DNA of 64,000 nucleotides from Candidatus Cloacimonas acidaminovorans str. Evry (GTDB lineage: Bacteria; Cloacimonadota; Cloacimonadia; Cloacimonadales; Cloacimonadaceae), in NCBI RefSeq assembly GCF_000146065.2, contig NC_020449.1:682001-746000 (forward strand). Reading direction: 5' to 3'. Below, piece after piece: positions 1-64,000 of this stretch. The stretch's first letter is position 1, and every line of letters begins with the position of its first letter. Under the pieces are notes generated by a model that saw nothing but the letters and a program-made list of their open reading frames with translations, was not told the DNA's origin and did no database searches. The position numbers and the translations under genes were made by a program.

Positions 1-754
1 ATTTGAATTGTCGGAATTGATTGCACGCGAGGATTTTATCTCTATGCCGGGAAAAGGAGTGAAAGGCAAAATAAACGGAAAACAATATTTGTTAGGGAAT
101 GCTGACTTTTTGCAGGAAGAAGGAATAGCCCTTCCCTCTTTTGAGGATGAGACACTGGACTATGCTACCCAAATTGGACTGGCAACCGATAGGGAATTGC
201 TTGCTTGGTTCTATCTTGCTGATACAATTAAAGATAATGCTCCCCAAGTGATTGCGGAATTGAAGGGCAGAGGAATTAAAACCATTATGATTAGCGGCGA
301 CCAAACAAAAACAGCTATTGCCATTGCGGAAAAATGCGGTATTCAAGAAGTGCTGGCTCCTGTTTTGCCTGGCGATAAAGCAATGAAAATTAAGGAATTA
401 CAATCTAAAGATCTGATTGTAGGTATGGTAGGTGATGGTATTAATGATGCTCCGGCGTTAAAACAGGCAGATATTGGCTTTGCAATGGGCTTGGGGACCG
501 ATATTGCCATTGAAACTGCAGATATAACCCTTCTGCGTAATGACCTAAAACTGATTCCACTGGCGATAGACCTCTCCCAAAAAACCTTTGCTAAAATTAA
601 ACAGAATTTGTTCTGGGCTTTTTTCTATAATTTGATTGCGATTCCCTTAGCTGCCTTTGGGGTTTTACATCCCGTGATTGCAGAAATGGCTATGGCTTTT
701 AGTAGCGTGACAGTGGTGACCAATGCCAACCTGCTGAAACGGAAAGAAAATTAG
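1..754 (+). CDS. Copper-type P1B ATPase, C-terminal part (5' truncated by window)
   Basis: This is the carboxyl end of a heavy-metal-transporting P-type ATPase; the frame is open to the left edge, so the metal-binding domain, the phosphorylated DKTGT loop and most membrane helices lie outside. Visible are the end of the nucleotide-binding domain (PGKGVKGKINGKQYLLGN), the P-domain strand MISGDQTKTA and the Mg-binding hinge GDGINDAP about 142 residues from the first in-frame TTG. One or two membrane helices follow. It would move Cu(I) or a similar metal across the inner membrane at the cost of ATP. The hinge and N-domain pattern fit the CopA/CPx group, but the metal specificity cannot be read because the CPC helix is missing from the window. 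Confidence 0.9.
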   Translation, partial: FELSELIAREDFISMPGKGVKGKINGKQYLLGNADFLQEEGIALPSFEDETLDYATQIGLATDRELLAWFYLADTIKDNAPQVIAELKGRGIKTIMISGDQTKTAIAIAEKCGIQEVLAPVLPGDKAMKIKELQSKDLIVGMVGDGINDAPALKQADIGFAMGLGTDIAIETADITLLRNDLKLIPLAIDLSQKTFAKIKQNLFWAFFYNLIAIPLAAFGVLHPVIAEMAMAFSSVTVVTNANLLKRKEN

Positions 755-810
755 CCACACGGAATGAATTGCTGATAAACCCTCTGCTCTACGCACTTTG
801 CCCTCTGCCA

Positions 811-860
811 AAAAGCCCGGAGGGCGACATAATGATGTAGAAGGTGGCGTAAGCCCCTCG
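811..860 (-). repeat. Palindromic repeat copy, subtype II, left flank of the transposase
   Basis: Single 50-bp copy of the repeat family described at 1364-2055, here in the opposite orientation. Read on the minus strand it starts CGAGGGGCTTACGCC, carries the variant middle CCTTCTACATCAT, and ends in the GCCC-N3-GGGC hairpin followed by T residues. It sits 20 bp from the end of the Y1 transposase reading frame, facing outward relative to the copy on the other flank. Confidence 0.85.
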
Positions 861-880
861 CAAATATTATTCCCATTTAT

Positions 881-1330
881 TTAAACTGATTGCTTTTCCC
901 TCAATTTATCAGGGTCCCAATGTTTTTTCAAAAGAGCATTAAATTCCTCTTCTACAGTAATATTATGATGATGGTCTGCTTGATGTTCAATATAATCCTT
1001 TACATCATCTATATTTGATTTACTGACCGAAAATGCGGCATAACCATCTTGCCAATGAAAATCCAACTTGGTTTTTTCCCGGAACCATTTACTGGAATTG
1101 GCTTTTAACTTTACCATAAAATCCACCATACTTAATTCTTTGGGAGCTAAACAAAGAATATGAATATGATCTTCAATTCCGCCAATGGAAATAGGTATAC
1201 CCTTTAAATTGATAATAATGCCATAAAGATAGGCATACATTTATTCAGCAAGAGTTTTTTTGAGCCAGGTTTTACGATTTTTGGTAGAAAAGATAATGTG
1301 AACCGCTAAATGACAAAAAGATGCAGGCAT
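881..1330 (-). pseudogene. Y1 (IS200/RAYT-like) transposase interrupted by an in-frame TAA
   Basis: The reading frame starts at ATG 1330-1328 with the family's usual N-terminus (MPASFCHLAVHIIFSTKNR), meets a TAA at 1243-1241 (codon 30), and resumes in the same frame directly with ATG 1240 for 119 more residues. The second part carries the HUH motif (DHIHIL, His 55 and 57 of the restored frame) and the catalytic tyrosine (Tyr113, in DYIEHQADHH). Known Y1 transposases cleave single-stranded DNA at hairpins, and RAYT members mobilise or maintain REP palindromes. The strand carrying HIIFSTKNR is part of the fold, so a product starting at 1240 would probably be inactive; read-through or recoding is the alternative. 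The left flank repeat (811-860) and right flank repeat (1364 on) face in opposite directions. Confidence 0.8.
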
Positions 1331-1363
1331 TTTTTCGGCTTAATATTATTTATTTTATAATTA

Positions 1364-2055
1364 CGAGGGGTTTACACACCCATCGCTATTATTGTGTCGC
1401 CCTGACGGGCTTTTTGGCAGAGGGCTAAGAGCAAAGGGCATAGAGTTTATTTTCCATTTTTCCCGAGGGGTTTACACACCCATCGCTATTATTGTGTCGC
1501 CCTTCGGGCTTTAATGTATCTAAACCCTCTAAACCTTATCAACCCTCTAAACCTTTTTTTCCGAGGGGTTTACACACCCATCGTTATCATTGTGTCGCCC
1601 TACGGGCTTTTTGGAAACCCGGAATGTGGAAAGAAAAAACACTCGGGGCTTACATTTTCCGAGGGGTTTACACACCCATCGCTATTATCGTGTCGCCCTA
1701 CGGGCTTTAATGTATCTAAACCCTCTAAACCTTATCAACCCTCTAAACCTTTTTTTCCGAGGGGTTTACACACCCATCGCTATCATTGTGTCGCCCTGAA
1801 GGGCTTTTTGGAAACCCGGAATGTGGAAAGAAAAAACACTCGGGGCTTACATTTCCCGAGGGGTTTACACACCCATCGCTATAAAAGTGTCGCCCTGACG
1901 GGCTTTAATGTATCTAATCCTTATCAACCTTCTAAAACTTCTCAACCTTCTAAAACTTCTCAACCCTCTAAACCTTATCAACCCTCTAAACCTTTTTTTC
2001 CGAGGGGCTTACGCTACCATCGCTATTGTTGTGTCACACTGACGGGCTTTTTTTT
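1364..2055 (+). repeat. Seven-copy array of a ~50-bp terminator-like palindromic repeat with 9-bp microsatellite
   Basis: Copies start near 1364, 1464, 1562, 1660, 1758, 1857 and 2001. Each begins CGAGGGG(T/C)TTAC, can pair GGGT with ACCC in its head, continues CCATCGCTAT-N-ATTGTGTC and ends GCCC-N3-GGGC-TTT, resembling a small intrinsic terminator. Copies 2 to 6 fall into a higher-order tandem repeat of about 196 bp, each unit holding two copies, one shared spacer (1613-1659 and 1810-1856) and one microsatellite spacer. The microsatellite consists of 9-bp units such as AACCCTCTA and AACCTTATC (1514-1557, 1711-1754, 1911-1993) and lies immediately 5' of a repeat head. The array fills the 740-bp space between the broken transposase and the gene ending at 2074. 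Long open frames through it reflect the multiple-of-three microsatellite, not a protein. Confidence 0.85.
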
Positions 2056-2073
2056 CTGAGGTATTATATTTGC

Positions 2074-3204
2074 TCAGGATTCTATTACTTCAACATTAGC
2101 ACGTGGAACGATAATTTTTGTGCCATTTTCAAATTCCGCTTCCAAAACCCGAACCAAAGTTTCCGATTCCACTTTAGTAAGTTCTTCAGGCAGAGCAGTC
2201 ACTTTGGCAATGTGTCCGAAATGGGGTTGGCGGATAATTCTGATTACGGTTCCGATTTCCAAAATGGGCATAGAAACTTCTTTAGCAACGAGTTCTTGTT
2301 CTTCAAACTGGAGCGGAATAATAATTTCCGGACGAATAACTCCGGCACGAATTTGAGTTCTGCCATGAATAGAGGTTTTATAACCCTCAAAATGTTTTAA
2401 TAAATTAAAGGTTTTTTGTGCCATATTAATTCTGCCAAAACCCTCTGTGCAAACGATAGTAATGCCGATATTTTCGTGTCCTGTAATAGCTACTCCAATA
2501 TCATAGCCGAGTAATTTTTTAATATCCTGATCGTCTATACCACCTGTAATAATAGCTTTTACGCCATTTTTCCGGGCTATATCAATTGCGTGATAGGGTG
2601 CAAAAGCACCGGCAACAATTATTTTACCGGCACAGGATGCATCAATTTTGGCAACATCCAATTCATCATCGGGGCTTTCTGCTATCATTTTTAATTCGCC
2701 AAAGGTTTCTCCTCCGAGCCCAAAAATTCCTTGAATATAGGCACTTTTATTTTCAATGATTACTCCTTCCTCTTCAATAATATCGGTTACCAAGCCATCT
2801 ATAAATGCCTTTACCTGAACAGGAATACGGGGTTCACGCAGTAAGATTTGGCCTGTTACGGAAGAAATGTTTTCCACTTCTCCTTCAATAGGGGAAAGAA
2901 TTTCCGTTTTCATTATACCGAGCCCGAAAAGTCCTTTAGTTTCAGCCAAAACGGTTTTTTGAGTGATTTTATCACCCGGTTTAATTTTAATGTAATTAAC
3001 TAATTGTTGAGGGGTAACTCCAAGTTTATTGGCAAGATTGAAAGGTATAACTTTACCTGGGAGTAAGGTTTCGGCAACAACATCTTCAGCTTTTACTTTA
3101 TCGCCTTTTTTCACGAGCACCTGTCCTTTCAAAGGCAGAATGCGTTCTTTGCGTAAGATTATATTATCGGTAACGGTTAAACCGGCAGAATATGCTTGTC
3201 CCAT
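2074..3204 (-). CDS. Unrecognised 376-residue protein downstream of the MutL/GlmL gene
   Basis: I do not recognise this family by name. The protein has no signal peptide or membrane helix. Residues about 20-60 (KGQVLVKKGDKVKAEDVV) and about 100-130 (LSPIEGEVENISSVTGQILL) look like barrel-sandwich/lipoyl-like strands of the sort found in biotinyl, lipoyl and RnfC-type domains. A glycine-rich central part (around SCAGKIIVAGAFAPYHAIDI) looks like an alpha/beta unit, and the C-terminal third contains a small beta-barrel-like segment. ATG 3204 follows a strong AGGAGG. It lies 12 bp after the MutL/GlmL-like gene and is the last gene of that operon, so a role linked to a B12-dependent aminomutase is a reasonable inference but nothing more. 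Confidence 0.7.
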   Translation of the reverse strand: MGQAYSAGLTVTDNIILRKERILPLKGQVLVKKGDKVKAEDVVAETLLPGKVIPFNLANKLGVTPQQLVNYIKIKPGDKITQKTVLAETKGLFGLGIMKTEILSPIEGEVENISSVTGQILLREPRIPVQVKAFIDGLVTDIIEEEGVIIENKSAYIQGIFGLGGETFGELKMIAESPDDELDVAKIDASCAGKIIVAGAFAPYHAIDIARKNGVKAIITGGIDDQDIKKLLGYDIGVAITGHENIGITIVCTEGFGRINMAQKTFNLLKHFEGYKTSIHGRTQIRAGVIRPEIIIPLQFEEQELVAKEVSMPILEIGTVIRIIRQPHFGHIAKVTALPEELTKVESETLVRVLEAEFENGTKIIVPRANVEVIES

Positions 3205-3216
3205 TTTTTTATCCTC

Positions 3217-5079
3217 CTATGACAAAATATGTTCCGGGTATGCATTCAGGGCTTTCATCCACTTTTTAAGGGCAGAAATGCGTTCATTTTTATCTGCAGG
3301 AAGCACAAAAGGTTTACGACCTCTGGTATCTAAAACGATGCCAACTTTTCCCCCGTGCAGATCAACGGTCAGTTCTTTCTTTCTATCTGCATCTAAAATC
3401 AAGCCACTATGTGTTTTCAGAGTTGCTTTGGCAACCTGTCCAATCTCACAAGGGATTAAACGCATTTCACCAAAGGGTATATCTTCTTCAAAAACAGAGC
3501 CATCAGGAAGCTCCAGTTTGGCATAGAGAGCTGGTTTACCAATTTTTCCTTTTCCTACAGGGGCTACGCAAGTTCCCAAATAAATCATACAGTCCTTGCG
3601 GAAAACCTCTGTAGCTGCTTTGGTGCTGATTTCAGATAGGACTCCCAAATGAGGCATCATAAAAATGCTATCAACGGAAAGACGGGTTATTCCTTCAGGC
3701 AAAAAAGCATCTATTAACATCATCACGGTCTGATTTCTGCGTGGAGCATGAGATAAAACTCCTCCGCTACCAACTAAAAGATCAAGGGTCATCATATTTA
3801 CAATTGTTTCTCCGGAAACGGATTGCGAGAATGCTTCCGAAATATCACGCTGTTTTTGCATACCTTTTAAGGAACTGGCAAAGGACTTATGCTGTTCAAA
3901 AGCCAAACGTAATGCCTCTTTGGCAATTGCCTGTTCCAGAACAAGTTCTTCTAAAAGAGAAGGAATCGTAGTAGGACGAATCATTTTGTTTTTAATCATA
4001 TTACGCAGCTCGCTTTCATCAATATCAAAAGGCACCCAACGCATAATATTTTCCAGTCCTGCTGAAGCCAGCACATTGGAAATGCTGTAGCTTAAACCCA
4101 AATTGGCACTAACCGTGCGATTGAAAATGAAATCCTTGGTAAAAACACTGAAAATATCTGTAGTGGCACCACCGATATCAACACCTACAACTTCAATGTT
4201 TTCTTCTTTGGCAATTGCTTGCATAATATTTCCAACTGCTGCAGGAGTTGGCATAATAGGAACTTGTTCATGTTCAGGACCAACCGTCCATTCCATCAGT
4301 TTGTTATAGCCCGGTGCCTGTTTCATAACATGTTCCATAAAGAGGTTATGAATCTTTTCTCTGGCAGGAAGAAGGTTTTCAATTTCCAGTTTGGGACGAA
4401 TGTTATCCGTGATAATCAAATCCACTTTTTCCCCGAGGGTTTTGACAATTTCTTCTCGGGCATCTTTATTGCCGGCATAAATAACAGGCAGTTTATAACC
4501 GGAACCAAGACGGGGTTTAGGGTCTGCACTGGCAACCAATTCAGCCATTTCCACCACATGTTTAACAGTGCCACCATCTTCACCACCTGCCATTAAAATC
4601 ATATCGGGTCGGAGTTCACGGATGCGTTCAATCTTTTCATGATTCATCCTTTTATCGTTACTGGCAATAAGGTCCATAACAATTGCTCCGGCTCCCAAAG
4701 CTGCTCTTTCTGCACTTTCACCTGTCATAGAAGCAACAACTCCAGTAACCATCATTTGCAAGCCACCGCCTGCGGAAGATGTTGAAACATAAGCATCAAC
4801 GCCAACATCACCTTTACGGGGAATAACGAATTCTCCGTTTTCCATAAATTTGATATTAGGATTGTGATACTTCAGGCGCGCCAATTCTTCCAATTCTTGA
4901 GTGGCATTAATAACACCTTTGGTAACATCGTTTAAGGGTGCTTCAACGGTTGTAGGTGCTTCCCCGCGAATGGTTTGACGAAATTCTCCATCTATCCATT
5001 CAATTAAAATTGCCTTGGTAGTAGTGCTGCCACAGTCAGTAGCAACAATACGGGTAAGGCGTTTCTCATCGTATTGCAT
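3217..5079 (-). CDS. MutL/GlmL family ASKHA ATPase associated with B12-dependent aminomutases
   Basis: A 620-residue cytoplasmic protein of the MutL/GlmL family (not the mismatch-repair MutL). The actin-like ATPase signatures are clear: phosphate-1 motif ATDCGSTTTKA at residues 13-23, MAGGEDGGT around 163-171, and phosphate-2 motif GVDIGGATTDIF near 299-310. Family members are encoded beside glutamate, ornithine or lysine mutases and are thought to reactivate or load the cobalamin enzyme. No mutase subunit lies in this window, so its partner enzyme must be elsewhere. Start ATG 5079 has GGAGGATAT just upstream. It sits 15 bp after a small conserved protein and 12 bp before the unrecognised 376-residue protein, in an operon that begins with purS and purQ. 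Confidence 0.88.
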   Translation of the reverse strand: MQYDEKRLTRIVATDCGSTTTKAILIEWIDGEFRQTIRGEAPTTVEAPLNDVTKGVINATQELEELARLKYHNPNIKFMENGEFVIPRKGDVGVDAYVSTSSAGGGLQMMVTGVVASMTGESAERAALGAGAIVMDLIASNDKRMNHEKIERIRELRPDMILMAGGEDGGTVKHVVEMAELVASADPKPRLGSGYKLPVIYAGNKDAREEIVKTLGEKVDLIITDNIRPKLEIENLLPAREKIHNLFMEHVMKQAPGYNKLMEWTVGPEHEQVPIMPTPAAVGNIMQAIAKEENIEVVGVDIGGATTDIFSVFTKDFIFNRTVSANLGLSYSISNVLASAGLENIMRWVPFDIDESELRNMIKNKMIRPTTIPSLLEELVLEQAIAKEALRLAFEQHKSFASSLKGMQKQRDISEAFSQSVSGETIVNMMTLDLLVGSGGVLSHAPRRNQTVMMLIDAFLPEGITRLSVDSIFMMPHLGVLSEISTKAATEVFRKDCMIYLGTCVAPVGKGKIGKPALYAKLELPDGSVFEEDIPFGEMRLIPCEIGQVAKATLKTHSGLILDADRKKELTVDLHGGKVGIVLDTRGRKPFVLPADKNERISALKKWMKALNAYPEHILS

Positions 5080-5094
5080 ATATCCTCCACTTTT

Positions 5095-5493
5095 TCAAGC
5101 AGTTTTATTTTTTCTCTTAAATATTTTGTGGTAAAATGCCTTTCTTTTGGCTTTGCGATGTTGTTTTTTGAGCTTGTTTTCCTGTCTGCGTTCACGAGTA
5201 TAAATTTCATCCAGTTCGTCCATCCGTTTAATGAGTTTTTTTATGTTATTTTCATCTTCCATCATAATGGCAAACTGCTGATATTTTTTGGAATCAAAAA
5301 TGATTTCCGCTACCGGAAGAATAAAAAACAGTGCCTGACTTCCAATTCCGTGTAAAGGACGGACAGATTCAAAAAGAAGAATTCCTGCAGGAGCCAAATG
5401 CCTTTCGGCAATAAATTTTGCCACCTTTTCAATCATTTCATTGATTTCGCTTTCTGAGGTCTCGGGTCGGATTTCCCAAAATTCCTTATTCAT
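5095..5493 (-). CDS. Small conserved protein with a basic C-terminal tail
   Basis: A 132-residue protein without a family name I can assign. The central part (APAGILLFESVRPLHGIGSQ) is hydrophobic with conserved-looking glycines and may be membrane-associated, but it is not a clear transmembrane helix. The last 45 residues are strongly basic and predicted coiled or helical (RRQENKLKKQHRKAKRK). ATG 5493 lies one base beyond the comF stop; a TTG at 5508 in the same frame would add five residues and overlap comF by 14 bp. Tight packing between comF and the MutL/GlmL gene suggests co-transcription. The mixture of a hydrophobic patch and a basic tail could mean peripheral membrane or nucleic-acid contact, which is speculative. 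Confidence 0.65.
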   Translation of the reverse strand: MNKEFWEIRPETSESEINEMIEKVAKFIAERHLAPAGILLFESVRPLHGIGSQALFFILPVAEIIFDSKKYQQFAIMMEDENNIKKLIKRMDELDEIYTRERRQENKLKKQHRKAKRKAFYHKIFKRKNKTA

Positions 5494-5494
5494 T

Positions 5495-6187
5495 TTAAGC
5501 TCGGGCAACGGTTATGGCACAAATTTTATCTGCTCCTGCAGAGCGCAAGGTTTTGGCAATTTCATTTAAGGTGCTGCCGGTAGTGAAAACATCATCAATT
5601 AAAATAATTTTTTTGCCTGCTACGAGGTTTTTATTTTTTACCTGAAAAGCACCAGCCAAATTTTTTATTCTATGATCACGGGAAAGTAGGGTTTGGCTTA
5701 AAGTATTGATTCTTCTTTTCACAGGATTAAAATATGGCATATCAATCAATTTAGCCACAGAATAGGCAATTAAATCGGATTGATTGTAACCTCTTTCTCT
5801 TTTTCTTACTCTATGCAAAGGAACAGCACATATATAGTCGTAATTTTTTAGAACTGGTTTGGATTCAATAAGTTCTGCTATCGGCAAAGCAAAATAACCG
5901 GCAGGAGAACTATAGCCATTATATTTCAAAATATGTATCAGGTCTCTAACCGGACCTGAATAGCGAAAAACAGAAATGGCAGAATCAAAGGCAAAATTTC
6001 CTTCCGCACAAACCTCACAGGGAAGTTCTTTATTTTCACTTCCGCAAACAGGGCAAGTTCCTTCTCCAATTAGATATAGCTTCGCTTCACAATCAGGACA
6101 AATAACCTGATAACGGTCATCTATTCTGTTTCCACAAACCAAACAGGCAGGAGGAATCAGAAGTTCTAAGATTTTATTCCAGAGCAT
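5495..6187 (-). CDS. comF: ComF family phosphoribosyltransferase-like protein
   Basis: A 230-residue ComF-type protein. The N-terminus carries zinc-ribbon cysteines (ACLVCGNR, CPDCEAK, CPVCGSE, CEVC), and the C-terminal half is a phosphoribosyltransferase fold with the PRPP loop IILIDDVFTTGSTL. ComF proteins are known from natural transformation, where they act in the cytoplasm on incoming single-stranded DNA, but the family is wider and this copy sits in an operon with purine genes, not other competence genes. I prefer ATG 6187 (MLWNKILELLIPPACLVCG), which matches the usual ComF N-terminus; ATG 6217 would add ten residues. Either start overlaps the end of purQ. Confidence 0.87.
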   Translation of the reverse strand: MLWNKILELLIPPACLVCGNRIDDRYQVICPDCEAKLYLIGEGTCPVCGSENKELPCEVCAEGNFAFDSAISVFRYSGPVRDLIHILKYNGYSSPAGYFALPIAELIESKPVLKNYDYICAVPLHRVRKRERGYNQSDLIAYSVAKLIDMPYFNPVKRRINTLSQTLLSRDHRIKNLAGAFQVKNKNLVAGKKIILIDDVFTTGSTLNEIAKTLRSAGADKICAITVARA

Positions 6188-6860
6188 TTTCAATGGCAGC
6201 AAAAATCCACCTTCCATCTTTAGTGGGAACTGTTTCCGTAGCAGAACGTTCAGGATGTGGCATCATCCCTAAAATGTTGCGCTGTTTATTACAAATTCCC
6301 GCTATATTATCTAATGAGCCGTTGGGATTACTTTCAATGTTTATATTTCCCTGTTTATCACAATAGCGGAAAAGTATTTGATCGTTGGCTATCAATTGTT
6401 TTAAGCCCTCGGGATCAATATAATAATTACCTTCTTTATGCGCTATGGGAATATCCATAACTTTTCCTTTACCAATGCCTTGAGTGAAAGGACTGGCTTC
6501 TGTTTCCACCCGAATATATTGATGTTGACAAATAAAATGCAAATTTGCATTCATCATTAAAGTTCCAGGTAGTAAACCGCATTCCGTTAAAATCTGAAAA
6601 CCATTACAAATACCAACTAATAAACCTCCTTTTTGGGCAAAAGCAATAACTTCTTGCACAATGGGAGAAAACCTGGCTAAAGCTCCACAACGAAGATAAT
6701 CACCGTAAGAAAAACCACCTGGCAAAATTACCAAATCCGGCTTTTCCAAATCGGAATCCTTATGCCAAATAAGTTTGGTTTGATTACCCCGGCTTTTGCA
6801 AACTCTGTAAGTATCATAATCACAATTGGAACCGGGAAAAGTAACAACACTAATACGCAA
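6174..6860 (-). CDS. purQ: Phosphoribosylformylglycinamidine synthase, glutaminase subunit PurQ
   Basis: A 228-residue class I glutamine amidotransferase that supplies ammonia to PurL in the fourth step of purine synthesis. The nucleophile elbow is GICNGFQILTECGLLPG and the catalytic His-Glu pair lies in MMPHPERS near the C-terminus. The chosen start is TTG 6860 (RISVVTFPGSNCDYD), since GAGGAG lies seven bases upstream; a more distal TTG at 6878 would run back into purS and past that site. The stop codon of purS is four bases before the start, so the two are translationally linked. The large subunit PurL is not in the window. Confidence 0.95.
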   Translation of the reverse strand: MRISVVTFPGSNCDYDTYRVCKSRGNQTKLIWHKDSDLEKPDLVILPGGFSYGDYLRCGALARFSPIVQEVIAFAQKGGLLVGICNGFQILTECGLLPGTLMMNANLHFICQHQYIRVETEASPFTQGIGKGKVMDIPIAHKEGNYYIDPEGLKQLIANDQILFRYCDKQGNINIESNPNGSLDNIAGICNKQRNILGMMPHPERSATETVPTKDGRWIFAAIENALE

Positions 6861-6864
6861 GAAA

Positions 6865-7116
6865 TTACTCCTCTGCAATTATTTCGTAATGATATGTCTC
6901 GGTATTAGGGTTAGCCAAAAGGTCTTGGCAAATTTTTTCTACTTCCTGGCTGACTTTTTCTCTGTTATCATTCCTAAAACTCATCTCTATATATTTGCTG
7001 ATACGGGTTTCAATCACATCCGTGTAACCCAGGTTATGCAGAGAATTTGTAACTGCCTTACCTTGCGGATCAAGAACATTGGCTTTAAGTTGAACATAAA
7101 TTTTGGCTTTTAGCAT
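6865..7116 (-). CDS. purS: Phosphoribosylformylglycinamidine synthase subunit PurS
   Basis: An 83-residue protein matching PurS in size and pattern (KIYVQLKANVLDPQGKAV, GYTDVIETRISKYIEM). PurS dimers bridge PurQ and PurL in the three-part FGAM synthase complex found in Gram-positive, archaeal and many anaerobic lineages, in contrast to the single large PurL of enterobacteria. It is the first gene of the six-gene operon running to 2074; purQ follows within four bases. About 115 bp of non-coding sequence upstream, up to the end of addA, should carry the operon promoter, but I see no convincing consensus. Confidence 0.93.
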   Translation of the reverse strand: MLKAKIYVQLKANVLDPQGKAVTNSLHNLGYTDVIETRISKYIEMSFRNDNREKVSQEVEKICQDLLANPNTETYHYEIIAEE

Positions 7117-7188
7117 TGCTAATCCTTTCGTTTATTTCTCAATTTATCCTTTTCTTTTTGCTTGAGGTTTTAGTCAATACTTTTGTTG

Positions 7189-7207
7189 GGTAGTCCTCCG
7201 ACTACAC
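7189..7207 (-). repeat. GTAG-headed short palindrome (second REP-like family)
   Basis: On the minus strand the sequence reads GTGTAGTCGGAGGACTACC, a perfect 6-bp stem (GTAGTC/GACTAC) with a four-base loop. It shares the head TGTGTAG(T/C)CGGAG with elements at 18937-18965 and 19030-19058. The GTAG-plus-palindrome form is that of classical REP units. Confidence 0.5.
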
Positions 7208-7231
7208 ATTCTTGACTTCTCTACCTCTTGA

Positions 7232-10200
7232 CTACACAATTACAATACTAGTATCAATATTATAGCCCTTGAAAACAGGCAGTTTGGATAGAGCTGTTTT
7301 ATAGTTTGCAAGTTGATTGAAATCGTAAATATCTCCGCTTTTATAATCCGCAATCAGAACCACTTTTTCAGCAGTATTAACCATCAAACGGTCTATTCTC
7401 ATAATTTTGCTGCCCCACAGAATTTCCTGCTCAGTAAAGATTTTATCCCAACCGGAAGTAAAAAGATAGGGATTTGAATCGCAGACCTTTTTACAGCGAT
7501 CAGCCAGTTGCTCAATTTGAAAGACGGTAAAAATAGCTCCATAGCGGTTTAGGCATCTGTAATAAGCATAGTTATGTTCTTTTGGTGTGTTGCGGATAAT
7601 GAAGGACATATAGAAATGCAATAAATCCCCGATCAGGTTTGGGCGTTCCGTTAGATAGTATGTTTTCAGGTCTTTTACTGCAGGAAGTTCTACGGGAACT
7701 AATTTATTCCAATTTACGGGTCTGTGATGGCGGATATTCAGATGATAATTGCTTTGTTCCAGATTAGATTTAGGTGGTTCAGAAGAAAAAGATGTTTCTT
7801 TTTTATTTTCCTGCAGAAAGCTTTTTTTATAATAAACTCCGCGTTCATTAAAAGGGGAATCTTTGAAATAATCAAAAACAGAATTACAAAGTGCTACAGT
7901 AAGGTTATCATCTTTATTGGCATTGTAATAATCGTTCCACCCTTCCTTCAATTTATAACCGAAATAAAGGTGCAATTTTTGTTCAGCGCGGGTAAAAGCT
8001 ACATATAGGTTATTCAATTCTTCCAGCTGTTTTCTTTTTTGGTTTTGGAGATAGAGATTGGCGTAGCTTGAGGACTTCAGGATTTTCTGATAATGCAAAC
8101 TGATACCGTAATCCCGAATCCGGTTAAAGGTATTTCCTTCATATTCCAAAGCCCAATTTAAGGTATTACTATCTGTGCTATGTTTTCCGGAAAGGTTACA
8201 GAAAACGAAAACTCTTTTGAACTGCAAACCCTTGGATTTATGAATGGTTAGCAATTGTAAACTGTCATCAGCATTTATGGAAACCTGTTTAAAATCCTCG
8301 GCATTGGCATTATCCTTAAGATAAGTAAGTAAATCGGGAAAAGAAATTCCTTTATCGGGATCCGTTAATTGGCGTGTGGACAAAATATCCAGAAAGCGGT
8401 GTAGATTCAAATAATCCCGTTCACTTAGCTGTTTGGAAGGTAAACAGAGGTCTATTATTTCTCTACAAATTTCAGTTGCCTTCTTGTTTTCCTGCTCCCA
8501 AGAAAGCTGGTAGAATTCATTTACAACGGGTATAGTTGAAAAATCGGGTCTTACTGGTTTTTGTCTTTCTTTTTGTATTTCCAGGGTTCGGGAGATAATA
8601 TTAAGGGTTTGTTTCAACACTTTTGTATTGATTAGCACATAGTCCGAACGCAGAAAAGCAATAAAATCAATCCAATCCCCCCAGGCTAAAAAACGCAGCC
8701 AGGAAAGCAAAGGAGCTACATAGTGATGTTCTATAATAGACCTGTTGGGTTGAAATAAACTAGCTCTGCCACTTATATCCAATGCTTGTTGAATTTTTGT
8801 AAGTTCTTCATTGGTTCTGCATAAAATAGCAATTGAACCGGAATCGTCTTTTTCCAAAGCAGGCAAAACCATTCTTTCTACAAAATCCGTGTAAATATCT
8901 TTTTCGTTATCGGCATTGGTAACGCTGGTAGAAAAATTTTTTAAGCAGAATTCAATTTCGGTTCCCGGTTCTTTTGTAATTTCTACGCTTTCAATATGTG
9001 TATAATCCCATTTCATTTCTTTTTTTTGGAGTAAACTACACAATTCTGCATTCATAAAGACCTGATTGATAAATTCCATTAAAGTTGGACCACAGCGGTA
9101 GCTTTTATCCAGTGCTTCAACTGTAAGATCTCCCAAAGCCGGGAAAATATCTTTCAAATTCAGCAGTAAATCACGTTCACCTCCTCTCCACCCAAAAATG
9201 GATTGTTTTTCATCCCCTACAACTATTAAGCCCCCAAAAGGTTTGGAACCTTCTCCGGCAGTAATTTCTTCAATGATTGGCTTTAATATATTGAATTGAA
9301 TCAGGGAAGTATCCTGAAATTCATCTATCAGTAAAAAACGGGTTCTATGGCTTAAAAATTGATAAAATTCAGTTGCTGAAACAGCATCTTCGGGATTTAG
9401 AAAAGGCGGTTCTGAACTAAAGAGTGTTTCAAAAGTAAACCAGGTTATGTCATCATAGGTCAAATTTTTATAGCGGTATATCAAATTATCGTATCTTTCC
9501 AATACACTTGACCAAAGTTCCTCAATTTCTCTTTGTTCGGGAAGATATAATTTCCAGATTAAATAATCAGCCAAATGGTGTTTGGCTTCATTTTGAGCAT
9601 TTTCCAGTTCAATATTTTCGGCTTCAAACTTCTTGTTGCTTATTTTCTGTTTATTCCAGATAGTGCCTTTATCTAATATATATAGTAGTTTTTCCGCCTC
9701 ATCCGAATTAAGTTGTTTTAAGTTATTGAAAATAGCAACAGGAGTTAGGGCACCTTTCACAGCTAAATTTCTAAAGTCCTTATTAAAATAATCCTCCAGA
9801 GATGCTTTACCCAAATCAGAACAGATATTAGCTACTAATGCTATAATCCGTTGCATTTCTTTCAGGAATTTCTCGTAGAATTCAGCTGGTTCAGTTTCGG
9901 GATTTAAATTCATTAAAGTTCCGCTAAAAGAAGAATTATGAACTGCTTGGCGTTTAGTGATCATATAAAAAAGCCAGCGCTGTTCAATTAATGAGCAGAA
10001 AAATTTAGTATATTCATCTAAGGAACGGCTAACTTTCCTACTTAATAAATTTTTAATTTTTTCCCTTAAATCCGGTTCCATTAAATGATCAAGCAAAAAG
10101 GGCATAATCTTTTTTACGGCTTCGGTATCTATTTCATAATGTTCAATATTTTTTAAGGGACGCACAATATTACGGAAGATCTGTCCTGTGTAGGAATCAA

Positions 10201-10573
10201 TAGTCATCACTTGCAAATGGCTTTGATCACAGATTAATTCCTTGCGTGCACTAAGCAGTAAATTTCTTTCCTGTTCACTTAAGGGAATTTCTTTTGTTTT
10301 ATTAAGTTTTCTAAGGTTGAGCAGTAATTCTTGTTGTTTCTTTTGTTCTTCTTCCGTTTCCGGTTCAGAAACCAATAGTTCCAAATGTTTAATAATTCTA
10401 TCTCTAATTTCTGCAGTTGCCTTACGTGTAAAGGTTAAAACGAGGATATTATCCAAAGAAAATTCATTCTTACTGTAATATTTTAAGATTAGGGAAAGAT
10501 ATTCTACAGAAAGACGGTAGGTCTTTCCGGTTCCGGCACTGGCACAAATTATTCTGCAGTTATTTTCAGTCAT
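7232..10573 (-). CDS. addA: AddA-like UvrD-family helicase/exonuclease subunit
   Basis: A 1113-residue ATP-dependent helicase-nuclease for processing double-strand breaks. Walker A is CASAGTGKT at residues 10-18, Walker B is LIDEFQDTS near 416, later helicase motifs are LLTIHKSKGLQF and LYVAFTRAEQK, and a C-terminal RecB-type nuclease is visible as RIDRLMV followed by ADYKSGD near 1077. ATG 10573 has a perfect AAGGAGG. It overlaps the end of addB by four bases (ATGA), so the two subunits are translationally coupled. The architecture, with a nuclease on both subunits and no recC or recD neighbour, favours AddAB over RecBCD. The helicase region is intact. Confidence 0.9.
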   Translation of the reverse strand: MTENNCRIICASAGTGKTYRLSVEYLSLILKYYSKNEFSLDNILVLTFTRKATAEIRDRIIKHLELLVSEPETEEEQKKQQELLLNLRKLNKTKEIPLSEQERNLLLSARKELICDQSHLQVMTIDSYTGQIFRNIVRPLKNIEHYEIDTEAVKKIMPFLLDHLMEPDLREKIKNLLSRKVSRSLDEYTKFFCSLIEQRWLFYMITKRQAVHNSSFSGTLMNLNPETEPAEFYEKFLKEMQRIIALVANICSDLGKASLEDYFNKDFRNLAVKGALTPVAIFNNLKQLNSDEAEKLLYILDKGTIWNKQKISNKKFEAENIELENAQNEAKHHLADYLIWKLYLPEQREIEELWSSVLERYDNLIYRYKNLTYDDITWFTFETLFSSEPPFLNPEDAVSATEFYQFLSHRTRFLLIDEFQDTSLIQFNILKPIIEEITAGEGSKPFGGLIVVGDEKQSIFGWRGGERDLLLNLKDIFPALGDLTVEALDKSYRCGPTLMEFINQVFMNAELCSLLQKKEMKWDYTHIESVEITKEPGTEIEFCLKNFSTSVTNADNEKDIYTDFVERMVLPALEKDDSGSIAILCRTNEELTKIQQALDISGRASLFQPNRSIIEHHYVAPLLSWLRFLAWGDWIDFIAFLRSDYVLINTKVLKQTLNIISRTLEIQKERQKPVRPDFSTIPVVNEFYQLSWEQENKKATEICREIIDLCLPSKQLSERDYLNLHRFLDILSTRQLTDPDKGISFPDLLTYLKDNANAEDFKQVSINADDSLQLLTIHKSKGLQFKRVFVFCNLSGKHSTDSNTLNWALEYEGNTFNRIRDYGISLHYQKILKSSSYANLYLQNQKRKQLEELNNLYVAFTRAEQKLHLYFGYKLKEGWNDYYNANKDDNLTVALCNSVFDYFKDSPFNERGVYYKKSFLQENKKETSFSSEPPKSNLEQSNYHLNIRHHRPVNWNKLVPVELPAVKDLKTYYLTERPNLIGDLLHFYMSFIIRNTPKEHNYAYYRCLNRYGAIFTVFQIEQLADRCKKVCDSNPYLFTSGWDKIFTEQEILWGSKIMRIDRLMVNTAEKVVLIADYKSGDIYDFNQLANYKTALSKLPVFKGYNIDTSIVIV

Positions 10574-13392
10574 TTTAAACCTCCTTTTCTGCTTATCAAA
10601 TCAGCCCGGGTAATATTTTGCAAACGCTGTCTATCAGTGGCTTTGGTAATTGTGCTATAACCATTTGCAAGACAAAATTCCAGATTATCCAAAATCTGCT
10701 GTTTCAGTTTATTGCGTTTTTCTTCATTCACGCCTTCCACTTTATCTGTAGGGTCTAAAATATTCCAAAATATGGAAGAAACATCATTTGGCGCCGAAAC
10801 ATCATCCAGAAGATAATAATACCATTCATAGATGCAGAGTTGACGATAGTCATGACTGCCTGTTTTGAAGTCCACAATGAGAGCTTTATTTTCCATTTCA
10901 ATACGCAGGTCTGCTTTTCCTCTGATGCCAATAATATATTCTTTATTGCCCCAATTGACCTTTCCCAGTTGTTTATGTTTCATTTCCGCACGGCTAATTT
11001 TATCCTCTTCGGGAATGAGAATAAATTTTCTTCCTTCAACCTGTTTTTTCAGCCAGTCCTGATAGAAAAAGAAGAGGGATTCAGATAATTTTTTTGCCAG
11101 GATTTCCCCTAAAAAAACGGCATTATAGTTCTTAGGGATTTGATATATCATTTTTTCGGAAGCAATTACATTTTTTAGTTGTTCCTCCAGTTTTTTACTA
11201 TTGCCAAAGAGGGTTTCCAATATTGTGTGAGATTCATGAATTCCTTTCAATTCACCTAAGGTAGAAGAAAAATAGGTATGCATAATGTTACCGAAGAGTT
11301 TATAACTTATGGTTTCTTCGGCTTCCCAATTTTGAATTGAGAGTTTGCTTTTATTTTCTACAAACCAGAGGAAGGGATTTTTCAAAAATTGGATAAGAGC
11401 TGAGGCACTGAAATTAATCTGATTATTCATTGGGAAATCGGCAATAGGATCGGAAGGGATGATAAAGAAATCCTCCGGCAGGTCTTTATTAATATTGCAA
11501 ACTTCTTGATCTTCAAGCTCGGGAATTGTCTTATTAAGTAGTTCCCAACTATAAACATCCGGCAGAGAAACAAGCACTTTTCTTTTTTTTAATAAATCCG
11601 GTTCTTCATTTTTCAGCAGTTCTTCCAATTCACCTAAAAAGGAACTGGGGCTGATATCGCGTTCCTGATTTACATAACTGAAACAAATTGCGCGCTCTGA
11701 ACACAGTAAAAGACGACAGAAATAATAGCGTTCCCAGTTTCTGATATCGTTAAATGTTTTTAATCCTAATTTTGCTCGTTGTGATTCATTGAATAACCAA
11801 ACAGGAGTTGGACTGGAAGGAATAATGCCCTCAATCATTTGAAAGAAGGCAACGGTGGAAAAACTTCTATTTCTTGCATCCAGCAAATTACTAATTTCCC
11901 ATTCGGGAGTTAGGGCTTCATTTCTTTGGTAACTGATTTTGCCGGTTTTAAGAAAATTCAAAAGCAAATCAAGCAGATTTAAGCCAATGCTGTCTTCAGC
12001 AAAAATTTGTTTCCAGGAATTTACCAAGCCCAAATTTTCAATAGCCATAAAGTTTGCCATTCTCTCCCAAAAAACAGGTAAAATATCAGTATAGAGTTTT
12101 TCGTTATCTTCCAGCAAGTTATTTAGCTGTAAGCAATTGGGACTATCAATCAGGTTGCAGAGTTCTTTCAGATTTTGGACTTTGCTGAAGGCATTGATTA
12201 AATTGTAATATTCCCATACGAGGGATTTAAGGGTTGGCAAATCTGCAGTTAGAAACAAAGCATAGTCCACATAAAGATAATCCCAATTAATTAAAAAACC
12301 AAGCTCCAGACGCAGTTGACTGATATAGTCATCCAGTTTTAGGTTACCTTGTTCAGCGTAAAAGTAATGGCAGAACCAATCTTCCGAGATATAATTTGCC
12401 AATATTTTTATGGGAAGATAGCCATTTGTATCTTTTGTAGCTTTAAGTCCTGTGGCAATTGCAGAAAGCATTTTGTAAATAGTCCCTTCGCAGAAAGAAT
12501 AGCTGTCCGGTTTGGCAAAATGTTCTTCGGGAAAGTAATGACTATAGCTTTTCAAGTGAAAGGTGCTGTCAATAATAGCGCAATTATGACAATCTTGCTC
12601 CAAATTCCAGGAGAGAAAAGATAATGCCATTTGGGTTTCATTGTCCGTTTCTCTAATTTCAATGGAGGGCTTCTTTTTTAAGGAATTCCAGGATTCCTGC
12701 AAATTGAAATCTTTTATTTTCCAGTTTTCACCATTGCTTTCTGTTTCCAAACCGTGAGTAATAATTGTTACCCTGTTTCCTGAATCCTCCAGAGCTTTTA
12801 TCTGTTGTTTTTCCAAGCCACTGTAATAATATTGATTGATATAATAAATATCACAGTTTTGCCAGGGAACGGAAATATTATCGGCATTCAAGTAAAAAAT
12901 AGTATCACTGAAACCCAAAGCATTGATATATTTTTGATAGTTACTGCGGATATTTAAAATCTTCTGCAGATAAATCTCCTGCCATTCCTGCATCGGAAAA
13001 GCTCCGGAATTTGCCATTTCTTCAAGATCGGAAAGAGCTATACATTCTTCGCAGAACTCTTCAAAAAAATCAAAAAAGCGTTTTCCCCAGTCCACAATAT
13101 CACCATAATTATAAATATGAAATGATTCTCTTTCGCTTTCTTCCATTACCATAAAGAGGCAAAGCAGTCGTTTTTCATCTGTCAGTAAAGGTTGCTTTGG
13201 CAAAATAAGAGCAGAACGCAATTCTTCCATACTGTAAAAACCGCGCCAGGAAAGGTCCCAATTGGTTAAATATTCTCTGGAAGCTCTTTTTGCTGCGCTT
13301 AAAGTTGGGAAAATTAGAATGGAATCTGGCTTAGCAAGTTCTTGGACAATTGTATCCAGATTCTCTGATAAAGGATAGTTGATAAACTTCAT
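10570..13392 (-). CDS. addB: AddB-like PD-(D/E)xK nuclease subunit
   Basis: A 940-residue partner of AddA. The N-terminus (DSILIFPTLSAAKRASREYL) corresponds to the inactive helicase-like fold of AddB, with no recognisable Walker A. The C-terminal nuclease core is seen as GKADLRIEM followed by ALIVDFKTGSHDYRQLCIYE around residue 840. I do not see the cysteine set that holds the iron-sulfur cluster in Bacillus AddB, so this is closer to the cluster-free AddB/RexB types. ATG 13392 is preceded by GGAG; an in-frame ATG 36 bp upstream lacks a site. It is first in a two-gene operon with addA, and a dispersed ~85-bp repeat lies upstream. Confidence 0.87.
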   Translation of the reverse strand: MKFINYPLSENLDTIVQELAKPDSILIFPTLSAAKRASREYLTNWDLSWRGFYSMEELRSALILPKQPLLTDEKRLLCLFMVMEESERESFHIYNYGDIVDWGKRFFDFFEEFCEECIALSDLEEMANSGAFPMQEWQEIYLQKILNIRSNYQKYINALGFSDTIFYLNADNISVPWQNCDIYYINQYYYSGLEKQQIKALEDSGNRVTIITHGLETESNGENWKIKDFNLQESWNSLKKKPSIEIRETDNETQMALSFLSWNLEQDCHNCAIIDSTFHLKSYSHYFPEEHFAKPDSYSFCEGTIYKMLSAIATGLKATKDTNGYLPIKILANYISEDWFCHYFYAEQGNLKLDDYISQLRLELGFLINWDYLYVDYALFLTADLPTLKSLVWEYYNLINAFSKVQNLKELCNLIDSPNCLQLNNLLEDNEKLYTDILPVFWERMANFMAIENLGLVNSWKQIFAEDSIGLNLLDLLLNFLKTGKISYQRNEALTPEWEISNLLDARNRSFSTVAFFQMIEGIIPSSPTPVWLFNESQRAKLGLKTFNDIRNWERYYFCRLLLCSERAICFSYVNQERDISPSSFLGELEELLKNEEPDLLKKRKVLVSLPDVYSWELLNKTIPELEDQEVCNINKDLPEDFFIIPSDPIADFPMNNQINFSASALIQFLKNPFLWFVENKSKLSIQNWEAEETISYKLFGNIMHTYFSSTLGELKGIHESHTILETLFGNSKKLEEQLKNVIASEKMIYQIPKNYNAVFLGEILAKKLSESLFFFYQDWLKKQVEGRKFILIPEEDKISRAEMKHKQLGKVNWGNKEYIIGIRGKADLRIEMENKALIVDFKTGSHDYRQLCIYEWYYYLLDDVSAPNDVSSIFWNILDPTDKVEGVNEEKRNKLKQQILDNLEFCLANGYSTITKATDRQRLQNITRADLISRKGGLK

Positions 13393-13409
13393 AACTTTTT
13401 CTCCTTTTT

Positions 13410-13495
13410 TTAAGTCAGAAGTCGTCACTGCCGAAATAACTTTTTCATTGCTCCCAAACTTATTTGGTAGTGAGGACTGATAACTGCTGACTTAA
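13410..13495 (-). repeat. Dispersed ~85-bp intergenic repeat, copy 1
   Basis: This gap between addB and the cardiolipin synthase gene holds a sequence that, on the minus strand, aligns along its whole length with 49571-49652 on the plus strand. Shared blocks include TCAGTCCTCACTACCAAAT versus GAGTCCTTAACTGCCAAAT and TTTCGG(C/T)AGTGACGACT. The ends form a 9-bp inverted repeat (TTAAGTCAG at 13410-13418, CTGACTTAA at 13487-13495). Confidence 0.65.
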
Positions 13496-13514
13496 GACCT
13501 TAACCTCCCGTATC

Positions 13515-15038
13515 TTATAACAAAGGAGAAACCAGACGGCAGATGGATTCTTTTGTTTTTTGCAGCATACTGCGCTGTCTGAATTTCTCAGGAATAATTT
13601 TACTGCTGGATAACAGGTCTTCTTCAAATTGCTTAATTGCTTCGGCACAAACAGTTTTATCGTATATTGCGGCAGCCAGTTCAAAATTTTGTTTAAAACT
13701 GCGTAAATCCATATTGGCAGTTCCGATTAGCAGAAATTCGTCATCCACAATCAATATTTTGGAATGATTAAAACCCTTATGATAAGTCCAAATTTCTACT
13801 CCAACATCTAAAAGTTGTTGAAAATAACTGCGTGAAGCCCAATAAACCAAAAAATGATCGGGCTTATCGGGAACCAGTATCTGAACTTTTACACTGCTGA
13901 TAGCGGCAGTTTTTAGAGCGGAAAGTAAACTTTCGTTTAAAATTAAGTAGGGAGTAGAAATCCGAATGCTATGTTTAGCGTAAGTTATTGCTGCAAAATA
14001 TAATTGCATTATGCTGTCATAATCACTATCAGGACCATCAGCTACAATTTGCATCGGGAGAAATCTTTGTTTATCAGGAGAAATAACAGGAAGGTATTTA
14101 TGCAGTAAGTCCTCTTGCATCAAATTTTTTCCGGTTACAAAATTCCAGTCCGCTAAAAAGATTGCTTGTAAAGCATTAACTGCTTTTCCTTCAATTTCTG
14201 CCAAGGAATCACGCCAGTAGCCATAATATCGTTTTTTGCCCAAATATTTATCTCCGATATTCATCCCGCCCAAATATGCCTTATTACCATCTACAATTAC
14301 CAGTTTACGATGATTTCTGTAATTCAAACGACTGTTTAAAAAAGGTATCCAGACAGGCATAAAAGGAACAAATTCCACTCCTGCATCGCGTAATTCCTGT
14401 TTAAATGATTTTTTCAGCATCCAGCAACCTACATCATCATAAATAAAACGCACTTCAACACCTTCCAGTGCTTTTTGAATCAATAACTTTTGCAAAGTGT
14501 AACCTGTTTCATCGGCAAAAATAGAAAAATATTCCAGATGGACAAAATGTTGGGCAGAATTAATGCCTTCCAAAATTGCTTTAAATGCTTTTCCCGTATC
14601 GTTATATAGAGTTACATTGTTGTTTACCGTTAAAGTAGCTTTACTATTATTTTTCAATAAGTTATAAAGTCGTGCAGTCAAGTCGTTCTGCCAATTGTTT
14701 TCTCTATCGGAAGGATGATTGTGAACATAAGATAACAGTAATTTGGTATCGGCATATCCTTTTTTACTGAATAAACGCTTTTTTCGCCAATTTCTACCAA
14801 AAAACAGATACAATATAAAGCCCACAATCGGTAGAAAAATGAGCACTAAAATCCAAGCCATAGTTGTTGCTGGAGAACCATTTTCCATTACCACGATGAG
14901 GATAATTAACACTATGGAAATTCCAAACAGAATATTGATAATTCGCAAAGTTACTTTACTGAATGTATCAAGAACTGAACCACCAACTATGATCTGCGTG
15001 AGGGATGCAATTAATACCAAACTTATCAGCAGACCCAT
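13515..15038 (-). CDS. cls: Cardiolipin synthase (phospholipase D family)
   Basis: A 507-residue membrane enzyme that joins two phosphatidylglycerols into cardiolipin. Two N-terminal hydrophobic segments (residues 1-20 and about 30-70, ending FGRNWRKKR) anchor it in the inner membrane. Both HKD catalytic motifs are intact: HRKLVIVDGNKAYLGG near 246 and HSKILIVDDEFLLIGTANMD near 426. Length and order match bacterial ClsA-type enzymes. I start it at ATG 15038; a TTG two codons upstream is also in frame, and neither has a strong ribosome site. It is transcribed alone, away from the leader-RNA region on its right. Confidence 0.93.
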   Translation of the reverse strand: MGLLISLVLIASLTQIIVGGSVLDTFSKVTLRIINILFGISIVLIILIVVMENGSPATTMAWILVLIFLPIVGFILYLFFGRNWRKKRLFSKKGYADTKLLLSYVHNHPSDRENNWQNDLTARLYNLLKNNSKATLTVNNNVTLYNDTGKAFKAILEGINSAQHFVHLEYFSIFADETGYTLQKLLIQKALEGVEVRFIYDDVGCWMLKKSFKQELRDAGVEFVPFMPVWIPFLNSRLNYRNHRKLVIVDGNKAYLGGMNIGDKYLGKKRYYGYWRDSLAEIEGKAVNALQAIFLADWNFVTGKNLMQEDLLHKYLPVISPDKQRFLPMQIVADGPDSDYDSIMQLYFAAITYAKHSIRISTPYLILNESLLSALKTAAISSVKVQILVPDKPDHFLVYWASRSYFQQLLDVGVEIWTYHKGFNHSKILIVDDEFLLIGTANMDLRSFKQNFELAAAIYDKTVCAEAIKQFEEDLLSSSKIIPEKFRQRSMLQKTKESICRLVSPLL

Positions 15039-15314
15039 AATCAATGCTATGGAATCCCATAATTTACTGGAAGTTAAAATAATTCACCTCTTTGTTAAGC
15101 TAAATCTTTTATATTTTCATCATTCCAATTACTATTATAAACACCTTCCTAAATTACAGGAAAAGATTGTCAAGGCAAAAAGCCGAAAAAATAACAATAC
15201 TTTCTTTTCTTATAGGTTAGCAATACGAATTTAGGAGCTTCCTGCTTTTGCAGAAATAACAAATTGCTTATCCTTCAAAAAATAAAATTATATATTCTTT
15301 ACACTTAGGCATAT

Positions 15315-15365
15315 CCCATCATCAACCCATTCTTTAGGATGGGAGGAGGTTGGGTTGAGGATGGG
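15315..15365. other. Inverted repeat with two competing hairpins
   Basis: Arms CCCATCATCAACCC (15315-15328) and GGGTTGAGGATGGG (15352-15365) pair with one mismatch. Inside, CCCAT (15326-15330) can instead pair with ATGGG (15339-15343). The two folds exclude each other. No T-run follows, so it is not a standard terminator. Confidence 0.5.
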
Positions 15366-15520
15366 TTGCAATTAAGGAATAAACACAAATAATGCAGGAG
15401 GGGAAAAATGGGTTTGCAACTTCCAATTTGCCAAAGAGTTTGAAGAACTCTGAAAAAAATATTCTTTTGGTTTATGGTAAATCAGAACTCAGAAAAACCA
15501 ATATCAAATTTTTCTTTTTT

Positions 15521-15565
15521 CGCCGGGTTAAAGCCCGTCGTTTTATAACTACCATCCCTACGAAA
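15521..15565 (-). repeat. Diverged single relative of the 87-bp tandem repeat
   Basis: Read on the minus strand the segment contains TTCGTAGGGATGGTAG and GACGGGCTTTAACCCGG, which match the order of elements in the tandem array at 56834-57138 (TTCCGTAGGAATGATAG, GACGGGTTTTAACCCGG). The rest of the unit is degraded. Confidence 0.5.
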
Positions 15566-15760
15566 TTTTTACTTCAATATATGATTAATGAACAGGGGAA
15601 ATAATATCAAGCATTATTTCCATATATCATTTGGATTAAATTATACCCAATTGGGAAGAGGCAATTCATTTTTCTTGACAGGAGGCGGTAAATTTAGTGT
15701 AAGGAAAAAAATGTTTCTTGGTTTTAGAAGAGTAAAAAAGAAATATGAATAAGGAATTGT

Positions 15761-15880
15761 TTTAGGCAGGATAACGCACTAACAGATAAGCTGTTAAATA
15801 GAATTAGTAAGTCCTCTTCCCCAGGGAAAAGTGATTTTCTCGTTGCTTTATCTGTAAGACCTGCTTTTTAGGACTTAAAT
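15761..15880 (+). ncRNA. Candidate pseudoknotted leader RNA / riboswitch upstream of B12-type transporter
   Basis: Three long-range pairings are visible: GCAGG 15766-15770 with CCTGC 15860-15864; ACAGATAA 15782-15789 with TTATCTGT 15848-15855 (extended by GC/GC past a one-base bulge); and TAAGTCCT 15808-15815, inside that loop, with AGGACTTA 15870-15877 outside it. The last crosses the others, making an H-type pseudoknot. The 3' strand AAGACCTGC equals the core of the E. coli btuB B12 box, and an AGGGAA lies at 15823-15828, so a divergent or shortened cobalamin riboswitch is possible. The rest of the cobalamin consensus is not met, so another ligand or a new class is equally open. The first base of the transporter gene is 37 bp after the last pairing. 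Confidence 0.4.
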
Positions 15881-15914
15881 ATAAATTAGGATAAAAGAAA
15901 AAAGGAATTTTCCA

Positions 15915-16760
15915 GTGAAGAAATCAGGAATTCTAACTGTAATTATTATTATTCTCTTTGCTTTATCCTGTAAGCAAACAGGAAACAATCAAAAGAAAGG
16001 CATTGTAGTTCTTTCTCCGGAAGTGGCAGAAATTATTTGCGCTCTAAATGCTGAAAAGGAAATTACAGGTATTACTGCTGAATGTAATTATCCACCTTCA
16101 CTGCAGCAGAAAAAGATAGTTGGCTCTTTCAGCAGTATTGATAAAGAAGCCATCATTGCTCTTAATCCCGAGCTAATTTTTTGCAGTTCTTTGGAGCAGG
16201 AAAACATAGCTTATGACCTGAAAAATTTGGGCTTTCAGGTGGAAGTTATTTATCCTAAAGGTATTAACGAAATGCTTTCAGACATAGAAAGAATCGGAAC
16301 TCTTATCCGAAAAAAAGAGGAAGCCGCAAAACTCGTAAACTACTTAAAAGAGGAAATAGAAAAAATTAAGGCAAATGCACAAGGCAAACTCCGTCCTAAG
16401 GTTTATCTGGAAATATACAGAAATCCCTTAATGAGCGTATCTGATTCTTCTTTTATAGGTGAACTTATTGAACTTGCCGGAGGCGATAATATTTTTTCTA
16501 CCCTGGAACGTGACTATGCCAGAATAAATCCTGAGGCAGTTATTGCTGCCAAACCGGATATTATGATTTGCTATTCACAGGAGACCCTAAAAAATATAAT
16601 TAACCGAAAGGGCTGGCAAAATATACCGGCTATTCAAAAAAGAAGAATTTACTTTGAGAAGGACATCAATCCCGATTTGCTTCAACGCGCAACTTCTCGC
16701 TGTATTGAAGGAATGAAAGAACTGGCAAAAATTTTTGCTGAATGGCGGGAAGAACAATGA
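15915..16760 (+). CDS. ABC transporter substrate-binding lipoprotein (BtuF/FecB type)
   Basis: A 281-residue periplasmic binding protein for a corrinoid or ferric siderophore. A lipoprotein signal is present, with Cys19 after the lipobox FALSC. The mature part follows the helical-backbone (class III) binding-protein pattern: VVLSPEVAEIICALNAEKEITGI, then IIALNPELIFCSS, and late AAKPDIMICYSQ. Start is GTG 15915 with AAAGGA eight bases ahead. The permease gene overlaps its end by ATGA. The leader RNA candidate and the MutL/GlmL gene 10 kb away make cobalamin the favoured ligand, but binding residues do not settle this. Confidence 0.82.
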   Translation: MKKSGILTVIIIILFALSCKQTGNNQKKGIVVLSPEVAEIICALNAEKEITGITAECNYPPSLQQKKIVGSFSSIDKEAIIALNPELIFCSSLEQENIAYDLKNLGFQVEVIYPKGINEMLSDIERIGTLIRKKEEAAKLVNYLKEEIEKIKANAQGKLRPKVYLEIYRNPLMSVSDSSFIGELIELAGGDNIFSTLERDYARINPEAVIAAKPDIMICYSQETLKNIINRKGWQNIPAIQKRRIYFEKDINPDLLQRATSRCIEGMKELAKIFAEWREEQ

Positions 16761-17680
16761 AAAAAATATTGATTCTGATTCTATGGCTCTTAATCGGTGT
16801 AGGCATTATTATTGCATATCTTACATTAGGCAAACCGGATACGAATATTATTACTCAAGTTAGAATTCCTCGTTTGCTGTTAACTCTTTTCACTGGAATG
16901 GCATTAGCCGGAATTGGTTCTATCTATCAACTTATGCTTGCCAATCCATTAGCCGAACCGTATATTTTAGGAATTTCTTCTGGTTCCGCTTTTGGCAGTA
17001 TACTTCTTGGTATATCCGGATTGATTATTTTGATGCCTGTTGGTGGTTTTATAGGTGCAGGTTTTACAATGTTGCTGGTTTGGAAACTGGCACACCAAAA
17101 AGGAAGATTTGATAAAAGCCGTTTATTGATTGCCGGTGTGATTGCCGGAATGTTTTTTTCTGCCGGTATTTCGTTGATTATGTATCTTCATCAGCAAGAT
17201 ACGGCTCTAATTTTAGGAACCCTGATGGGCAATTTGGGGCATATATTTACTAAAGGTGAATGGACAAGTTTTTTAATTCTGATGGGGTTATCTCTTATTA
17301 TCCTCATCTATCTTTTTTTCCAATCCACAGCTATTGATATTTTAAGTTGCGGAGATTTATATGCTGCCAGCTTGGGAATAAATGTTTTATCGCTAAGGCG
17401 TCAGATTTTTATCCTCACTTCCATAGTGATTGGAATTAGTGTATCTTATGCCGGAATAATTGGCTTTGTCGGATTAATTATTCCGCATATTGTGCGCTTT
17501 TTCATTCCCTCAGGACAGAAAAAAATATATCTGCTGTCATTATGGTCGGGAGGTATTTTTCTTCTTGCCTGTGATCTGCTCGCTAAACATATATTGTCTA
17601 TGGAATTACCCGTTGGAATAATTACTGCCTTTATCGGCTGTCCTTTTTTTATGTGGCTGCTTTTAAAAAAACAAGGTTGA
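16757..17680 (+). CDS. FecCD/BtuC family ABC permease
   Basis: A 307-residue inner-membrane permease of the BtuC/FecCD family, with eight or more hydrophobic segments. Family signatures include IPRLLLTLFTGMALAGIGSIYQ near the N-terminus, NPLAEPYILGISSGSAFG, and GFVGLIIPHIVRF near the C-terminus, the region that contacts the ATPase. The start at ATG 16757 overlaps the stop of the binding-protein gene (ATGA); ATG 16742 would add five residues. The usual third gene, a BtuD/FecE ATPase, does not follow: 110 bp downstream lies the left end of an IS630 element, and beyond it there is no ATPase. The ATPase must be elsewhere or has been lost. Confidence 0.9.
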   Translation: MKKILILILWLLIGVGIIIAYLTLGKPDTNIITQVRIPRLLLTLFTGMALAGIGSIYQLMLANPLAEPYILGISSGSAFGSILLGISGLIILMPVGGFIGAGFTMLLVWKLAHQKGRFDKSRLLIAGVIAGMFFSAGISLIMYLHQQDTALILGTLMGNLGHIFTKGEWTSFLILMGLSLIILIYLFFQSTAIDILSCGDLYAASLGINVLSLRRQIFILTSIVIGISVSYAGIIGFVGLIIPHIVRFFIPSGQKKIYLLSLWSGGIFLLACDLLAKHILSMELPVGIITAFIGCPFFMWLLLKKQG

Positions 17681-17860
17681 CGAAGATAAATTAGCAATTA
17701 GGATTGAATGGATTATAGGGATTCACAAGGATTTTTTTGAACGACAGGATGTAATTCTTCCAGAAAGTTGACATCCTCGTCAACCTACTAATACCATTTC
17801 GCTTGCATAATTACAAGATATGATTATATTATCTCCAGAGTTTACAAACTGGAGGTAAAC

Positions 17861-18376
17861 ATGAATCGTATCCATGTTAACGACACAATGACTGCTGATG
17901 AGTTAAAGTTAAGGATGTGCAACAGCAAAGATATTCAAGAGCACAATCGCTGGCAGGCATTATATATGGCAAAAGCGAAAGGATTATCGGCCCAGGAGAT
18001 AGCTGATATTATTGGAGTATCCAAATACACAGTCAATAAGTGGGTGTATAACTTCAATCATATTGGAGAAGAGAGTATATTTAGCCATAATAGAGGTTGT
18101 AATCGTACTTCATTTCTCAGTTGGCAAGAGGAAGAAGAGCTTCTATCCGAGATTGGTAAACAAGCTGAAAAGGGTCTGTTGGTAGTTGTCAAAACGATCA
18201 AAGCAGAAATAGAAGCCAGGATAGGGAGGACAGTCTCCAAGGATTATCCCTATGATTTGTTGCATCGTCATGGCTGGAGAAGAGTAGTTCCTCGACCTAA
18301 ACATCCCCAGCAAGATGCTGAAGCCCAGGAAGACTTTAAAAAAAACTCCCGGAATACCTGGCAGCCGCCTTGCTAA
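17861..18376 (+). CDS. IS630 transposase, upstream frame (orfA)
   Basis: This 171-residue frame encodes the N-terminal DNA-binding part of the transposase: helix-turn-helix GLSAQEIADIIGVSKYTVNKW near residues 45-65 and a second winged-helix region (TVSKDYPYDLLHRHGWRRV) before the catalytic domain. Start ATG 17861 has GGAGG seven bases upstream. Family homology stops abruptly at the A-run at 18338-18345; the last ten codons (NSRNTWQPPC) are out-of-frame sequence. It could act alone as a DNA-binding regulator of transposition, as in other two-frame elements. Confidence 0.85.
   Translation: MNRIHVNDTMTADELKLRMCNSKDIQEHNRWQALYMAKAKGLSAQEIADIIGVSKYTVNKWVYNFNHIGEESIFSHNRGCNRTSFLSWQEEEELLSEIGKQAEKGLLVVVKTIKAEIEARIGRTVSKDYPYDLLHRHGWRRVVPRPKHPQQDAEAQEDFKKNSRNTWQPPC
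18340..18346 (+). promoter_or_regulatory. A_AAA_AAC slippery heptamer for -1 frameshifting
   Basis: The upstream frame reads codons AAA-AAA-AAC here. A -1 slip on A_AAA_AAC re-pairs on AAA-AAA and continues CTC-CCG-GAA, giving KKLPEYLAAALLSFQPND, the normal sequence linking the two transposase domains. A single-base assembly error in the run of eight A residues is the alternative. Confidence 0.7.
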
Positions 18377-18918
18377 GTTTTCAACCCAACGATACAAGAC
18401 CCATTCAGGTATTTTTCCAAGACGAAGCCCGCTTCGGAAGAATCAATACTCCTGTCGCCTGTTGGGCTCCTAAAGGTCAGAGACCTACAGTTTCGAAACA
18501 GATTGTAAGACAATATTTATATGCCTACTCAGCGGTGAATCCGGTAAGTGGTGACATCTTCTCTATCCTGGCTCCCAACTGCGATACCGATATTATGTCG
18601 TTATTCATTGAGAACTTCTCTAATGAGTACCAGGATTACCGAAACATTATGATTATGGATAAAGCTGGATGGCATACCACCAGCTACCTGAAAAGCTTCG
18701 ATAATGTCCGATACATCTTCCTACCTCCATATAGTCCAGAATTGAATCCAACAGAACATCTGTGGGCAAAGATTAGAGACCTGAAGTTTAGAAACATAAC
18801 CTTCAATTCAATGAATGAAGTTATGAATGCTCTGATTGAGTGCTTTGAATACTTTGATGAAAACAAGGATATGGTCTCAAAACTAACTTATTTCAAATGG
18901 CTTAATTTGGATGTATGA
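18346..18918 (+). CDS. IS630 transposase, catalytic DDE part (orfB, by -1 frameshift)
   Basis: The frame entered after the slippery site encodes the DDE_3 catalytic domain. The three acidic residues are visible: first Asp in QVFFQDEARFGR, second Asp in IMIMDKAGWHT, and the Glu in LPPYSPELNPTEHLWAKIRD. There is no independent ribosome site at the first in-frame ATG (18370), which falls inside the domain linker, so expression as a fusion with orfA is expected. Catalytic residues and both terminal repeats are intact, so the element may be mobile. Confidence 0.87.
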   Translation, partial: LPEYLAAALLSFQPNDTRPIQVFFQDEARFGRINTPVACWAPKGQRPTVSKQIVRQYLYAYSAVNPVSGDIFSILAPNCDTDIMSLFIENFSNEYQDYRNIMIMDKAGWHTTSYLKSFDNVRYIFLPPYSPELNPTEHLWAKIRDLKFRNITFNSMNEVMNALIECFEYFDENKDMVSKLTYFKWLNLDV

Positions 18919-18943
18919 AAGCGAATTGGTATAAATTGTGTAG

Positions 18944-18976
18944 CCGGAGCTCACTGAAGCTCAGGAGCATTTTTTT
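18944..18976 (+). terminator. Terminator-like hairpin after the IS element
   Basis: CCGGAGCT (18944-18951) pairs with AGCTCAGG (18958-18965) with one mismatch and is followed by seven T residues at 18970-18976. The upstream TGTGTAG links it to the GTAG-headed palindromes at 7189 and 19030. It would stop rightward transcription leaving the IS element. Confidence 0.5.
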
Positions 18977-19029
18977 ACGATGGACACACCTTGTTTCACT
19001 TTTTCACTTTTTCACCTTTTCACTTACTT

Positions 19030-19058
19030 GCGGAGGAACGGCGTTCTCCGACTACACA
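19030..19058 (-). repeat. GTAG-headed palindrome
   Basis: On the minus strand TGTGTAGTCGGAGAAC is followed by GCC and GTTCCTCCGC: stem CGGAGAAC/GTTC-CTCCG with a one-base bulge. It shares its head with elements at 7189-7207 and 18937-18965. Confidence 0.5.
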
Positions 19059-19085
19059 AAAAGCCCCGGCATAAAACCAGGGCTT
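19056..19085 (-). terminator. Intrinsic terminator of the receptor/secreted-protein operon
   Basis: On the minus strand AAGCCCTGG (19085-19077) pairs with CCGGGGCTT (19069-19061), nine pairs including one G-U, loop of seven, followed by TTTTG. It lies 30 bp after the stop codon of the last operon gene at 19115. On the plus strand the same stem has a C-A mismatch, so the minus direction is favoured. Confidence 0.75.
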
Positions 19086-19114
19086 TACTTTTTTCCATTT
19101 GAGGAAGGGTTTTC

Positions 19115-21298
19115 TTATTTCATCAACATCATTTTACGGGTTTCAACTTTGCCATCTGTGGTAAGGCGATAGAAATATAGTCCACTGGTAACTTTGTTAC
19201 CATTATTGTCTGTTCCATTCCAGACCACATTATTTCTTCCAAAATTGGCAATACCATTATGAAGTGTTTTAACCAACTGACCTTTCACATTATAAACTGA
19301 TAGATTGGCATTAGCAGTTTTGGGCATATCAAAACTGATGGTAGTTTCCGGATTGAAAGGATTGGGATAGTTTTGATTCAACATATTGGTAACAGGGCTA
19401 ACAGTAGGATCATCTGAAGCATTGCTGGGAAAGACGATTTGCAGTTCTGTAAACATTACCCGTCCACCATCATTCATAGGACCGACTCCAGGACTAATAA
19501 CAAAAGCACCCCAGGTAAAATCATCGTAGAAAAGAAGACCAAGCTTACCAACTTTCTCACCATTACTTTCACCAACATAAATAACTTTGTCGGCTGGATA
19601 TACCCACATTGGCTTAATGCCTGCAAATTCAGGGGTCTCAATATTGTTCAGTTTAATGGGTTCACTCCAATGATTGCCATTATCTCCAGAAACAGAAATC
19701 CAAATTTCTGGGGTATTTGCCCAAGCAGAATAGTCGCTATCACCATCAGCATTATACCACTTTGCCCGTGCGCTATTTTGCCAGACCATAGCTAACATTC
19801 CATGACCATTATTTTCAGTAACTTTCATATTATTGCAATGGAAAAACATAGCACTATCATGAGCATTCTGATCCCAATAGGGGAATTCCCAGCTTAAATA
19901 CATATCAACAAACCACTCATGTGTATCAGGGTCTTGAACAAAGTCCTCAACACCCCAAGGTGGTTGGCTATCCCATGGCTGATAATGTTCATCTACATCG
20001 TTAGTTGGATCCTTACGGGGCCAGATATCGTTAATTCTGAACTGAGAACCTTCTGGCTGAGAAGGATTAAAGATAATTTCTTTGGGTAATTGGAAATTAG
20101 GAAACCAATAACCATCATTGGTAACAAGTCTCCAAACAGCAGGGAAATGAATACGACCCAAATCGTCAACAGTAGCATTCAAATGACCTGAAGCTGAAGA
20201 AAATAATTCCCAGTAAATATCATTATCGCCATAAGGTAATTCGCTTTGATTTTTAAAAAAACCAGTTGTATCAGTAGGACTGGTATTAGGATTCCATGTT
20301 GGCAGGTTACCCCAACTACTGGTCCGCGACCAAGTTCCTTCTCCATAATTTCCACATTGGAAAACATCTACATCCTGCTCAACAATATTGGTTGATCCAT
20401 CTGCTTCCGTTGCAAAATGAAAACCTGCATAATAAATGTTTCCTGCATTATCCGCCGTTAAAGAATTGAAGGGTCTACGCCACTCGTCATCAACATTCCA
20501 TTCATCCATTTCCGGAATTGAGGTATATTGCCAAGTAAGAGGAACATTTTGTTCAATTTGATTAGCATCAAAATCGGCATAAGCAATTTTGGGATTTTCG
20601 GAAGGACCGTAAGTGTGAGTAATTGAGTTTCTCGCTATCACATAGATTCTTCTCTTATCGGGATAAGGAGAGGGACCAATTACAGCCGTGGGCCAAATGA
20701 ATTCATTATTGTCAGTAAAATTACCATCGGAAGTATAAACAGTTGAAGGATTATCAATAACATCTACAAGAGGGGTAAATAAGCCATAAATGCCCTCATA
20801 AAATTGGTCCACGGTAAACTGCACTTCCATTTCCGTATCCGTATCGGAATTTGCATGCCAGGCATAAAATGGCTTTCCAGAAACTGGATCAACAGCCACA
20901 GTGCCATATCCTTCATTATTTGCTTCTGTTGTAATCTCATTATTAACGATAACATCACCGTTAGCATCAAGATAAGCGTAAAATATACGACGGGTTCCCG
21001 TAGAAGTTCTACGTCCATGATAGGTTAAGAAATATCCGCCTCCTAAAATATTAGACGGAATTACACGTAAAGGCAAACCGTTATAACTTCCTATCATATA
21101 ATCATAATAAGAAGTTAAAAGAGAATGCGGAGTTTTGGTAAAAGTATATACCGGAGCTGTTCGTTCGCTCGGTATTATTTTTTTAGGGACAGGGGTTTCC
21201 ATTGCCTTCTTGTTATCGGGAGTAGGAATCATTTCCTGGGCAAAAATTATGCCCACAAGCAAAGACAATGTTAAGCTGACTAATAGGATTTTTTTCAT
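19115..21298 (-). CDS. Secreted protein with FlgD-like/type IX C-terminal sorting tail
   Basis: A 727-residue exported protein. Residues 1-20 are a signal peptide (MKKILLVSLTLSLLVGIIFA). The bulk, about 60-620, is rich in Trp, Asp and Tyr with repeated FYAYLDANGD/IYYAGFHFATEAD-type strands that resemble a sialidase-like or other beta-propeller, though I cannot assign an activity. The last 85 residues are a sorting/FlgD-Ig domain: NQNYPNPFNPETTISFDMP, then VYNVKGQLVKTL, VVWNGTDNNGNKVTSGLYFY and the basic end RKMMLMK. Such tails direct proteins through the type IX system to the cell surface. It is the last gene of the receptor operon, 29 bp after the PorV-like gene and before an intrinsic terminator. 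Confidence 0.8.
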   Translation of the reverse strand: MKKILLVSLTLSLLVGIIFAQEMIPTPDNKKAMETPVPKKIIPSERTAPVYTFTKTPHSLLTSYYDYMIGSYNGLPLRVIPSNILGGGYFLTYHGRRTSTGTRRIFYAYLDANGDVIVNNEITTEANNEGYGTVAVDPVSGKPFYAWHANSDTDTEMEVQFTVDQFYEGIYGLFTPLVDVIDNPSTVYTSDGNFTDNNEFIWPTAVIGPSPYPDKRRIYVIARNSITHTYGPSENPKIAYADFDANQIEQNVPLTWQYTSIPEMDEWNVDDEWRRPFNSLTADNAGNIYYAGFHFATEADGSTNIVEQDVDVFQCGNYGEGTWSRTSSWGNLPTWNPNTSPTDTTGFFKNQSELPYGDNDIYWELFSSASGHLNATVDDLGRIHFPAVWRLVTNDGYWFPNFQLPKEIIFNPSQPEGSQFRINDIWPRKDPTNDVDEHYQPWDSQPPWGVEDFVQDPDTHEWFVDMYLSWEFPYWDQNAHDSAMFFHCNNMKVTENNGHGMLAMVWQNSARAKWYNADGDSDYSAWANTPEIWISVSGDNGNHWSEPIKLNNIETPEFAGIKPMWVYPADKVIYVGESNGEKVGKLGLLFYDDFTWGAFVISPGVGPMNDGGRVMFTELQIVFPSNASDDPTVSPVTNMLNQNYPNPFNPETTISFDMPKTANANLSVYNVKGQLVKTLHNGIANFGRNNVVWNGTDNNGNKVTSGLYFYRLTTDGKVETRKMMLMK

Positions 21299-21327
21299 TA
21301 TTTCCTCCTGAATCTTTATTGATTCTT

Positions 21328-22359
21328 TTAATATTTAATTTTTAAAGAAACACGATGAGCACCCTTAATAAAGGACTCAGCCAAATCACCCATATCGGTA
21401 TAGGCATAGTCAATGTTAAAAATGCCAAAAGAAGTAGGAACTTGCCAGCCCACTCCTGCAGCAAAGCCATTTGTATCATAATTGAATTGATATCCGCATC
21501 GGAAAAATATGTTTCCCAGCTTATATTCAGTTCCCAAATTCCAGGTCTCTAAACGGTCTATTACATTATCCAACTGCAGAGATGCGATCCAATAGTTATT
21601 TCCTTTCCGCATCAGGTCGCCACTAACTCCTAAAGAGAAGCTGAGAGGGATTTTACTATCCAATTCAATACCATCTTCATCAACAAGACCATCTCCATCA
21701 TTATCAAACAAATCAAAAGGGTCTTCATCATCTCTGCCGTCTTCATCATCATCAACCCGAAAACGAATATCAGGACCAAAATTACGCATTGCCATCCCGA
21801 TTTTAATATTTCTCCAACCTGTGTTATACATTGAACCAACATCAACTGCATAGCTGTTTACATTAAATTCATACAGATTTTCACGGAGATATTTTATTCC
21901 CAGTCCGGCTGAGAATTTATTGGTAAATTGTTGAGCAAAAGCTGCTCCTATGGCAATGTCACTGCAAGTGAATTTTTCTCCGGTAGGTCCAAATGGCTCT
22001 TCTTCTGTTATATCCATATCATCCATATGTAATATGCTGCCATATAGTGCAATAGTAGATACCCCATTGGTATATGTGGCAGCTCCGAATTCATGCATAA
22101 TACTGGCAGGCCAATTAGTATGCGAAACAAAAACCTGATTTTCAAAGGCAGGAGCCAAACCAGCAGGATTCCAGTAAACAGAAGAAATATCATCAGTTAC
22201 GGCTGTATACGCTTCTGCCATACCTACGGCACGAGCATCCACACCAAGCTTGAGAAACTGCAAAGCTACCGTTCCCGTTTTACCAAATGGCTTGGCTGTA
22301 ATTATCAGCGGTAAACCGGCTATTGTAATAATCAGGACAAGTGTTAATACTTTCTTCAC
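21328..22359 (-). CDS. PorV/PorQ-like outer membrane beta-barrel protein
   Basis: A 343-residue outer-membrane protein with a signal peptide (cleavage near residue 22) and the family N-terminus GTVALQFLKLGVDARAVGMAEAYTAV, then ISSVYWNPAGLA, which is typical of PorV and related barrels. PorV escorts type IX cargo at the outer membrane. The barrel ends in alternating strands and VSLKIKY. An acidic insert at residues 202-230 (DDDEDGRDDEDPFD, DNDGDGLVDEDG) resembles calcium-binding thrombospondin-3-type loops and occurs in the neighbouring secreted protein as well. It lies between two secreted proteins in the same operon, which suggests it serves them. A generic fatty-acid-porin-like role is the alternative. 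Confidence 0.78.
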   Translation of the reverse strand: MKKVLTLVLIITIAGLPLIITAKPFGKTGTVALQFLKLGVDARAVGMAEAYTAVTDDISSVYWNPAGLAPAFENQVFVSHTNWPASIMHEFGAATYTNGVSTIALYGSILHMDDMDITEEEPFGPTGEKFTCSDIAIGAAFAQQFTNKFSAGLGIKYLRENLYEFNVNSYAVDVGSMYNTGWRNIKIGMAMRNFGPDIRFRVDDDEDGRDDEDPFDLFDNDGDGLVDEDGIELDSKIPLSFSLGVSGDLMRKGNNYWIASLQLDNVIDRLETWNLGTEYKLGNIFFRCGYQFNYDTNGFAAGVGWQVPTSFGIFNIDYAYTDMGDLAESFIKGAHRVSLKIKY

Positions 22360-22369
22360 AGCTCCTCCC

Positions 22370-25300
22370 TCATTTAATTATGACAAATTTGCCGACTTTG
22401 TTTTTGCCGTCGGCTTTGTTCTCTACGGAGTATAGATAAACACCAGGGGCTATTATCTGTTTGTTTTTTGAAAGTAAATCCCATGCTTCCATACCATCCG
22501 CTGCAAGACCTGTAGAACTTGCTTTAGAAATAGTGATGATATCGGTAACCGGGGCACCATCATGTTTCAAGGTCTGAACAAGATCACCTGCTAAAGTATA
22601 AATGCGGATATCACAACGTTTAGGTAGATTAATAAACCATATACGACGGCTTTTATCTCCCTTTTCATCATTTTCTCTGCGTCCGTCAAAACTGCTTCTG
22701 CCAATATAGGGATTGGGAATAACCATTATATTATCCATATTTTCCTTAGCCAAAGTACCGGGGAAAAATACTTTCATATTAGCATCAGCATCTCTTCCGC
22801 TTTCCAAATAATTCAGATCATTTGCAGGAATACCTCTATCAAAAGCGGTTAAAGCAACATAATATTCAACGCCTTTTCGGGGATACATAATATATGATTT
22901 GTAGTAGCGTCTGGCTAATCTTTCTTTCCGGAGGTTACTCAAGTCCAAAGTATCAGGGGCTTCTGCTCCTTCGCCTCCAGGAAAAGCAAATCCTTGTAAA
23001 GGAATTAGTTTAGGGTCATATAGTGCATAAAATATATGATCAGGGATGTCTTGATGTTTGAAAATGCGTGCTTGCAAAAGTTCGGTGGTTTCAAGATCGG
23101 GTCCTGTTATACTGTTAGCATAGTTTTGAAGGGATTGCCAGTCGGTTACTTCATTATATGTTGTCCCATTTATTACAATATCTGGCGTATAAATAGGCCA
23201 ACCATAAAATGTATCACCATTGGGAACAAGTTGATAATTTTCGTCAAAGTGGTAGAATTTATGATACTCACTTACATCTACATTCCATTCATTTTTATTG
23301 GGAAGACCAGTATCAATACCTAAATAACCTCCAAAATCCCTGAATAAATCAGGAAAAGCACTATTTACAGTGTAATCAGAATGATCACGAGGTGTATCAA
23401 CCTTATCCCAACGCTTAATCATTTCCCAGTCCTCCTGGCTTCCGCTTCCGCTTCTTCCCCATAAGGTGTAACCCTGAAAATCCTTGCGTAAACGTGAAGC
23501 TGTATAAGGATTAACCAGAGCATTCATATTCCAGCGTTTATCTTCCATTCCAGGCTCAGGAGGTGGTCCCGGTCTATATTCTTCAGGTATATCAACCCAG
23601 TTATTTGCAATATAAGGAGTAGGATCACTATCAAGACCTGAAATCAATAAACTACTTTCAGGATTTTGCCAGCCAATAATTGCAGTACTTACTGTTTTAA
23701 CATCATAAGAAAATTCACTGCGATTATCCCAATAAACATCTAGACGATTACCATCATCTTGTAATTGAGCATATAAATTTGGAATATCTGGCGGCTCAGG
23801 AGGTGTATAATGAGGAAATGTATCTGGTTGAGTTACCGTAATCAGGTCTTGTGCCTGGCCGTATATTTCTTTAGCCCAACCTGCTGATTTTTTCAGGTCT
23901 TCCTTATTATCTCCGGGGAAAACTGCAACTACGATTTTCATTGTCTTTTTGGGTGGTAAGTTCCACCGTTTTGCCAGATCACTATATTCTGAAGGATTTT
24001 CTGGTTGAGCTCCATAGAAAGAAAATAGAAAACGGGTATCATTTGGAGTAGGTTGTTCCCATTCAGTTAAATCTTCCTGTTCAGGACGCAGAGCAGTATA
24101 TGTAGGGGAAGATGGTTTTGGGTTGCGTCCGGTTAGTAACCAATATTTTTCATTTGAGGTCTCACCAGGTTTGGGAATTTTAAGTGGATTACCGTCATCA
24201 GGTCCATCACCAACTTTCCAATACCAGCAGTGGAACTTTAACTTTTCCGGATCAGGGGTACAAACACGAGCTCCTACCATTCCGGGAGTAATACCGTTAT
24301 CAAAGTCACCATCATAAGTATAGGCAAATTCATATCCGGTTCCCTTTACATAGCCGGATTTATCATCAGCTGCCTTTTCCACTCCCCAGGTTTGAGGACC
24401 TACATCACAATCCATATAAATTCCCATTGCACAGTCATACAAAGTATCGGCTTCATTCATATTGGTTATATCAAATTCTACATAAACCAGATTTTTAATA
24501 TATTCAAAGCTCCATTGATAACTCATCTGGCGCACTCGTATATTTAAAGGATAATGTGTGTTTGCACCACTTGATTTGCCGTAATCCCGCTCTCCTGAAG
24601 TCCCAAAAGGGCAGTAATCGTAATAAAAAGAGATAAAATCCTGTTCCGAAACGGGAGCACCATCTTCATCTATCCTGCCATCCTGATCATCGTCATAAGG
24701 AGCGGCAAAAGCATAAGTTGAATTATTATATGATAAATCCATAAAACCCAGAGGAAACCAAATTTCGGCATTTATAGGATCATCTAAAATAGTAAAATCC
24801 CTAATGGGAACCTCTGCCAGGAAATTACTCCCAAAATTCTCACTGAATTGAGTTGGTAATTCTAAACCGCTTCTGAAGGGAAAAGTAAAACCGGCGCCAT
24901 CTTCATCTATTTTCCCGTCACCATCATCATCCACACCACGCTTTTGTTTCCTTGTAGTGGCATAAATAATTCCATCAAGATTGTTATATGTAGAATAGTT
25001 CTCCGTTTGATCAGGATTATTTACCAGCAAAGGATTGTAAGCAGGTAAAAATTCATATAAATCCCAATCACCATCAAAACCCACACTTACTAAAGTATCT
25101 ATCACTGCTTGTTTAGTAGGATTCCAGCGAGGATCTGCTGCAGTAATAATAGTGTCGTTGGTTTCCGAAGGAGGATAAACTAACCAGTACAATTTTTTTC
25201 CGAAGGAATCACGGCGCTGTTTTTTGGCTCCGAACCATAAAGCTCCTTGATATAAATAATCAATTCCACTTCCTCCAGGATATTCCAAGGAAGGATATTG

Positions 25301-25492
25301 AGGAACAATATCATCTCCGGAACCGAAGAAACCATAATTACTAACTCGCAACCAGATGTTTCCTACATTATGATATTTAGTTAAATCCAGTTTTTTTGTT
25401 CCTGTAGCAGGAACTGCCGAAGCCGCATAAGCTGCACTGGCTGTAAAAAACAGCAATAGGCAAAGGCAGATTCCAATCTTATAAAACTTCAT
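22370..25492 (-). CDS. Large secreted protein with calcium-type acidic loops and C-terminal sorting-like domain
   Basis: A 1040-residue exported protein of unknown function. A signal peptide ends near residue 23 (FFTASAAYA). Two acidic loops, VDDDGDGKIDEDGA at 187-200 and YDDDQDGRIDEDGA at 266-279, have the DxDxDG spacing of calcium-binding repeats. The middle contains proline-rich turns and FN3-like strands (EPPDIPNLYAQLQDDGNRLDV). The C-terminus (NPYIGRSSFDGRR, then IRIYTLAGDLVQTLKHDG, and IAPGVYLYSVENK) is a diverged sorting/FlgD-like domain. It lies 13 bp after tonB and 10 bp before the PorV-like gene. The size, position and acidic loops suggest a calcium-stabilised surface protein. Confidence 0.75.
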   Translation of the reverse strand: MKFYKIGICLCLLLFFTASAAYAASAVPATGTKKLDLTKYHNVGNIWLRVSNYGFFGSGDDIVPQYPSLEYPGGSGIDYLYQGALWFGAKKQRRDSFGKKLYWLVYPPSETNDTIITAADPRWNPTKQAVIDTLVSVGFDGDWDLYEFLPAYNPLLVNNPDQTENYSTYNNLDGIIYATTRKQKRGVDDDGDGKIDEDGAGFTFPFRSGLELPTQFSENFGSNFLAEVPIRDFTILDDPINAEIWFPLGFMDLSYNNSTYAFAAPYDDDQDGRIDEDGAPVSEQDFISFYYDYCPFGTSGERDYGKSSGANTHYPLNIRVRQMSYQWSFEYIKNLVYVEFDITNMNEADTLYDCAMGIYMDCDVGPQTWGVEKAADDKSGYVKGTGYEFAYTYDGDFDNGITPGMVGARVCTPDPEKLKFHCWYWKVGDGPDDGNPLKIPKPGETSNEKYWLLTGRNPKPSSPTYTALRPEQEDLTEWEQPTPNDTRFLFSFYGAQPENPSEYSDLAKRWNLPPKKTMKIVVAVFPGDNKEDLKKSAGWAKEIYGQAQDLITVTQPDTFPHYTPPEPPDIPNLYAQLQDDGNRLDVYWDNRSEFSYDVKTVSTAIIGWQNPESSLLISGLDSDPTPYIANNWVDIPEEYRPGPPPEPGMEDKRWNMNALVNPYTASRLRKDFQGYTLWGRSGSGSQEDWEMIKRWDKVDTPRDHSDYTVNSAFPDLFRDFGGYLGIDTGLPNKNEWNVDVSEYHKFYHFDENYQLVPNGDTFYGWPIYTPDIVINGTTYNEVTDWQSLQNYANSITGPDLETTELLQARIFKHQDIPDHIFYALYDPKLIPLQGFAFPGGEGAEAPDTLDLSNLRKERLARRYYKSYIMYPRKGVEYYVALTAFDRGIPANDLNYLESGRDADANMKVFFPGTLAKENMDNIMVIPNPYIGRSSFDGRRENDEKGDKSRRIWFINLPKRCDIRIYTLAGDLVQTLKHDGAPVTDIITISKASSTGLAADGMEAWDLLSKNKQIIAPGVYLYSVENKADGKNKVGKFVIIK

Positions 25493-25505
25493 TAAACACT
25501 CCCAA

Positions 25506-26141
25506 TTATTGAATTTTAAATTCTACCGGAATAATTACCATACAGTCCACGGGTTGACCACTACTTTTTCCCGGTTGAAATTTTACCTTACGAACTGCTT
25601 CAATAGCTGCCTCATCCAAGCCACCACCAATTCCACGCCGAACTCTAATTTCACGAATACTGCCATCTTTTAGAACTTCCACTTCCAGAATTACGGTTCC
25701 TTGTAATTTGTTCCTTTTAGCAAATTCAGGGTAAACAGGTTCAATTTTTCCTATAACTACAGGTGCATCATCATAAGGAACAAAATTAACAGGTGTTTCA
25801 TCTTCACTTTGTTGTTGAGTCGGAGCAGTAGTACTATAAATATTGCCAATTTGGGATAACGCTTCCTGGAAAGCAGCCATATCAACTTCTTCAGTCCCTA
25901 AAACATCACTTATCTGAAAAGTGACATTAACATCAACTTCTGTTTGAGGTGCCTCAATCCGTTCCCGCTCCTCCGGTGGAATATCAACTAATTCCATTTG
26001 CTGTGATTGGAAAACCTGTTTTCTAACTTCAACTTTCGGAGTTACCATAATACCAAAGATAAGTAGTGTAAGGGATAATGCAAGCGCCTTGCTGAATTGG
26101 GCGTTAGCAATGTCTTTCCAGTCCTGATTTTTTGTCTTCAT
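25506..26141 (-). CDS. tonB: TonB family energy-transducing protein
   Basis: A 211-residue TonB. A short basic N-terminus precedes the membrane anchor (ALALSLTLLIFGIMVTP, about residues 18-34). The periplasmic linker is acidic and glutamine-rich rather than proline-rich. The C-terminal domain from about 130 has the expected pattern: IEPVYPEFAKRNKLQGTVIL, then DGSIREIRVRRGIGGGLDEAA, KVKFQPGKSSGQPVDC and the final IPVEFKIQ. It passes proton-motive energy from ExbB-ExbD to an outer-membrane receptor. GGGAG lies five bases before ATG 26141. It is placed after two ExbD genes and the ExbB gene. Confidence 0.92.
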   Translation of the reverse strand: MKTKNQDWKDIANAQFSKALALSLTLLIFGIMVTPKVEVRKQVFQSQQMELVDIPPEERERIEAPQTEVDVNVTFQISDVLGTEEVDMAAFQEALSQIGNIYSTTAPTQQQSEDETPVNFVPYDDAPVVIGKIEPVYPEFAKRNKLQGTVILEVEVLKDGSIREIRVRRGIGGGLDEAAIEAVRKVKFQPGKSSGQPVDCMVIIPVEFKIQ

Positions 26142-26152
26142 TTTTTCTCCCT

Positions 26153-26590
26153 TTATTTCTTCAGTATAGGCTGTGTCTCAAAAGCAACTACAAGAGCATT
26201 GGCATCTTGTAGTTGACGCATTACATCCGACATTACTCCATATTTTGTTTCTCTATCTGTCCGAAAACAGACAATCAATTCAGGGTCCTCCGCTTTCTTA
26301 CGGATAAGAGTTTGAGAAACGAAAACATCCTCAGAACTTTCTATGCGGGTAGGTATGTCATCCAACAGGATTGTCTCATCCCGCATTACATAAATAGTAC
26401 TTGTATGGTTACGAGGAATACGTTCAATACTTTCTGCAAAGGGCCACCGTTCTCGTTCCACCCAGAACTTTTTTTCCTGAACAAAAACGGTAGTTACCAT
26501 AAAGAACAGCAATAAGAGGAAGGCAATATCGGAAGTAGATGCCTGAGGAATGGCAACATCCCGTCTTTTTTTACTACTAAATTTAGCCAT
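26153..26590 (-). CDS. exbD: ExbD/TolR family protein, second copy
   Basis: A 145-residue ExbD-type protein. A basic N-terminus (KFSSKKRRDV) is followed by the single membrane helix with its essential acidic residue, STSDIAFLLLLFFMVTTVFV, where Asp lies in the TSDIAFLL motif. The periplasmic part ends in the conserved KYGVMSDVMRQLQDANALVV. The motif is intact, so it can take part in the proton channel. GGAG precedes ATG 26590, and the first ExbD gene ends eight bases upstream. Two ExbD forms with different periplasmic domains in tandem are common in Bacteroidota-like TonB systems and may form mixed dimers. Confidence 0.92.
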   Translation of the reverse strand: MAKFSSKKRRDVAIPQASTSDIAFLLLLFFMVTTVFVQEKKFWVERERWPFAESIERIPRNHTSTIYVMRDETILLDDIPTRIESSEDVFVSQTLIRKKAEDPELIVCFRTDRETKYGVMSDVMRQLQDANALVVAFETQPILKK

Positions 26591-26598
26591 TTTTGCTC

Positions 26599-27024
26599 CT
26601 AACTTGTAGATAAGGATATTTTTTCTATTTTAGCAGCTTTCAGGCGATCAATTACTTTAATCATATCATTGTATTTTGCCTCTCTATCCGTTATAACTTT
26701 GAAGATCATATCCGGATTTATCTGCACTTTTTGCTGAATTATTACATCCAATTCTTCGCTATCAATGTATCGGGGTGCTTCTCTATTCACTGCTATTTGT
26801 CCATCAGGAAAAATTTGAAAACGGGTCATTTCTTTCTCCGTTAAGGTAAGGGTTTTAGTTTTACCTTCTTGTGACTCTGCTGCTTGAGGCAAAACCAATT
26901 TTATACCCTCTTTCACATCAAACCTGGTTGTGGACATAAAGAAGATGATCAGGAGAAAAGCAATATCGCCAGTAGAGGCAGTTGGTATTGTTGCCCTATA
27001 TTTCCTCTTGCGAGCAATTTTCAT
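26599..27024 (-). CDS. exbD: ExbD/TolR family protein, first copy
   Basis: A 141-residue ExbD-type protein with the sequence ATIPTASTGDIAFLLIIFFM around the membrane helix, holding the proton-path Asp, and a periplasmic domain with VITDREAKYNDMIKVIDRLKAAKI near the end. It overlaps the end of exbB by four bases (ATGA), so it is coupled to exbB translation. Compared with the second copy, the periplasmic domain is different (REAPRYIDSEELDVI), so the two are not a recent duplication. Confidence 0.93.
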   Translation of the reverse strand: MKIARKRKYRATIPTASTGDIAFLLIIFFMSTTRFDVKEGIKLVLPQAAESQEGKTKTLTLTEKEMTRFQIFPDGQIAVNREAPRYIDSEELDVIIQQKVQINPDMIFKVITDREAKYNDMIKVIDRLKAAKIEKISLSTS

Positions 27025-27782
27025 CTTGTAATACCCATTTCTTCAGCCAAAGTTTCGGTGAATTTCTCGGAAGCTCTTTGCATATCTATTACAATACCAT
27101 CCACCATAGTCATAAAAACATTATTAAAGAACTGAACTGGAATTGCCACTATCAATCCGGCTTCGGTTGTAATTAAAGCAATTCGGATACCTGTTGCTAC
27201 AATTGTAGCATCCACAGCACGAGCAGCAGCAATTGATTCAAAAGCTGTAATCATTCCAGCAACAGTTCCTAAAAATCCTAACATAGGAGCAAGAGTTATG
27301 GAAGATGACAGTTCAATAAATCCCTTTTCCAGATAGCTCATTTCAATCATTGAAGCATTTTCAATTGCCTCATCTACGGCAGCCATCCCTTTATCTACTT
27401 TTTCCAATCCCGCATAAATAATAGCTGCTATAGGACCTCTCGTATTCTTGGCAATTTCTTTTGCTTCCTCAAATTTCTTCTCCTTAATTAAAGGAATGAT
27501 TTTATCAAGGAAGGTATTTAAGTTTATCTTACCGTTTAGCAAAGCAATAAACTTCCAAATAATGTAAGCTAAACCATATATTGCCAAAAAGAGAATAGGC
27601 CACATTGCCCATCCGCCATCTTTAAACCATTTTACCAGTCCGCTGCCAAATACTAGTTCTGCAAAGTTCTGTAAACCGCCACCCTCTGTCTCAGCTGCAG
27701 GTTTCTCCTGCGCGTAAGCAAAACTTGCAAAGACAAAGGTCATCATCATAATCAGCAGCATTGTTCCGATGAATTTTCTCAT
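27021..27782 (-). CDS. exbB: ExbB/MotA/TolQ proton channel protein
   Basis: A 253-residue inner-membrane channel. The first 24 residues look like a signal peptide (FVASFAYA), a feature of ExbB forms with an extra N-terminal segment in Bacteroidota-like groups. A first channel helix (WAMWPILFLAIYGLAYIIW) is followed by a cytoplasmic helical part and two later helices (LAPMLGFLGTVAGMITAFE and ALITTEAGLIVAIPVQFF). The threonine-rich motifs that line the proton path are present. It sits 26 bp after the receptor gene, before two exbD genes and tonB, giving a complete Ton motor in one operon. Confidence 0.93.
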   Translation of the reverse strand: MRKFIGTMLLIMMMTFVFASFAYAQEKPAAETEGGGLQNFAELVFGSGLVKWFKDGGWAMWPILFLAIYGLAYIIWKFIALLNGKINLNTFLDKIIPLIKEKKFEEAKEIAKNTRGPIAAIIYAGLEKVDKGMAAVDEAIENASMIEMSYLEKGFIELSSSITLAPMLGFLGTVAGMITAFESIAAARAVDATIVATGIRIALITTEAGLIVAIPVQFFNNVFMTMVDGIVIDMQRASEKFTETLAEEMGITR

Positions 27783-27808
27783 TTTTATTGATTCCTCCTT
27801 GGAATAAT

Positions 27809-30800
27809 TTAGAAGTTAAAGGAAAAGCCCAGGGTAAATCCCCGGAAGTCATTATAATTAAGCGGATTTTTACTTGCTAAAGAATTTACATAATAAACCT
27901 CAGGATAAACGAAACCGGGAATGTTGGTTTCTTCTATCTGAGCGCCATTCCAGTAATAATTCCCTGTTTTGGGATAGACACTTATAATGTTCTTGTTTTT
28001 AAATAGATTTTCCACTTCCGCAAAAACTTTAATATTGATTTTATTAGACAAGAGAAAGCCCTTGGTTATTCTTAAATTTGTTTGTTGAGTACTTGGCATT
28101 CTCTTACTATTCGTGTCAAGTTCTTGACCAGATTCGTAACTTTGTGGAGTATAAGGTGCTCCTGAAGCATAAGCCCAATTGATATTAGCGCTAAAATCGT
28201 CCAGAGGCAATATAAAGTTAGTAAAAGGTATAAAGAATTCTTCTCCTCGGGCAATGCGGAATGTGAAATTGGCACTTATATTATGGCGTATATCCCAATC
28301 CAGAGGAAACTCTCGTAAATTGGTAGTTTCATCTTGAATAACAGTATAAGAACTATTTCCTTGTGCCCAAGCTAAAGAGTAGGCAAGAGACCAGGTGTTA
28401 AAATTAGATAGCAGTTTTTCAATTTGCATATCAATTCCCCGAGCAGAACCATAATCATTGGAGTAGTATTTATACCAGTATACCGTCTGCTCTATTTCAC
28501 TACGCTCTTTCCTGGTGTTCACATAATTATATATATTTTTATAATAGGCAGTTAAATCTAAAACATAATCATCGCTAAGTTGGTGAGAAAGACCTGCTTC
28601 GTAAGTAACAGTTATTTGTGGTTCCAAACTGGGATTTCCTACCCTGATTGTTGTTTCCGAAGCATAAGCATCTTCAGGAGTTTTACTCGTAAAAATATAC
28701 TGCATTTGAGGTAATTGATTCTGATAGTTATAAGCAAAACGCAGAACATCTTTGTCTGTAATCGGATGAGAAACGCCCAACCGTGGAGAAATCATTAACT
28801 GCATCAGATCACTTTTATCAAATTCGCGTAAATCAAAACTACCATCATCCTGTGCCACATAATATTTTTTACCCAAATACCACAAATCAAATCGTAATCC
28901 GGCATTAACAATCATTCCTTCCCATTCCATTTTATCCTGCAAGTAATATGCCATTTGCCAGGGCTCTGCTTTATAACCATCACGCTTTCCGGATGCCGCT
29001 TTAGCTGCAGCAAAGTAATCCTCCGGCTTATAAATAGGAACCAAATCAGCAATAGATGTTGGATTTTCTTTAGTTGCAACAATCGCATAAATGCCCTCGG
29101 GGAGATATTCATCATCTAACAACATATTGCCATCGGCATCAACAAAATTGTCAATATTATAGTTTCTAATATCAAATATGCTGTTTAAATAGGCAACGCG
29201 TCGTTTTTCATCAATATTTAGATAATCCTCTAATTGATTTTTTTTGATGTTATGCTTTATAACTTCTAAACCGGTCTTTGCCATATGGGTTTCATTTATT
29301 TGCCATTCAAAATCTGCTCGTCCACTTAGTATTTTAGTGGTATCATCTATGAAGGCATTATAAATATAACCGGGAGGAAGATAGCCAGGAATTGATCTTG
29401 GCTCTTCCACGCTTTCCAGACGAAATTTCCAATAATCATAAGGTAAAAACCCATAATCATAAATACCATCATTATCCGCATCAATTGTGGAATATCCATA
29501 GTCCCCTAAAGCTACCCTTTGGATATAATCACTGGGAATATTATTAGGGTCTACAGTCATAAATATATACGAATCCCGATCTATGCCTTTGGGACCCTCA
29601 TAACTATCTTTCTGATAATAACTGGCTTTCACTTTAATATTCATTTTATCATTAATTACATAATCGTAAGTGCCAATATATTGTCGCTGAATTATTTCAT
29701 CTTCTGCATAGTGCTGAAGTGCATAGCGCCAGTAATTACTATATGGATAGTTTAAACTTCTATCGCCCCGAACGGCAAATGTAGCTACCTGACCGGGCTT
29801 AAAAGCATACTTGGTTTTTAAATTTATATTATAGGCATTGTAATTACGATTGCCAATATCAATGCCGAGAATTTTATCCCTACCTGTATAAGGATTATAG
29901 ATAGGATAATCGGCATCAATTAGTGTTCTTCCATTTAAAGTATAATCACCATTGGGATCACTTATATAATAATCTTTCAAACGACCATCCAACCATTCAC
30001 CGGCACCATTGAGATAAAATGTGAATTTTTCCTTCATTTCCTGAGAAGCAAAAGGTAATACAGGACCCCCAATAGCCAATTTCACAACATCAGTATTGCG
30101 TCCCTCGCCAATAAGATGATCGGTATTATATTCAACCTTGCCGGAGAAAAAAGGATCTCCATCTTTAGTAACAATATTGATCACACCCGATTGAGCATTG
30201 CCATATTCTGCTGGAAAACCTCCTGTCATCACTTTCATATCTTTAATAGCATCGGTATCAACTTGTAAAGTCGCTCCTCCGTCAACAGGATCGGTAACAC
30301 TCATACCATCTATAGTATAATTAATTTCATTTGAACGGCCACCACGAATATGTAATTCGCCTCCAACATTAGTTACTCCTGCTTGCAAAGCAACAATATC
30401 AGCAACATCTGAAACGGCAGCATCTGTCACAATACTCATTTCTATATTTCTGGCACTTCCTACACGGTTTTTATCTACCTTATCTTCAGTAGCTGTAACG
30501 GTTACTGCCTTCATTTCAAAACCGCTTTTATTCATAGTAGGAGCAAGATTTGTAGTTTGATCTACAATTATACGCACATCATTATACACCACAGTATCAT
30601 AACCGATAAGGGAAAACTTAACTGTATAAAGACCTGGGGGAATATTTATGATAATTGCTGTTCCTTTAGCATTCGTTTGACCACCGGTTACTCGTTGATT
30701 TCCTTGCATAACAACAATATTAACAAATTCCAAGGGGCGACCGGCATTATCGCGCACTCTAACTGCAAGTTTTCCAGTAGTAGCAGCTTCTAAAAATACT

Positions 30801-30847
30801 GTTCCTGCAAGCATAATTATTAGTAGGATCAATGCATATTTACGCAT
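27809..30847 (-). CDS. TonB-dependent outer membrane receptor with CarboxypepD-like N-terminal domain
   Basis: A 1012-residue outer-membrane receptor. A signal peptide (LIIMLAGTVFLEA, about 1-21) is followed by a carboxypeptidase-regulatory-like domain (residues about 24-110, GKLAVRVRDNAGRPLEFVNIVV), then a plug domain (IVALQAGVTNVGGELHIRGGRSNEI, YTIDGMSVTDPVDGG, GGFPAEYGNAQSGVINIVTK), and a 22-strand-type barrel ending in TLGFSFNF. ATG 30847 has GGGAGG upstream. It opens an eight-gene operon running to 19115. No SusD-type lipoprotein accompanies it, so it is not a classical Sus glycan system. The substrate is unknown; it could import, or help assemble or export, the proteins encoded downstream. 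Confidence 0.92.
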   Translation of the reverse strand: MRKYALILLIIMLAGTVFLEAATTGKLAVRVRDNAGRPLEFVNIVVMQGNQRVTGGQTNAKGTAIIINIPPGLYTVKFSLIGYDTVVYNDVRIIVDQTTNLAPTMNKSGFEMKAVTVTATEDKVDKNRVGSARNIEMSIVTDAAVSDVADIVALQAGVTNVGGELHIRGGRSNEINYTIDGMSVTDPVDGGATLQVDTDAIKDMKVMTGGFPAEYGNAQSGVINIVTKDGDPFFSGKVEYNTDHLIGEGRNTDVVKLAIGGPVLPFASQEMKEKFTFYLNGAGEWLDGRLKDYYISDPNGDYTLNGRTLIDADYPIYNPYTGRDKILGIDIGNRNYNAYNINLKTKYAFKPGQVATFAVRGDRSLNYPYSNYWRYALQHYAEDEIIQRQYIGTYDYVINDKMNIKVKASYYQKDSYEGPKGIDRDSYIFMTVDPNNIPSDYIQRVALGDYGYSTIDADNDGIYDYGFLPYDYWKFRLESVEEPRSIPGYLPPGYIYNAFIDDTTKILSGRADFEWQINETHMAKTGLEVIKHNIKKNQLEDYLNIDEKRRVAYLNSIFDIRNYNIDNFVDADGNMLLDDEYLPEGIYAIVATKENPTSIADLVPIYKPEDYFAAAKAASGKRDGYKAEPWQMAYYLQDKMEWEGMIVNAGLRFDLWYLGKKYYVAQDDGSFDLREFDKSDLMQLMISPRLGVSHPITDKDVLRFAYNYQNQLPQMQYIFTSKTPEDAYASETTIRVGNPSLEPQITVTYEAGLSHQLSDDYVLDLTAYYKNIYNYVNTRKERSEIEQTVYWYKYYSNDYGSARGIDMQIEKLLSNFNTWSLAYSLAWAQGNSSYTVIQDETTNLREFPLDWDIRHNISANFTFRIARGEEFFIPFTNFILPLDDFSANINWAYASGAPYTPQSYESGQELDTNSKRMPSTQQTNLRITKGFLLSNKINIKVFAEVENLFKNKNIISVYPKTGNYYWNGAQIEETNIPGFVYPEVYYVNSLASKNPLNYNDFRGFTLGFSFNF

Positions 30848-31044
30848 CGAAAACCTCCCTCTCTTCAGGGTTTTATACCTTTATTTTATTTATAGTTCCA
30901 AGCTCAAATAAGCTTTTTCATATATCTTAACTTCTTACTCAAAAACTCTTCTTTGTAATCTTAAGAAAAAAGTCAAGAGGTTTTTTTATAATATAATCTA
31001 AATTCCTCTTCTAACAAGGTGAAAACTATCTAAATTTCTTAACT

Positions 31045-32091
31045 TTAACATTCCTGAATGAATTCCACTTTTTCTTTTATCTGATTTTGGTTCACAAGTT
31101 CGCCTATACATCTTGCTTCCGGTATAGTTAAGTATTTATCAAATGCCTCATTATCAACTATACAGATCATCCCTGTTCCCAAATTAAAGGCCTCTCTCAT
31201 TGTTTCCTCGGATAGTTTTCCTGCCTCTTGCAACCAATGAAAGAAAGGAGGTATTTCTGATTTCTTGATTTTAATTTGAGCACTAATACCTGCTGGTAAA
31301 ATCCGTTTTAAATTTCCGATAATACCACCTCCGGTAATATGAGCTAAGCCACTAAGATTAGGGTCTGTAAGATAATCTTTCAGTAAAGGCAGATAACTTC
31401 TATGAACACTTAAAAGTAATTCACCCAAGGTAGTTTGACATTCAGGAATATAGCTATCCAGAGATAATTTTAGTTGCTCAAACACAATTTTCCTTACCAA
31501 GGAATAACCATTAGTATGTAATCCACTGCTTGGCAAAGAAATAAGCTGGTCACCAGGTTTAATTTTAGGTCTGGGTAATATTTGTTCCTGTTCTACAATA
31601 CCTATTATTGTGCCCACCAGATCAAATTCTTCATCTTTATACAAATCCGGCATTTCTGCCATTTCTCCTCCGATTAAAACACAGGAATTTTGCTGACAGG
31701 CAATGATGATTCCTTCAATCATTTTTTCCACTTTTGCCGGCTCCAGTTTTCCGATACCGATGTAATCCAGAAAAAATTGCGGGATTGCACCCTGAACTAA
31801 AATATCATTTACACAGTGATTTACCAGGTCTTGACCAATTGTTTCGTATTTGTCAGCCATAATAGCAATTAAAAGTTTGGTTCCCACTCCATCGGTGCTG
31901 GAAACAAGAATCGGCTGATGCCATAAATTTTTATCTATTTTATAAAGTCCGCCAAATCCGCCTAATTCACTAAGAACATTGCTGTTGTAGGTGCTACGAA
32001 CTTTCTGTTTTATTGCTAAAACAGTTGCTTCTCCAGCTTGTATATCAACTCCTGCTTTGCGATAATCCAGTCCATTTTTCAAGTTGTCCAT
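31045..32091 (-). CDS. purM: Phosphoribosylformylglycinamidine cyclo-ligase (AIR synthase)
   Basis: A 348-residue AIR synthase, the fifth step of purine synthesis, with the family marks GGFGGLYKI, VSSTDGVGTKLLIA, LVNHCVNDILVQGAIPQFFLDYIG, CVLIGGEMAEMPDLY and GLHTNGYSLVRK. Length matches PurM. ATG 32091 overlaps the PfkB-kinase gene by 13 bp, so it is expressed as the last gene of the long operon starting at 38958. The other purine genes here (purS, purQ) are 24 kb away, so the pathway is scattered. Confidence 0.96.
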   Translation of the reverse strand: MDNLKNGLDYRKAGVDIQAGEATVLAIKQKVRSTYNSNVLSELGGFGGLYKIDKNLWHQPILVSSTDGVGTKLLIAIMADKYETIGQDLVNHCVNDILVQGAIPQFFLDYIGIGKLEPAKVEKMIEGIIIACQQNSCVLIGGEMAEMPDLYKDEEFDLVGTIIGIVEQEQILPRPKIKPGDQLISLPSSGLHTNGYSLVRKIVFEQLKLSLDSYIPECQTTLGELLLSVHRSYLPLLKDYLTDPNLSGLAHITGGGIIGNLKRILPAGISAQIKIKKSEIPPFFHWLQEAGKLSEETMREAFNLGTGMICIVDNEAFDKYLTIPEARCIGELVNQNQIKEKVEFIQEC

Positions 32092-32972
32092 TTTACCAGT
32101 TGTTCCTTATTCACATCAATTTCTGCTTTGGTTTTATCAATTAAACCTTTCACGCTGAAATCAGCTACATTTAACGCTGATATAACTGTTCCGTATAAAA
32201 TTGCTTCCTTAATTACTGCCCGGTTTAAGATATTATGATTTGCCAAATATCCCATAAAAGCACCGGCAAAACTATCTCCTGCCCCTGTTGGGTCTTTAAC
32301 TTCTTCTAGGGGATAAGCAGGCGCAAAATACATATCGTCATTTGAAATAGCTACCGAACCGTATTCACCGCGTTTAACAATTATCCATTGCGGTCCCAAA
32401 GAGAGTATATCTCTGGCGGCAGAATAAATATTCTCCTTATTTGTATACTCTCTAACTTCGTCCTCATTCATAAAAACAATATTTACTCGCCTCAGCACTT
32501 GTTCTATTTCTTTGGGACACAAATAAATCCAATAATTCATAGTATCACAGGCAAGATGTGAATAACCGGATACCTGATTTAAAACCTGCATTTGCAAGGA
32601 AGGATTGATGTTAGCTAATAATAAACTACGACAGCTTTTGCAGGACTCGGGCAATTGAGGAGAAAAATCAGCAAAAACATTTAACTCCGTAGAAAGCGTT
32701 TCCACTTTATTCCAGGTATTATATTTTCCGCTCCAGCGAAATGTTTTGCCCTCTTTAACCTCCAGTCCGTCCAGATTTATACCTTTTTGCTGTAGTAAGT
32801 TAAGACCATCTATCGGAAAATCCGTTCCGACTACTCCTACAATATAAGCATCTGTAAAAAAGGAACCTGCTAAAGCACCATAAATAGCAGAGCCGCCTAA
32901 AGCATTTTGTATTTCTCCGGCAGGTGTGGAAATACTATCCAAACCTATTGAACCAACTATTACTAAACTCAA
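32079..32972 (-). CDS. PfkB family carbohydrate/nucleoside kinase
   Basis: A 297-residue ribokinase-like sugar or nucleoside kinase. The C-terminal PfkB signature DPTGAGDSFAGAFMGYL contains the catalytic Asp, and the N-terminus has GSIGLDSI and GGSAIYGALAGSFF. It resembles the adenosine kinase/PfkB-like group more than fructokinases, but the substrate cannot be fixed. Start is TTG 32972 with AAGGAG eight bases upstream; the stop codon of the upstream small gene overlaps it as TTGA. Coupling to purM hints at a nucleoside or ribose-related substrate. Confidence 0.83.
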   Translation of the reverse strand: MSLVIVGSIGLDSISTPAGEIQNALGGSAIYGALAGSFFTDAYIVGVVGTDFPIDGLNLLQQKGINLDGLEVKEGKTFRWSGKYNTWNKVETLSTELNVFADFSPQLPESCKSCRSLLLANINPSLQMQVLNQVSGYSHLACDTMNYWIYLCPKEIEQVLRRVNIVFMNEDEVREYTNKENIYSAARDILSLGPQWIIVKRGEYGSVAISNDDMYFAPAYPLEEVKDPTGAGDSFAGAFMGYLANHNILNRAVIKEAILYGTVISALNVADFSVKGLIDKTKAEIDVNKEQLVKWTT

Positions 32973-33184
32973 GGTATGATCTCCTTCTGCAATGTATCTG
33001 CTTGTAAAGTGTCGGTAACACTTGCAGAAGGATTTTGAACTACATTTTTTGTATTCCCGAGGTGATTCATAAGATAAAGAATGATTATTAAGGCAAGCAC
33101 CATAATTATCAGCTTAGGCCAATTATATGCCTTTTTACGCTTATCCTTCCAGCGTTCTTTCATCTTATCGTTTAAGTCGTTCAT
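32969..33184 (-). CDS. Small single-span membrane protein
   Basis: A 71-residue protein of unknown role. A basic, charged N-terminus (NDKMKERWKDKRKKAYNW) is followed by one membrane helix (LIIMVLALIIILYLM) and a short periplasmic tail. The start lies two bases after the stop of the aminotransferase gene, whose last codons form its GGGAGG ribosome site, and its stop overlaps the PfkB gene. This packing makes it a real gene despite the size. Confidence 0.7.
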   Translation of the reverse strand: MNDLNDKMKERWKDKRKKAYNWPKLIIMVLALIIILYLMNHLGNTKNVVQNPSASVTDTLQADTLQKEIIP

Positions 33185-33186
33185 CT

Positions 33187-34395
33187 TTACCTCCCGGAAG
33201 CTAACTCTGCCAGAAAAGAAGCAAAGCGATTTAATCCTTCCTTTATGTTTTCTATGCTATTAGCATAAGAAAAACGCACGGTTCCTTCCATTCCGAATGA
33301 ATTACCCGATACCAGAGCAACATAATACTTGTCAAGTAATTTAGCACAAAAATCATCGGAGGTCTTAATATTCTGGTTATTGTTCTCCAGATACCATTTT
33401 ATTCCCGGCATAATGTAAAAAGCTCCTTGGGGCTTAAAACAGGTAATATGCGGAAGTTTTTTCAGCTCTTCATATAAAAAATCCCGGCGACGGGCAAATT
33501 CCACTCGCATTTTTTCTATTGAATCGTCTTCTTCCTTTAAAGCTGTTACACAGGCATATTGTGTAATAGAATTAACACAGGAAGTTGTATGTTCCTGAAC
33601 CATACCTCCTGCTGAAATAATATCACCAGGTCCTGCTGCATAACCAAGACGCCAGCCAGTCATTGCATAAGCTTTAGAAACACCGTTTATTACAATAGTC
33701 CTTTGTTTCATTTCTTCACTAATGCTTGCTATTGATATATGTTTTGCATCATCATAAACCAGACGTTCATAAATCTCATCGGATATAACCAGTATATTAT
33801 ATTTGATACATATCTCAGCTATATCGGAAAGTTCAGCTTGGGTATAAACTGTGCCTGTTGGATTGCTGGGTGAATTCATTATCAGCACTTTGGAGCAGGG
33901 ATTCTCTTTTATTGCTTTTTCCAGGTCTGCAGGTTGAATTTTATATCCCTTTTCTTCACAGGTAGGAATATAAACCGGTTCTGCATTAGCTAAAGCAACC
34001 TGATAAGGATAGCTTACCCAATAAGGAGTTGCCATCAAAACCTGGTCTTTATCATCACACACGGCAATCAGGGAATTTACAATGGCTGCCTTGGCTCCAG
34101 GTGAAACCAGAATTTCTTTGGGGCTATACTTTAACCCGTTATCCCGTAATAATTTCTCGCAAATTGCCTGTCTCAATTCAGGTATTCCGGCATTATTAGT
34201 ATAACGCGTAAAATTAGCATCTATAGCTTTATGTGCTGATGCCTTAATATATTCCGGGGTATTAAAATCTGGCTCTCCTACGCTAAAACTGATTACATCA
34301 ATTCCAGCATCCTTCATTTCTTTTGCTTTCGCCGATAAACTTAATGTTGGCGAGGGCTTAATTAAACGGCAGCGGTTGGATAGCTTGATAGCCAT
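33187..34395 (-). CDS. aspC: Class I/II pyridoxal-phosphate aminotransferase, aspartate type
   Basis: A 402-residue aminotransferase of the thermophilic-type aspartate aminotransferase subgroup (Ib). It has FSVGEPDFNTPEYI at the N-terminus, MNSPSNPTGTVY, and the PLP lysine in GVSKAYAMTGWRLGYAAGP near residue 235. It exchanges amino groups between aspartate (possibly other amino acids) and 2-oxoglutarate. I chose ATG 34395 because GGAGGTG lies immediately upstream; an upstream in-frame start (34407) lacks a site. It lies between pta and the small membrane protein. Confidence 0.92.
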   Translation of the reverse strand: MAIKLSNRCRLIKPSPTLSLSAKAKEMKDAGIDVISFSVGEPDFNTPEYIKASAHKAIDANFTRYTNNAGIPELRQAICEKLLRDNGLKYSPKEILVSPGAKAAIVNSLIAVCDDKDQVLMATPYWVSYPYQVALANAEPVYIPTCEEKGYKIQPADLEKAIKENPCSKVLIMNSPSNPTGTVYTQAELSDIAEICIKYNILVISDEIYERLVYDDAKHISIASISEEMKQRTIVINGVSKAYAMTGWRLGYAAGPGDIISAGGMVQEHTTSCVNSITQYACVTALKEEDDSIEKMRVEFARRRDFLYEELKKLPHITCFKPQGAFYIMPGIKWYLENNNQNIKTSDDFCAKLLDKYYVALVSGNSFGMEGTVRFSYANSIENIKEGLNRFASFLAELASGR

Positions 34396-34419
34396 CTTCA
34401 CCTCCAATCTATCTTTTTT

Positions 34420-35424
34420 TTATTTCTTTTTTTGTTGATCCGCCAAAAGCAGAACAATAGCGACTGTATTAACAATATCTTCAGCAGAACAACCACGGGA
34501 TAAATCACTTACCGGAGCTGCTAAACCTTGTATGATAGGTCCGATTGCTTCTACTTTTCCTATGTATTGAGCCAGTTTATAACCAATATTTCCTGCCTGT
34601 AAATCCGGGAAAATAAGGATATTGGCATTTCCTGCCACAGAACTTTGGGGTGCTTTCCTTTTTGCTACTTCGGGAATTATAGCTGCATCAACCTGTAATT
34701 CTCCATCAAAATCAAAATCCACCTTTCTTTCTGTTAAAATTTCTTTAGCCATAGTTACTTTATCTACAAGTTCGTGTTTAGCACTTCCTAAGGTGGAAAA
34801 CGAAAGTAAAGCTACTTTTGGCTCATCTCCGATTATAGCTTTTCGGGTTAAAGCAGAGCTCATAGCAATGTCCGCAAGCTGTTCTGAACTGGGATTGGGA
34901 ACTACAGCACAATCGGCAAATAAAAAAATTCTTTTTTCCCCCCGAAAATCAGGAACCGGCATTATAAATGCGCTGGAAACAGTTTTAAGCCCCGGCATAA
35001 CACCAATCACTTGTAATGCAGCCCTTAAAACATCTGCTGTAATATTAACTGCTCCAGCAACCATTCCTTCAACTTTTCCCTCTTTAACCATTGAAGCACC
35101 GAAATATAAAGGATTTTTAACTGTCTCTATCGCCTGAGCCATTGTAACACCTTTCTCTTTTCGTCTTTGATAATATGCTTCTGCAAAAGCGGGAATGTCT
35201 TCTGAGGTCTCAGGATTTATTATGGTCACATTGTTTAATTCTATATTTAGTGCTTTGGCTTCTTGATTTATTATTTCACTTTCACCCAGCAGGGTAACTT
35301 TTGCCAAGTCCATTGCCACAATTTTGGCAACCGCAGTTAAAACGCGTGGATCAGTGGATTCCGGCAAAACAATACTTCCGGAGTTTCCTTTTGCTTTGTT
35401 TATTAAATCATCTATTATGAACAT
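34420..35424 (-). CDS. pta: Phosphate acetyltransferase
   Basis: A 334-residue enzyme that converts acetyl-CoA and phosphate to acetyl phosphate and CoA. Length and sequence fit the short, single-domain Pta type: GSIVLPESTDPRVLTA, YFGASMVKEGKVEGMVAGAV, and AIIPEVAKRKAPQSSVAGNANILIF are characteristic blocks (each shown in part). Acetate kinase, its usual partner, is not adjacent. The gene lies 11 bp after glyS and 24 bp before the aminotransferase. With acetate kinase elsewhere, it would give ATP in amino-acid fermentation. Phosphotransbutyrylase is a related possibility, but the signature favours Pta. Confidence 0.92.
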   Translation of the reverse strand: MFIIDDLINKAKGNSGSIVLPESTDPRVLTAVAKIVAMDLAKVTLLGESEIINQEAKALNIELNNVTIINPETSEDIPAFAEAYYQRRKEKGVTMAQAIETVKNPLYFGASMVKEGKVEGMVAGAVNITADVLRAALQVIGVMPGLKTVSSAFIMPVPDFRGEKRIFLFADCAVVPNPSSEQLADIAMSSALTRKAIIGDEPKVALLSFSTLGSAKHELVDKVTMAKEILTERKVDFDFDGELQVDAAIIPEVAKRKAPQSSVAGNANILIFPDLQAGNIGYKLAQYIGKVEAIGPIIQGLAAPVSDLSRGCSAEDIVNTVAIVLLLADQQKKK

Positions 35425-35435
35425 ATTCCTGCTTC

Positions 35436-37532
35436 CTATTGTTCCGTTTCCAGAACTATCAACGATAGGTCTGCAACTCTTAAAAATTCTTTTTTTACTT
35501 CTTTCAGCAAGGAGTGTCTATTATTGCGTAATTCATCATCTTCGCAGTTTACCAAAACTGCGTCAAAAAAGGCATCTATAACTTTTCCAAACTTGATCAA
35601 ATACTGTAAAGCCAAAGGATAATCCTTGTTTTGTAAAGCGGAATCAATATCCTGATGTAATGTCTGCAGAGCTTCATAAAGGTTAATTTCTTCCGGCTCA
35701 ACAAGTTTATCTTTATTAAAGGGAACAAAATCCTGTGTTTCGGCAATAATATTTGCTACCCTCTTAAAACCAATCACCAGATGAATAAAGTCCTCTTTAC
35801 CTTTTAATGCATTCAATGCTTGAGCCCGGTTTTCCAAATCGTGCAAATGGCTTTTATCAATATGCATCACGCTTTCTATCACATCGTAAGCGATGCCGTT
35901 TGTTTTCAGCAATCCAGTAATTCTTTGTTCCAGAAAACTGTGCAAATTCTTTTTTGCCTTTTTGTCTAATTCTGTCTGTTTACCAATTAATTCCAAAGCT
36001 CTATCGGCAAAAGAGAACAAATCCAAATCCCATTTTCGGGAACTGATAATTTGCACAACACCATTAGCAGCGCGTCGGAGGGCAAAAGGATCTCCACTTC
36101 CCGTTGGCATCATTCCAATTCCAATAATTCCGGCAACCGTATCCATTTTATCTGCAATAGCAACTATTGCTCCACACAATGTTGAAGGAAGTTCATCACC
36201 CGAACCTCTTGGTAAATAGTGTTCAAATATACCTTCTGCAATTTCCCGATCTTCTCCCGAAGCAATAGCATATTGTTTGCCGATATATCCCTGAAGTTTT
36301 GTAAATTCTTTTTCTCCAAGCATATTAGTAACCAAATCTGCTTTACAGAGTTCTGCGCAACGAATTGCCTTTTTCTTTTGTTCTTCTGTTATCTTCAATT
36401 CATCCGCTAAGGCACTTACCAATTGCATTATGCGTTTGGTTTTATCAGCCATTGTTCCTAATTTTGCTTGAAATATAACCTTGTCCAAATGCCTCGTCCA
36501 ATGTTCCAGCGGATATTTTGTATCTTCATTCCAATACCATAAAGCATCTGCTAGGCGTGCTTTTACTACTTTCTCATTGCCTTTTCTGATAATCATACTT
36601 GCAGATGGATTACCATTGGAAATAAATACAAATTTATTACTTAATTTACCTTGGTTATCCTGCACCGCAAAATACTTTTGTGCTTGACTTATTGTGCTGA
36701 TAATAATTTTATCCGGTAGGGAAAGATACTTTTCTTCAAATTCTCCAACAACCGCAGTAGGATATTCTACCAAATTGACTACCGTTTCTACTAACTCACG
36801 GTCTTCTATAACTTTAAAATTGTCTTCCGGAAAAATAGCTGCCAGTTGGGTAATTATTTCTTTTCTGCGCTCTTCAATATCAACTATTACTTTCTGTTCA
36901 AGCAGTTTGGGAAGATAGTCCTCTGCTTTATTAATAGTAATGGACTTTTCCAACCCCAAAAAACGATTTCCGTAAGTAATATTCCCACAAGGTATTCCCC
37001 CAAAATCCAACTCTAAAGGCCTATTATTCCATAGAATTAAAAACCAGCGCAGAGGGCGGGAAAAAATTAATCCTAATTGGCTCCAAGCCATTTTTTTCTC
37101 AAATGGTATCTGCACAATCATTTCCGGAATCCAGCTCTTCAGCAGCTCAACTGTCGCTAATCCCTTTTTTATATATTTTACTGCCAGAAACTTACCTTTC
37201 TCTGTTTCCTGAATAAATATTGCTGCTTCCTTTGCCTGGCTTCTGTTTAAAAAACCCTTACCTGCAGGTGTTAGATTGCCCTCTTCATCGTAAGCAACGC
37301 TGACTAAAGGTCCTGTCTTTAAAATTTCCTCATCCTCCTGATGAGTATCCAGTTCCAGAGCATCCAAATATATCCTGCGAGGAGTTCCACTCACTTTATA
37401 AGAACCGCAGTATAGTTTATTACTTTTCAAAAAAGTCCCAAAAGATGAGCTGACACCGTTGCAGGCAATTTCTATCTGTCTTTCCGGGAGTTCTTCACAT
37501 CCCAATTCAAGTAAAAACCGGCTTCGTTCCAA
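35436..37532 (-). CDS. glyS: Glycyl-tRNA synthetase beta subunit
   Basis: A 698-residue beta subunit of the bacterial tetrameric glycyl-tRNA synthetase. The N-terminus RFLLELGCEELPERQIEIA is diagnostic, followed by SGTPRRIYLDA, GLIFSRPLRWFLILW and an HD-like region with AIADKMDTVAGIIGIGMMPTGSGDPFALRR; the C-terminus has the DALR anticodon-binding fold. It charges tRNA-Gly together with the alpha subunit. Start is TTG 37532, with AGGAT upstream. The alpha subunit gene glyQ, usually adjacent, is not in this window. Confidence 0.96.
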   Translation of the reverse strand: MERSRFLLELGCEELPERQIEIACNGVSSSFGTFLKSNKLYCGSYKVSGTPRRIYLDALELDTHQEDEEILKTGPLVSVAYDEEGNLTPAGKGFLNRSQAKEAAIFIQETEKGKFLAVKYIKKGLATVELLKSWIPEMIVQIPFEKKMAWSQLGLIFSRPLRWFLILWNNRPLELDFGGIPCGNITYGNRFLGLEKSITINKAEDYLPKLLEQKVIVDIEERRKEIITQLAAIFPEDNFKVIEDRELVETVVNLVEYPTAVVGEFEEKYLSLPDKIIISTISQAQKYFAVQDNQGKLSNKFVFISNGNPSASMIIRKGNEKVVKARLADALWYWNEDTKYPLEHWTRHLDKVIFQAKLGTMADKTKRIMQLVSALADELKITEEQKKKAIRCAELCKADLVTNMLGEKEFTKLQGYIGKQYAIASGEDREIAEGIFEHYLPRGSGDELPSTLCGAIVAIADKMDTVAGIIGIGMMPTGSGDPFALRRAANGVVQIISSRKWDLDLFSFADRALELIGKQTELDKKAKKNLHSFLEQRITGLLKTNGIAYDVIESVMHIDKSHLHDLENRAQALNALKGKEDFIHLVIGFKRVANIIAETQDFVPFNKDKLVEPEEINLYEALQTLHQDIDSALQNKDYPLALQYLIKFGKVIDAFFDAVLVNCEDDELRNNRHSLLKEVKKEFLRVADLSLIVLETEQ

Positions 37533-37565
37533 ATTCTATCCTAATCATAAATTATTATTATATAG

Positions 37566-38537
37566 TTATTCAATATTATATCTTATACTTACCTGATTGG
37601 TTAATCCTAAGTCCCCGTAAGAAGCAACAGCATAGTCCAGGGCAATTTTTTTCCAAATCCAGCCCACTCCTAAACTTATTCCGGAAGTCCATTCCATATT
37701 TCCTCCCAGATAATAGTCCCCGGCATTAGTTTTAAATCCGCCTCTTAGAACTAAGGAAGGATGAATTTGTTGTTCAACTCCAAATTTACCGATAAAGTTT
37801 TCTCCGTTGGCTTTAGTAATATCTATATTCAGCAGAGTATTTTTCCCCACATCTATTCCAAAACCTGCACCATAAGTAAATGGTATTCCTTCATCGTATT
37901 TTTTATCGCTGTAGTGGCTAATTTGGAAACCCAAATTTTTCGCCGATAGACCTACTTTTATTCTTTCGTTAGCAGTATGATGTAAAATACCGATATCAAT
38001 TAAGACAGCAGAAGCTGATTTATCATCTATTTGGTCTAAAACAAATTTTATACTACCTCCCGCATCCAAAGCAGGGCTTACGAATTTTGCCAAAGTAAAG
38101 CCGGCTAATATATCTTGGGCATTAAAGGTATCATTCAGTTCAATAAATTCGCCATTTGTCCCTACATCCGTCCTGTCTATAGAACCCGAATTCCAATAGT
38201 TTAAATAAAATCCATAAGAAGTGTATATATTTTTTGGAACTACATAACTTACCGAACCACCTCCGGAACCAACAAAATGGTCTGCAAAGGTAGTAAAAAC
38301 ACCCTGATTGGGAACTCTGATTATGGATGCAGGATTAAACTGCATACCATCAAAATTTTTTGCTCTTCCCAGCATTGCTTGTCCCATTCCGTTTGCTCTG
38401 GCAGAATAAATTATCTTTAATGTAGAAAAACCGGTAGTTCCGGCATCTTGATGCTGTGCCAGCAATGGCATTAGAAAAAGAATACTAAACGCCAAGCTGA
38501 GGAAGTAGTTCTTCTTCCAAAAATTGAACTTTTTCAT
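37566..38537 (-). CDS. PorV/PorQ-like outer membrane protein
   Basis: A 323-residue beta-barrel protein of the PorV/PorQ (UPF0164) type. The signal peptide (FLSLAFSILFLMPLLAQ) is followed by GTTGFSTLKIIYSARANGMGQA and FDGMQFNPASI, the family N-terminal pattern, and ends YNIE after alternating strands. PorQ-like proteins help sort type IX cargo or attach it to the cell surface. I start it at ATG 38537, preceded by AAAGG; this lies 53 bp inside the EIIA gene upstream. The position between EIIA and glyS has no obvious functional logic. Confidence 0.78.
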   Translation of the reverse strand: MKKFNFWKKNYFLSLAFSILFLMPLLAQHQDAGTTGFSTLKIIYSARANGMGQAMLGRAKNFDGMQFNPASIIRVPNQGVFTTFADHFVGSGGGSVSYVVPKNIYTSYGFYLNYWNSGSIDRTDVGTNGEFIELNDTFNAQDILAGFTLAKFVSPALDAGGSIKFVLDQIDDKSASAVLIDIGILHHTANERIKVGLSAKNLGFQISHYSDKKYDEGIPFTYGAGFGIDVGKNTLLNIDITKANGENFIGKFGVEQQIHPSLVLRGGFKTNAGDYYLGGNMEWTSGISLGVGWIWKKIALDYAVASYGDLGLTNQVSIRYNIE

Positions 38538-38958
38538 ACAAATACCTTTCATCTTTGGCTTGTAACAATGTTTCCCTGTTTTCTTCCCGCCTCAAAAATT
38601 CCGATAATGACCGTAAAATCTTCATATAATCCTGATTGGAACTTTGGGGAACGGCTATCATAAAAACCAAATGCACAGGTAAATTATCCACACTGGAGAA
38701 ATCCAAATCCTGTTTCACTAAACAGACAGCTATCCTTAAACAGCTAACTGTTAAGTCCCTGGCATGGGGAATAGCAATCCCTTTCCCTATACCCGTGCTC
38801 ATTATTTCTTCTCTTCCTTTAACTGCTGCCAGAAAACGGTCTGGAAAACTTAAACAGCCGCTTTCCGATAGCAAATTTGCCATATATTGCAGGCAGGCAT
38901 TTTTGTTCTCGAACTTCTCTACAATCTTTACCAGTTCGGGCATAAAAAGCTTGTTCAT
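38485..38958 (-). CDS. PTS EIIA-type protein (PtsN/fructose family)
   Basis: A 157-residue EIIA domain protein. The phosphorylated histidine is His65 in STGIGKGIAIPHARD, and the remainder (VHLVFMIAVPQSSNQDYMKIL) fits the PTS_EIIA_2 fold. No EIIB, EIIC, HPr or EI gene is nearby, so it is more likely a regulator in the manner of PtsN than part of a sugar permease. The start ATG 38958 has GGTGGGA upstream. Its last 53 bp overlap the start of the PorQ-like gene. It is the first gene of the eight-gene operon and faces away from the HlyD gene. Confidence 0.87.
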   Translation of the reverse strand: MNKLFMPELVKIVEKFENKNACLQYMANLLSESGCLSFPDRFLAAVKGREEIMSTGIGKGIAIPHARDLTVSCLRIAVCLVKQDLDFSSVDNLPVHLVFMIAVPQSSNQDYMKILRSLSEFLRREENRETLLQAKDERYLYEKVQFLEEELLPQLGV

Positions 38959-39242
38959 TGTCCCACCATAAATATTCGTAAAATACCTTATTTTTTATAG
39001 CAAGGTATAAGTCAATCAAAATTCTTATTGTTTTATATATCGTCTTTCCCAGATTATTCAAATTTAAACAGAGAGCACAGATTTATTTTACACTGAAAAC
39101 CCCAAGACGCCAAGTCCACCCTAAAAAATATTTTCTCCAGACCTCTTGACCTCCAGACCTCCAGACCTTTTTTAAGTTGACACAATCTCTGCTATTTCAA
39201 CCTTTGTTTTATATTATCAGATACTATAAAAGAAGAGGTATT

Positions 39243-40406
39243 ATGCGTAAGAAATGGTGGATAATTATAGTTATAGTGCTTCTGATTCTGCTGGTTTTGT
39301 TTTTGGGAAAAAGCTGCGGTAAGAAAAAGCAAACTGAAACAGTCAAACCTACAGAGACAGAAACCTATACCGTTAAACGGGGAGATATTTCTTCCCGCAT
39401 AGAAATTACAGGTGAAGTTCAACCGGAAGTTGTGGTTTCCCTAAAATCCAAAGTAAGCGGGAAAATTGTCAAGTTTTATGCCTGGGAAAATGATTATGTT
39501 ACTTCCGGACAGATAATTGCCGATATTGAACCGGATTATAATCAGGCAAATACTCTTTTCAATACGAAGGCAATGCTGCAAAAAGCGGAAATGAACTTGA
39601 AAAATGCGCGTAAGGATTTGGCTGATAAAACTATTCTTCTGCAAAAACAATTTATTTCGCAGGAAGAATATGATAAGGCATCGGATGCCTTAAAAGAGGC
39701 AGAAATTGAATATACTCAAGCCAGCAGTCAATATGAAATGATTCGCGATCTGGATGTTCCGGGAAAAGTAACTCATGTTTATGCTACCGCCAGTGGAGTT
39801 GTTATTGAACGTAATATTAACGAAGGTGAAATGGTTCAATCCAGTTTAACCAGTTTTGGTGAAGGTACTGTGATTATGAAAATTGCCGATTTAAATAAGA
39901 TGATTGTAAAAAGTAACATCAACGAAGTAGATATTTCCAAATTTAAACTGAATCAGAGTGCAGAAATAACTTTGGATGCTCTTCCTTATGAACAATACAA
40001 TGGCAAGGTGGTAAAAATTGCACCGCAGGCAATTATAGAAAATAATGCCAAGGTCTTTCCCATTGAAATTAATCTTAATGCCAGCGGTAAAGTTGTTAAA
40101 CCGGGAATGACAGCAAATGTAACTATTTTGGCTGATTCGCGCCAAAATGTTTTGGTAATTCCTATCCGAGCCGTCTTCAGTAACGATTTAAATCAGGATA
40201 TTGTTTATCTGGTTAAAGACACTAAAAGTCCGTCTAAAGAAACCAAAAGCAAGGAGAAAACATCTTCGGCTCCCAATTCTGTTGCCACACCTGTAAAGCT
40301 TGGTACTAATGATTTGTTGCAAGTGGAAGTGATAGAAGGGCTTAAAGAAGGAGATATAATTTTGCTGAACGAACCGGTTACCAATAATAATAAAATGTTT
40401 ATGTAA
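39243..40406 (+). CDS. HlyD/MacA-type periplasmic adaptor
   Basis: A 387-residue membrane fusion protein. One N-terminal membrane helix (WWIIIVIVLLILLVLFLG) is followed by a barrel-sandwich half-motif (GDISSRIEITGEVQPEVVV), a short coiled coil (residues about 115-170), the second half (VYATASGVVIERNINEGEMV), and beta-barrel domains. A Ser/Lys-rich insert follows at about residue 325. Such proteins bridge an inner-membrane transporter to the outer membrane or act in lipoprotein or peptide export. ATG 39243 has AGAGG upstream; frame-open sequence to 39177 is excluded. The following ABC ATPase gene begins one base after its stop. Confidence 0.87.
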   Translation: MRKKWWIIIVIVLLILLVLFLGKSCGKKKQTETVKPTETETYTVKRGDISSRIEITGEVQPEVVVSLKSKVSGKIVKFYAWENDYVTSGQIIADIEPDYNQANTLFNTKAMLQKAEMNLKNARKDLADKTILLQKQFISQEEYDKASDALKEAEIEYTQASSQYEMIRDLDVPGKVTHVYATASGVVIERNINEGEMVQSSLTSFGEGTVIMKIADLNKMIVKSNINEVDISKFKLNQSAEITLDALPYEQYNGKVVKIAPQAIIENNAKVFPIEINLNASGKVVKPGMTANVTILADSRQNVLVIPIRAVFSNDLNQDIVYLVKDTKSPSKETKSKEKTSSAPNSVATPVKLGTNDLLQVEVIEGLKEGDIILLNEPVTNNNKMFM

Positions 40407-40407
40407 A

Positions 40408-41505
40408 ATGATAAAAATAGATAAGCTGAGCCGATATTTCGGAGACATCAAAGCTGTTGATGAAATCAGTTTCTGCATTCAGGATAAAGAAATTGTCGGT
40501 TTTTTAGGTCCTAATGGAGCTGGTAAAACTACAACTCTTAGAATGATTGTTGGTTATTTGCAACCCAGTTCCGGAAATATTGAAATTGACGGCGAAAGCA
40601 TTTTTACCGATCCCTTAAAAGCCAGCAGACAGATTGGCTATTTACCGGAGCAAAATCCTTTATACGACGAAATGACAGTAGTGGAATTATTAGCATATTT
40701 TGCCGCTTTACGGAAATTGAAACGGGATTATTTTAGGGAACGCCTGAATTTTGTAGTTAAAAACTGCGGACTTAAAGATGTCTTGTATCAAAGAATAGGA
40801 ACCCTTTCCAAGGGCTATCGTCAAAGAACCGGTTTAGCACAGGCAATTTTACATGATCCCAGAATTTTGATTTTAGATGAACCTACTTCCGGTCTTGACC
40901 CCAATCAAATAATTGAAATTCGTGAACTTATACGGGAATTAGGCAAAGAGAAAATGGTTTTGCTTTCCAGTCATATTATGCAGGAAGTTCAGGCACTTTG
41001 TGATCGGGTTGTAATAATTAATAAAGGTAAAATTATTGTTGATGATAATATAGAAAACTTGCCCAATTATCTGAAAAGAAGCACTATGTTAATTCTGGAA
41101 GTGCAGGGAGAAAATGTAGATTTTTCTGATTTTCTAAAAGAGTATCCTTTTGTGGAACTGGATATTCTTTCACGGAATGAAACCACCTGCAAAGTTTGTG
41201 TTTATGAAACCTCCGGAAGGTTGATCTCCTCATCAATCACCAATAATGAAAGTGATAAGAATAGTATTGATGAAACCTCCGAATTTGATTTACGCCAAGA
41301 GCTTTCCCGTTTTATCAGAGATAAGGGCTGGTTAATTTTAGAATTTTCTACTAGCAAAATGAGTTTGGAATCTATTTTCCATGAGCTTACTATAGAAAAC
41401 TATTATGAGCCCGAAATTGAAGAAAAGTTATCTACAGAACAAGAATTTATGGAAGAAGAACAAACAAAACCCGCTGAAACAGAAGATAATGGGGAAGAGC
41501 AATGA
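40408..41505 (+). CDS. ABC transporter ATPase (GldA-like) with long C-terminal extension
   Basis: A 365-residue ATPase. Walker A is GPNGAGKTT at 34-42, the signature is LSKGYRQRTGLAQA near 134, Walker B is ILILDEPTSGLDP near 155-167, and the switch histidine is in LLSSHIMQEV. The first 230 residues align with GldA/NatA types of ABC-2 systems. The last 130 residues add a mixed region (DFSDFLKEYPFVELDIL...) and an acidic tail (EEEQTKPAETEDNGEEQ). It energises the permease at 41502, whose start overlaps its stop (ATGA). Confidence 0.92.
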   Translation: MIKIDKLSRYFGDIKAVDEISFCIQDKEIVGFLGPNGAGKTTTLRMIVGYLQPSSGNIEIDGESIFTDPLKASRQIGYLPEQNPLYDEMTVVELLAYFAALRKLKRDYFRERLNFVVKNCGLKDVLYQRIGTLSKGYRQRTGLAQAILHDPRILILDEPTSGLDPNQIIEIRELIRELGKEKMVLLSSHIMQEVQALCDRVVIINKGKIIVDDNIENLPNYLKRSTMLILEVQGENVDFSDFLKEYPFVELDILSRNETTCKVCVYETSGRLISSSITNNESDKNSIDETSEFDLRQELSRFIRDKGWLILEFSTSKMSLESIFHELTIENYYEPEIEEKLSTEQEFMEEEQTKPAETEDNGEEQ

Positions 41506-42224
41506 AAACAGTTTTCACTATTGCTAAAAAAGAATATGAACTTGCTTTGCATTCAATTTCCACTTATATTGTCTACATCTTGTTTTTGGTGATTATTGGC
41601 ATTATTTTTTCCAATATGGCCTTCAAAATTGCCCGAGCGGAATTGCGTTTTTTGTTTGAAGTTATCCATATTATCTTTCTCTTTTATATTCCAGCTATCA
41701 CAATGGGAAGCATTGCCAAAGAAAGGCAAACCGGAACTTTAGAATTGCTTTCCACTTTACCGATAAAGCTTTCTTCTATTGTTTGGGGGAAAATTTTATC
41801 GGCTTTATTCCAGATTATTACAATTATTATTCTTTCTCTTGTTTTCTTCGGGATTATTGTTATTTTCGGAGAGGGAATTGATTATGGAGCCATAATTTGC
41901 GGCTATATAGGTCTTATTTTAGCAGGATTGGCTTATGCTTCCATCGGAGTTTTTGCCTCCAGTTTTCCCAGCAATCAAATTCTGGCTTTTGTTTTGGCTT
42001 TACTTTTTTCTGCTGTTTTTTATTTACTGAAGTTTCTTTTACCGCTATTACCTTTTGGTCTGGTGCCAATTGTGCAATACTTCAGTTTTGATTATCATTT
42101 AAACAGTTTTTTGAAAGGGCTTATAGACAGTCGTGATATTCTCTTTTTCCTTGCTGTTACGGTTATTTTTGCGTTGTTGGCTCAATTTAATCTCCAAAGC
42201 AAAAACCTGATGCAGGAAAAATAA
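41502..42224 (+). CDS. ABC-2 type permease (GldF-like)
   Basis: A 240-residue integral membrane protein with six hydrophobic segments and the ABC-2 coupling pattern GSIAKERQTGTLELLSTLPI. In gliding Bacteroidota GldF pairs with GldA and the soluble-like GldG; the same order is seen here. It starts within the end of the ATPase gene and stops one base before the GldG-like gene, so all three are made together. Gliding itself is not implied; many non-gliding FCB bacteria carry this set. Confidence 0.88.
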   Translation: MKTVFTIAKKEYELALHSISTYIVYILFLVIIGIIFSNMAFKIARAELRFLFEVIHIIFLFYIPAITMGSIAKERQTGTLELLSTLPIKLSSIVWGKILSALFQIITIIILSLVFFGIIVIFGEGIDYGAIICGYIGLILAGLAYASIGVFASSFPSNQILAFVLALLFSAVFYLLKFLLPLLPFGLVPIVQYFSFDYHLNSFLKGLIDSRDILFFLAVTVIFALLAQFNLQSKNLMQEK

Positions 42225-42225
42225 A

Positions 42226-43800
42226 ATGAAAAAAGAAAAAAAGACCAGTTCCATTTTATCCAACCTGCTTATTAAGCTTGCTATTGTTTTAATGGTTTTG
42301 CTAATCGGTTCTTATGCCAGAGTGCGTTGGGATTTTTCTAAGAATAAAGCATATTCACTTTCTCAGGTAAGCAAGGATGCAGTAAGTAATTTGCAAGATA
42401 ATATGGTAGTTAAGCTTTACTCCAGTAAAGAATTACCCGCGGCTATGCTGATTTTAGACCGTTATGTTAAAGACCTTTTAGAAGAATATAAACAAGCGGG
42501 GAAAGGCAAATTTCATTATGAAGTTATAAACGGACCAAGTCCTGAAGACCTCAAAAACAAAGCTCTGCAATATGGAGTCGGGGCTATGTATTTCCGCATT
42601 TTTGAAAATGATAAGACCACTACAAAAGAAGTTATTTACGGATTGGTTTTTGAATATCAGGGCAATTTTGAATCTATGAATGTGTTGCCTAAAATGCAAA
42701 ATCAGCTGGAATATCAAATGACCCTGAAAATTCAGAAAATTACGCGTTATACTTTGCCCGATATTACTGCTTTTGTGGATACTCTCTATACTTTGATGCC
42801 CAGGCAGAAATATGAAAATGAACTTTACTCCAATTATAATGTTCATTTTACCAATCTGCTGGAACCACCACCAAAAACACATGTTATGATAGTTCATTCG
42901 GGTTATGATTCTTTATCTATTACCCAGCTTTACAATTTAGACCAGTTTTTAATGCAGGGAGGAAAACTGGTAGTTCTGGCTGATAAAATCTTTTCTGATG
43001 GCGAAACAGTAATGGAAATACATTCCAATCTTTTTGATTTTCTGGAAAATAACGGCATAAAATTAAGCAGTGACATAGCTATGGATATTTTTTGCGATTC
43101 CAGACAAATGGGTGTGGATACCAATATCTCTTTTCCTATTTATCCTGTTTTACGCGGTTCACAACATCCTATCACTCGCAATATGTCCAACATTATCATT
43201 TATATGGGAAATGGAATTATTTTTAATAGAAAGCCGGGATTAAAATTTCAAACCATTCTTGCCACTTCCACTCGCAGTGCTCTTTTAGAAGGACCCGATT
43301 ATCAGTTGGATTCCCGTTTGTTTTTCAATCCCGATCCGGATGTTTTTGTAAATCCTCCAATTCCTTTAGGGGCAATTGTTGAAGGCAGAATGGAAAGCTA
43401 TTTTAAAGAGAAACCGCAGTTTCAAAGGTCGGATTTTGTTTCTGAAGTGAAAGATGGTAAAATTGTTATTTTCGGAGATAGGGAACTTTATGTTGATCCC
43501 GATAAGCCCATCTATGAAAATCGTTATCAGATAATCTTAAATGCTGTGGATTGGCTTATGGGGCGTGAGGATATGATCAATATCCGTTCCCGCCATTTAC
43601 AGGAAAGCATTTTGGATATTGCTTATTATATGCATAAAAATAATCTCCTTTGGGGTGATCCAGCAAAAACGGAACGCAGAATCAAAATGGAAGTAAAAAT
43701 TATTGCTACTTTATTACCTTCTTTAATTCTTATTGCCGTAGGAGGCATAATATCATTACATCGTAAACGCACCAAAGAGTTTAAAAATGAAGAAATCTAA
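42226..43800 (+). CDS. GldG-like ABC-type uncharacterised transport protein
   Basis: A 524-residue membrane-anchored protein of the GldG / ABC_transp_aux family. There is one helix at each end (residues about 12-30 and 490-510), with a large periplasmic part between that begins RVRWDFSKNKAYSLSQVSKD and includes PDITAFVDTLYT and THVMIVHSGYDSLSITQLYNLDQFLMQGG, the last being like the DUF4350/GldG core. It is translated directly after the permease and overlaps the next gene by 14 bp. It probably gates or stabilises the permease; the substrate is not known. Confidence 0.85.
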   Translation: MKKEKKTSSILSNLLIKLAIVLMVLLIGSYARVRWDFSKNKAYSLSQVSKDAVSNLQDNMVVKLYSSKELPAAMLILDRYVKDLLEEYKQAGKGKFHYEVINGPSPEDLKNKALQYGVGAMYFRIFENDKTTTKEVIYGLVFEYQGNFESMNVLPKMQNQLEYQMTLKIQKITRYTLPDITAFVDTLYTLMPRQKYENELYSNYNVHFTNLLEPPPKTHVMIVHSGYDSLSITQLYNLDQFLMQGGKLVVLADKIFSDGETVMEIHSNLFDFLENNGIKLSSDIAMDIFCDSRQMGVDTNISFPIYPVLRGSQHPITRNMSNIIIYMGNGIIFNRKPGLKFQTILATSTRSALLEGPDYQLDSRLFFNPDPDVFVNPPIPLGAIVEGRMESYFKEKPQFQRSDFVSEVKDGKIVIFGDRELYVDPDKPIYENRYQIILNAVDWLMGREDMINIRSRHLQESILDIAYYMHKNNLLWGDPAKTERRIKMEVKIIATLLPSLILIAVGGIISLHRKRTKEFKNEEI

Positions 43801-44710
43801 ATTAATATTACTGCTTGTTTTGCTTATGCTAATAGGTTTATATTTCGTTTTAAGAACGAACAGACCTCAGGAAAAACTTGCCCGGGTTTTTGATTTGGAT
43901 ACTTTATCCATCAACCGAATTGAGATTTACGATGCACAAGATACTCTAAAAATGGTTAAGCAAAATAATATCTGGAAACTAATTTATCCTGTTAACTGGG
44001 AAGCCGATAGCTTAAAAATTCGCGATTTGTTCCGGGAAGTGATTACGGCAAAATATGCTAAAACTCCTATGGGAACGGGTAAAGAAGCGATTGAAAAGTT
44101 TCACCAGAAAGACGAAGAGGCATTGCATATAATTGTAAGTGACGGTAAAAAAAGCATTCATACTCTCTTCAGCAATTTGGATAATCCTTATGATTATTTC
44201 CGTTATGCCGGTTCCGATAAAATCTATCAATTGAAAGCTAAAGTTACTAATAATTATAATACAGACCTTTCCAACTGGCGTTCTCCTCATATCGTTAGTC
44301 ATAAAGAAGAAGAATTGCTAAAAATTGAAGTTACTCATCCCAAAAATAAATATACCCTTACCAGAAATGGTCTTCAATGGACTTTTCAGGATGCCCACAA
44401 TGAATTTAAAATCCATCCGGCAAACCGGGCAATGCTGAAAATTCTGAATATCCTGGAAAGTTTGAATACCTATATCTTTGTAGATAATGCCCAAGCGGAA
44501 TATGCGGAAAAATTTAAAAATCCCTATTGCACCGTAAAACTTTATTTAACCGGTAACCGCACTCAGGAACTCAAATTTATTGAACACACTCAAGGATATT
44601 ATTTAATGATGGTGGATAATGATCCAAGTGTATTATTTGTCGTTGTCTGGGATACCGTATTTCGTTTTACCCGGCATCCCGATATCTTCAAAATGCAGGA
44701 ATTCGGTTAA
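43787..44710 (+). CDS. DUF4340 family membrane-anchored protein
   Basis: A 307-residue protein with one N-terminal membrane helix (LILLLVLLMLIGLYFVLR) and a periplasmic region of repeated beta-type segments, including the family-typical NNIWKLIYPVNWEADSLKIRDL. DUF4340 proteins regularly follow gldG-type genes in FCB bacteria, as here, where ATG 43787 lies within the end of the GldG-like gene. It presumably works as a periplasmic partner of this transporter. Function is otherwise unknown. Confidence 0.83.
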   Translation: MKKSKLILLLVLLMLIGLYFVLRTNRPQEKLARVFDLDTLSINRIEIYDAQDTLKMVKQNNIWKLIYPVNWEADSLKIRDLFREVITAKYAKTPMGTGKEAIEKFHQKDEEALHIIVSDGKKSIHTLFSNLDNPYDYFRYAGSDKIYQLKAKVTNNYNTDLSNWRSPHIVSHKEEELLKIEVTHPKNKYTLTRNGLQWTFQDAHNEFKIHPANRAMLKILNILESLNTYIFVDNAQAEYAEKFKNPYCTVKLYLTGNRTQELKFIEHTQGYYLMMVDNDPSVLFVVVWDTVFRFTRHPDIFKMQEFG

Positions 44711-44711
44711 A

Positions 44712-45134
44712 ATGCTTTCTATTAAGCGCATCAAAGAGCTAAACAAAAAAATTTATGAAGAGGTATCTACTCTTTGGGAAAAAACAGGAATCAATAAACC
44801 GGAACGCAAGGATTCCTTTGAATCCCTGCAAGAAAATCTGCAACAAACGGGAATCCTGATTATTGCAGAGGAAAATGAAAAAGTAGTTGGCGTTGTATGG
44901 GTAACTAATGATTTCCGACGACTTTATATCCATCATATGGCAGTTGTTCCAAATAAACAAAATCAAGGCATCGGAACCAAACTTATGGAAGAATGTATTT
45001 CGCTAGCAAAGGAATATGGTTATCAACTGAAATTGGAAGTGAATGTAGATAATCCTGCTGCTTGGCATCTATACGAAAAATTTGGCTTTAAAGAACTTTC
45101 CGGTTATCGTGTTCTTATTAAGAGAGATATTTAA
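44712..45134 (+). CDS. GNAT family N-acetyltransferase
   Basis: A 140-residue acetyltransferase. The acetyl-CoA binding motif is HHMAVVPNKQNQGIGTKLM and the later strand-turn is NPAAWHLYEKFGF. The target is not predictable. ATG 44712 sits one base after the stop of the DUF4340 gene, marking it as part of the same operon; frame-open sequence further upstream overlaps that gene and is not needed for the domain. Confidence 0.85.
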   Translation: MLSIKRIKELNKKIYEEVSTLWEKTGINKPERKDSFESLQENLQQTGILIIAEENEKVVGVVWVTNDFRRLYIHHMAVVPNKQNQGIGTKLMEECISLAKEYGYQLKLEVNVDNPAAWHLYEKFGFKELSGYRVLIKRDI

Positions 45135-45184
45135 TCAGCCAAAATTCGGGGGCTTTATTTATTAACCTAAAAAAAGGCGGAATT

Positions 45185-46282
45185 ATGAAAAAAAGATTAC
45201 TTATTGCTACCGGCGGAGGTGATTGCCCTGGTCTCAATGCCGTTATTAGAGCTATCGTAAAAAGAGCTTCTTTTGAACATAACTGGGAGGTTTTAGGCAG
45301 CATTGATGCTTTTAATGGTATTTTAAAAGACCCTATGCATATCATAGAACTCACTCCCGAAAAGGTTGCAGGAATTCATATTCAGGGGGGAACTATTATC
45401 GGAACTACCAATAAAGGGGGTCCTTTCAACTGGCCCATTAAAAATCCGGATGGTACCTGGACTACTGTAGATCGCTCCCAGGATTTTTTAGACCGCCTCC
45501 GTTATCAAAATATTGAGGCATTAATCAATGTTGGAGGGGACGGTTCTCAACGCATTTCACAGCAACTTTTTGAGCTGGGTTGTCCGGTTATTGGTGTTCC
45601 CAAAACCATAGATAATGATCTTTCGGCAACAGATTTTACCTTTGGCTTTCAAACTGCAGTGGATATTGCTACCGATGCAGTAGATAAACTTGTTACTACT
45701 GCAGCCAGTCATCATCGTATTTTAATTTTAGAAGTTATGGGTCGTTTTGCCGGATGGATAGCGCTTCATTCTGCAATTGCAGGTGGGGCAGAGGTTTGCC
45801 TCATTCCGGAAATTTCGTATAATATCAAAAACATTATGCAAGCCATCAATGAACGGATTGATAGAGGACACGATTTTGCCAATATTGTAATTGCTGAAGG
45901 TGCTAGACCTGTAGATGGAGATATGACTTTTGTAGAAAGTGATGAACCAGGAGCTATGAAAATTAAACTGGGAGGGGCAGGTTTGCGTTTGGCTCAAGAA
46001 CTTAAAAATGCCGGCTGCACAATTGATATTCGGGTAACCATTTTAGGACATTTACAACGGGGTGGAACTCCTAATGCCTTTGATAGAATCCTTGCCTCTC
46101 AGTTTGGAGTGAAGGCATTTGAACTGGTTTTACAGGAAAAATGGGGTTCTATGGTGGCTTATCGCCATCCCAATATTGTTGCTGTTCCCATCACTGAAGC
46201 CATTGAAAAATATAATTATATAGACCTAAATTCCGATCTTGTGGCAACTGCCCGGGGATTGGGAATCTCTTTAGGGGACTGA
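45185..46282 (+). CDS. pfkA: 6-phosphofructokinase
   Basis: A 365-residue phosphofructokinase. It has the start TGGGDCPGLNAVIRAIVKR, the sugar/phosphate motif GGDGS at 117-121, and PKTIDND at 139-145. Gly in GGDG (instead of GGDD) favours ATP over pyrophosphate as donor, while the PKTIDND lysine is shared with pyrophosphate-type and mixed group-III enzymes, so donor use cannot be fixed. It catalyses fructose-6-phosphate to fructose-1,6-bisphosphate. AGGCGG precedes the start. It lies 50 bp after the acetyltransferase and may be part of that transcript. Confidence 0.93.
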   Translation: MKKRLLIATGGGDCPGLNAVIRAIVKRASFEHNWEVLGSIDAFNGILKDPMHIIELTPEKVAGIHIQGGTIIGTTNKGGPFNWPIKNPDGTWTTVDRSQDFLDRLRYQNIEALINVGGDGSQRISQQLFELGCPVIGVPKTIDNDLSATDFTFGFQTAVDIATDAVDKLVTTAASHHRILILEVMGRFAGWIALHSAIAGGAEVCLIPEISYNIKNIMQAINERIDRGHDFANIVIAEGARPVDGDMTFVESDEPGAMKIKLGGAGLRLAQELKNAGCTIDIRVTILGHLQRGGTPNAFDRILASQFGVKAFELVLQEKWGSMVAYRHPNIVAVPITEAIEKYNYIDLNSDLVATARGLGISLGD

Positions 46283-46463
46283 TAATTTTACCTTGCACAG
46301 ATTACAAAAATTACACAGTTATTAAAAATACGGATTTTACATATAAATAAGGAATTACACGGATTTAATAGGGCTGGGTGGAACAGGATTAAAGAGATTT
46401 TAGGGATTAATTTATTTATTTTCAATGTTTTTATACTAATCCCAAATTAATGTAGTAGGTCTG

Positions 46464-46962
46464 AAAACCCAAAGGGCGAAATTTCCGTAGCGATGGATGT
46501 GTAAGCCCCTCGTTAAAAAAGGTTGAGAGGGTTGATAAGGTTGAGAAGGTTGAGAAGGTTGATAGGGTTGAGAGGGTTGATAAGATTGAGAAGGTTGAGA
46601 AGGTTGTGATTTTTTGAAAGCCCAAAGGGCGACACAATCATAGCGATGGGTGCGTAAGCCCCTCGTAAAATAAAAGCCCTTTCTTCTTTTCCTTTTTCTC
46701 TTTTCCTCTAAAAAAAAAGCCCCTGAGGGCGACACAATGATAGCGATGGGTGCGTTAGCCCCTCGGAAAATGTAAGCCCCGACTTCTTTTCCTTTTTCTC
46801 TTTTCCTCTAAAAAAAGCCCCAAAGGGCGATACAATGATGTAGAAGGGTGCGTAAGCCCCTCGTAAAATAAAATCCCCGACTTTTTTTTCTTTTTCTCTT
46901 TTCCTCTAAAAAAAAGCTCCTGAGGGCGACACAATGATGTAGAAGGGTGCGTAAGCCCCTCG
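46464..46962 (-). repeat. Five-copy array of the terminator-like palindromic repeat
   Basis: Copies near 46464-46512, 46617-46665, 46717-46765, 46813-46863 and 46913-46962, all on the minus strand. The first three carry the CCATCGCTA-type middle (subtype I); the last two carry CCTTCTACATCAT (subtype II), like the copy at 811-860. The last three to four are spaced at 98-100 bp by a shared pyrimidine-rich spacer. Every copy ends in GCCC-N3-GGGC (or a close variant) plus T residues. A spacer string including TCGGGGCTTACATTTTCC is identical to that in the array at 1364-2055, so the two loci share ancestry. Confidence 0.83.
46521..46606 (-). repeat. 9-bp tandem microsatellite attached to the palindromic repeat
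   Basis: About nine and a half units of GGTTGA(G/T)A(A/G) on the plus strand (AACC-led units on the minus strand), directly 5' of the repeat head at 46512. Units of the same type flank repeats in the 1.5-kb array and appear alone at 56637-56662 directly after a stop codon. Variation between units is limited to two positions. Confidence 0.8.
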
Positions 46963-47087
46963 GAAGAAGGCAGTGCATAATTTTTTTCTATATTTTTTCC
47001 TGCCATTTTTTTTCAACTGCATTATGTGGATTAAATAAAGTCCACTATTTTCAGGGTATCTCAGCTTTTTCCAACTTGAATTACTGA

Positions 47088-47136
47088 AGCATTGCTTACC
47101 CATTACTAATGCCATTAGCAATGGGTAAGCAATGCT
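47088..47136. other. Near-perfect 49-nt palindrome
   Basis: AGCATTGCTTACCCATT, a mismatch (A/C), then CTAATG, a single central C, and the full mirror back to 47136: 24-bp arms with one mismatch around a one-base centre. No T-run follows, and the arms match no other repeat here. It could be a cruciform, a binding site for a dimeric protein, or a small mobile-element relic. Confidence 0.7.
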
Positions 47137-47453
47137 ATTAAGGAAGAAAATGGAATTATATTTATTTAGAAGTAGTTAGAGAATTTTTGGGGACGAAGAA
47201 AATATTAGATTGATAGGTTCATATTTTATGAGAGGTTGACGAGGATTTCAACCTTCCGGTGGTCTAAACCATCTCAACTAATTTTCAGTTATTTACGATG
47301 TTCATTTTAAGTTTCACTTTTCTACTTTTCCCCCTTTTTACTTCATCTGTTAACTTGTTAACCCTTTCACTTGTTTACCCTTTTCACCTTGACAAATATC
47401 CGCTTCTTCTGTCTTGTCCTTTGTAATTACTTTATTGAAAATAGGATGGTTAA

Positions 47454-48656
47454 ATGGCATTTGAACAAGAACTGAAATTAATCAGCAGAGGTGTAGAAGA
47501 AATAATCACTCTGGAAGAATTGAAAGCCAAATTTGCCAAAGCGGAAAAAACCGGAAAACCGCTGAGAATAAAATATGGTATTGATCCTACGGGTTACGAT
47601 GTGCATTTGGGACATTTGGTTCCTATTCGGAAAATGCGGCAATTTCAGGATTTGGGTCATATCGGAGTGATCATAATAGGTGATTTTACAGCTCAAATTG
47701 GTGATCCTACAGGTCGTGATGAAAGCCGTCCCCCTTTATCTGCTGAACAAGTAAAAAGAAACAGTGAAAAATTTATGGAACAACTATATACCGTTCTGAA
47801 GAAGGAACAAACGGAAGTTCGCTACCAAAGTGAATGGTTTGGCAAAATGGGAATGAGTGATGTAATTAAACTATTAGGGAAATTTACTTTAGCTCAATTT
47901 ATGGCACATCAAACCTTTCGTCAGCGCTATGAACAGGGTTTAGCTTTAGGAATGCATGAAATTTTGTATCCTGTTTTGCAGGGTTATGATTCCGTTGCTG
48001 TTAATAGCGATGTAGAATTGGGAGCAACAGAACAAAAATTTAATATTCTTTGTGGTAGAGATATGCAGAGTCATTTTGGGATGGAAGAACAAGTGGCTAT
48101 TTTATCCCCCATTTTGATTGGCACGGATGGCGTGAATAAAATGGGCAAATCTCTTAATAACTATATTGCCGTATTTGATCCACCCACAGAAAAATACGGT
48201 AAAGTGATGTCCATTCCGGATAATATTATTTTGAACTATTTCTATTATGCCACCACCTTGCCGGAAGAAGAAATTGAAAAAATAAAAAAAGAACTGGAAT
48301 CCGGAACTAATCCGATGCTAATTAAAAAACGCTTAGCCAGGGAAATTGTTACTTTATATCATAGCGCAGAAGAGGCAAAAGAAGCGGAATATGCCTTTGA
48401 AAAACAATTTTCCCTGAGAGAAGTGCCGAATGATATTCCTGAATTTGTGGTAAGCAAAAACAGCTGTAAACTGTCTAATTTATTGGTGGATAGCGGAATA
48501 TGCTCTACAAACGGTGAAGCAAAACGTCTCATTCAAGGTGGAGCTGTCTCCCTAAACGGAGAGAAAATTACTGCTTTTGATGCTGTAGTTAATCTTAAAG
48601 ATGGAGATATTATTCGTGCGGGAAAGCGTAATTACATAAAGATAAAGAAGATATGA
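47454..48656 (+). CDS. tyrS: Tyrosyl-tRNA synthetase
   Basis: A 400-residue class I synthetase. The HIGH-type motif is in DVHLGHLVPIRKMRQF, tyrosine recognition includes YPVLQGYDSVAV and ELGATEQKFNIL, and the KMSKS loop is KMGKS (in GVNKMGKSLNN). The last 60 residues form an S4 RNA-binding domain (LSNLLVDSGICSTNGEAKRL). Length fits the TyrZ-like subgroup with HLGH, rather than the E. coli form. The stop overlaps the following protease gene as ATGA. Confidence 0.96.
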   Translation: MAFEQELKLISRGVEEIITLEELKAKFAKAEKTGKPLRIKYGIDPTGYDVHLGHLVPIRKMRQFQDLGHIGVIIIGDFTAQIGDPTGRDESRPPLSAEQVKRNSEKFMEQLYTVLKKEQTEVRYQSEWFGKMGMSDVIKLLGKFTLAQFMAHQTFRQRYEQGLALGMHEILYPVLQGYDSVAVNSDVELGATEQKFNILCGRDMQSHFGMEEQVAILSPILIGTDGVNKMGKSLNNYIAVFDPPTEKYGKVMSIPDNIILNYFYYATTLPEEEIEKIKKELESGTNPMLIKKRLAREIVTLYHSAEEAKEAEYAFEKQFSLREVPNDIPEFVVSKNSCKLSNLLVDSGICSTNGEAKRLIQGGAVSLNGEKITAFDAVVNLKDGDIIRAGKRNYIKIKKI

Positions 48657-49300
48657 TCAGTCCCAAGGTTATTAAACTGCTGGTAAATGCTGTTATAATT
48701 TTTCTGGTTTTTTACAGCATTATTATTCATGAATTCAGCCACTCTTTAATGGCATACTGGCTGGGTGATGATTCTGCTAAAAGAGCCGGACGCTTAACTC
48801 TGAATCCGTTAAAACATATTGACTGGTTTGGAACTGTAATTCTGCCGTTGTTTTTATATTTAACCTGCGGTTTTATATATGGTTATGCCAAGCCGGTGCC
48901 TTTTAACCCCTATAATTTTAAGAACTTAAAAAGAGATTCTGGCTTAACAGGATTAGCGGGACCTCTATCCAATTTTCTGGTGGCAATTTTCTTTGCCTTG
49001 ATCTTTCATTTGTGCGGTTTTTCCTTTGTAATCCAATATATTTGTTTTTTTGTGATCTATCTCAATCTCTTGCTTGCCTTTTTTAACCTGATTCCGGTGC
49101 CCCCTTTAGATGGTTCCAAAGTAATAGGAATGTTTTTAACCGATCAGGCATATTATAAATGGACAATGCAAGAACGCAAAGGAATGATGTATTTGTTTGC
49201 GTTTATTATCATTACGACTTTGTTGGGTTGGAATATTATAGGGAAAATTATTATTCCGCCGGTAAATTTTGTAATGCAAATTATGGGGGTACGGATATAA
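48653..49300 (+). CDS. Site-2 protease family (M50) membrane metalloprotease
   Basis: A 215-residue intramembrane protease with about five membrane helices. The zinc motif is HEFSH at 26-30 (in YSIIIHEFSHSLMAYWLG), and the third ligand lies in NLIPVPPLDGSKVIG. It lacks a PDZ or CBS domain, matching the short group-III S2P proteins. It overlaps tyrS by four bases, but such clusters with tyrS are not functionally explained. It may cut membrane-anchored regulators. Confidence 0.9.
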   Translation: MISPKVIKLLVNAVIIFLVFYSIIIHEFSHSLMAYWLGDDSAKRAGRLTLNPLKHIDWFGTVILPLFLYLTCGFIYGYAKPVPFNPYNFKNLKRDSGLTGLAGPLSNFLVAIFFALIFHLCGFSFVIQYICFFVIYLNLLLAFFNLIPVPPLDGSKVIGMFLTDQAYYKWTMQERKGMMYLFAFIIITTLLGWNIIGKIIIPPVNFVMQIMGVRI

Positions 49301-49504
49301 AAGTTATCTTTCATTGACTATACGGATTACGCAGATAAAAGATTATAATTTAGGGAAAGGTAAGTTAGGAGTTATTTACACCTTGATAACTTTTACTTGT
49401 GCAATAACTTTTATGGTATATATGACTTATGACGAGCTTATATATATTTCAGATTGAAAATGCAGAAATATATTTTTATCTGATGCGTATTTCTACTTTC
49501 GTAG

Positions 49505-49527
49505 GAATGATAAGTGGCTTATCATTC
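49505..49527. other. Perfect 10-bp hairpin
   Basis: GAATGATAAG pairs with CTTATCATTC around the loop TGG. The preceding TTTCGTAGGAATGATA resembles the TTCCGTAGGAA part of the 87-bp repeat. It is not followed by a T-run in either direction. Confidence 0.6.
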
Positions 49528-49570
49528 AAAAAATGATATTAGTTGATCAAGTTATCTGTGTTTTATCTTT

Positions 49571-49652
49571 TTAAGTCGTTATGAGTCCTTAACTGCCAAA
49601 TGAGTTTGGGGTAAGAGTAAAATTTGTTTCGGTAGTGACGACTCCTGACTTT
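49571..49652 (+). repeat. Dispersed ~85-bp intergenic repeat, copy 2
   Basis: Homologous, in opposite orientation, to 13410-13495. Shared strings include TTTCGG(T/C)AGTGACGACT near the 3' end and AA(T/A)GAGTTTGGG-type sequence in the middle. It sits just before glnA and may overlap its promoter. Confidence 0.6.
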
Positions 49653-49695
49653 ACATAAATTAAAAATATAAAATTAAAATAATAAGGAGAACAAA

Positions 49696-51117
49696 ATGGA
49701 ATTAAAGGAATTACAACACCTTATTCTGGCAAATGAAGTAAAAGCCGTAGACCTGAAATATTGCGGTCTGGATGGTAAATGGTATCATATTACATTTCCG
49801 GCTCGTAATATTGCTGAAGTTATGGAAATTGGAATACCTTTTGATGGTTCATCCATTCCTGGAATGAGAAGTGTGGAAAGTGGAGATATGGTTTTAATGC
49901 CAGATTCCAAAACAGCTCATCTGGAGTCCTTTTATGAGACCCCCACCCTGAGAATGATTTGTTCCATTTGCGATGCAGAAACCCGTTTAGGGGTGAAAAA
50001 AGACCCTCGCAGTGTTGCTCTTAGGGCGCATAACTATTTACTTTCAACAGGAATTGCAGATATGTCTACCTGGATTCCGGAACTGGAATTTCATCTTTTT
50101 GATTCCGTTCAGTATTGTTCCGATTCCTTTTCTGCGGGTTATAATATCACCTCCAGTGAATGTAAAGAAGCGCTTCCGGATGAAAATGAAGACCCTGGTT
50201 CCTTAAGTTTACAAGGTGTTAAAGGTTATCATATAGATACACCTTTTGATCAATTTTACGAAATTCGGCAAAAAATTGTGGAATTGATTGAAGAACAGGA
50301 TATTAAAGTTCGCTATCATCACCATGAAGTTGGTATTTCCGCTCAGGAAGAAATTGAAACAGAACTGCTTGCCTTTCCTAAAATTTGTGATGATGTAATG
50401 ATTATGAAGGATATCATTCGTAAAACCGCTTTGCAATATGGACTTACAGCTACCTTTATGCCCAAGCCGGTTTTTGGACATGCAGGAAATGGAATGCATT
50501 TTCATATTATGTTGCATAAAAACGGGAAAAATTTGTTTTATAAAAAAGGTGGTTATGCAGATCTCTCCGAAGAAGCAATTTGGTTTATAGGGGGAATTTT
50601 AATTCACGGCCGTGCTTTAGTTGCTTTCACTAATCCTTCAACCAATAGTTTTAAACGCCTGCTTCCAGGTTTTGAAGCACCCGTAAAACTTTTTTATGGT
50701 CTTGCCAACCGTAGTGCTGCTATTCGAATTCCCAAATATGCTAATACTCCTGAAACAAAACGCTTTGAATTTAGAACCGGTGATGGAACCTGCAATCCTT
50801 ATTTGGCAATGAGCGCAATTTTATTGGCTGGCTTGGATGGAATTAAAAAACAGATTGATCCAGCCAAATATAATCTGGGTCCTTTTGATGATAATGTTTT
50901 TGCCTGGAGTGAAGATAAAAAAGCACAGTTGCTCTCTATTCCAACTGATCTTAAAGAAGCAATGCAAGCTCTGAAAGAAGATCATCAATTTTTACTGGAA
51001 GGTGATGTTTTTAACGAGGAACTTATAGAAAGTCATATAGAGTTAAAACTCAAAGAAAATGAAGCAGTTTCTGCTCGTCCGCACCCTCACGAAATGCTGC
51101 TTTACTATAATCTTTGA
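49696..51117 (+). CDS. glnA: Glutamine synthetase, type I
   Basis: A 473-residue GSI enzyme making glutamine from glutamate, ammonia and ATP. Landmarks: FDGSSIPGMRSVESGDM, the ATP/metal region KPVFGHAGNGMHFHIMLHKNGKN, and NRSAAIRIPKYANTPETKRFEFRTGDGTCNPYLAMSA (given in part: RIPKY, FEFR, GDGTCNPY). The adenylylation-loop tyrosine motif NLY of proteobacterial enzymes is not seen at the corresponding position, so control is more likely by feedback or transcription. AAGGAG precedes the ATG. It is alone, followed 65 bp later by the C25-type gene. Confidence 0.96.
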   Translation: MELKELQHLILANEVKAVDLKYCGLDGKWYHITFPARNIAEVMEIGIPFDGSSIPGMRSVESGDMVLMPDSKTAHLESFYETPTLRMICSICDAETRLGVKKDPRSVALRAHNYLLSTGIADMSTWIPELEFHLFDSVQYCSDSFSAGYNITSSECKEALPDENEDPGSLSLQGVKGYHIDTPFDQFYEIRQKIVELIEEQDIKVRYHHHEVGISAQEEIETELLAFPKICDDVMIMKDIIRKTALQYGLTATFMPKPVFGHAGNGMHFHIMLHKNGKNLFYKKGGYADLSEEAIWFIGGILIHGRALVAFTNPSTNSFKRLLPGFEAPVKLFYGLANRSAAIRIPKYANTPETKRFEFRTGDGTCNPYLAMSAILLAGLDGIKKQIDPAKYNLGPFDDNVFAWSEDKKAQLLSIPTDLKEAMQALKEDHQFLLEGDVFNEELIESHIELKLKENEAVSARPHPHEMLLYYNL

Positions 51118-51182
51118 TCTTCTTTGGAATAATATTTGCTTTAATATATTGAAAATCATCCTACACATTATAAGGAAGTCCA

Positions 51183-54100
51183 ATGAAGAGAAGTATTGCC
51201 TTAATACTCATATTATTAGCGGGTTGCATCGTTTTTGCTAATATTAATGATAATCTGCCGGCTAATCTAAATTCAGCTTTCACCTTGGGAGCTAAAAATA
51301 GCTCCTCTCTGCAAGTAAATTTTACTCTGCCGGAATATTCTGTGCAGGAAGAAACTTACGGAGGAGCAGTTTATCATAAAATAATGCTACCTCTTTCCGG
51401 AACTCTTATGGAAACAGGTATGCCTGAATTACCTGTGGTTTGCACATCTATAGCCATTCCTCATACCGGAGGCGTAAATATTGAAGTGCTTTCTACCCAA
51501 CAAACAGTTATTCCCAATTTTCTGCCCTATCCTGTGCAACAGGGTAATAGTTCGGAAAGTCCCAAGGGATTTATTATTAACAATGAATATTATAATAGCG
51601 GTAATAACTATCCGGAAATGCTGATTGAATATAGTGAACCAAGTATTTTAAGGGACTTTCGGATTATTACTATCCAGATAAATCCCTTTTTTTACAATCC
51701 ACAAACGGGTGAACTGACTGTTAAGCATAATATTGATTTCTGCTTAAATTTTACTCAGGAACAGGGTATAAATGAATTACCAAATGAACCTGCTAATATT
51801 TCTGCCAGCTTTGATAAAATATATGATTCAATGATCTTGAATTATGGTGATTATCGTGATGCCGTAGTAACCAATACCCCTCCCAGTTATTTAATAATTT
51901 ATGGCAACAACAGTGATATTAATTTTACCAGTGCCTTGAATGAATATGTACTATGGAAAAAACAGAAAGGTGCAGATGTAATGGTTGCCAGCACGGCTGC
52001 TAATGAAGCGGGAAATACAACTACCTCTATTAAAAATTACATTCAAACTAAATATAATAATCCCGAAACTCGTCCCGATTTTGTTGTTTTAATTGGTGAT
52101 ACATCAGGAAGTTATACTATCCCTGCAAACTCTGCTGCTAACAGCGGAGTAACTGATTATAATTATACTTTTTTGGCGGGAAACGATCAATTAGGCGATT
52201 GTTTTATCGGGCGTATTTCAGTTGAGAACTTATCGCAGTTTCTGGTAGTTCTGAACAAAATTTATCTTTATGAACGCGATATTAATTTAGCTACTGCAAA
52301 CTGGTTAAATAGAATGATGCTTTCGGGAGATAATGCTCCTTCCGGAATTTCTACAATGTATATTCATAAATATATCAAAGAAATGAGCCTACTAACTAAT
52401 CCCGATTATACTTTTACGGAGGACTATGGTGCTTCTCCCAACTACACAATTATTAATCAAGCACTTAATCAAGGAGTTGGTTTTTACAGTTTCAGGGGTT
52501 ATATTGACTGGGTGCCTCCTTCCGAATCAGAATTATTCAATGCATATAAACTATTTCATACCGTAAATATAACCTGTGGAACTAATAACTACAATGGTGC
52601 AGGAGAAGTTGAAACTTTTGTAAGATACGGCACAACAGCAGCTCCTAAAGGTGCCGTAACCGGAATCGGGATGTGTACTTCCAGCACACATACTACTTTT
52701 AATAACGCTATTCATGGAGGAATTTTTGCTGGAATTTTTGCTTCTGATATGCGAACTATGGGTGAAGCATTATTAAATGGACGCCTCTATCTACGTCAGC
52801 TATTTGGGGTTTCTTCTCCGACGAATGCAACTAATTTTGCTGCTTGGTGTAATTTGATGGGCGATCCCACGATGGAGGTCTTTACAGGTATCCCCAATCA
52901 CTTTGATGTTACTTCTGATGTTTCAATTCCCTTGGGATTGAGATTATACGATGTTATAGTTAAGGATAATATGGGAAATCCTGTAGAAGGTGCTGCTGTA
53001 GTTTTAAATATGGGAGGGCTTATTTTAGCTCGTAATTACACGGGAGCCGATGGAACAGCTATTTTAGTGCTTCCTTCCAATATGCTTGCCGGAAACGCAA
53101 CTTTAACAGTCAGCAAACATAATTTTAAACCCTATCAGACAACAATATCTGTTTTCAATATGGCTACTTTGGTTCCTGGAACTATGGTTATTGATGATGA
53201 TAATATTGCACCTTCGCAAGGCAATGGAAATGCAATTGCCGGTAGCGGAGAAACAATTGAACTTTTTTTGGGCTTAACCAATACGGGAACAGATATTATT
53301 ACAGGAATTAGCGGTAGCGTGAGTTCAAACAGCCCTTATATTACAATCACGAATTCTTCAGTTATTTATCCCGACATTTTAGGTGGAGAAACAGGAATTA
53401 ATTCAGTTCCCATCATAATTCAAATTGCTCCAGATACTCCTCACCAAACAATGTTAAGGTTATATCTGAATCTTACGGATTCTAATTCCGTTTCCTACCA
53501 TATTTCAGAATTTATTCCTGTGGAAGCACCTAATATTGACTTTGTTTCCTATTTGGTAATAGATAGTAATAATCAGCATCTTGACCCTGGAGAAGTAGCA
53601 GAATTCATTATTACGGTTAAAAATACAGGAACTGTTGAAGCAGATGATGTTTTGGGCATTTTATATACTCAGAATGACTTAGTTGGCGTAAGTGATCCAA
53701 ATGCTGAATTCGGCTCTTTGCCAACAGGAATTCTTGTAACCTGTGGAACTAATCGTTTTACCCTTTCTGCTCGACCTGAAGTTTTGCCCGGAATGCTAAT
53801 TCCTATGCGATTAAAGCTTTATAATAGTGATGGTTTTGAGCAATTTGTGGATTTTACTTTTACCGTGGGTGTAGTAACTCAACATGATCCTCTTGGTCCT
53901 GATACTTACGGTTATGTAATTTATGATTGGACTGATACCAATTATGCCGAAGTCGCAGTTTATGACTGGATTGAGATATCGCCTTTGGAAGGTGGTTTGG
54001 GAACTGCCTTAGCTATTTCAGACGGTTATGCAAGTGGCAATGAAGGAGACCAAGTTGGTTCGGATGCTTTGGAAGTTGTGTCCTTACCTTTTCCTTTTCA

Positions 54101-56636
54101 GTTTTACGGCATCCTCTACAATCAAATAACCGTTTGTTCCAATGGCTTTATTGCTATGGGTGTTACTGCCAATGCGGAATTTAGAAATTACCGTCTTCCC
54201 GGACCTATGGGTCCCAATCCTATGATTGCACCTTTTTGGGATGATTTGGCAACCGGGGCAGGAAGTGGAATTTATACTTGGTTTGACCGAAATCATCATT
54301 CCTTTATAATAGAATGGTATAAACTGAAAAATGGCAATGGGGGAACCGCTTTAGAAACTTTCCAGTGTATTTTATATGACCAGGCAGCTTATCCTACAAG
54401 TTTTGGTGACGGACCTATTAAATTCCAGTATCAGACATTTAACAATATTGATTCTCAATCAGGAAACAAACACGGTAACTATTGCACTATTGGTATTGAA
54501 GATCATACAGGAAAAGTGGGCTTGGAATATACTTTCAATAATATCTATCCTACAGCCGCAGCCCCCTTAAGTAACGGTAAGGCATTATTTATTACCAATG
54601 TTCCCATCTATCATTCTATGGCTCATCTGCTTCTGGAAGCAACTTATGTAACTGATACAAATATGAATGGAATATGCGAGCCAGGTGAAATAGTGGAATT
54701 AGGAGCTAAAATTCAAAATACAGGGAATCTTACAGCAGAAAATGTTATCGGACAGATTAGTACTACAAGTGAGTATGTAACAATCAATAATGCCACTGCT
54801 GAATATTATCCTATTGAACCTGGAATGAACGGTGTAAATAAAGAACCCTTTACTTTTACGATTGCTAATAACTGTCCTGATGAGGAAGTGCTGTATTTTG
54901 ATCTGTTGATTACTTCCGGGGAATTGCAGTGGACAAGAAATTTCAGTTTGCAGGTATCTGCATCTTGTTTGCTCTATCATTCATTTTTTGTAGATGATCA
55001 TCTAAATGATTTTGACGGTATGGTTGGCAGTGGTGAATTCTTTAATCTGATTGTTAATTTGGAAAATTTCTCCGCTGTTGACGCGACCGGTATTCAAGCA
55101 ACTTTAAGCAGTTCATTGCAACAGCTGATTATTGAAGAACCGCTTCTCTATTTTGATAAAATTGGTCCAAACGATATTTATCAAATTAAATTCCCGATCA
55201 ATACCTCTATGCTTGATGTTTCTGTTACTCAAATTCCCTTATTGTTTACTGCTACTGCTTCCAATGGTAGTTCAACAAATGCATCATTTAGTATACCTTA
55301 CAATAATCCTGTTGTCTTTCAGGATTTTGAATTAAATAATGGTTATTTCGTTTCCGAAACCGGTTGGGTTTGGGGAAATCCTTCTCAGGTAACACCTTTC
55401 TCCGGAGCCAAGGTTTGGGCAACTAACTTAAGTGGAAACTATCCTTCTTATGTAAATTATAATCTCTATACTCCCAAGTATTTATTGGAAGCAAGCAGTC
55501 AGCTTCAATTTAGGCATTATTATAGCTGTGAATATGGATATGATGGCGGCAATGTTTCTATTTCTACTAATAATGGAGTTGTTTGGAATTTAATTTATCC
55601 TGTTAGCGGTTACAATGGATATTCCTTAAACGGTTTGAATGGAGATCCGGGCTGGACAGGAAATTCAGATGGCTGGCAATTAGCCATTTTTGATCTATCG
55701 CAATATGCAGGACAGTCGGTTATGTTTCGTTTCCGTTTTGGCTCGGATGGAGAAATATCCGGTCCGGGATGGTTTATTGATGATTTTACCGTTAGTGGGG
55801 TAAATTTAAAAACCGGATATTTGTATGGAGTTGTTTATCCCAGTTCGGGTCTTGATCCTTCAATGGCAACTCTCAGGTCTAATCAGCGTTTTACCAGTCA
55901 TCCTGATTCCGAGGGTAATTTTATTATTTTCTTGCCTAACGGGATTCATACTGTAACCGCTACTATGCCATATCATCAGTCATCAACCTTATCTTCCATT
56001 ATTATCAATCCGAGTAATCCTGTTCATTATACTGAATTTACCTTAATTGATTTGCCTCAACCACAAAGTATTAGTTATATTGGTGATAATGATACCGGGG
56101 ATTTGTATGTCTTTTGGCAGCCACCGGAAGATACTGTTTTGCCTATTGTGGGTTTTAAGGTATATCGGAAATTCAATACAGACCAGTTTTATTTGGTTCA
56201 GGATTCTCCAGAGATATCCTATCACGAAGTGCTCACTCTACCAGGACATTATAAATATTATATTGTAGTTAAATATTTAAACACTGATGGAACTCCAAGC
56301 CAGATACTTAATATTCCCTTTCCTTTTGTGCCGAACTCTGATTACGAAATTCCTGCTTTGGTAACTAAATTGAATAATAATTACCCCAATCCTTTTAATC
56401 CTACTACAACAATATCTTTTACTTTGGCTAAACCGGGAAAAACAACTTTAACAATTTATAACCTTAAAGGACAGCAGATAAAACGCTTAGTGAATGAAGA
56501 ACTGCCTTCAGGAATGCATAATGTTGTCTGGAATGGAAAAGATGAAAAGGGACGCAATGTTGCCTCCGGAGTATATTTCTACCGTCTGCAAAGTGGAAAC
56601 TATCAAGCAACCCAAAAAATGCTGCTGATGAAATAA
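51183..56636 (+). CDS. Giant secreted gingipain-like (peptidase C25) protein with Ig-like repeats and sorting tail
   Basis: A 1817-residue exported protein. A signal peptide (IALILILLAGCIVFA) and an N-terminal propeptide-like region are followed by a C25 domain (about 225-580) with SYLIIYGNNSDINFTSALNEY, RPDFVVLIGDT and FGVSSPTNATNFAAWCNLMGDPTMEV. The cysteine of the active site is conserved in NITCGTNNY (Cys465), but where gingipains have GHG, this has FRGYIDW (Tyr440), so the catalytic His appears absent. Then come several Ig-like/CARDB-type repeats with GxGE(T/V)-type starts (from about 680), a MAM/cleaved-adhesin-like domain near 1395-1540, and carboxypeptidase-like and FN3 segments. The end, NNNYPNPFNPTTTISFTLA to QKMLLMK, is a type IX/FlgD-like sorting tail. 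It could be an adhesin or maturation protease. Confidence 0.85.
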   Translation: MKRSIALILILLAGCIVFANINDNLPANLNSAFTLGAKNSSSLQVNFTLPEYSVQEETYGGAVYHKIMLPLSGTLMETGMPELPVVCTSIAIPHTGGVNIEVLSTQQTVIPNFLPYPVQQGNSSESPKGFIINNEYYNSGNNYPEMLIEYSEPSILRDFRIITIQINPFFYNPQTGELTVKHNIDFCLNFTQEQGINELPNEPANISASFDKIYDSMILNYGDYRDAVVTNTPPSYLIIYGNNSDINFTSALNEYVLWKKQKGADVMVASTAANEAGNTTTSIKNYIQTKYNNPETRPDFVVLIGDTSGSYTIPANSAANSGVTDYNYTFLAGNDQLGDCFIGRISVENLSQFLVVLNKIYLYERDINLATANWLNRMMLSGDNAPSGISTMYIHKYIKEMSLLTNPDYTFTEDYGASPNYTIINQALNQGVGFYSFRGYIDWVPPSESELFNAYKLFHTVNITCGTNNYNGAGEVETFVRYGTTAAPKGAVTGIGMCTSSTHTTFNNAIHGGIFAGIFASDMRTMGEALLNGRLYLRQLFGVSSPTNATNFAAWCNLMGDPTMEVFTGIPNHFDVTSDVSIPLGLRLYDVIVKDNMGNPVEGAAVVLNMGGLILARNYTGADGTAILVLPSNMLAGNATLTVSKHNFKPYQTTISVFNMATLVPGTMVIDDDNIAPSQGNGNAIAGSGETIELFLGLTNTGTDIITGISGSVSSNSPYITITNSSVIYPDILGGETGINSVPIIIQIAPDTPHQTMLRLYLNLTDSNSVSYHISEFIPVEAPNIDFVSYLVIDSNNQHLDPGEVAEFIITVKNTGTVEADDVLGILYTQNDLVGVSDPNAEFGSLPTGILVTCGTNRFTLSARPEVLPGMLIPMRLKLYNSDGFEQFVDFTFTVGVVTQHDPLGPDTYGYVIYDWTDTNYAEVAVYDWIEISPLEGGLGTALAISDGYASGNEGDQVGSDALEVVSLPFPFQFYGILYNQITVCSNGFIAMGVTANAEFRNYRLPGPMGPNPMIAPFWDDLATGAGSGIYTWFDRNHHSFIIEWYKLKNGNGGTALETFQCILYDQAAYPTSFGDGPIKFQYQTFNNIDSQSGNKHGNYCTIGIEDHTGKVGLEYTFNNIYPTAAAPLSNGKALFITNVPIYHSMAHLLLEATYVTDTNMNGICEPGEIVELGAKIQNTGNLTAENVIGQISTTSEYVTINNATAEYYPIEPGMNGVNKEPFTFTIANNCPDEEVLYFDLLITSGELQWTRNFSLQVSASCLLYHSFFVDDHLNDFDGMVGSGEFFNLIVNLENFSAVDATGIQATLSSSLQQLIIEEPLLYFDKIGPNDIYQIKFPINTSMLDVSVTQIPLLFTATASNGSSTNASFSIPYNNPVVFQDFELNNGYFVSETGWVWGNPSQVTPFSGAKVWATNLSGNYPSYVNYNLYTPKYLLEASSQLQFRHYYSCEYGYDGGNVSISTNNGVVWNLIYPVSGYNGYSLNGLNGDPGWTGNSDGWQLAIFDLSQYAGQSVMFRFRFGSDGEISGPGWFIDDFTVSGVNLKTGYLYGVVYPSSGLDPSMATLRSNQRFTSHPDSEGNFIIFLPNGIHTVTATMPYHQSSTLSSIIINPSNPVHYTEFTLIDLPQPQSISYIGDNDTGDLYVFWQPPEDTVLPIVGFKVYRKFNTDQFYLVQDSPEISYHEVLTLPGHYKYYIVVKYLNTDGTPSQILNIPFPFVPNSDYEIPALVTKLNNNYPNPFNPTTTISFTLAKPGKTTLTIYNLKGQQIKRLVNEELPSGMHNVVWNGKDEKGRNVASGVYFYRLQSGNYQATQKMLLMK

Positions 56637-56672
56637 AGTTGAGAAGGTTGAGAGGGTTGAGATTTTATAAAA

Positions 56673-56713
56673 GGGGCTTTCCCGAAACTAAAAGTTAGTT
56701 TTGAGACAGCCCC
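56673..56713 (+). other. Two-part hairpin downstream of the C25-type gene
   Basis: Outer stem GGGGCT/AGCCCC and inner stem AAACTAA/TTAGTTT with loop AAG. It lies 37 bp after the stop codon. The lack of a following T-run argues against an intrinsic terminator, although it could protect the 3' end of the transcript. Confidence 0.5.
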
Positions 56714-56744
56714 GGCGAGTAAGAGGAGAATGAAAAAAAGGGCT

Positions 56745-56812
56745 CACGCAGATTTCGCAGATGACGCAGATTAAAAATGAGAATAGGTATAGGATGAACA
56801 GGAAAAAAGGGA
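56745..56812 (-). repeat. CGCAGAT-type intergenic repeat (inverted copy)
   Basis: Contains CACGCAGATTTCGCAGAT followed by GACGCAGATTAAAAATGAGA, then AGGATGAACAGGA. On the opposite strand the same order appears twice at 61902-62051. Confidence 0.75.
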
Positions 56813-56833
56813 TATACAAGATTCCGAATTTTA

Positions 56834-57138
56834 GTTCCGTAGGAATGATAGTTAGATAAGGACGGGTTTTAACCCGGTGATAAGAACTCAGAAGAGTCAT
56901 TATCTCTTTTTCCGAGAAAAAGTTCCGCAGGAACGACAGATATTAACAACGGGTTTTAACCCGGTGAAAAGAACTCTAAAGAGTCATTATCTCTTTTTCC
57001 GAGAAGAAGTTCCGTAGGAACGACAGATATTAACAACGGGTTTTAACCCGGTGAAAAGAACTCAGAAGAGTCATTATCTCTTTTTCCGAGAAGAAGTTCC
57101 GCAGGAACGACAGATATTAACAACGGGTTTTAACCCTG
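56834..57138 (+). repeat. 87-bp tandem repeat, three full units plus partial ends
   Basis: The landmark ACGGGTTTTAACCC begins at 56862, 56949, 57036 and 57123, exactly 87 bp apart. Each unit holds three parts: the hairpin CGGGTT-TT-AACCCG; GAACTC(A/T)(G/A)AAGAGTC; and TTCCG(C/T)AGGAA, a short palindrome. Adjacent units differ at few positions (Tagged by C or T in TTCCG(C/T)AGGAA). A diverged single relative is at 15521-15565. Confidence 0.88.
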
Positions 57139-57359
57139 GGAAGAAAAGATAAATTTAGCATTTGGTTTGTTGAATTCAGATTAGCTATAAATTGAGGACA
57201 GTTATTTTTCATAGTTCTACGAATTCTTTGGCAAAGAAAGAATTTGACAACCCATTTTCCTGCAGCTGCATTTTTTAGGTTAAATTCAATTTTTCATTCT
57301 ACATTTTGCATTCACAATTATCTATTTATCCTCTTTTTCTCTTTAAAAAAAATCCGGGA

Positions 57360-58481
57360 TCATTCTGTTGTCAGGAAAGCGGACATTATTTTTACACCGA
57401 TTTCCAGGCATTCATCCCGGGGTAAAAATTTATCCGAATGCAAAGGATAGGAACATCCGCTACCCAACCAAAAAAGCAATCCTGGATATAAAGTAGTGAA
57501 AAAACCAAAGTCCTCACCTGTCATAGAGGTCTGAGCAGGTATGTATTCAATATTTTTTTGACGGCAGATTTCCTGCAAGCGTTTAACTAATTCAGGATTA
57601 TTGATTACGGGATCGTAAGAAGCAAGAAATTTAACTTCACTTCGGGTATTGGTATCCCTGGCAATTAGTTCAGCTGTATCTTTAAGAAGGATATTTATTT
57701 TTTGGCTGATTTTTGGGGAGAGAGAACGGTGAGTTCCTTCCAAAGCACATTTATCAGCAATAACATTACGAATAGTTCCGGCACTCATTTTTCCGATGTG
57801 GAAGATGATTTTTTCCGTTTTTTTCAGTTCTGCCAATTTATCCTCAATAGTATTCATAAACTTAATTCCTGCAGAAAGAGCGTCAATTCCTTTTTCCGGA
57901 AAGGCAATATGGCTGGTTTTGCCATAAAAAAGAACATCAAATTCCTGGGAAATAGAAAAAAATATTCCTTCTTTAGCAGAAACAGAACCTACAGGAAGTT
58001 CACTGGCAATATGCAGAGCAAAAACAGAAGCAATTTCAAACTTTTGAATAATGCCTTCAGCAAGAATACTTTTTGCTCCTCCTTCACCTTCTTCGGCTGG
58101 CTGAAAAAGAAACAAAAGGTTTCGTTGGGGTAAGGTATTTGTTACATATTGAATCAACCCCATTAAAATACTTAGATGTACATCATGTCCACAACTATGC
58201 ATCAAATTAGGATGTTCCGAAGCAAAAGGAACTCCTGTTTTTTCTGTTATAGGTAAGCCATCCATATCTGCTCTAAATAACAGATAATTTCCCTTTGCAG
58301 GAGAATATTCCAATAGCAAACCGGGACTGTTTTGAAAATAGTGAAGATGCCACAAATTTTCCGGCTGGTTTTGTAAAAGACGCAAAATGTTTTCTTCCAG
58401 CATAGCTTTGGTCTTAAATTCCTGAAAAGCAAGTTCCGGAATACGATGTAAACTATGACGCAGTTCAATAATATCAATCAT
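57360..58481 (-). CDS. M20 family amidohydrolase/deacylase
   Basis: A 373-residue zinc-dependent deacylase of the M20D group (N-acetyl-diaminopimelate deacetylase / hippurate hydrolase / IAA-amino-acid hydrolase). The start has RHSLHRIPELAFQE, the metal site includes HSCGHDVHLS near 95-104, the general base is in QPAEEGEGGAKS, and near the end TGEDFGFFT and YPLHSDKF. Its ATG (58481) overlaps the asd stop by one base (TAATG), suggesting translational coupling. With asd, a role in diaminopimelate/lysine synthesis is the favoured inference, though a general peptide or amino-acid deacylase is possible. Confidence 0.85.
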   Translation of the reverse strand: MIDIIELRHSLHRIPELAFQEFKTKAMLEENILRLLQNQPENLWHLHYFQNSPGLLLEYSPAKGNYLLFRADMDGLPITEKTGVPFASEHPNLMHSCGHDVHLSILMGLIQYVTNTLPQRNLLFLFQPAEEGEGGAKSILAEGIIQKFEIASVFALHIASELPVGSVSAKEGIFFSISQEFDVLFYGKTSHIAFPEKGIDALSAGIKFMNTIEDKLAELKKTEKIIFHIGKMSAGTIRNVIADKCALEGTHRSLSPKISQKINILLKDTAELIARDTNTRSEVKFLASYDPVINNPELVKRLQEICRQKNIEYIPAQTSMTGEDFGFFTTLYPGLLFWLGSGCSYPLHSDKFLPRDECLEIGVKIMSAFLTTE

Positions 58482-59461
58482 TAGAGCCGACCTGAATATT
58501 TGGAATGGGTAATTAAAATATTAACTGCATTAGCTGCAGCTCCTAAACGCACATTATGTCCTACATTCCAAAAGGTTAGGGACTTTTCATCAGTTCCCAA
58601 ACGCAATCTGCAGATATGGGTCTCATTGGAAGAACCTAAATCCAGCGGAGTTATATAAGTATTGGGATAGTAGACAATACGAGGTGAATTTTGTAATGTT
58701 TTTTCCGACTTGGGGATATCTACCTCATTTTCAAATTCTGCATAAACAGAAACGCTGTGACCATAAATAACAGGAACGCGAACAGTTGTAGCACTAACAA
58801 GTAAATCCCACTTATTAAGTATCTTACGACATTCAAAGTGCATTTTTTCTTCTTCCTGACAATATCCGCTATCCAAAAAACCTCCAATCTGAGGAATAAC
58901 ATTCAAATCAATTATATGCGGATAAACACCTTTATCATTTTTACCCTGGCGTTGATTTAATAAAGTTACAATTCCCTGATGACCGCTTCCGGAAACGGAT
59001 TGATAGGTGGAAACAATCAGTTTTTTGAGGTTGAAAAGTTTATCCAAAACTGCTAAAGGCAAAATAATCTGAATGGTAGAACAATTAGGGTTGGCAACTA
59101 TGCCACTGTAACCCGTTAACAAGTCACCATTCACTTCCGGAACTACAAGTGGAATATTGGGTTCTTTTCTAAATCCGGAAGAGTTATCAATTACTACTTC
59201 AGATGTTTGAATAGCAATTGGAGCGAAAGTTTTGGCTACTCCGGCTCCGGCAGAAAACAAAACATAATCGTAATGTTTTAAAAGAGAATCCTGTTTCAAT
59301 TCCTGAACTTTAATTGGTTGATCTGTATAATAGAGAACTGTGCCTGCAGACCTTGAGGAAGCAAACAAATCCAATTCGGAAATTTCCAAATTACTTTCTT
59401 CCAGGCAGGTGATCATCATCCTGCCAACTTCACCCGTGGCACCAACAATAGCTACTTTCAT
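58481..59461 (-). CDS. asd: Aspartate-semialdehyde dehydrogenase
   Basis: A 326-residue NADP-dependent enzyme reducing aspartyl phosphate to the semialdehyde, the branch point to lysine, threonine and methionine. The nucleotide loop is GATGEVGRMM at the N-terminus, the catalytic cysteine is in VANPNCSTIQI, the following loop is TYQSVSGSGHQG, and the base histidine is in VPVIYGHSVSVYAEF. ATG 59461 gives the normal N-terminus (KVAIVGATGEVG) with AAAGGA upstream; the open frame to 59509 is not needed. The aspartate kinase gene is not close. Confidence 0.95.
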   Translation of the reverse strand: MKVAIVGATGEVGRMMITCLEESNLEISELDLFASSRSAGTVLYYTDQPIKVQELKQDSLLKHYDYVLFSAGAGVAKTFAPIAIQTSEVVIDNSSGFRKEPNIPLVVPEVNGDLLTGYSGIVANPNCSTIQIILPLAVLDKLFNLKKLIVSTYQSVSGSGHQGIVTLLNQRQGKNDKGVYPHIIDLNVIPQIGGFLDSGYCQEEEKMHFECRKILNKWDLLVSATTVRVPVIYGHSVSVYAEFENEVDIPKSEKTLQNSPRIVYYPNTYITPLDLGSSNETHICRLRLGTDEKSLTFWNVGHNVRLGAAANAVNILITHSKYSGRL

Positions 59462-59596
59462 TTTTAACTGTTTTCCTTTATCAATTTGGCATAACATAAC
59501 AGCTGCCAATTATTTTTCACACTTTTCCGGCAAGCATAGCTTGTCAATGTAAACTTGACAAAAAAGCTCTCTTTTCAGATTGGTAAATAAAAATGC

Positions 59597-59672
59597 GCCC
59601 CAGTAGCTCAGTGGATAGAGCAGCGGTTTCCTAAACCGTTGGTCGGATGTTCAAGTCATCTCTGGGGCGCCA
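59597..59672 (+). tRNA. tRNA-Arg (anticodon CCU)
   Basis: Acceptor GCCCCAG (59597-59603) pairs with CTGGGGC (59662-59668), followed by G and an encoded CCA. D-arm GCTC/GAGC, anticodon stem GCGGT/ACCGT with loop TTCCTAA (anticodon CCT, reads AGG), T-arm GGATG/CATCT with loop TTCAAGT. A hairpin TTGTCAA/TTGACAA (59541-59561) lies upstream, between it and asd, on the opposite strand. The exonuclease gene starts 26 bp downstream, so the tRNA may be cut from a joint transcript. Confidence 0.93.
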
Positions 59673-59697
59673 AAAAATATGTAATTAAGAAGGATTG

Positions 59698-61560
59698 GTG
59701 AATATACCCTTAAATGTTTATGTTGCCTATTTTGAGAAGGGGATTCTTAATTTTGGCTATGTAATTGCTCAAAATAATAATCGTCTTGAAGTTATTAATG
59801 AAACAGGAAATTATGTAGTTTTACCCGAATCCCGTATTATTCTGCAAAGCAAAGAAAGATACTTGGAAATTGAACCATATCAGGCATTGCCAAATTTCAT
59901 AAACCAGGTTAATTTATTTGAGGAGCAATTTCAGGAATCCGATTTCCACTTTCTAAAAGAGAAAGAATGCACTCTTCAGGAAATTGCAACTGAACTAAAT
60001 TTGCAAACAGATGTGCAGATTTTTGCACTTTTTAAATATTTACATAATCACCCCAAAGAGATACACCGTAAAAAAAATAAATATCGTCTGAAAACACCGG
60101 AAGAAATTACTCAATATCAACTCCAGCTTCAACAAGAAGAAGAAGAAAGGCAATTTTTACAAGATGTTAATGCTTTTTTTTCCGGTGCAGAATTAAGCAG
60201 AGAAAGTCAGCATAAGCTTTATAATGCTTTGCCCGAATTGCAGACGGCTAAAAAGCACAAAAAATTAAAAGAGCTTATTCTTTCCAAATATCCATTGCTT
60301 AAACCCGAAGAGGCAATTCTTGAATTTCGTAAATTTTGCGGTGAAACACCTGAATATATTGATCCTGTTATTGCCAATGCTGGAATTCCCATTGGTTTTT
60401 CTTCTTTATTGATTGAGGAAAAACTTCTGCCTTGGAAAGCAACAAAACCTCAAGCAATTGCTTTTTCCATTGATGATGAAAGCACAAAGGATTTTGATGA
60501 TGCCATAAGTATTACCAAAGATGGTTCTTTTTGGCATCTAACTCTTTATGTTAGTTCCGTTTCGGAACGATTGAATTTAGAAGGTGCCTTATTTGCTGAA
60601 GCTAAAAAAAGGGTTAGTTCTCTTTATACAGCAAATGCAGTAATTCCCTTATTTCCTTTTAATCATTCCGAACAGGAACTTAGTTTAAAAAAAGATAGTG
60701 TGCGTCCGGTTCTTGCCTTAAATCTATGGTTGGATGAAAATCTGGCAATTCAGCATTATGAACTAAGCAGAATGAATATTACCATTTCTGAGAATTACAG
60801 TTTTAACGAAATTGATCAGCAAATAGAGCAGGAACCCTTTTCAACTTTATATCGGCTTAGTAAGTTACTGGCTGAAAAAAGAGGAGCCAATTCTTTTTCG
60901 GAAAAAGAACATTATTATTATTACATTTCTGCTTCGGAACAGGGTTTGGAAGTGAAATGTGTGGATACTCAAAGTCCGGCTAGGAAAATTGTTGAGGAAT
61001 TGATGATTCTTTATAATTCTTACCTGGCTGATTATGCTGTAAAAAAAAATATACCTGTTATTTATCGCAATATCAATCAATTTGAAGACCCCAAGGATAA
61101 TTTTTTATCCCTTCAAGCATATCTTTCCACGGAACCGGAATTTCATCCGGGAATTGGAGCAAATGCTTATTTACATTCTACTTCACCTATCCGACGCTAT
61201 GTAGATTTAATTAATCAATTACAAATTTCCGCAATCTTGCAAGGGAAAAATCCTCCTTTTAGCAAAGAAGAACTGGAAAAAGATATTCCTCTTTTGGAAA
61301 AAAGAATATATGATATAAGAGAAATTGCTCATAAGAGCGAACGCTATTGGGTGCTGAAATTTTTGCAACAGAACTGCCAAAATATTCCTCTGGAAACATA
61401 TTTTAGAACAAGTATTGATGACTATCTCAATTTTGAACTCATACCCTGGGGTTTTATTATAACCGCTAAAAGCGAAAGCTATCCGAAAACCGAAAGATGT
61501 AAGATTGTTATTTACAAAGTGGATCCGGAACAAGGTATTGTGTGGGTGGATATAATTTAA
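59698..61560 (+). CDS. RNB-domain exoribonuclease (RNase II/R family)
   Basis: A 620-residue 3'-5' exoribonuclease. The N-terminal part has a small beta-barrel (NVYVAYFEKGILNFGYVIAQ) and a winged-helix region (ATELNLQTDVQIFALFKYL). The RNB active site is AFSIDDESTKDFDDAISI with the acidic cluster intact, and the later signature is YLHSTSPIRRYVDLINQLQ. A full C-terminal S1 domain is not seen, so it is shorter than RNase R and closer to plant/cyanobacterial RNB proteins. The start is uncertain: GTG 59698 and TTG 59695 both lie just after AAGAAGGA. It directly follows tRNA-Arg. Confidence 0.9.
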   Translation: MNIPLNVYVAYFEKGILNFGYVIAQNNNRLEVINETGNYVVLPESRIILQSKERYLEIEPYQALPNFINQVNLFEEQFQESDFHFLKEKECTLQEIATELNLQTDVQIFALFKYLHNHPKEIHRKKNKYRLKTPEEITQYQLQLQQEEEERQFLQDVNAFFSGAELSRESQHKLYNALPELQTAKKHKKLKELILSKYPLLKPEEAILEFRKFCGETPEYIDPVIANAGIPIGFSSLLIEEKLLPWKATKPQAIAFSIDDESTKDFDDAISITKDGSFWHLTLYVSSVSERLNLEGALFAEAKKRVSSLYTANAVIPLFPFNHSEQELSLKKDSVRPVLALNLWLDENLAIQHYELSRMNITISENYSFNEIDQQIEQEPFSTLYRLSKLLAEKRGANSFSEKEHYYYYISASEQGLEVKCVDTQSPARKIVEELMILYNSYLADYAVKKNIPVIYRNINQFEDPKDNFLSLQAYLSTEPEFHPGIGANAYLHSTSPIRRYVDLINQLQISAILQGKNPPFSKEELEKDIPLLEKRIYDIREIAHKSERYWVLKFLQQNCQNIPLETYFRTSIDDYLNFELIPWGFIITAKSESYPKTERCKIVIYKVDPEQGIVWVDII

Positions 61561-61807
61561 ACCTCACGCCGTTAAAAAAACTCTCACAGATAACACAGAT
61601 AAAAAAACAGGAAGGGTAGTGTCTCAAAGGTTGGGGTAAATTCCAACGCTTTGTTTCTCAGTTCTTTGTTTTGTTTTAGCTCACAATTTTTGAATTCTAA
61701 ACCTGTGAAAGTTCGGTTGTAAGTGTAATAATTAGAGGGTTGTGTATTCATTGAAGGCAGGTGAAAATTGTAAGCCAAAACATCCCAGGGAAACTTCGCA
61801 AATTTTA

Positions 61808-61856
61808 CGAGGGGCTTACGCCACCATCGCTATCATTGTGTCGCCCTGCGGGCTTT
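61808..61856 (+). repeat. Single copy of the terminator-like palindromic repeat
   Basis: CGAGGGGCTTACGCCACC, then CATCGCTATCATTGTGTC (subtype I) and GCCCTGCGGGCTTTT. It is the fourth locus of the family and stands alone, without the microsatellite or shared spacer. Confidence 0.83.
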
Positions 61857-61901
61857 TAGGCAGATAAATATGAATATTATAAAATCCTGGAAATCCCTTT
61901 T

Positions 61902-62051
61902 ATCCTGTTCATCCCTTACCTATTCTCATTTTTAATCTGCGTCATCTGCGAAATCTGCGTGAACTCATTTTCTATCTTTAAAATCCTTATCATCCTGTTC
62001 ATCCCTTACCTATTCTCATTTTTAATCTGCGTCATCTGCGAAATCTGCGTG
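61902..62051 (+). repeat. Direct repeat of ~60 bp (CGCAGAT family)
   Basis: Copies at 61902-61961 and 61993-62051 share TCCTGTTCATCCCTTACC, then TATTCTCATTTTTAATCTGC and GTCATCTGCGAAATCTGCGT. An inverted third copy is at 56745-56812. They end 12 bp before the stop of the propeller protein gene. Confidence 0.8.
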
Positions 62052-62063
62052 TTTATCTTTTAT

Positions 62064-64000
62064 TCAATCGTTGATAATAGCCAGTTTTCCCTTTTTAATA
62101 TTTCCAGCATCATCTGCTACCACAAAAAAGTAAATTCCGCTACTGCATTGTTTACCTGCAGCATTTTTTCCGTCCCACTGAAAACGGCAAAGGGCATTTT
62201 CTTCCAGTTTAATTACTAAAGCACCCGAACTATCATAAATTCTACATTCTGCTTTTCCCGCAGGCATATTATCCACAGGCATATTTACAATCTGCAAATA
62301 GGGCTGAACAGAAGGTCTGAAAGGATTGGGAAAGGCCTTTAAATTCTGTAAAGTTGTAGGAATTTTAACCGTTCTTCCGATTTTTAAGGTATTATAACCA
62401 TCCGGAGTTCCGATAATTAAATCCCCAGCAACAGGATCAAAACCCAGACAAGTTATGTAATTGGAAATTAAAGGATAATTGGGATAAAAATAATTGGTAA
62501 ACCTTTCTGTATAAGGATCATACAGAGAAAGTCCGTTTTCCATACTTCCCAGCCAGATACGATTTTGGGCATCCAGAAAAATACAGGTAGGAGTAGTTCT
62601 TACTGAGCCAAAAAGACGTTCCTCATTCACATAATAGAGAAGATCGTTTTCCCATAAGTTGGAAATAATGTTATATTTATATCGTTTTATCATAGTGTCA
62701 TAGCGATACCAGTTAACTTCATTCCACATAAAAACACCTGTGCTGGCTGCAATCCAATGCTGTTTTCCTTCATAAGGTGTATCAATTGTAACTACTCCAT
62801 AGACCACACAACTACTTAAATCTGCAGGGGGAGGAATTAGCCAATGCTCTCCTCCTGTAACAGGAAGAGAATTATGATTCCAGATAGTAAGTCCGCGATC
62901 ATCATTAGTTCCAATAAAATATTTTTCTCCGTTATAATAACCATAAAGGAGATGATTAAAAACAGTATTGGGAGGCGAAAAACGAGCCACAATTTGGAAA
63001 TTCATATCCAAAACATTTACTGCGCCATCATAACACATCACCATCATTAATGAATCTCCGGCAGGATAAATACCTCCAATTGTGCTGGTGGTTAAACGAT
63101 AGGAAGGATTAGGATTATAAGCACCCCAGGATTGTGTTTCATTATTATAATAGCGGATACCATCTTTCGTGATATGCACCCAGATATTATTATCCTCATC
63201 AAAAACACTGAGACCTTTTTCCCAACCTTCAGGACTATTGGTATTATCCCAGGTGGCAAACCATTTTCTGTTCAAAGGATCAATGGCAATCCCCAAAATA
63301 TTATCCGTATGGATAGGACTGTTATGAATGTTCAAAGTAGACCAGTTGCCATCGGCTAATTTACTTACACCCATTGAACCCTTACGCACCGGAAGGTTAG
63401 AAATATAACCACTGGCAAACCACAAGTTATAGTCATTATCAGTAATAACTTGAGCAATTCTGGGAAAGCCAATTCCGGTTGGATCATAATTACTCCAATA
63501 GTTTTCTTCCTTATGATAGATACCTTCTCCCCAGCTGCAAAGATAAATTTCACCGTTCAATTCTACTATTCTACTGATTGGACTATAACCAAGTCCATTT
63601 GTTTCTTTTAAAATATGGGTATAGGTATTATTTTCTATTAAGGTTAAAAGTGAATCGCTTGTATTTGTGTAACTTAAGATTGCTTCATCCCAATCGGCAT
63701 AAGAAATCCATAATCGCGATTGTGAATCCAACAGAACTGAAGAGACATTTTTTCCGGTTAGCATATTAGACACATTATAAGTTGTCCAGGGACCGCTATC
63801 CATATCCAAAGGATGCACATAGACCTCTTTATATAAGCCAATTGCAATGTTTTCAGAATTGGCAGAAAGTTTTGGATTTCCACCACTTAGAAGAGGACTA
63901 CCAGGTCCACTAATTGTTTTCCAGGCAGAATCATTATCCAATTGCTCCAGTGGAATATAGCTAACTCCATTAGTTGTAGCCACAAAAAGAGTTCCTGTCT
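62064..64000 (-). CDS. Propeller-type secreted protein with sorting tail (5' end outside window)
   Basis: The frame remains open to the right edge (TGTLFVATTNGVSYIPLEQL), so the N-terminus and signal peptide are not visible. About 645 residues are present. They form repeated blades with WISYADWDEAILSY, GIYHKEENYWSNYD, DNILGIAIDPLNRKWFATWD, IWLGSMENGLSLYDPYTERF, like the two-component-regulator (Reg_prop) propeller repeats. The last 85 residues are a sorting-like domain: LKAFPNPFRPSVQPYLQIV, then CRIYDSSGALVIKLEENALC, FQWDGKNAAGKQCSSGIYFF. It is a likely surface or secreted protein using the same sorting path as the others here. Confidence 0.8.
   Translation of the reverse strand, partial: TGTLFVATTNGVSYIPLEQLDNDSAWKTISGPGSPLLSGGNPKLSANSENIAIGLYKEVYVHPLDMDSGPWTTYNVSNMLTGKNVSSVLLDSQSRLWISYADWDEAILSYTNTSDSLLTLIENNTYTHILKETNGLGYSPISRIVELNGEIYLCSWGEGIYHKEENYWSNYDPTGIGFPRIAQVITDNDYNLWFASGYISNLPVRKGSMGVSKLADGNWSTLNIHNSPIHTDNILGIAIDPLNRKWFATWDNTNSPEGWEKGLSVFDEDNNIWVHITKDGIRYYNNETQSWGAYNPNPSYRLTTSTIGGIYPAGDSLMMVMCYDGAVNVLDMNFQIVARFSPPNTVFNHLLYGYYNGEKYFIGTNDDRGLTIWNHNSLPVTGGEHWLIPPPADLSSCVVYGVVTIDTPYEGKQHWIAASTGVFMWNEVNWYRYDTMIKRYKYNIISNLWENDLLYYVNEERLFGSVRTTPTCIFLDAQNRIWLGSMENGLSLYDPYTERFTNYFYPNYPLISNYITCLGFDPVAGDLIIGTPDGYNTLKIGRTVKIPTTLQNLKAFPNPFRPSVQPYLQIVNMPVDNMPAGKAECRIYDSSGALVIKLEENALCRFQWDGKNAAGKQCSSGIYFFVVADDAGNIKKGKLAIIND

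Follow-up and report, generated by a model that had tools for sequence, protein, structure and literature searches.

In Bacteroidota, outer-membrane receptors are paired with lipid-anchored SusD lids. The operon described here resembles these SusC-SusD (RagA-RagB) pairs in that a receptor with an N-terminal carboxypeptidase-regulatory-like domain is encoded together with a large putative surface partner, and in that a variable binder is encoded downstream. Significant differences separate the two systems. The large partner of the present operon, a 1040-residue protein termed S1040, has neither a SusD family match nor a lipobox, is modelled with a beta-sandwich, and is probably delivered by type IX secretion. 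In addition, no SusC family assignment was obtained for the receptor, and a gene of the PorV family and an ExbB-ExbD-ExbD-TonB motor are encoded alongside it.

Two type IX arrangements offer further comparisons. As in the PorV/PorU and PorQ/PorZ pairs, a PorV-family barrel is encoded next to a protein whose C-terminal domain (CTD) is modelled as PorZ-like. Unlike those pairs, the body of S1040 is modelled as a supersandwich rather than as propellers or a C25 protease, and the barrel carries a calcium-loop-like insertion and has a TonB receptor and its motor encoded with it. Experiments in Flavobacterium johnsoniae have demonstrated that a type B cargo has a cognate PorP-SprF-like shuttle encoded beside it, which fixes its destination (PMC12618676). 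Common to such pairs and the present operon is a cargo gene with a private carrier as its neighbour; the operon differs in its PorV-family barrel, its type A-like tails and its TonB setting. A literature search, with most subscription journals outside its reach, returned no description of this gene row or of a receptor-S-PorV module.

An eight-gene row with a receptor, a Ton motor and two secreted proteins

The window, meaning the whole stretch of DNA that was analysed, comprises 64,000 nucleotides of the Candidatus Cloacimonas acidaminovorans str. Evry genome, which is a single contig of 2,246,820 bases. The open reading frame listing places eight genes in a row on the minus strand, from 30847 down to 19115, with intergenic gaps in transcription order of 26, -4, 8, 11, 13, 10 and 29 bp. 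Their features are as follows.

30848..31044, no strand assigned: presumed promoter region, A+T-rich, 197 bp (sequence only)
27809..30847, minus: TonB-dependent receptor, 1012 residues, with signal peptide (Pfam)
about 30533-30769, minus: CarboxypepD_reg domain of the receptor (PF13620)
about 30185-30445, minus: Plug domain of the receptor (PF07715, 34.3 bits, over cut-off)
27021..27782, minus: ExbB-type proton channel, 253 residues, N-terminal signal-like segment (PF01618, MotA_ExbB, 90.5 bits)
26599..27024, minus: ExbD-type axle protein 1, 141 residues (PF02472, 75.9 bits)
26153..26590, minus: ExbD-type axle protein 2, 145 residues (PF02472, 55.5 bits)
25506..26141, minus: TonB protein, 211 residues (PF03544, 78.2 bits)
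22370..25492, minus: S1040, putative surface protein, 1040 residues, Sec-type signal (AlphaFold model, family conservation)
24899..24931, minus: S1040 calcium-loop-like motif 1, DDDGDGKIDED, residues 188-198 (motif pattern)
24662..24694, minus: S1040 calcium-loop-like motif 2, DDDQDGRIDED, residues 267-277 (motif pattern)
22373..22750, minus: S1040 C-terminal type IX-like domain, residues 915-1040 (fold match and weak NCBIfam match)
21328..22359, minus: PorV/PorQ-family outer-membrane carrier, 343 residues, GTG start (NF033709)
21673..21753, minus: inserted acidic loop of the carrier with two calcium-loop-like motifs, residues 203-229 (motif pattern)
19115..21298, minus: secreted protein of 727 residues, a beta-propeller followed by a type A type IX tail (Por_Secre_tail and model)
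19060-19086, minus: intrinsic terminator hairpin closing the operon (11-bp stem, -18.4 kcal/mol, then T-rich sequence)

These results agree with the initial annotation, which had reported eight same-strand genes with gaps of 29 bp or less, a single 4-bp overlap and a shared terminator. All of the reading frames are at the places it gave, and the terminator is real, with the hairpin absent from the output of a generic scan of the window. The gene identities it had proposed also agree with the Pfam and NCBIfam matches, the 1040-residue protein having no Pfam family. A purine-rich stretch precedes most of the start codons. Promoter-like sites in the region occur at chance frequency (56 found against 51.9 expected), and the eight genes probably form one transcript.

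Genes lying before the receptor in other loci were considered as further operon members and rejected. The candidate in distant relatives (about 273 residues) appears by eye to be lipoate-protein ligase-like and that in other phyla (about 266 residues) a YmdB-like phosphoesterase; gaps of 36-559 bp separate them from the receptor. Convergent to the operon are genes for an IsdE/BtuF-like substrate-binding protein and a FecCD permease (15915-17680, plus strand), which also adjoin it in the close relatives L046 and L053. A substrate guess drawn from these neighbours was dropped, since they lie beside the operon in some close relatives only. Two overlapping transposase-like frames occupy 17861-18918 (plus strand), and a near-identical pair was found beside another TonB-dependent receptor (L114, 10663-11720).

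In addition to its plug, the receptor has an outer-membrane barrel (PF14905, 36.2 bits, over cut-off), and no SusC/RagA model was found among its NCBIfam matches. The plug segment is highly conserved in relatives, and a TonB-box-like segment ahead of it (VTVTA) is variable. The membrane aspartates of the first (GDIAFLL) and second (SDIAFLL) ExbD proteins are kept in the relatives shown. As in the Ton system (ExbB-ExbD-TonB), all three families are encoded together and score above their curated Pfam thresholds. The operon departs from that system in its two ExbD paralogues and in its further genes, which encode a receptor, a barrel of the PorV family and proteins of the type IX kind.

The initial annotation had proposed a dedicated Ton motor, possibly for surface assembly, and the dedicated motor is partly supported. 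The operon TonB is the one TonB_C protein of the genome to score above threshold, while two of the three plug-type receptors in the genome lack an adjacent motor, so the operon motor may serve those receptors too. Two ExbB/ExbD-type sets are present outside the operon. The set near 1.158 Mb is accompanied by a weak second TonB/TolA-like protein (13.6 bits), and the set near 2.042 Mb, with two ExbD-like proteins, is one that we take to resemble Agl-type motors. A third motor is seen in the stretch L105 (6586-10178) as a row of ExbB, two ExbD-like proteins and a 475-residue protein, with a giant TPR-like protein encoded upstream.

S1040 and its PorV-family neighbour

S1040 matched no Pfam family and no SusD model in NCBIfam, and its AlphaFold model is largely beta. 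The model is moderately confident (mean pLDDT 67.6), with low confidence in the calcium-loop regions, and divides into a beta-supersandwich (about residues 44-565), an FN3-like region (565-910) with FN3-like structural matches, and a type IX-like CTD (915-1040). Comparison with the PDB returned domain-level matches only and no full-length relative, and SusD is not among the matches listed. The supersandwich resembles the N-domains of GH94/GH116/GH15-type enzymes (best Z 12.6 over 240 residues, rmsd 4.1), while the modelled CTD resembles that of PorZ (Z 11.1, rmsd 2.5, 87 residues, 22% identity). By sequence, the CTD gives a weak NCBIfam T9SS_PorZ match below curated thresholds. The modelled fold suggests that the tail is of the type IX kind, and both secreted proteins of the operon therefore look like cargo.

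For the 727-residue protein, cargo of type A is indicated by sequence (Por_Secre_tail 35.4 bits, cut-off 27; TIGR04183 42.2, cut-off 23). Its model (pLDDT 83.1) has a beta-propeller fold, with structural matches to CylK (Z about 22), glycoside hydrolases (21) and lectins (20). Since the folds of both surface proteins occur in carbohydrate-active proteins, the models suggest a glycan or glycoconjugate ligand as a first guess.

The export route exists in this genome, given that the SprA translocon (TIGR04189, 480.5 bits, cut-off 200), the PorU sortase (NF033707, 575.2 bits, cut-off 420) and 65 Por_Secre_tail matches over cut-off were all found; SprA and PorU together indicate a type IX system. 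PorU was matched in 122 of 123 phylum genomes.

The barrel encoded between the two secreted proteins belongs to the PorV/PorQ family (NF033709 PorV_fam, 202.7 bits, cut-off 90) and falls short of the PorV equivalog (NF033710 T9SS_OM_PorV, 69.7 bits, cut-off 250). Its solved relative is PorV (6h3i_F, E 2e-10). The inserted acidic loop holds two copies of the pattern D[DN]DxDGxxDED. The alternation of long loops and short turns in the PorV sequence indicates that this insertion probably faces the outside of the cell. The motif is missing from the genome's five further PorV paralogues, and the PorVs of other phyla do not have the insertion, which makes it lineage-specific.

The paired form of the motif in S1040 and the barrel is DxDxDGxxDED. 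Across the S1040 family, motif 1 is present in 41 of 41 members and motif 2, detected with the same pattern, in 36 of 41; at least one calcium-loop-like motif is present in 39 of 40 operon PorVs. Among 168 open reading frames, from the window plus ten further stretches of the genome, only S1040 and the operon PorV carry the motif, each as a pair. The presence of calcium-type loops in two operon neighbours and in no paralogue argues for direct contact between S1040 and the barrel. Co-loss of the motifs is not claimed. At one locus (L080) the PorV lacks them and S1040 retains one, while four other one-motif S1040 members have a PorV with motifs.

Gene order within and beyond the phylum

S1040 family members were found in 114 of 125 phylum genomes, with most full-length relatives at 50-76% identity. 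Forty loci around S1040 matches were fetched from 13 families of the phylum. Thirty-four of these span receptor to PorV, and 33 have the order receptor-ExbB-ExbD-ExbD-TonB-S1040-PorV (including L062, in which a contig end cuts the receptor); the remaining one, L080, has the same gene set plus a second TonB-like frame. Of the other six loci, four are truncated by a contig end (L057, L065, L074, L085), and two hold S1040 copies with no motor (L055, L076). Conservation of gene order in other Cloacimonadota had been set beforehand as a check on the initial annotation, and the seven genes are indeed in order in all 12 assessable families. The thirteenth family (f8) is represented by the single cut locus L065, in which S1040, PorV and the propeller protein are visible. 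Median gaps across the phylum loci are 7-33 bp, and the flanking genes vary between loci both upstream and downstream.

Outside the family of this genome, the operon proteins have median identities of 33-55% to the window proteins, and the persistence of the order in 33 loci at such divergence places it beyond chance. By median identity PorV (55%) comes first, followed by ExbB (53%), S1040 (52%), the receptor (46%), TonB (37%) and the propeller protein (33%). Upstream genes, named by eye, served for comparison (aminotransferase 57%, PurM-like 52%, PfkB-like 46%), and S1040 is therefore about as constrained as metabolic enzymes. The last gene of the operon is the variable part. The propeller protein directly follows PorV in 29 of the 33 ordered loci, and the gene can also be present in tandem copies or missing. 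Together with the median identities of S1040 (52%) and the propeller protein (33%), this is a pattern like that of a fixed core with changeable binders. Tandem propeller-type copies, after PorV or around S1040, were observed in L054, L056, L064, L076 and L082.

Relatives outside the phylum were found through a DNA pattern for a motif near the S1040 N-terminus, which matched records from Zixibacteria, LCP-89, WOR-3, Calditrichota and further bacteria. A profile search of eight other-phylum genomes returned 3-14 S-family matches per genome. Receptor, S and PorV genes are directly adjacent in 8 of 20 fetched neighbourhoods (L148, L154, L156, L157, L159, L161, L162 and L163); in several further loci they lie within a few genes of each other with others interposed, and some S genes stand alone. 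The adjacent arrangement is represented in WOR-3, LCP-89, Calditrichota and Zixibacteria. These receptor-S-PorV modules are multi-copy and mostly motor-free. At the WOR-3 locus L163 the motor is directly upstream, in the order ExbB-ExbD-ExbD-TonB-receptor-S-PorV. By gene order, then, the receptor-S-PorV module extends beyond the phylum, and two or more phyla have the motor linked to it.

These comparisons divide the initial statement that type IX sorting and TonB uptake are normally encoded apart: it holds for the motor and fails for the receptor, since receptor-S-PorV clusters occur in several FCB-group phyla. The suggestion that the surface components are sorted by their own PorV gains support from the S-PorV adjacency in other phyla and from the shared calcium-loop-like motifs.

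Capture and import compared with other functions

On balance, the operon probably encodes one energised machine that captures and imports a ligand, with a surface partner that leaves the cell by type IX secretion and is retained by a PorV of its own. Sec would take S1040 and the propeller protein across the inner membrane, and the type IX translocon (SprA) would then carry them through the outer membrane. The tail of S1040 and the acidic calcium-loop-like motifs would keep it on the neighbouring PorV-family barrel, its private carrier and anchor. Positioned over or beside the receptor, S1040 would capture ligand, and ExbB, the two ExbDs and TonB would convert the proton gradient into a pull on the receptor plug through which the ligand enters. 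The role proposed for S1040 would resemble that of SusD for SusC, with a different fold and delivery route. We infer the physical receptor-S1040-PorV complex, calcium binding, the surface location of S1040 and the direction of transport.

Capture and import is favoured because the seven-gene order is intact in 33 of 34 loci, because receptor-S-PorV modules are multi-copy as expected of uptake modules, because the paired motifs are common to S1040 and PorV alone, because an export route exists, and because a fixed S1040 core is combined with a variable last gene. Several points stand against it. Conservation of S1040 almost at the level of housekeeping enzymes is unusual for a nutrient binder, its model is of moderate confidence with a CTD below curated sequence thresholds, several other-phylum loci have further genes between receptor, S and PorV, and some S genes stand alone. 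Should capture and import be correct, an FCB-group phylum other than Bacteroidota seems to replace the SusD lid by a partner that is exported through type IX secretion and held by PorV. With the motor in the same gene row, an arrangement kept across the phylum, energised uptake looks physically linked to type IX export, and the operon offers a concrete candidate for the feeding mechanism of these largely uncultured bacteria.

An unlikely alternative is that the motor is the general Ton system of the genome, located beside its most important receptor, with S1040, PorV and the propeller protein being ordinary type IX surface proteins that share the transcript. The single TonB_C protein above threshold, the two motorless receptors and the PorV paralogues beside large tailed proteins elsewhere in the genome would fit such an arrangement; it leaves unexplained why the order is kept across 12 families despite changing flanks, why receptor, S and PorV are linked in other phyla without a motor, and why S1040 and PorV have a motif in common.

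Lower in probability is a role of the operon motor, sole or additional, in powering type IX secretion. It would replace GldL/GldM and pass force to SprA or PorV, the receptor and S1040 being part of the output machinery from which PorV-bound cargo is released. In Flavobacterium, release of cargo from the translocon needs the energy of a proton-motive-force motor (PMC10994853). SprA and PorU are present here, the operon combines a motor, a PorV and type IX cargo, and S1040 is nearly universal in the phylum. GldL and GldM models gave no match above cut-off in this genome or in 123 phylum genomes, and GldM gave none in the eight other-phylum genomes, both being searches without a positive control. 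Two other ExbB/ExbD motors in the genome could do the job, however, TonB_C and an adjacent plug-type receptor are a classical partner pair, and the motor is mostly missing from the multi-copy modules of other phyla. The operon offers a way to test what energises type IX secretion in genomes where searches for GldL/GldM find nothing. That one ExbB-ExbD-TonB machine drives both receptor import and the export or release of PorV-bound cargo is less credible again.

Least probable is an envelope-building machine, with S1040, PorV and the receptor forming a complex that would assemble or anchor proteins of the surface layer or the outer membrane, a role comparable to that of the extracellular BAM canopy in Bacteroidota: S1040 is near-universal and conserved as housekeeping proteins are, and large extracellular assemblies around an outer-membrane machine are known in the FCB group (PMC12611786), but the operon has no BamA, BamD or lipoprotein genes and its receptor, with a plug and a motor, is equipped as an importer.

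Six PorV-family genes, including that of the operon, are present in the genome. The second in the window is PorQ-like (37566-38552, minus strand, 114 bits), and the window also encodes a secreted protein of 1817 residues that has a type IX tail and, by eye, a C25-protease-like stretch (51183-56636, plus strand). Other PorV paralogues, in L109, L110 and L111, adjoin large proteins with type IX-like tails, and carrier-cargo pairing may consequently be general in this genome. In L110 (1663-7813), a PorU2-like protein of 1709 residues is followed directly by a PorV2-like gene.
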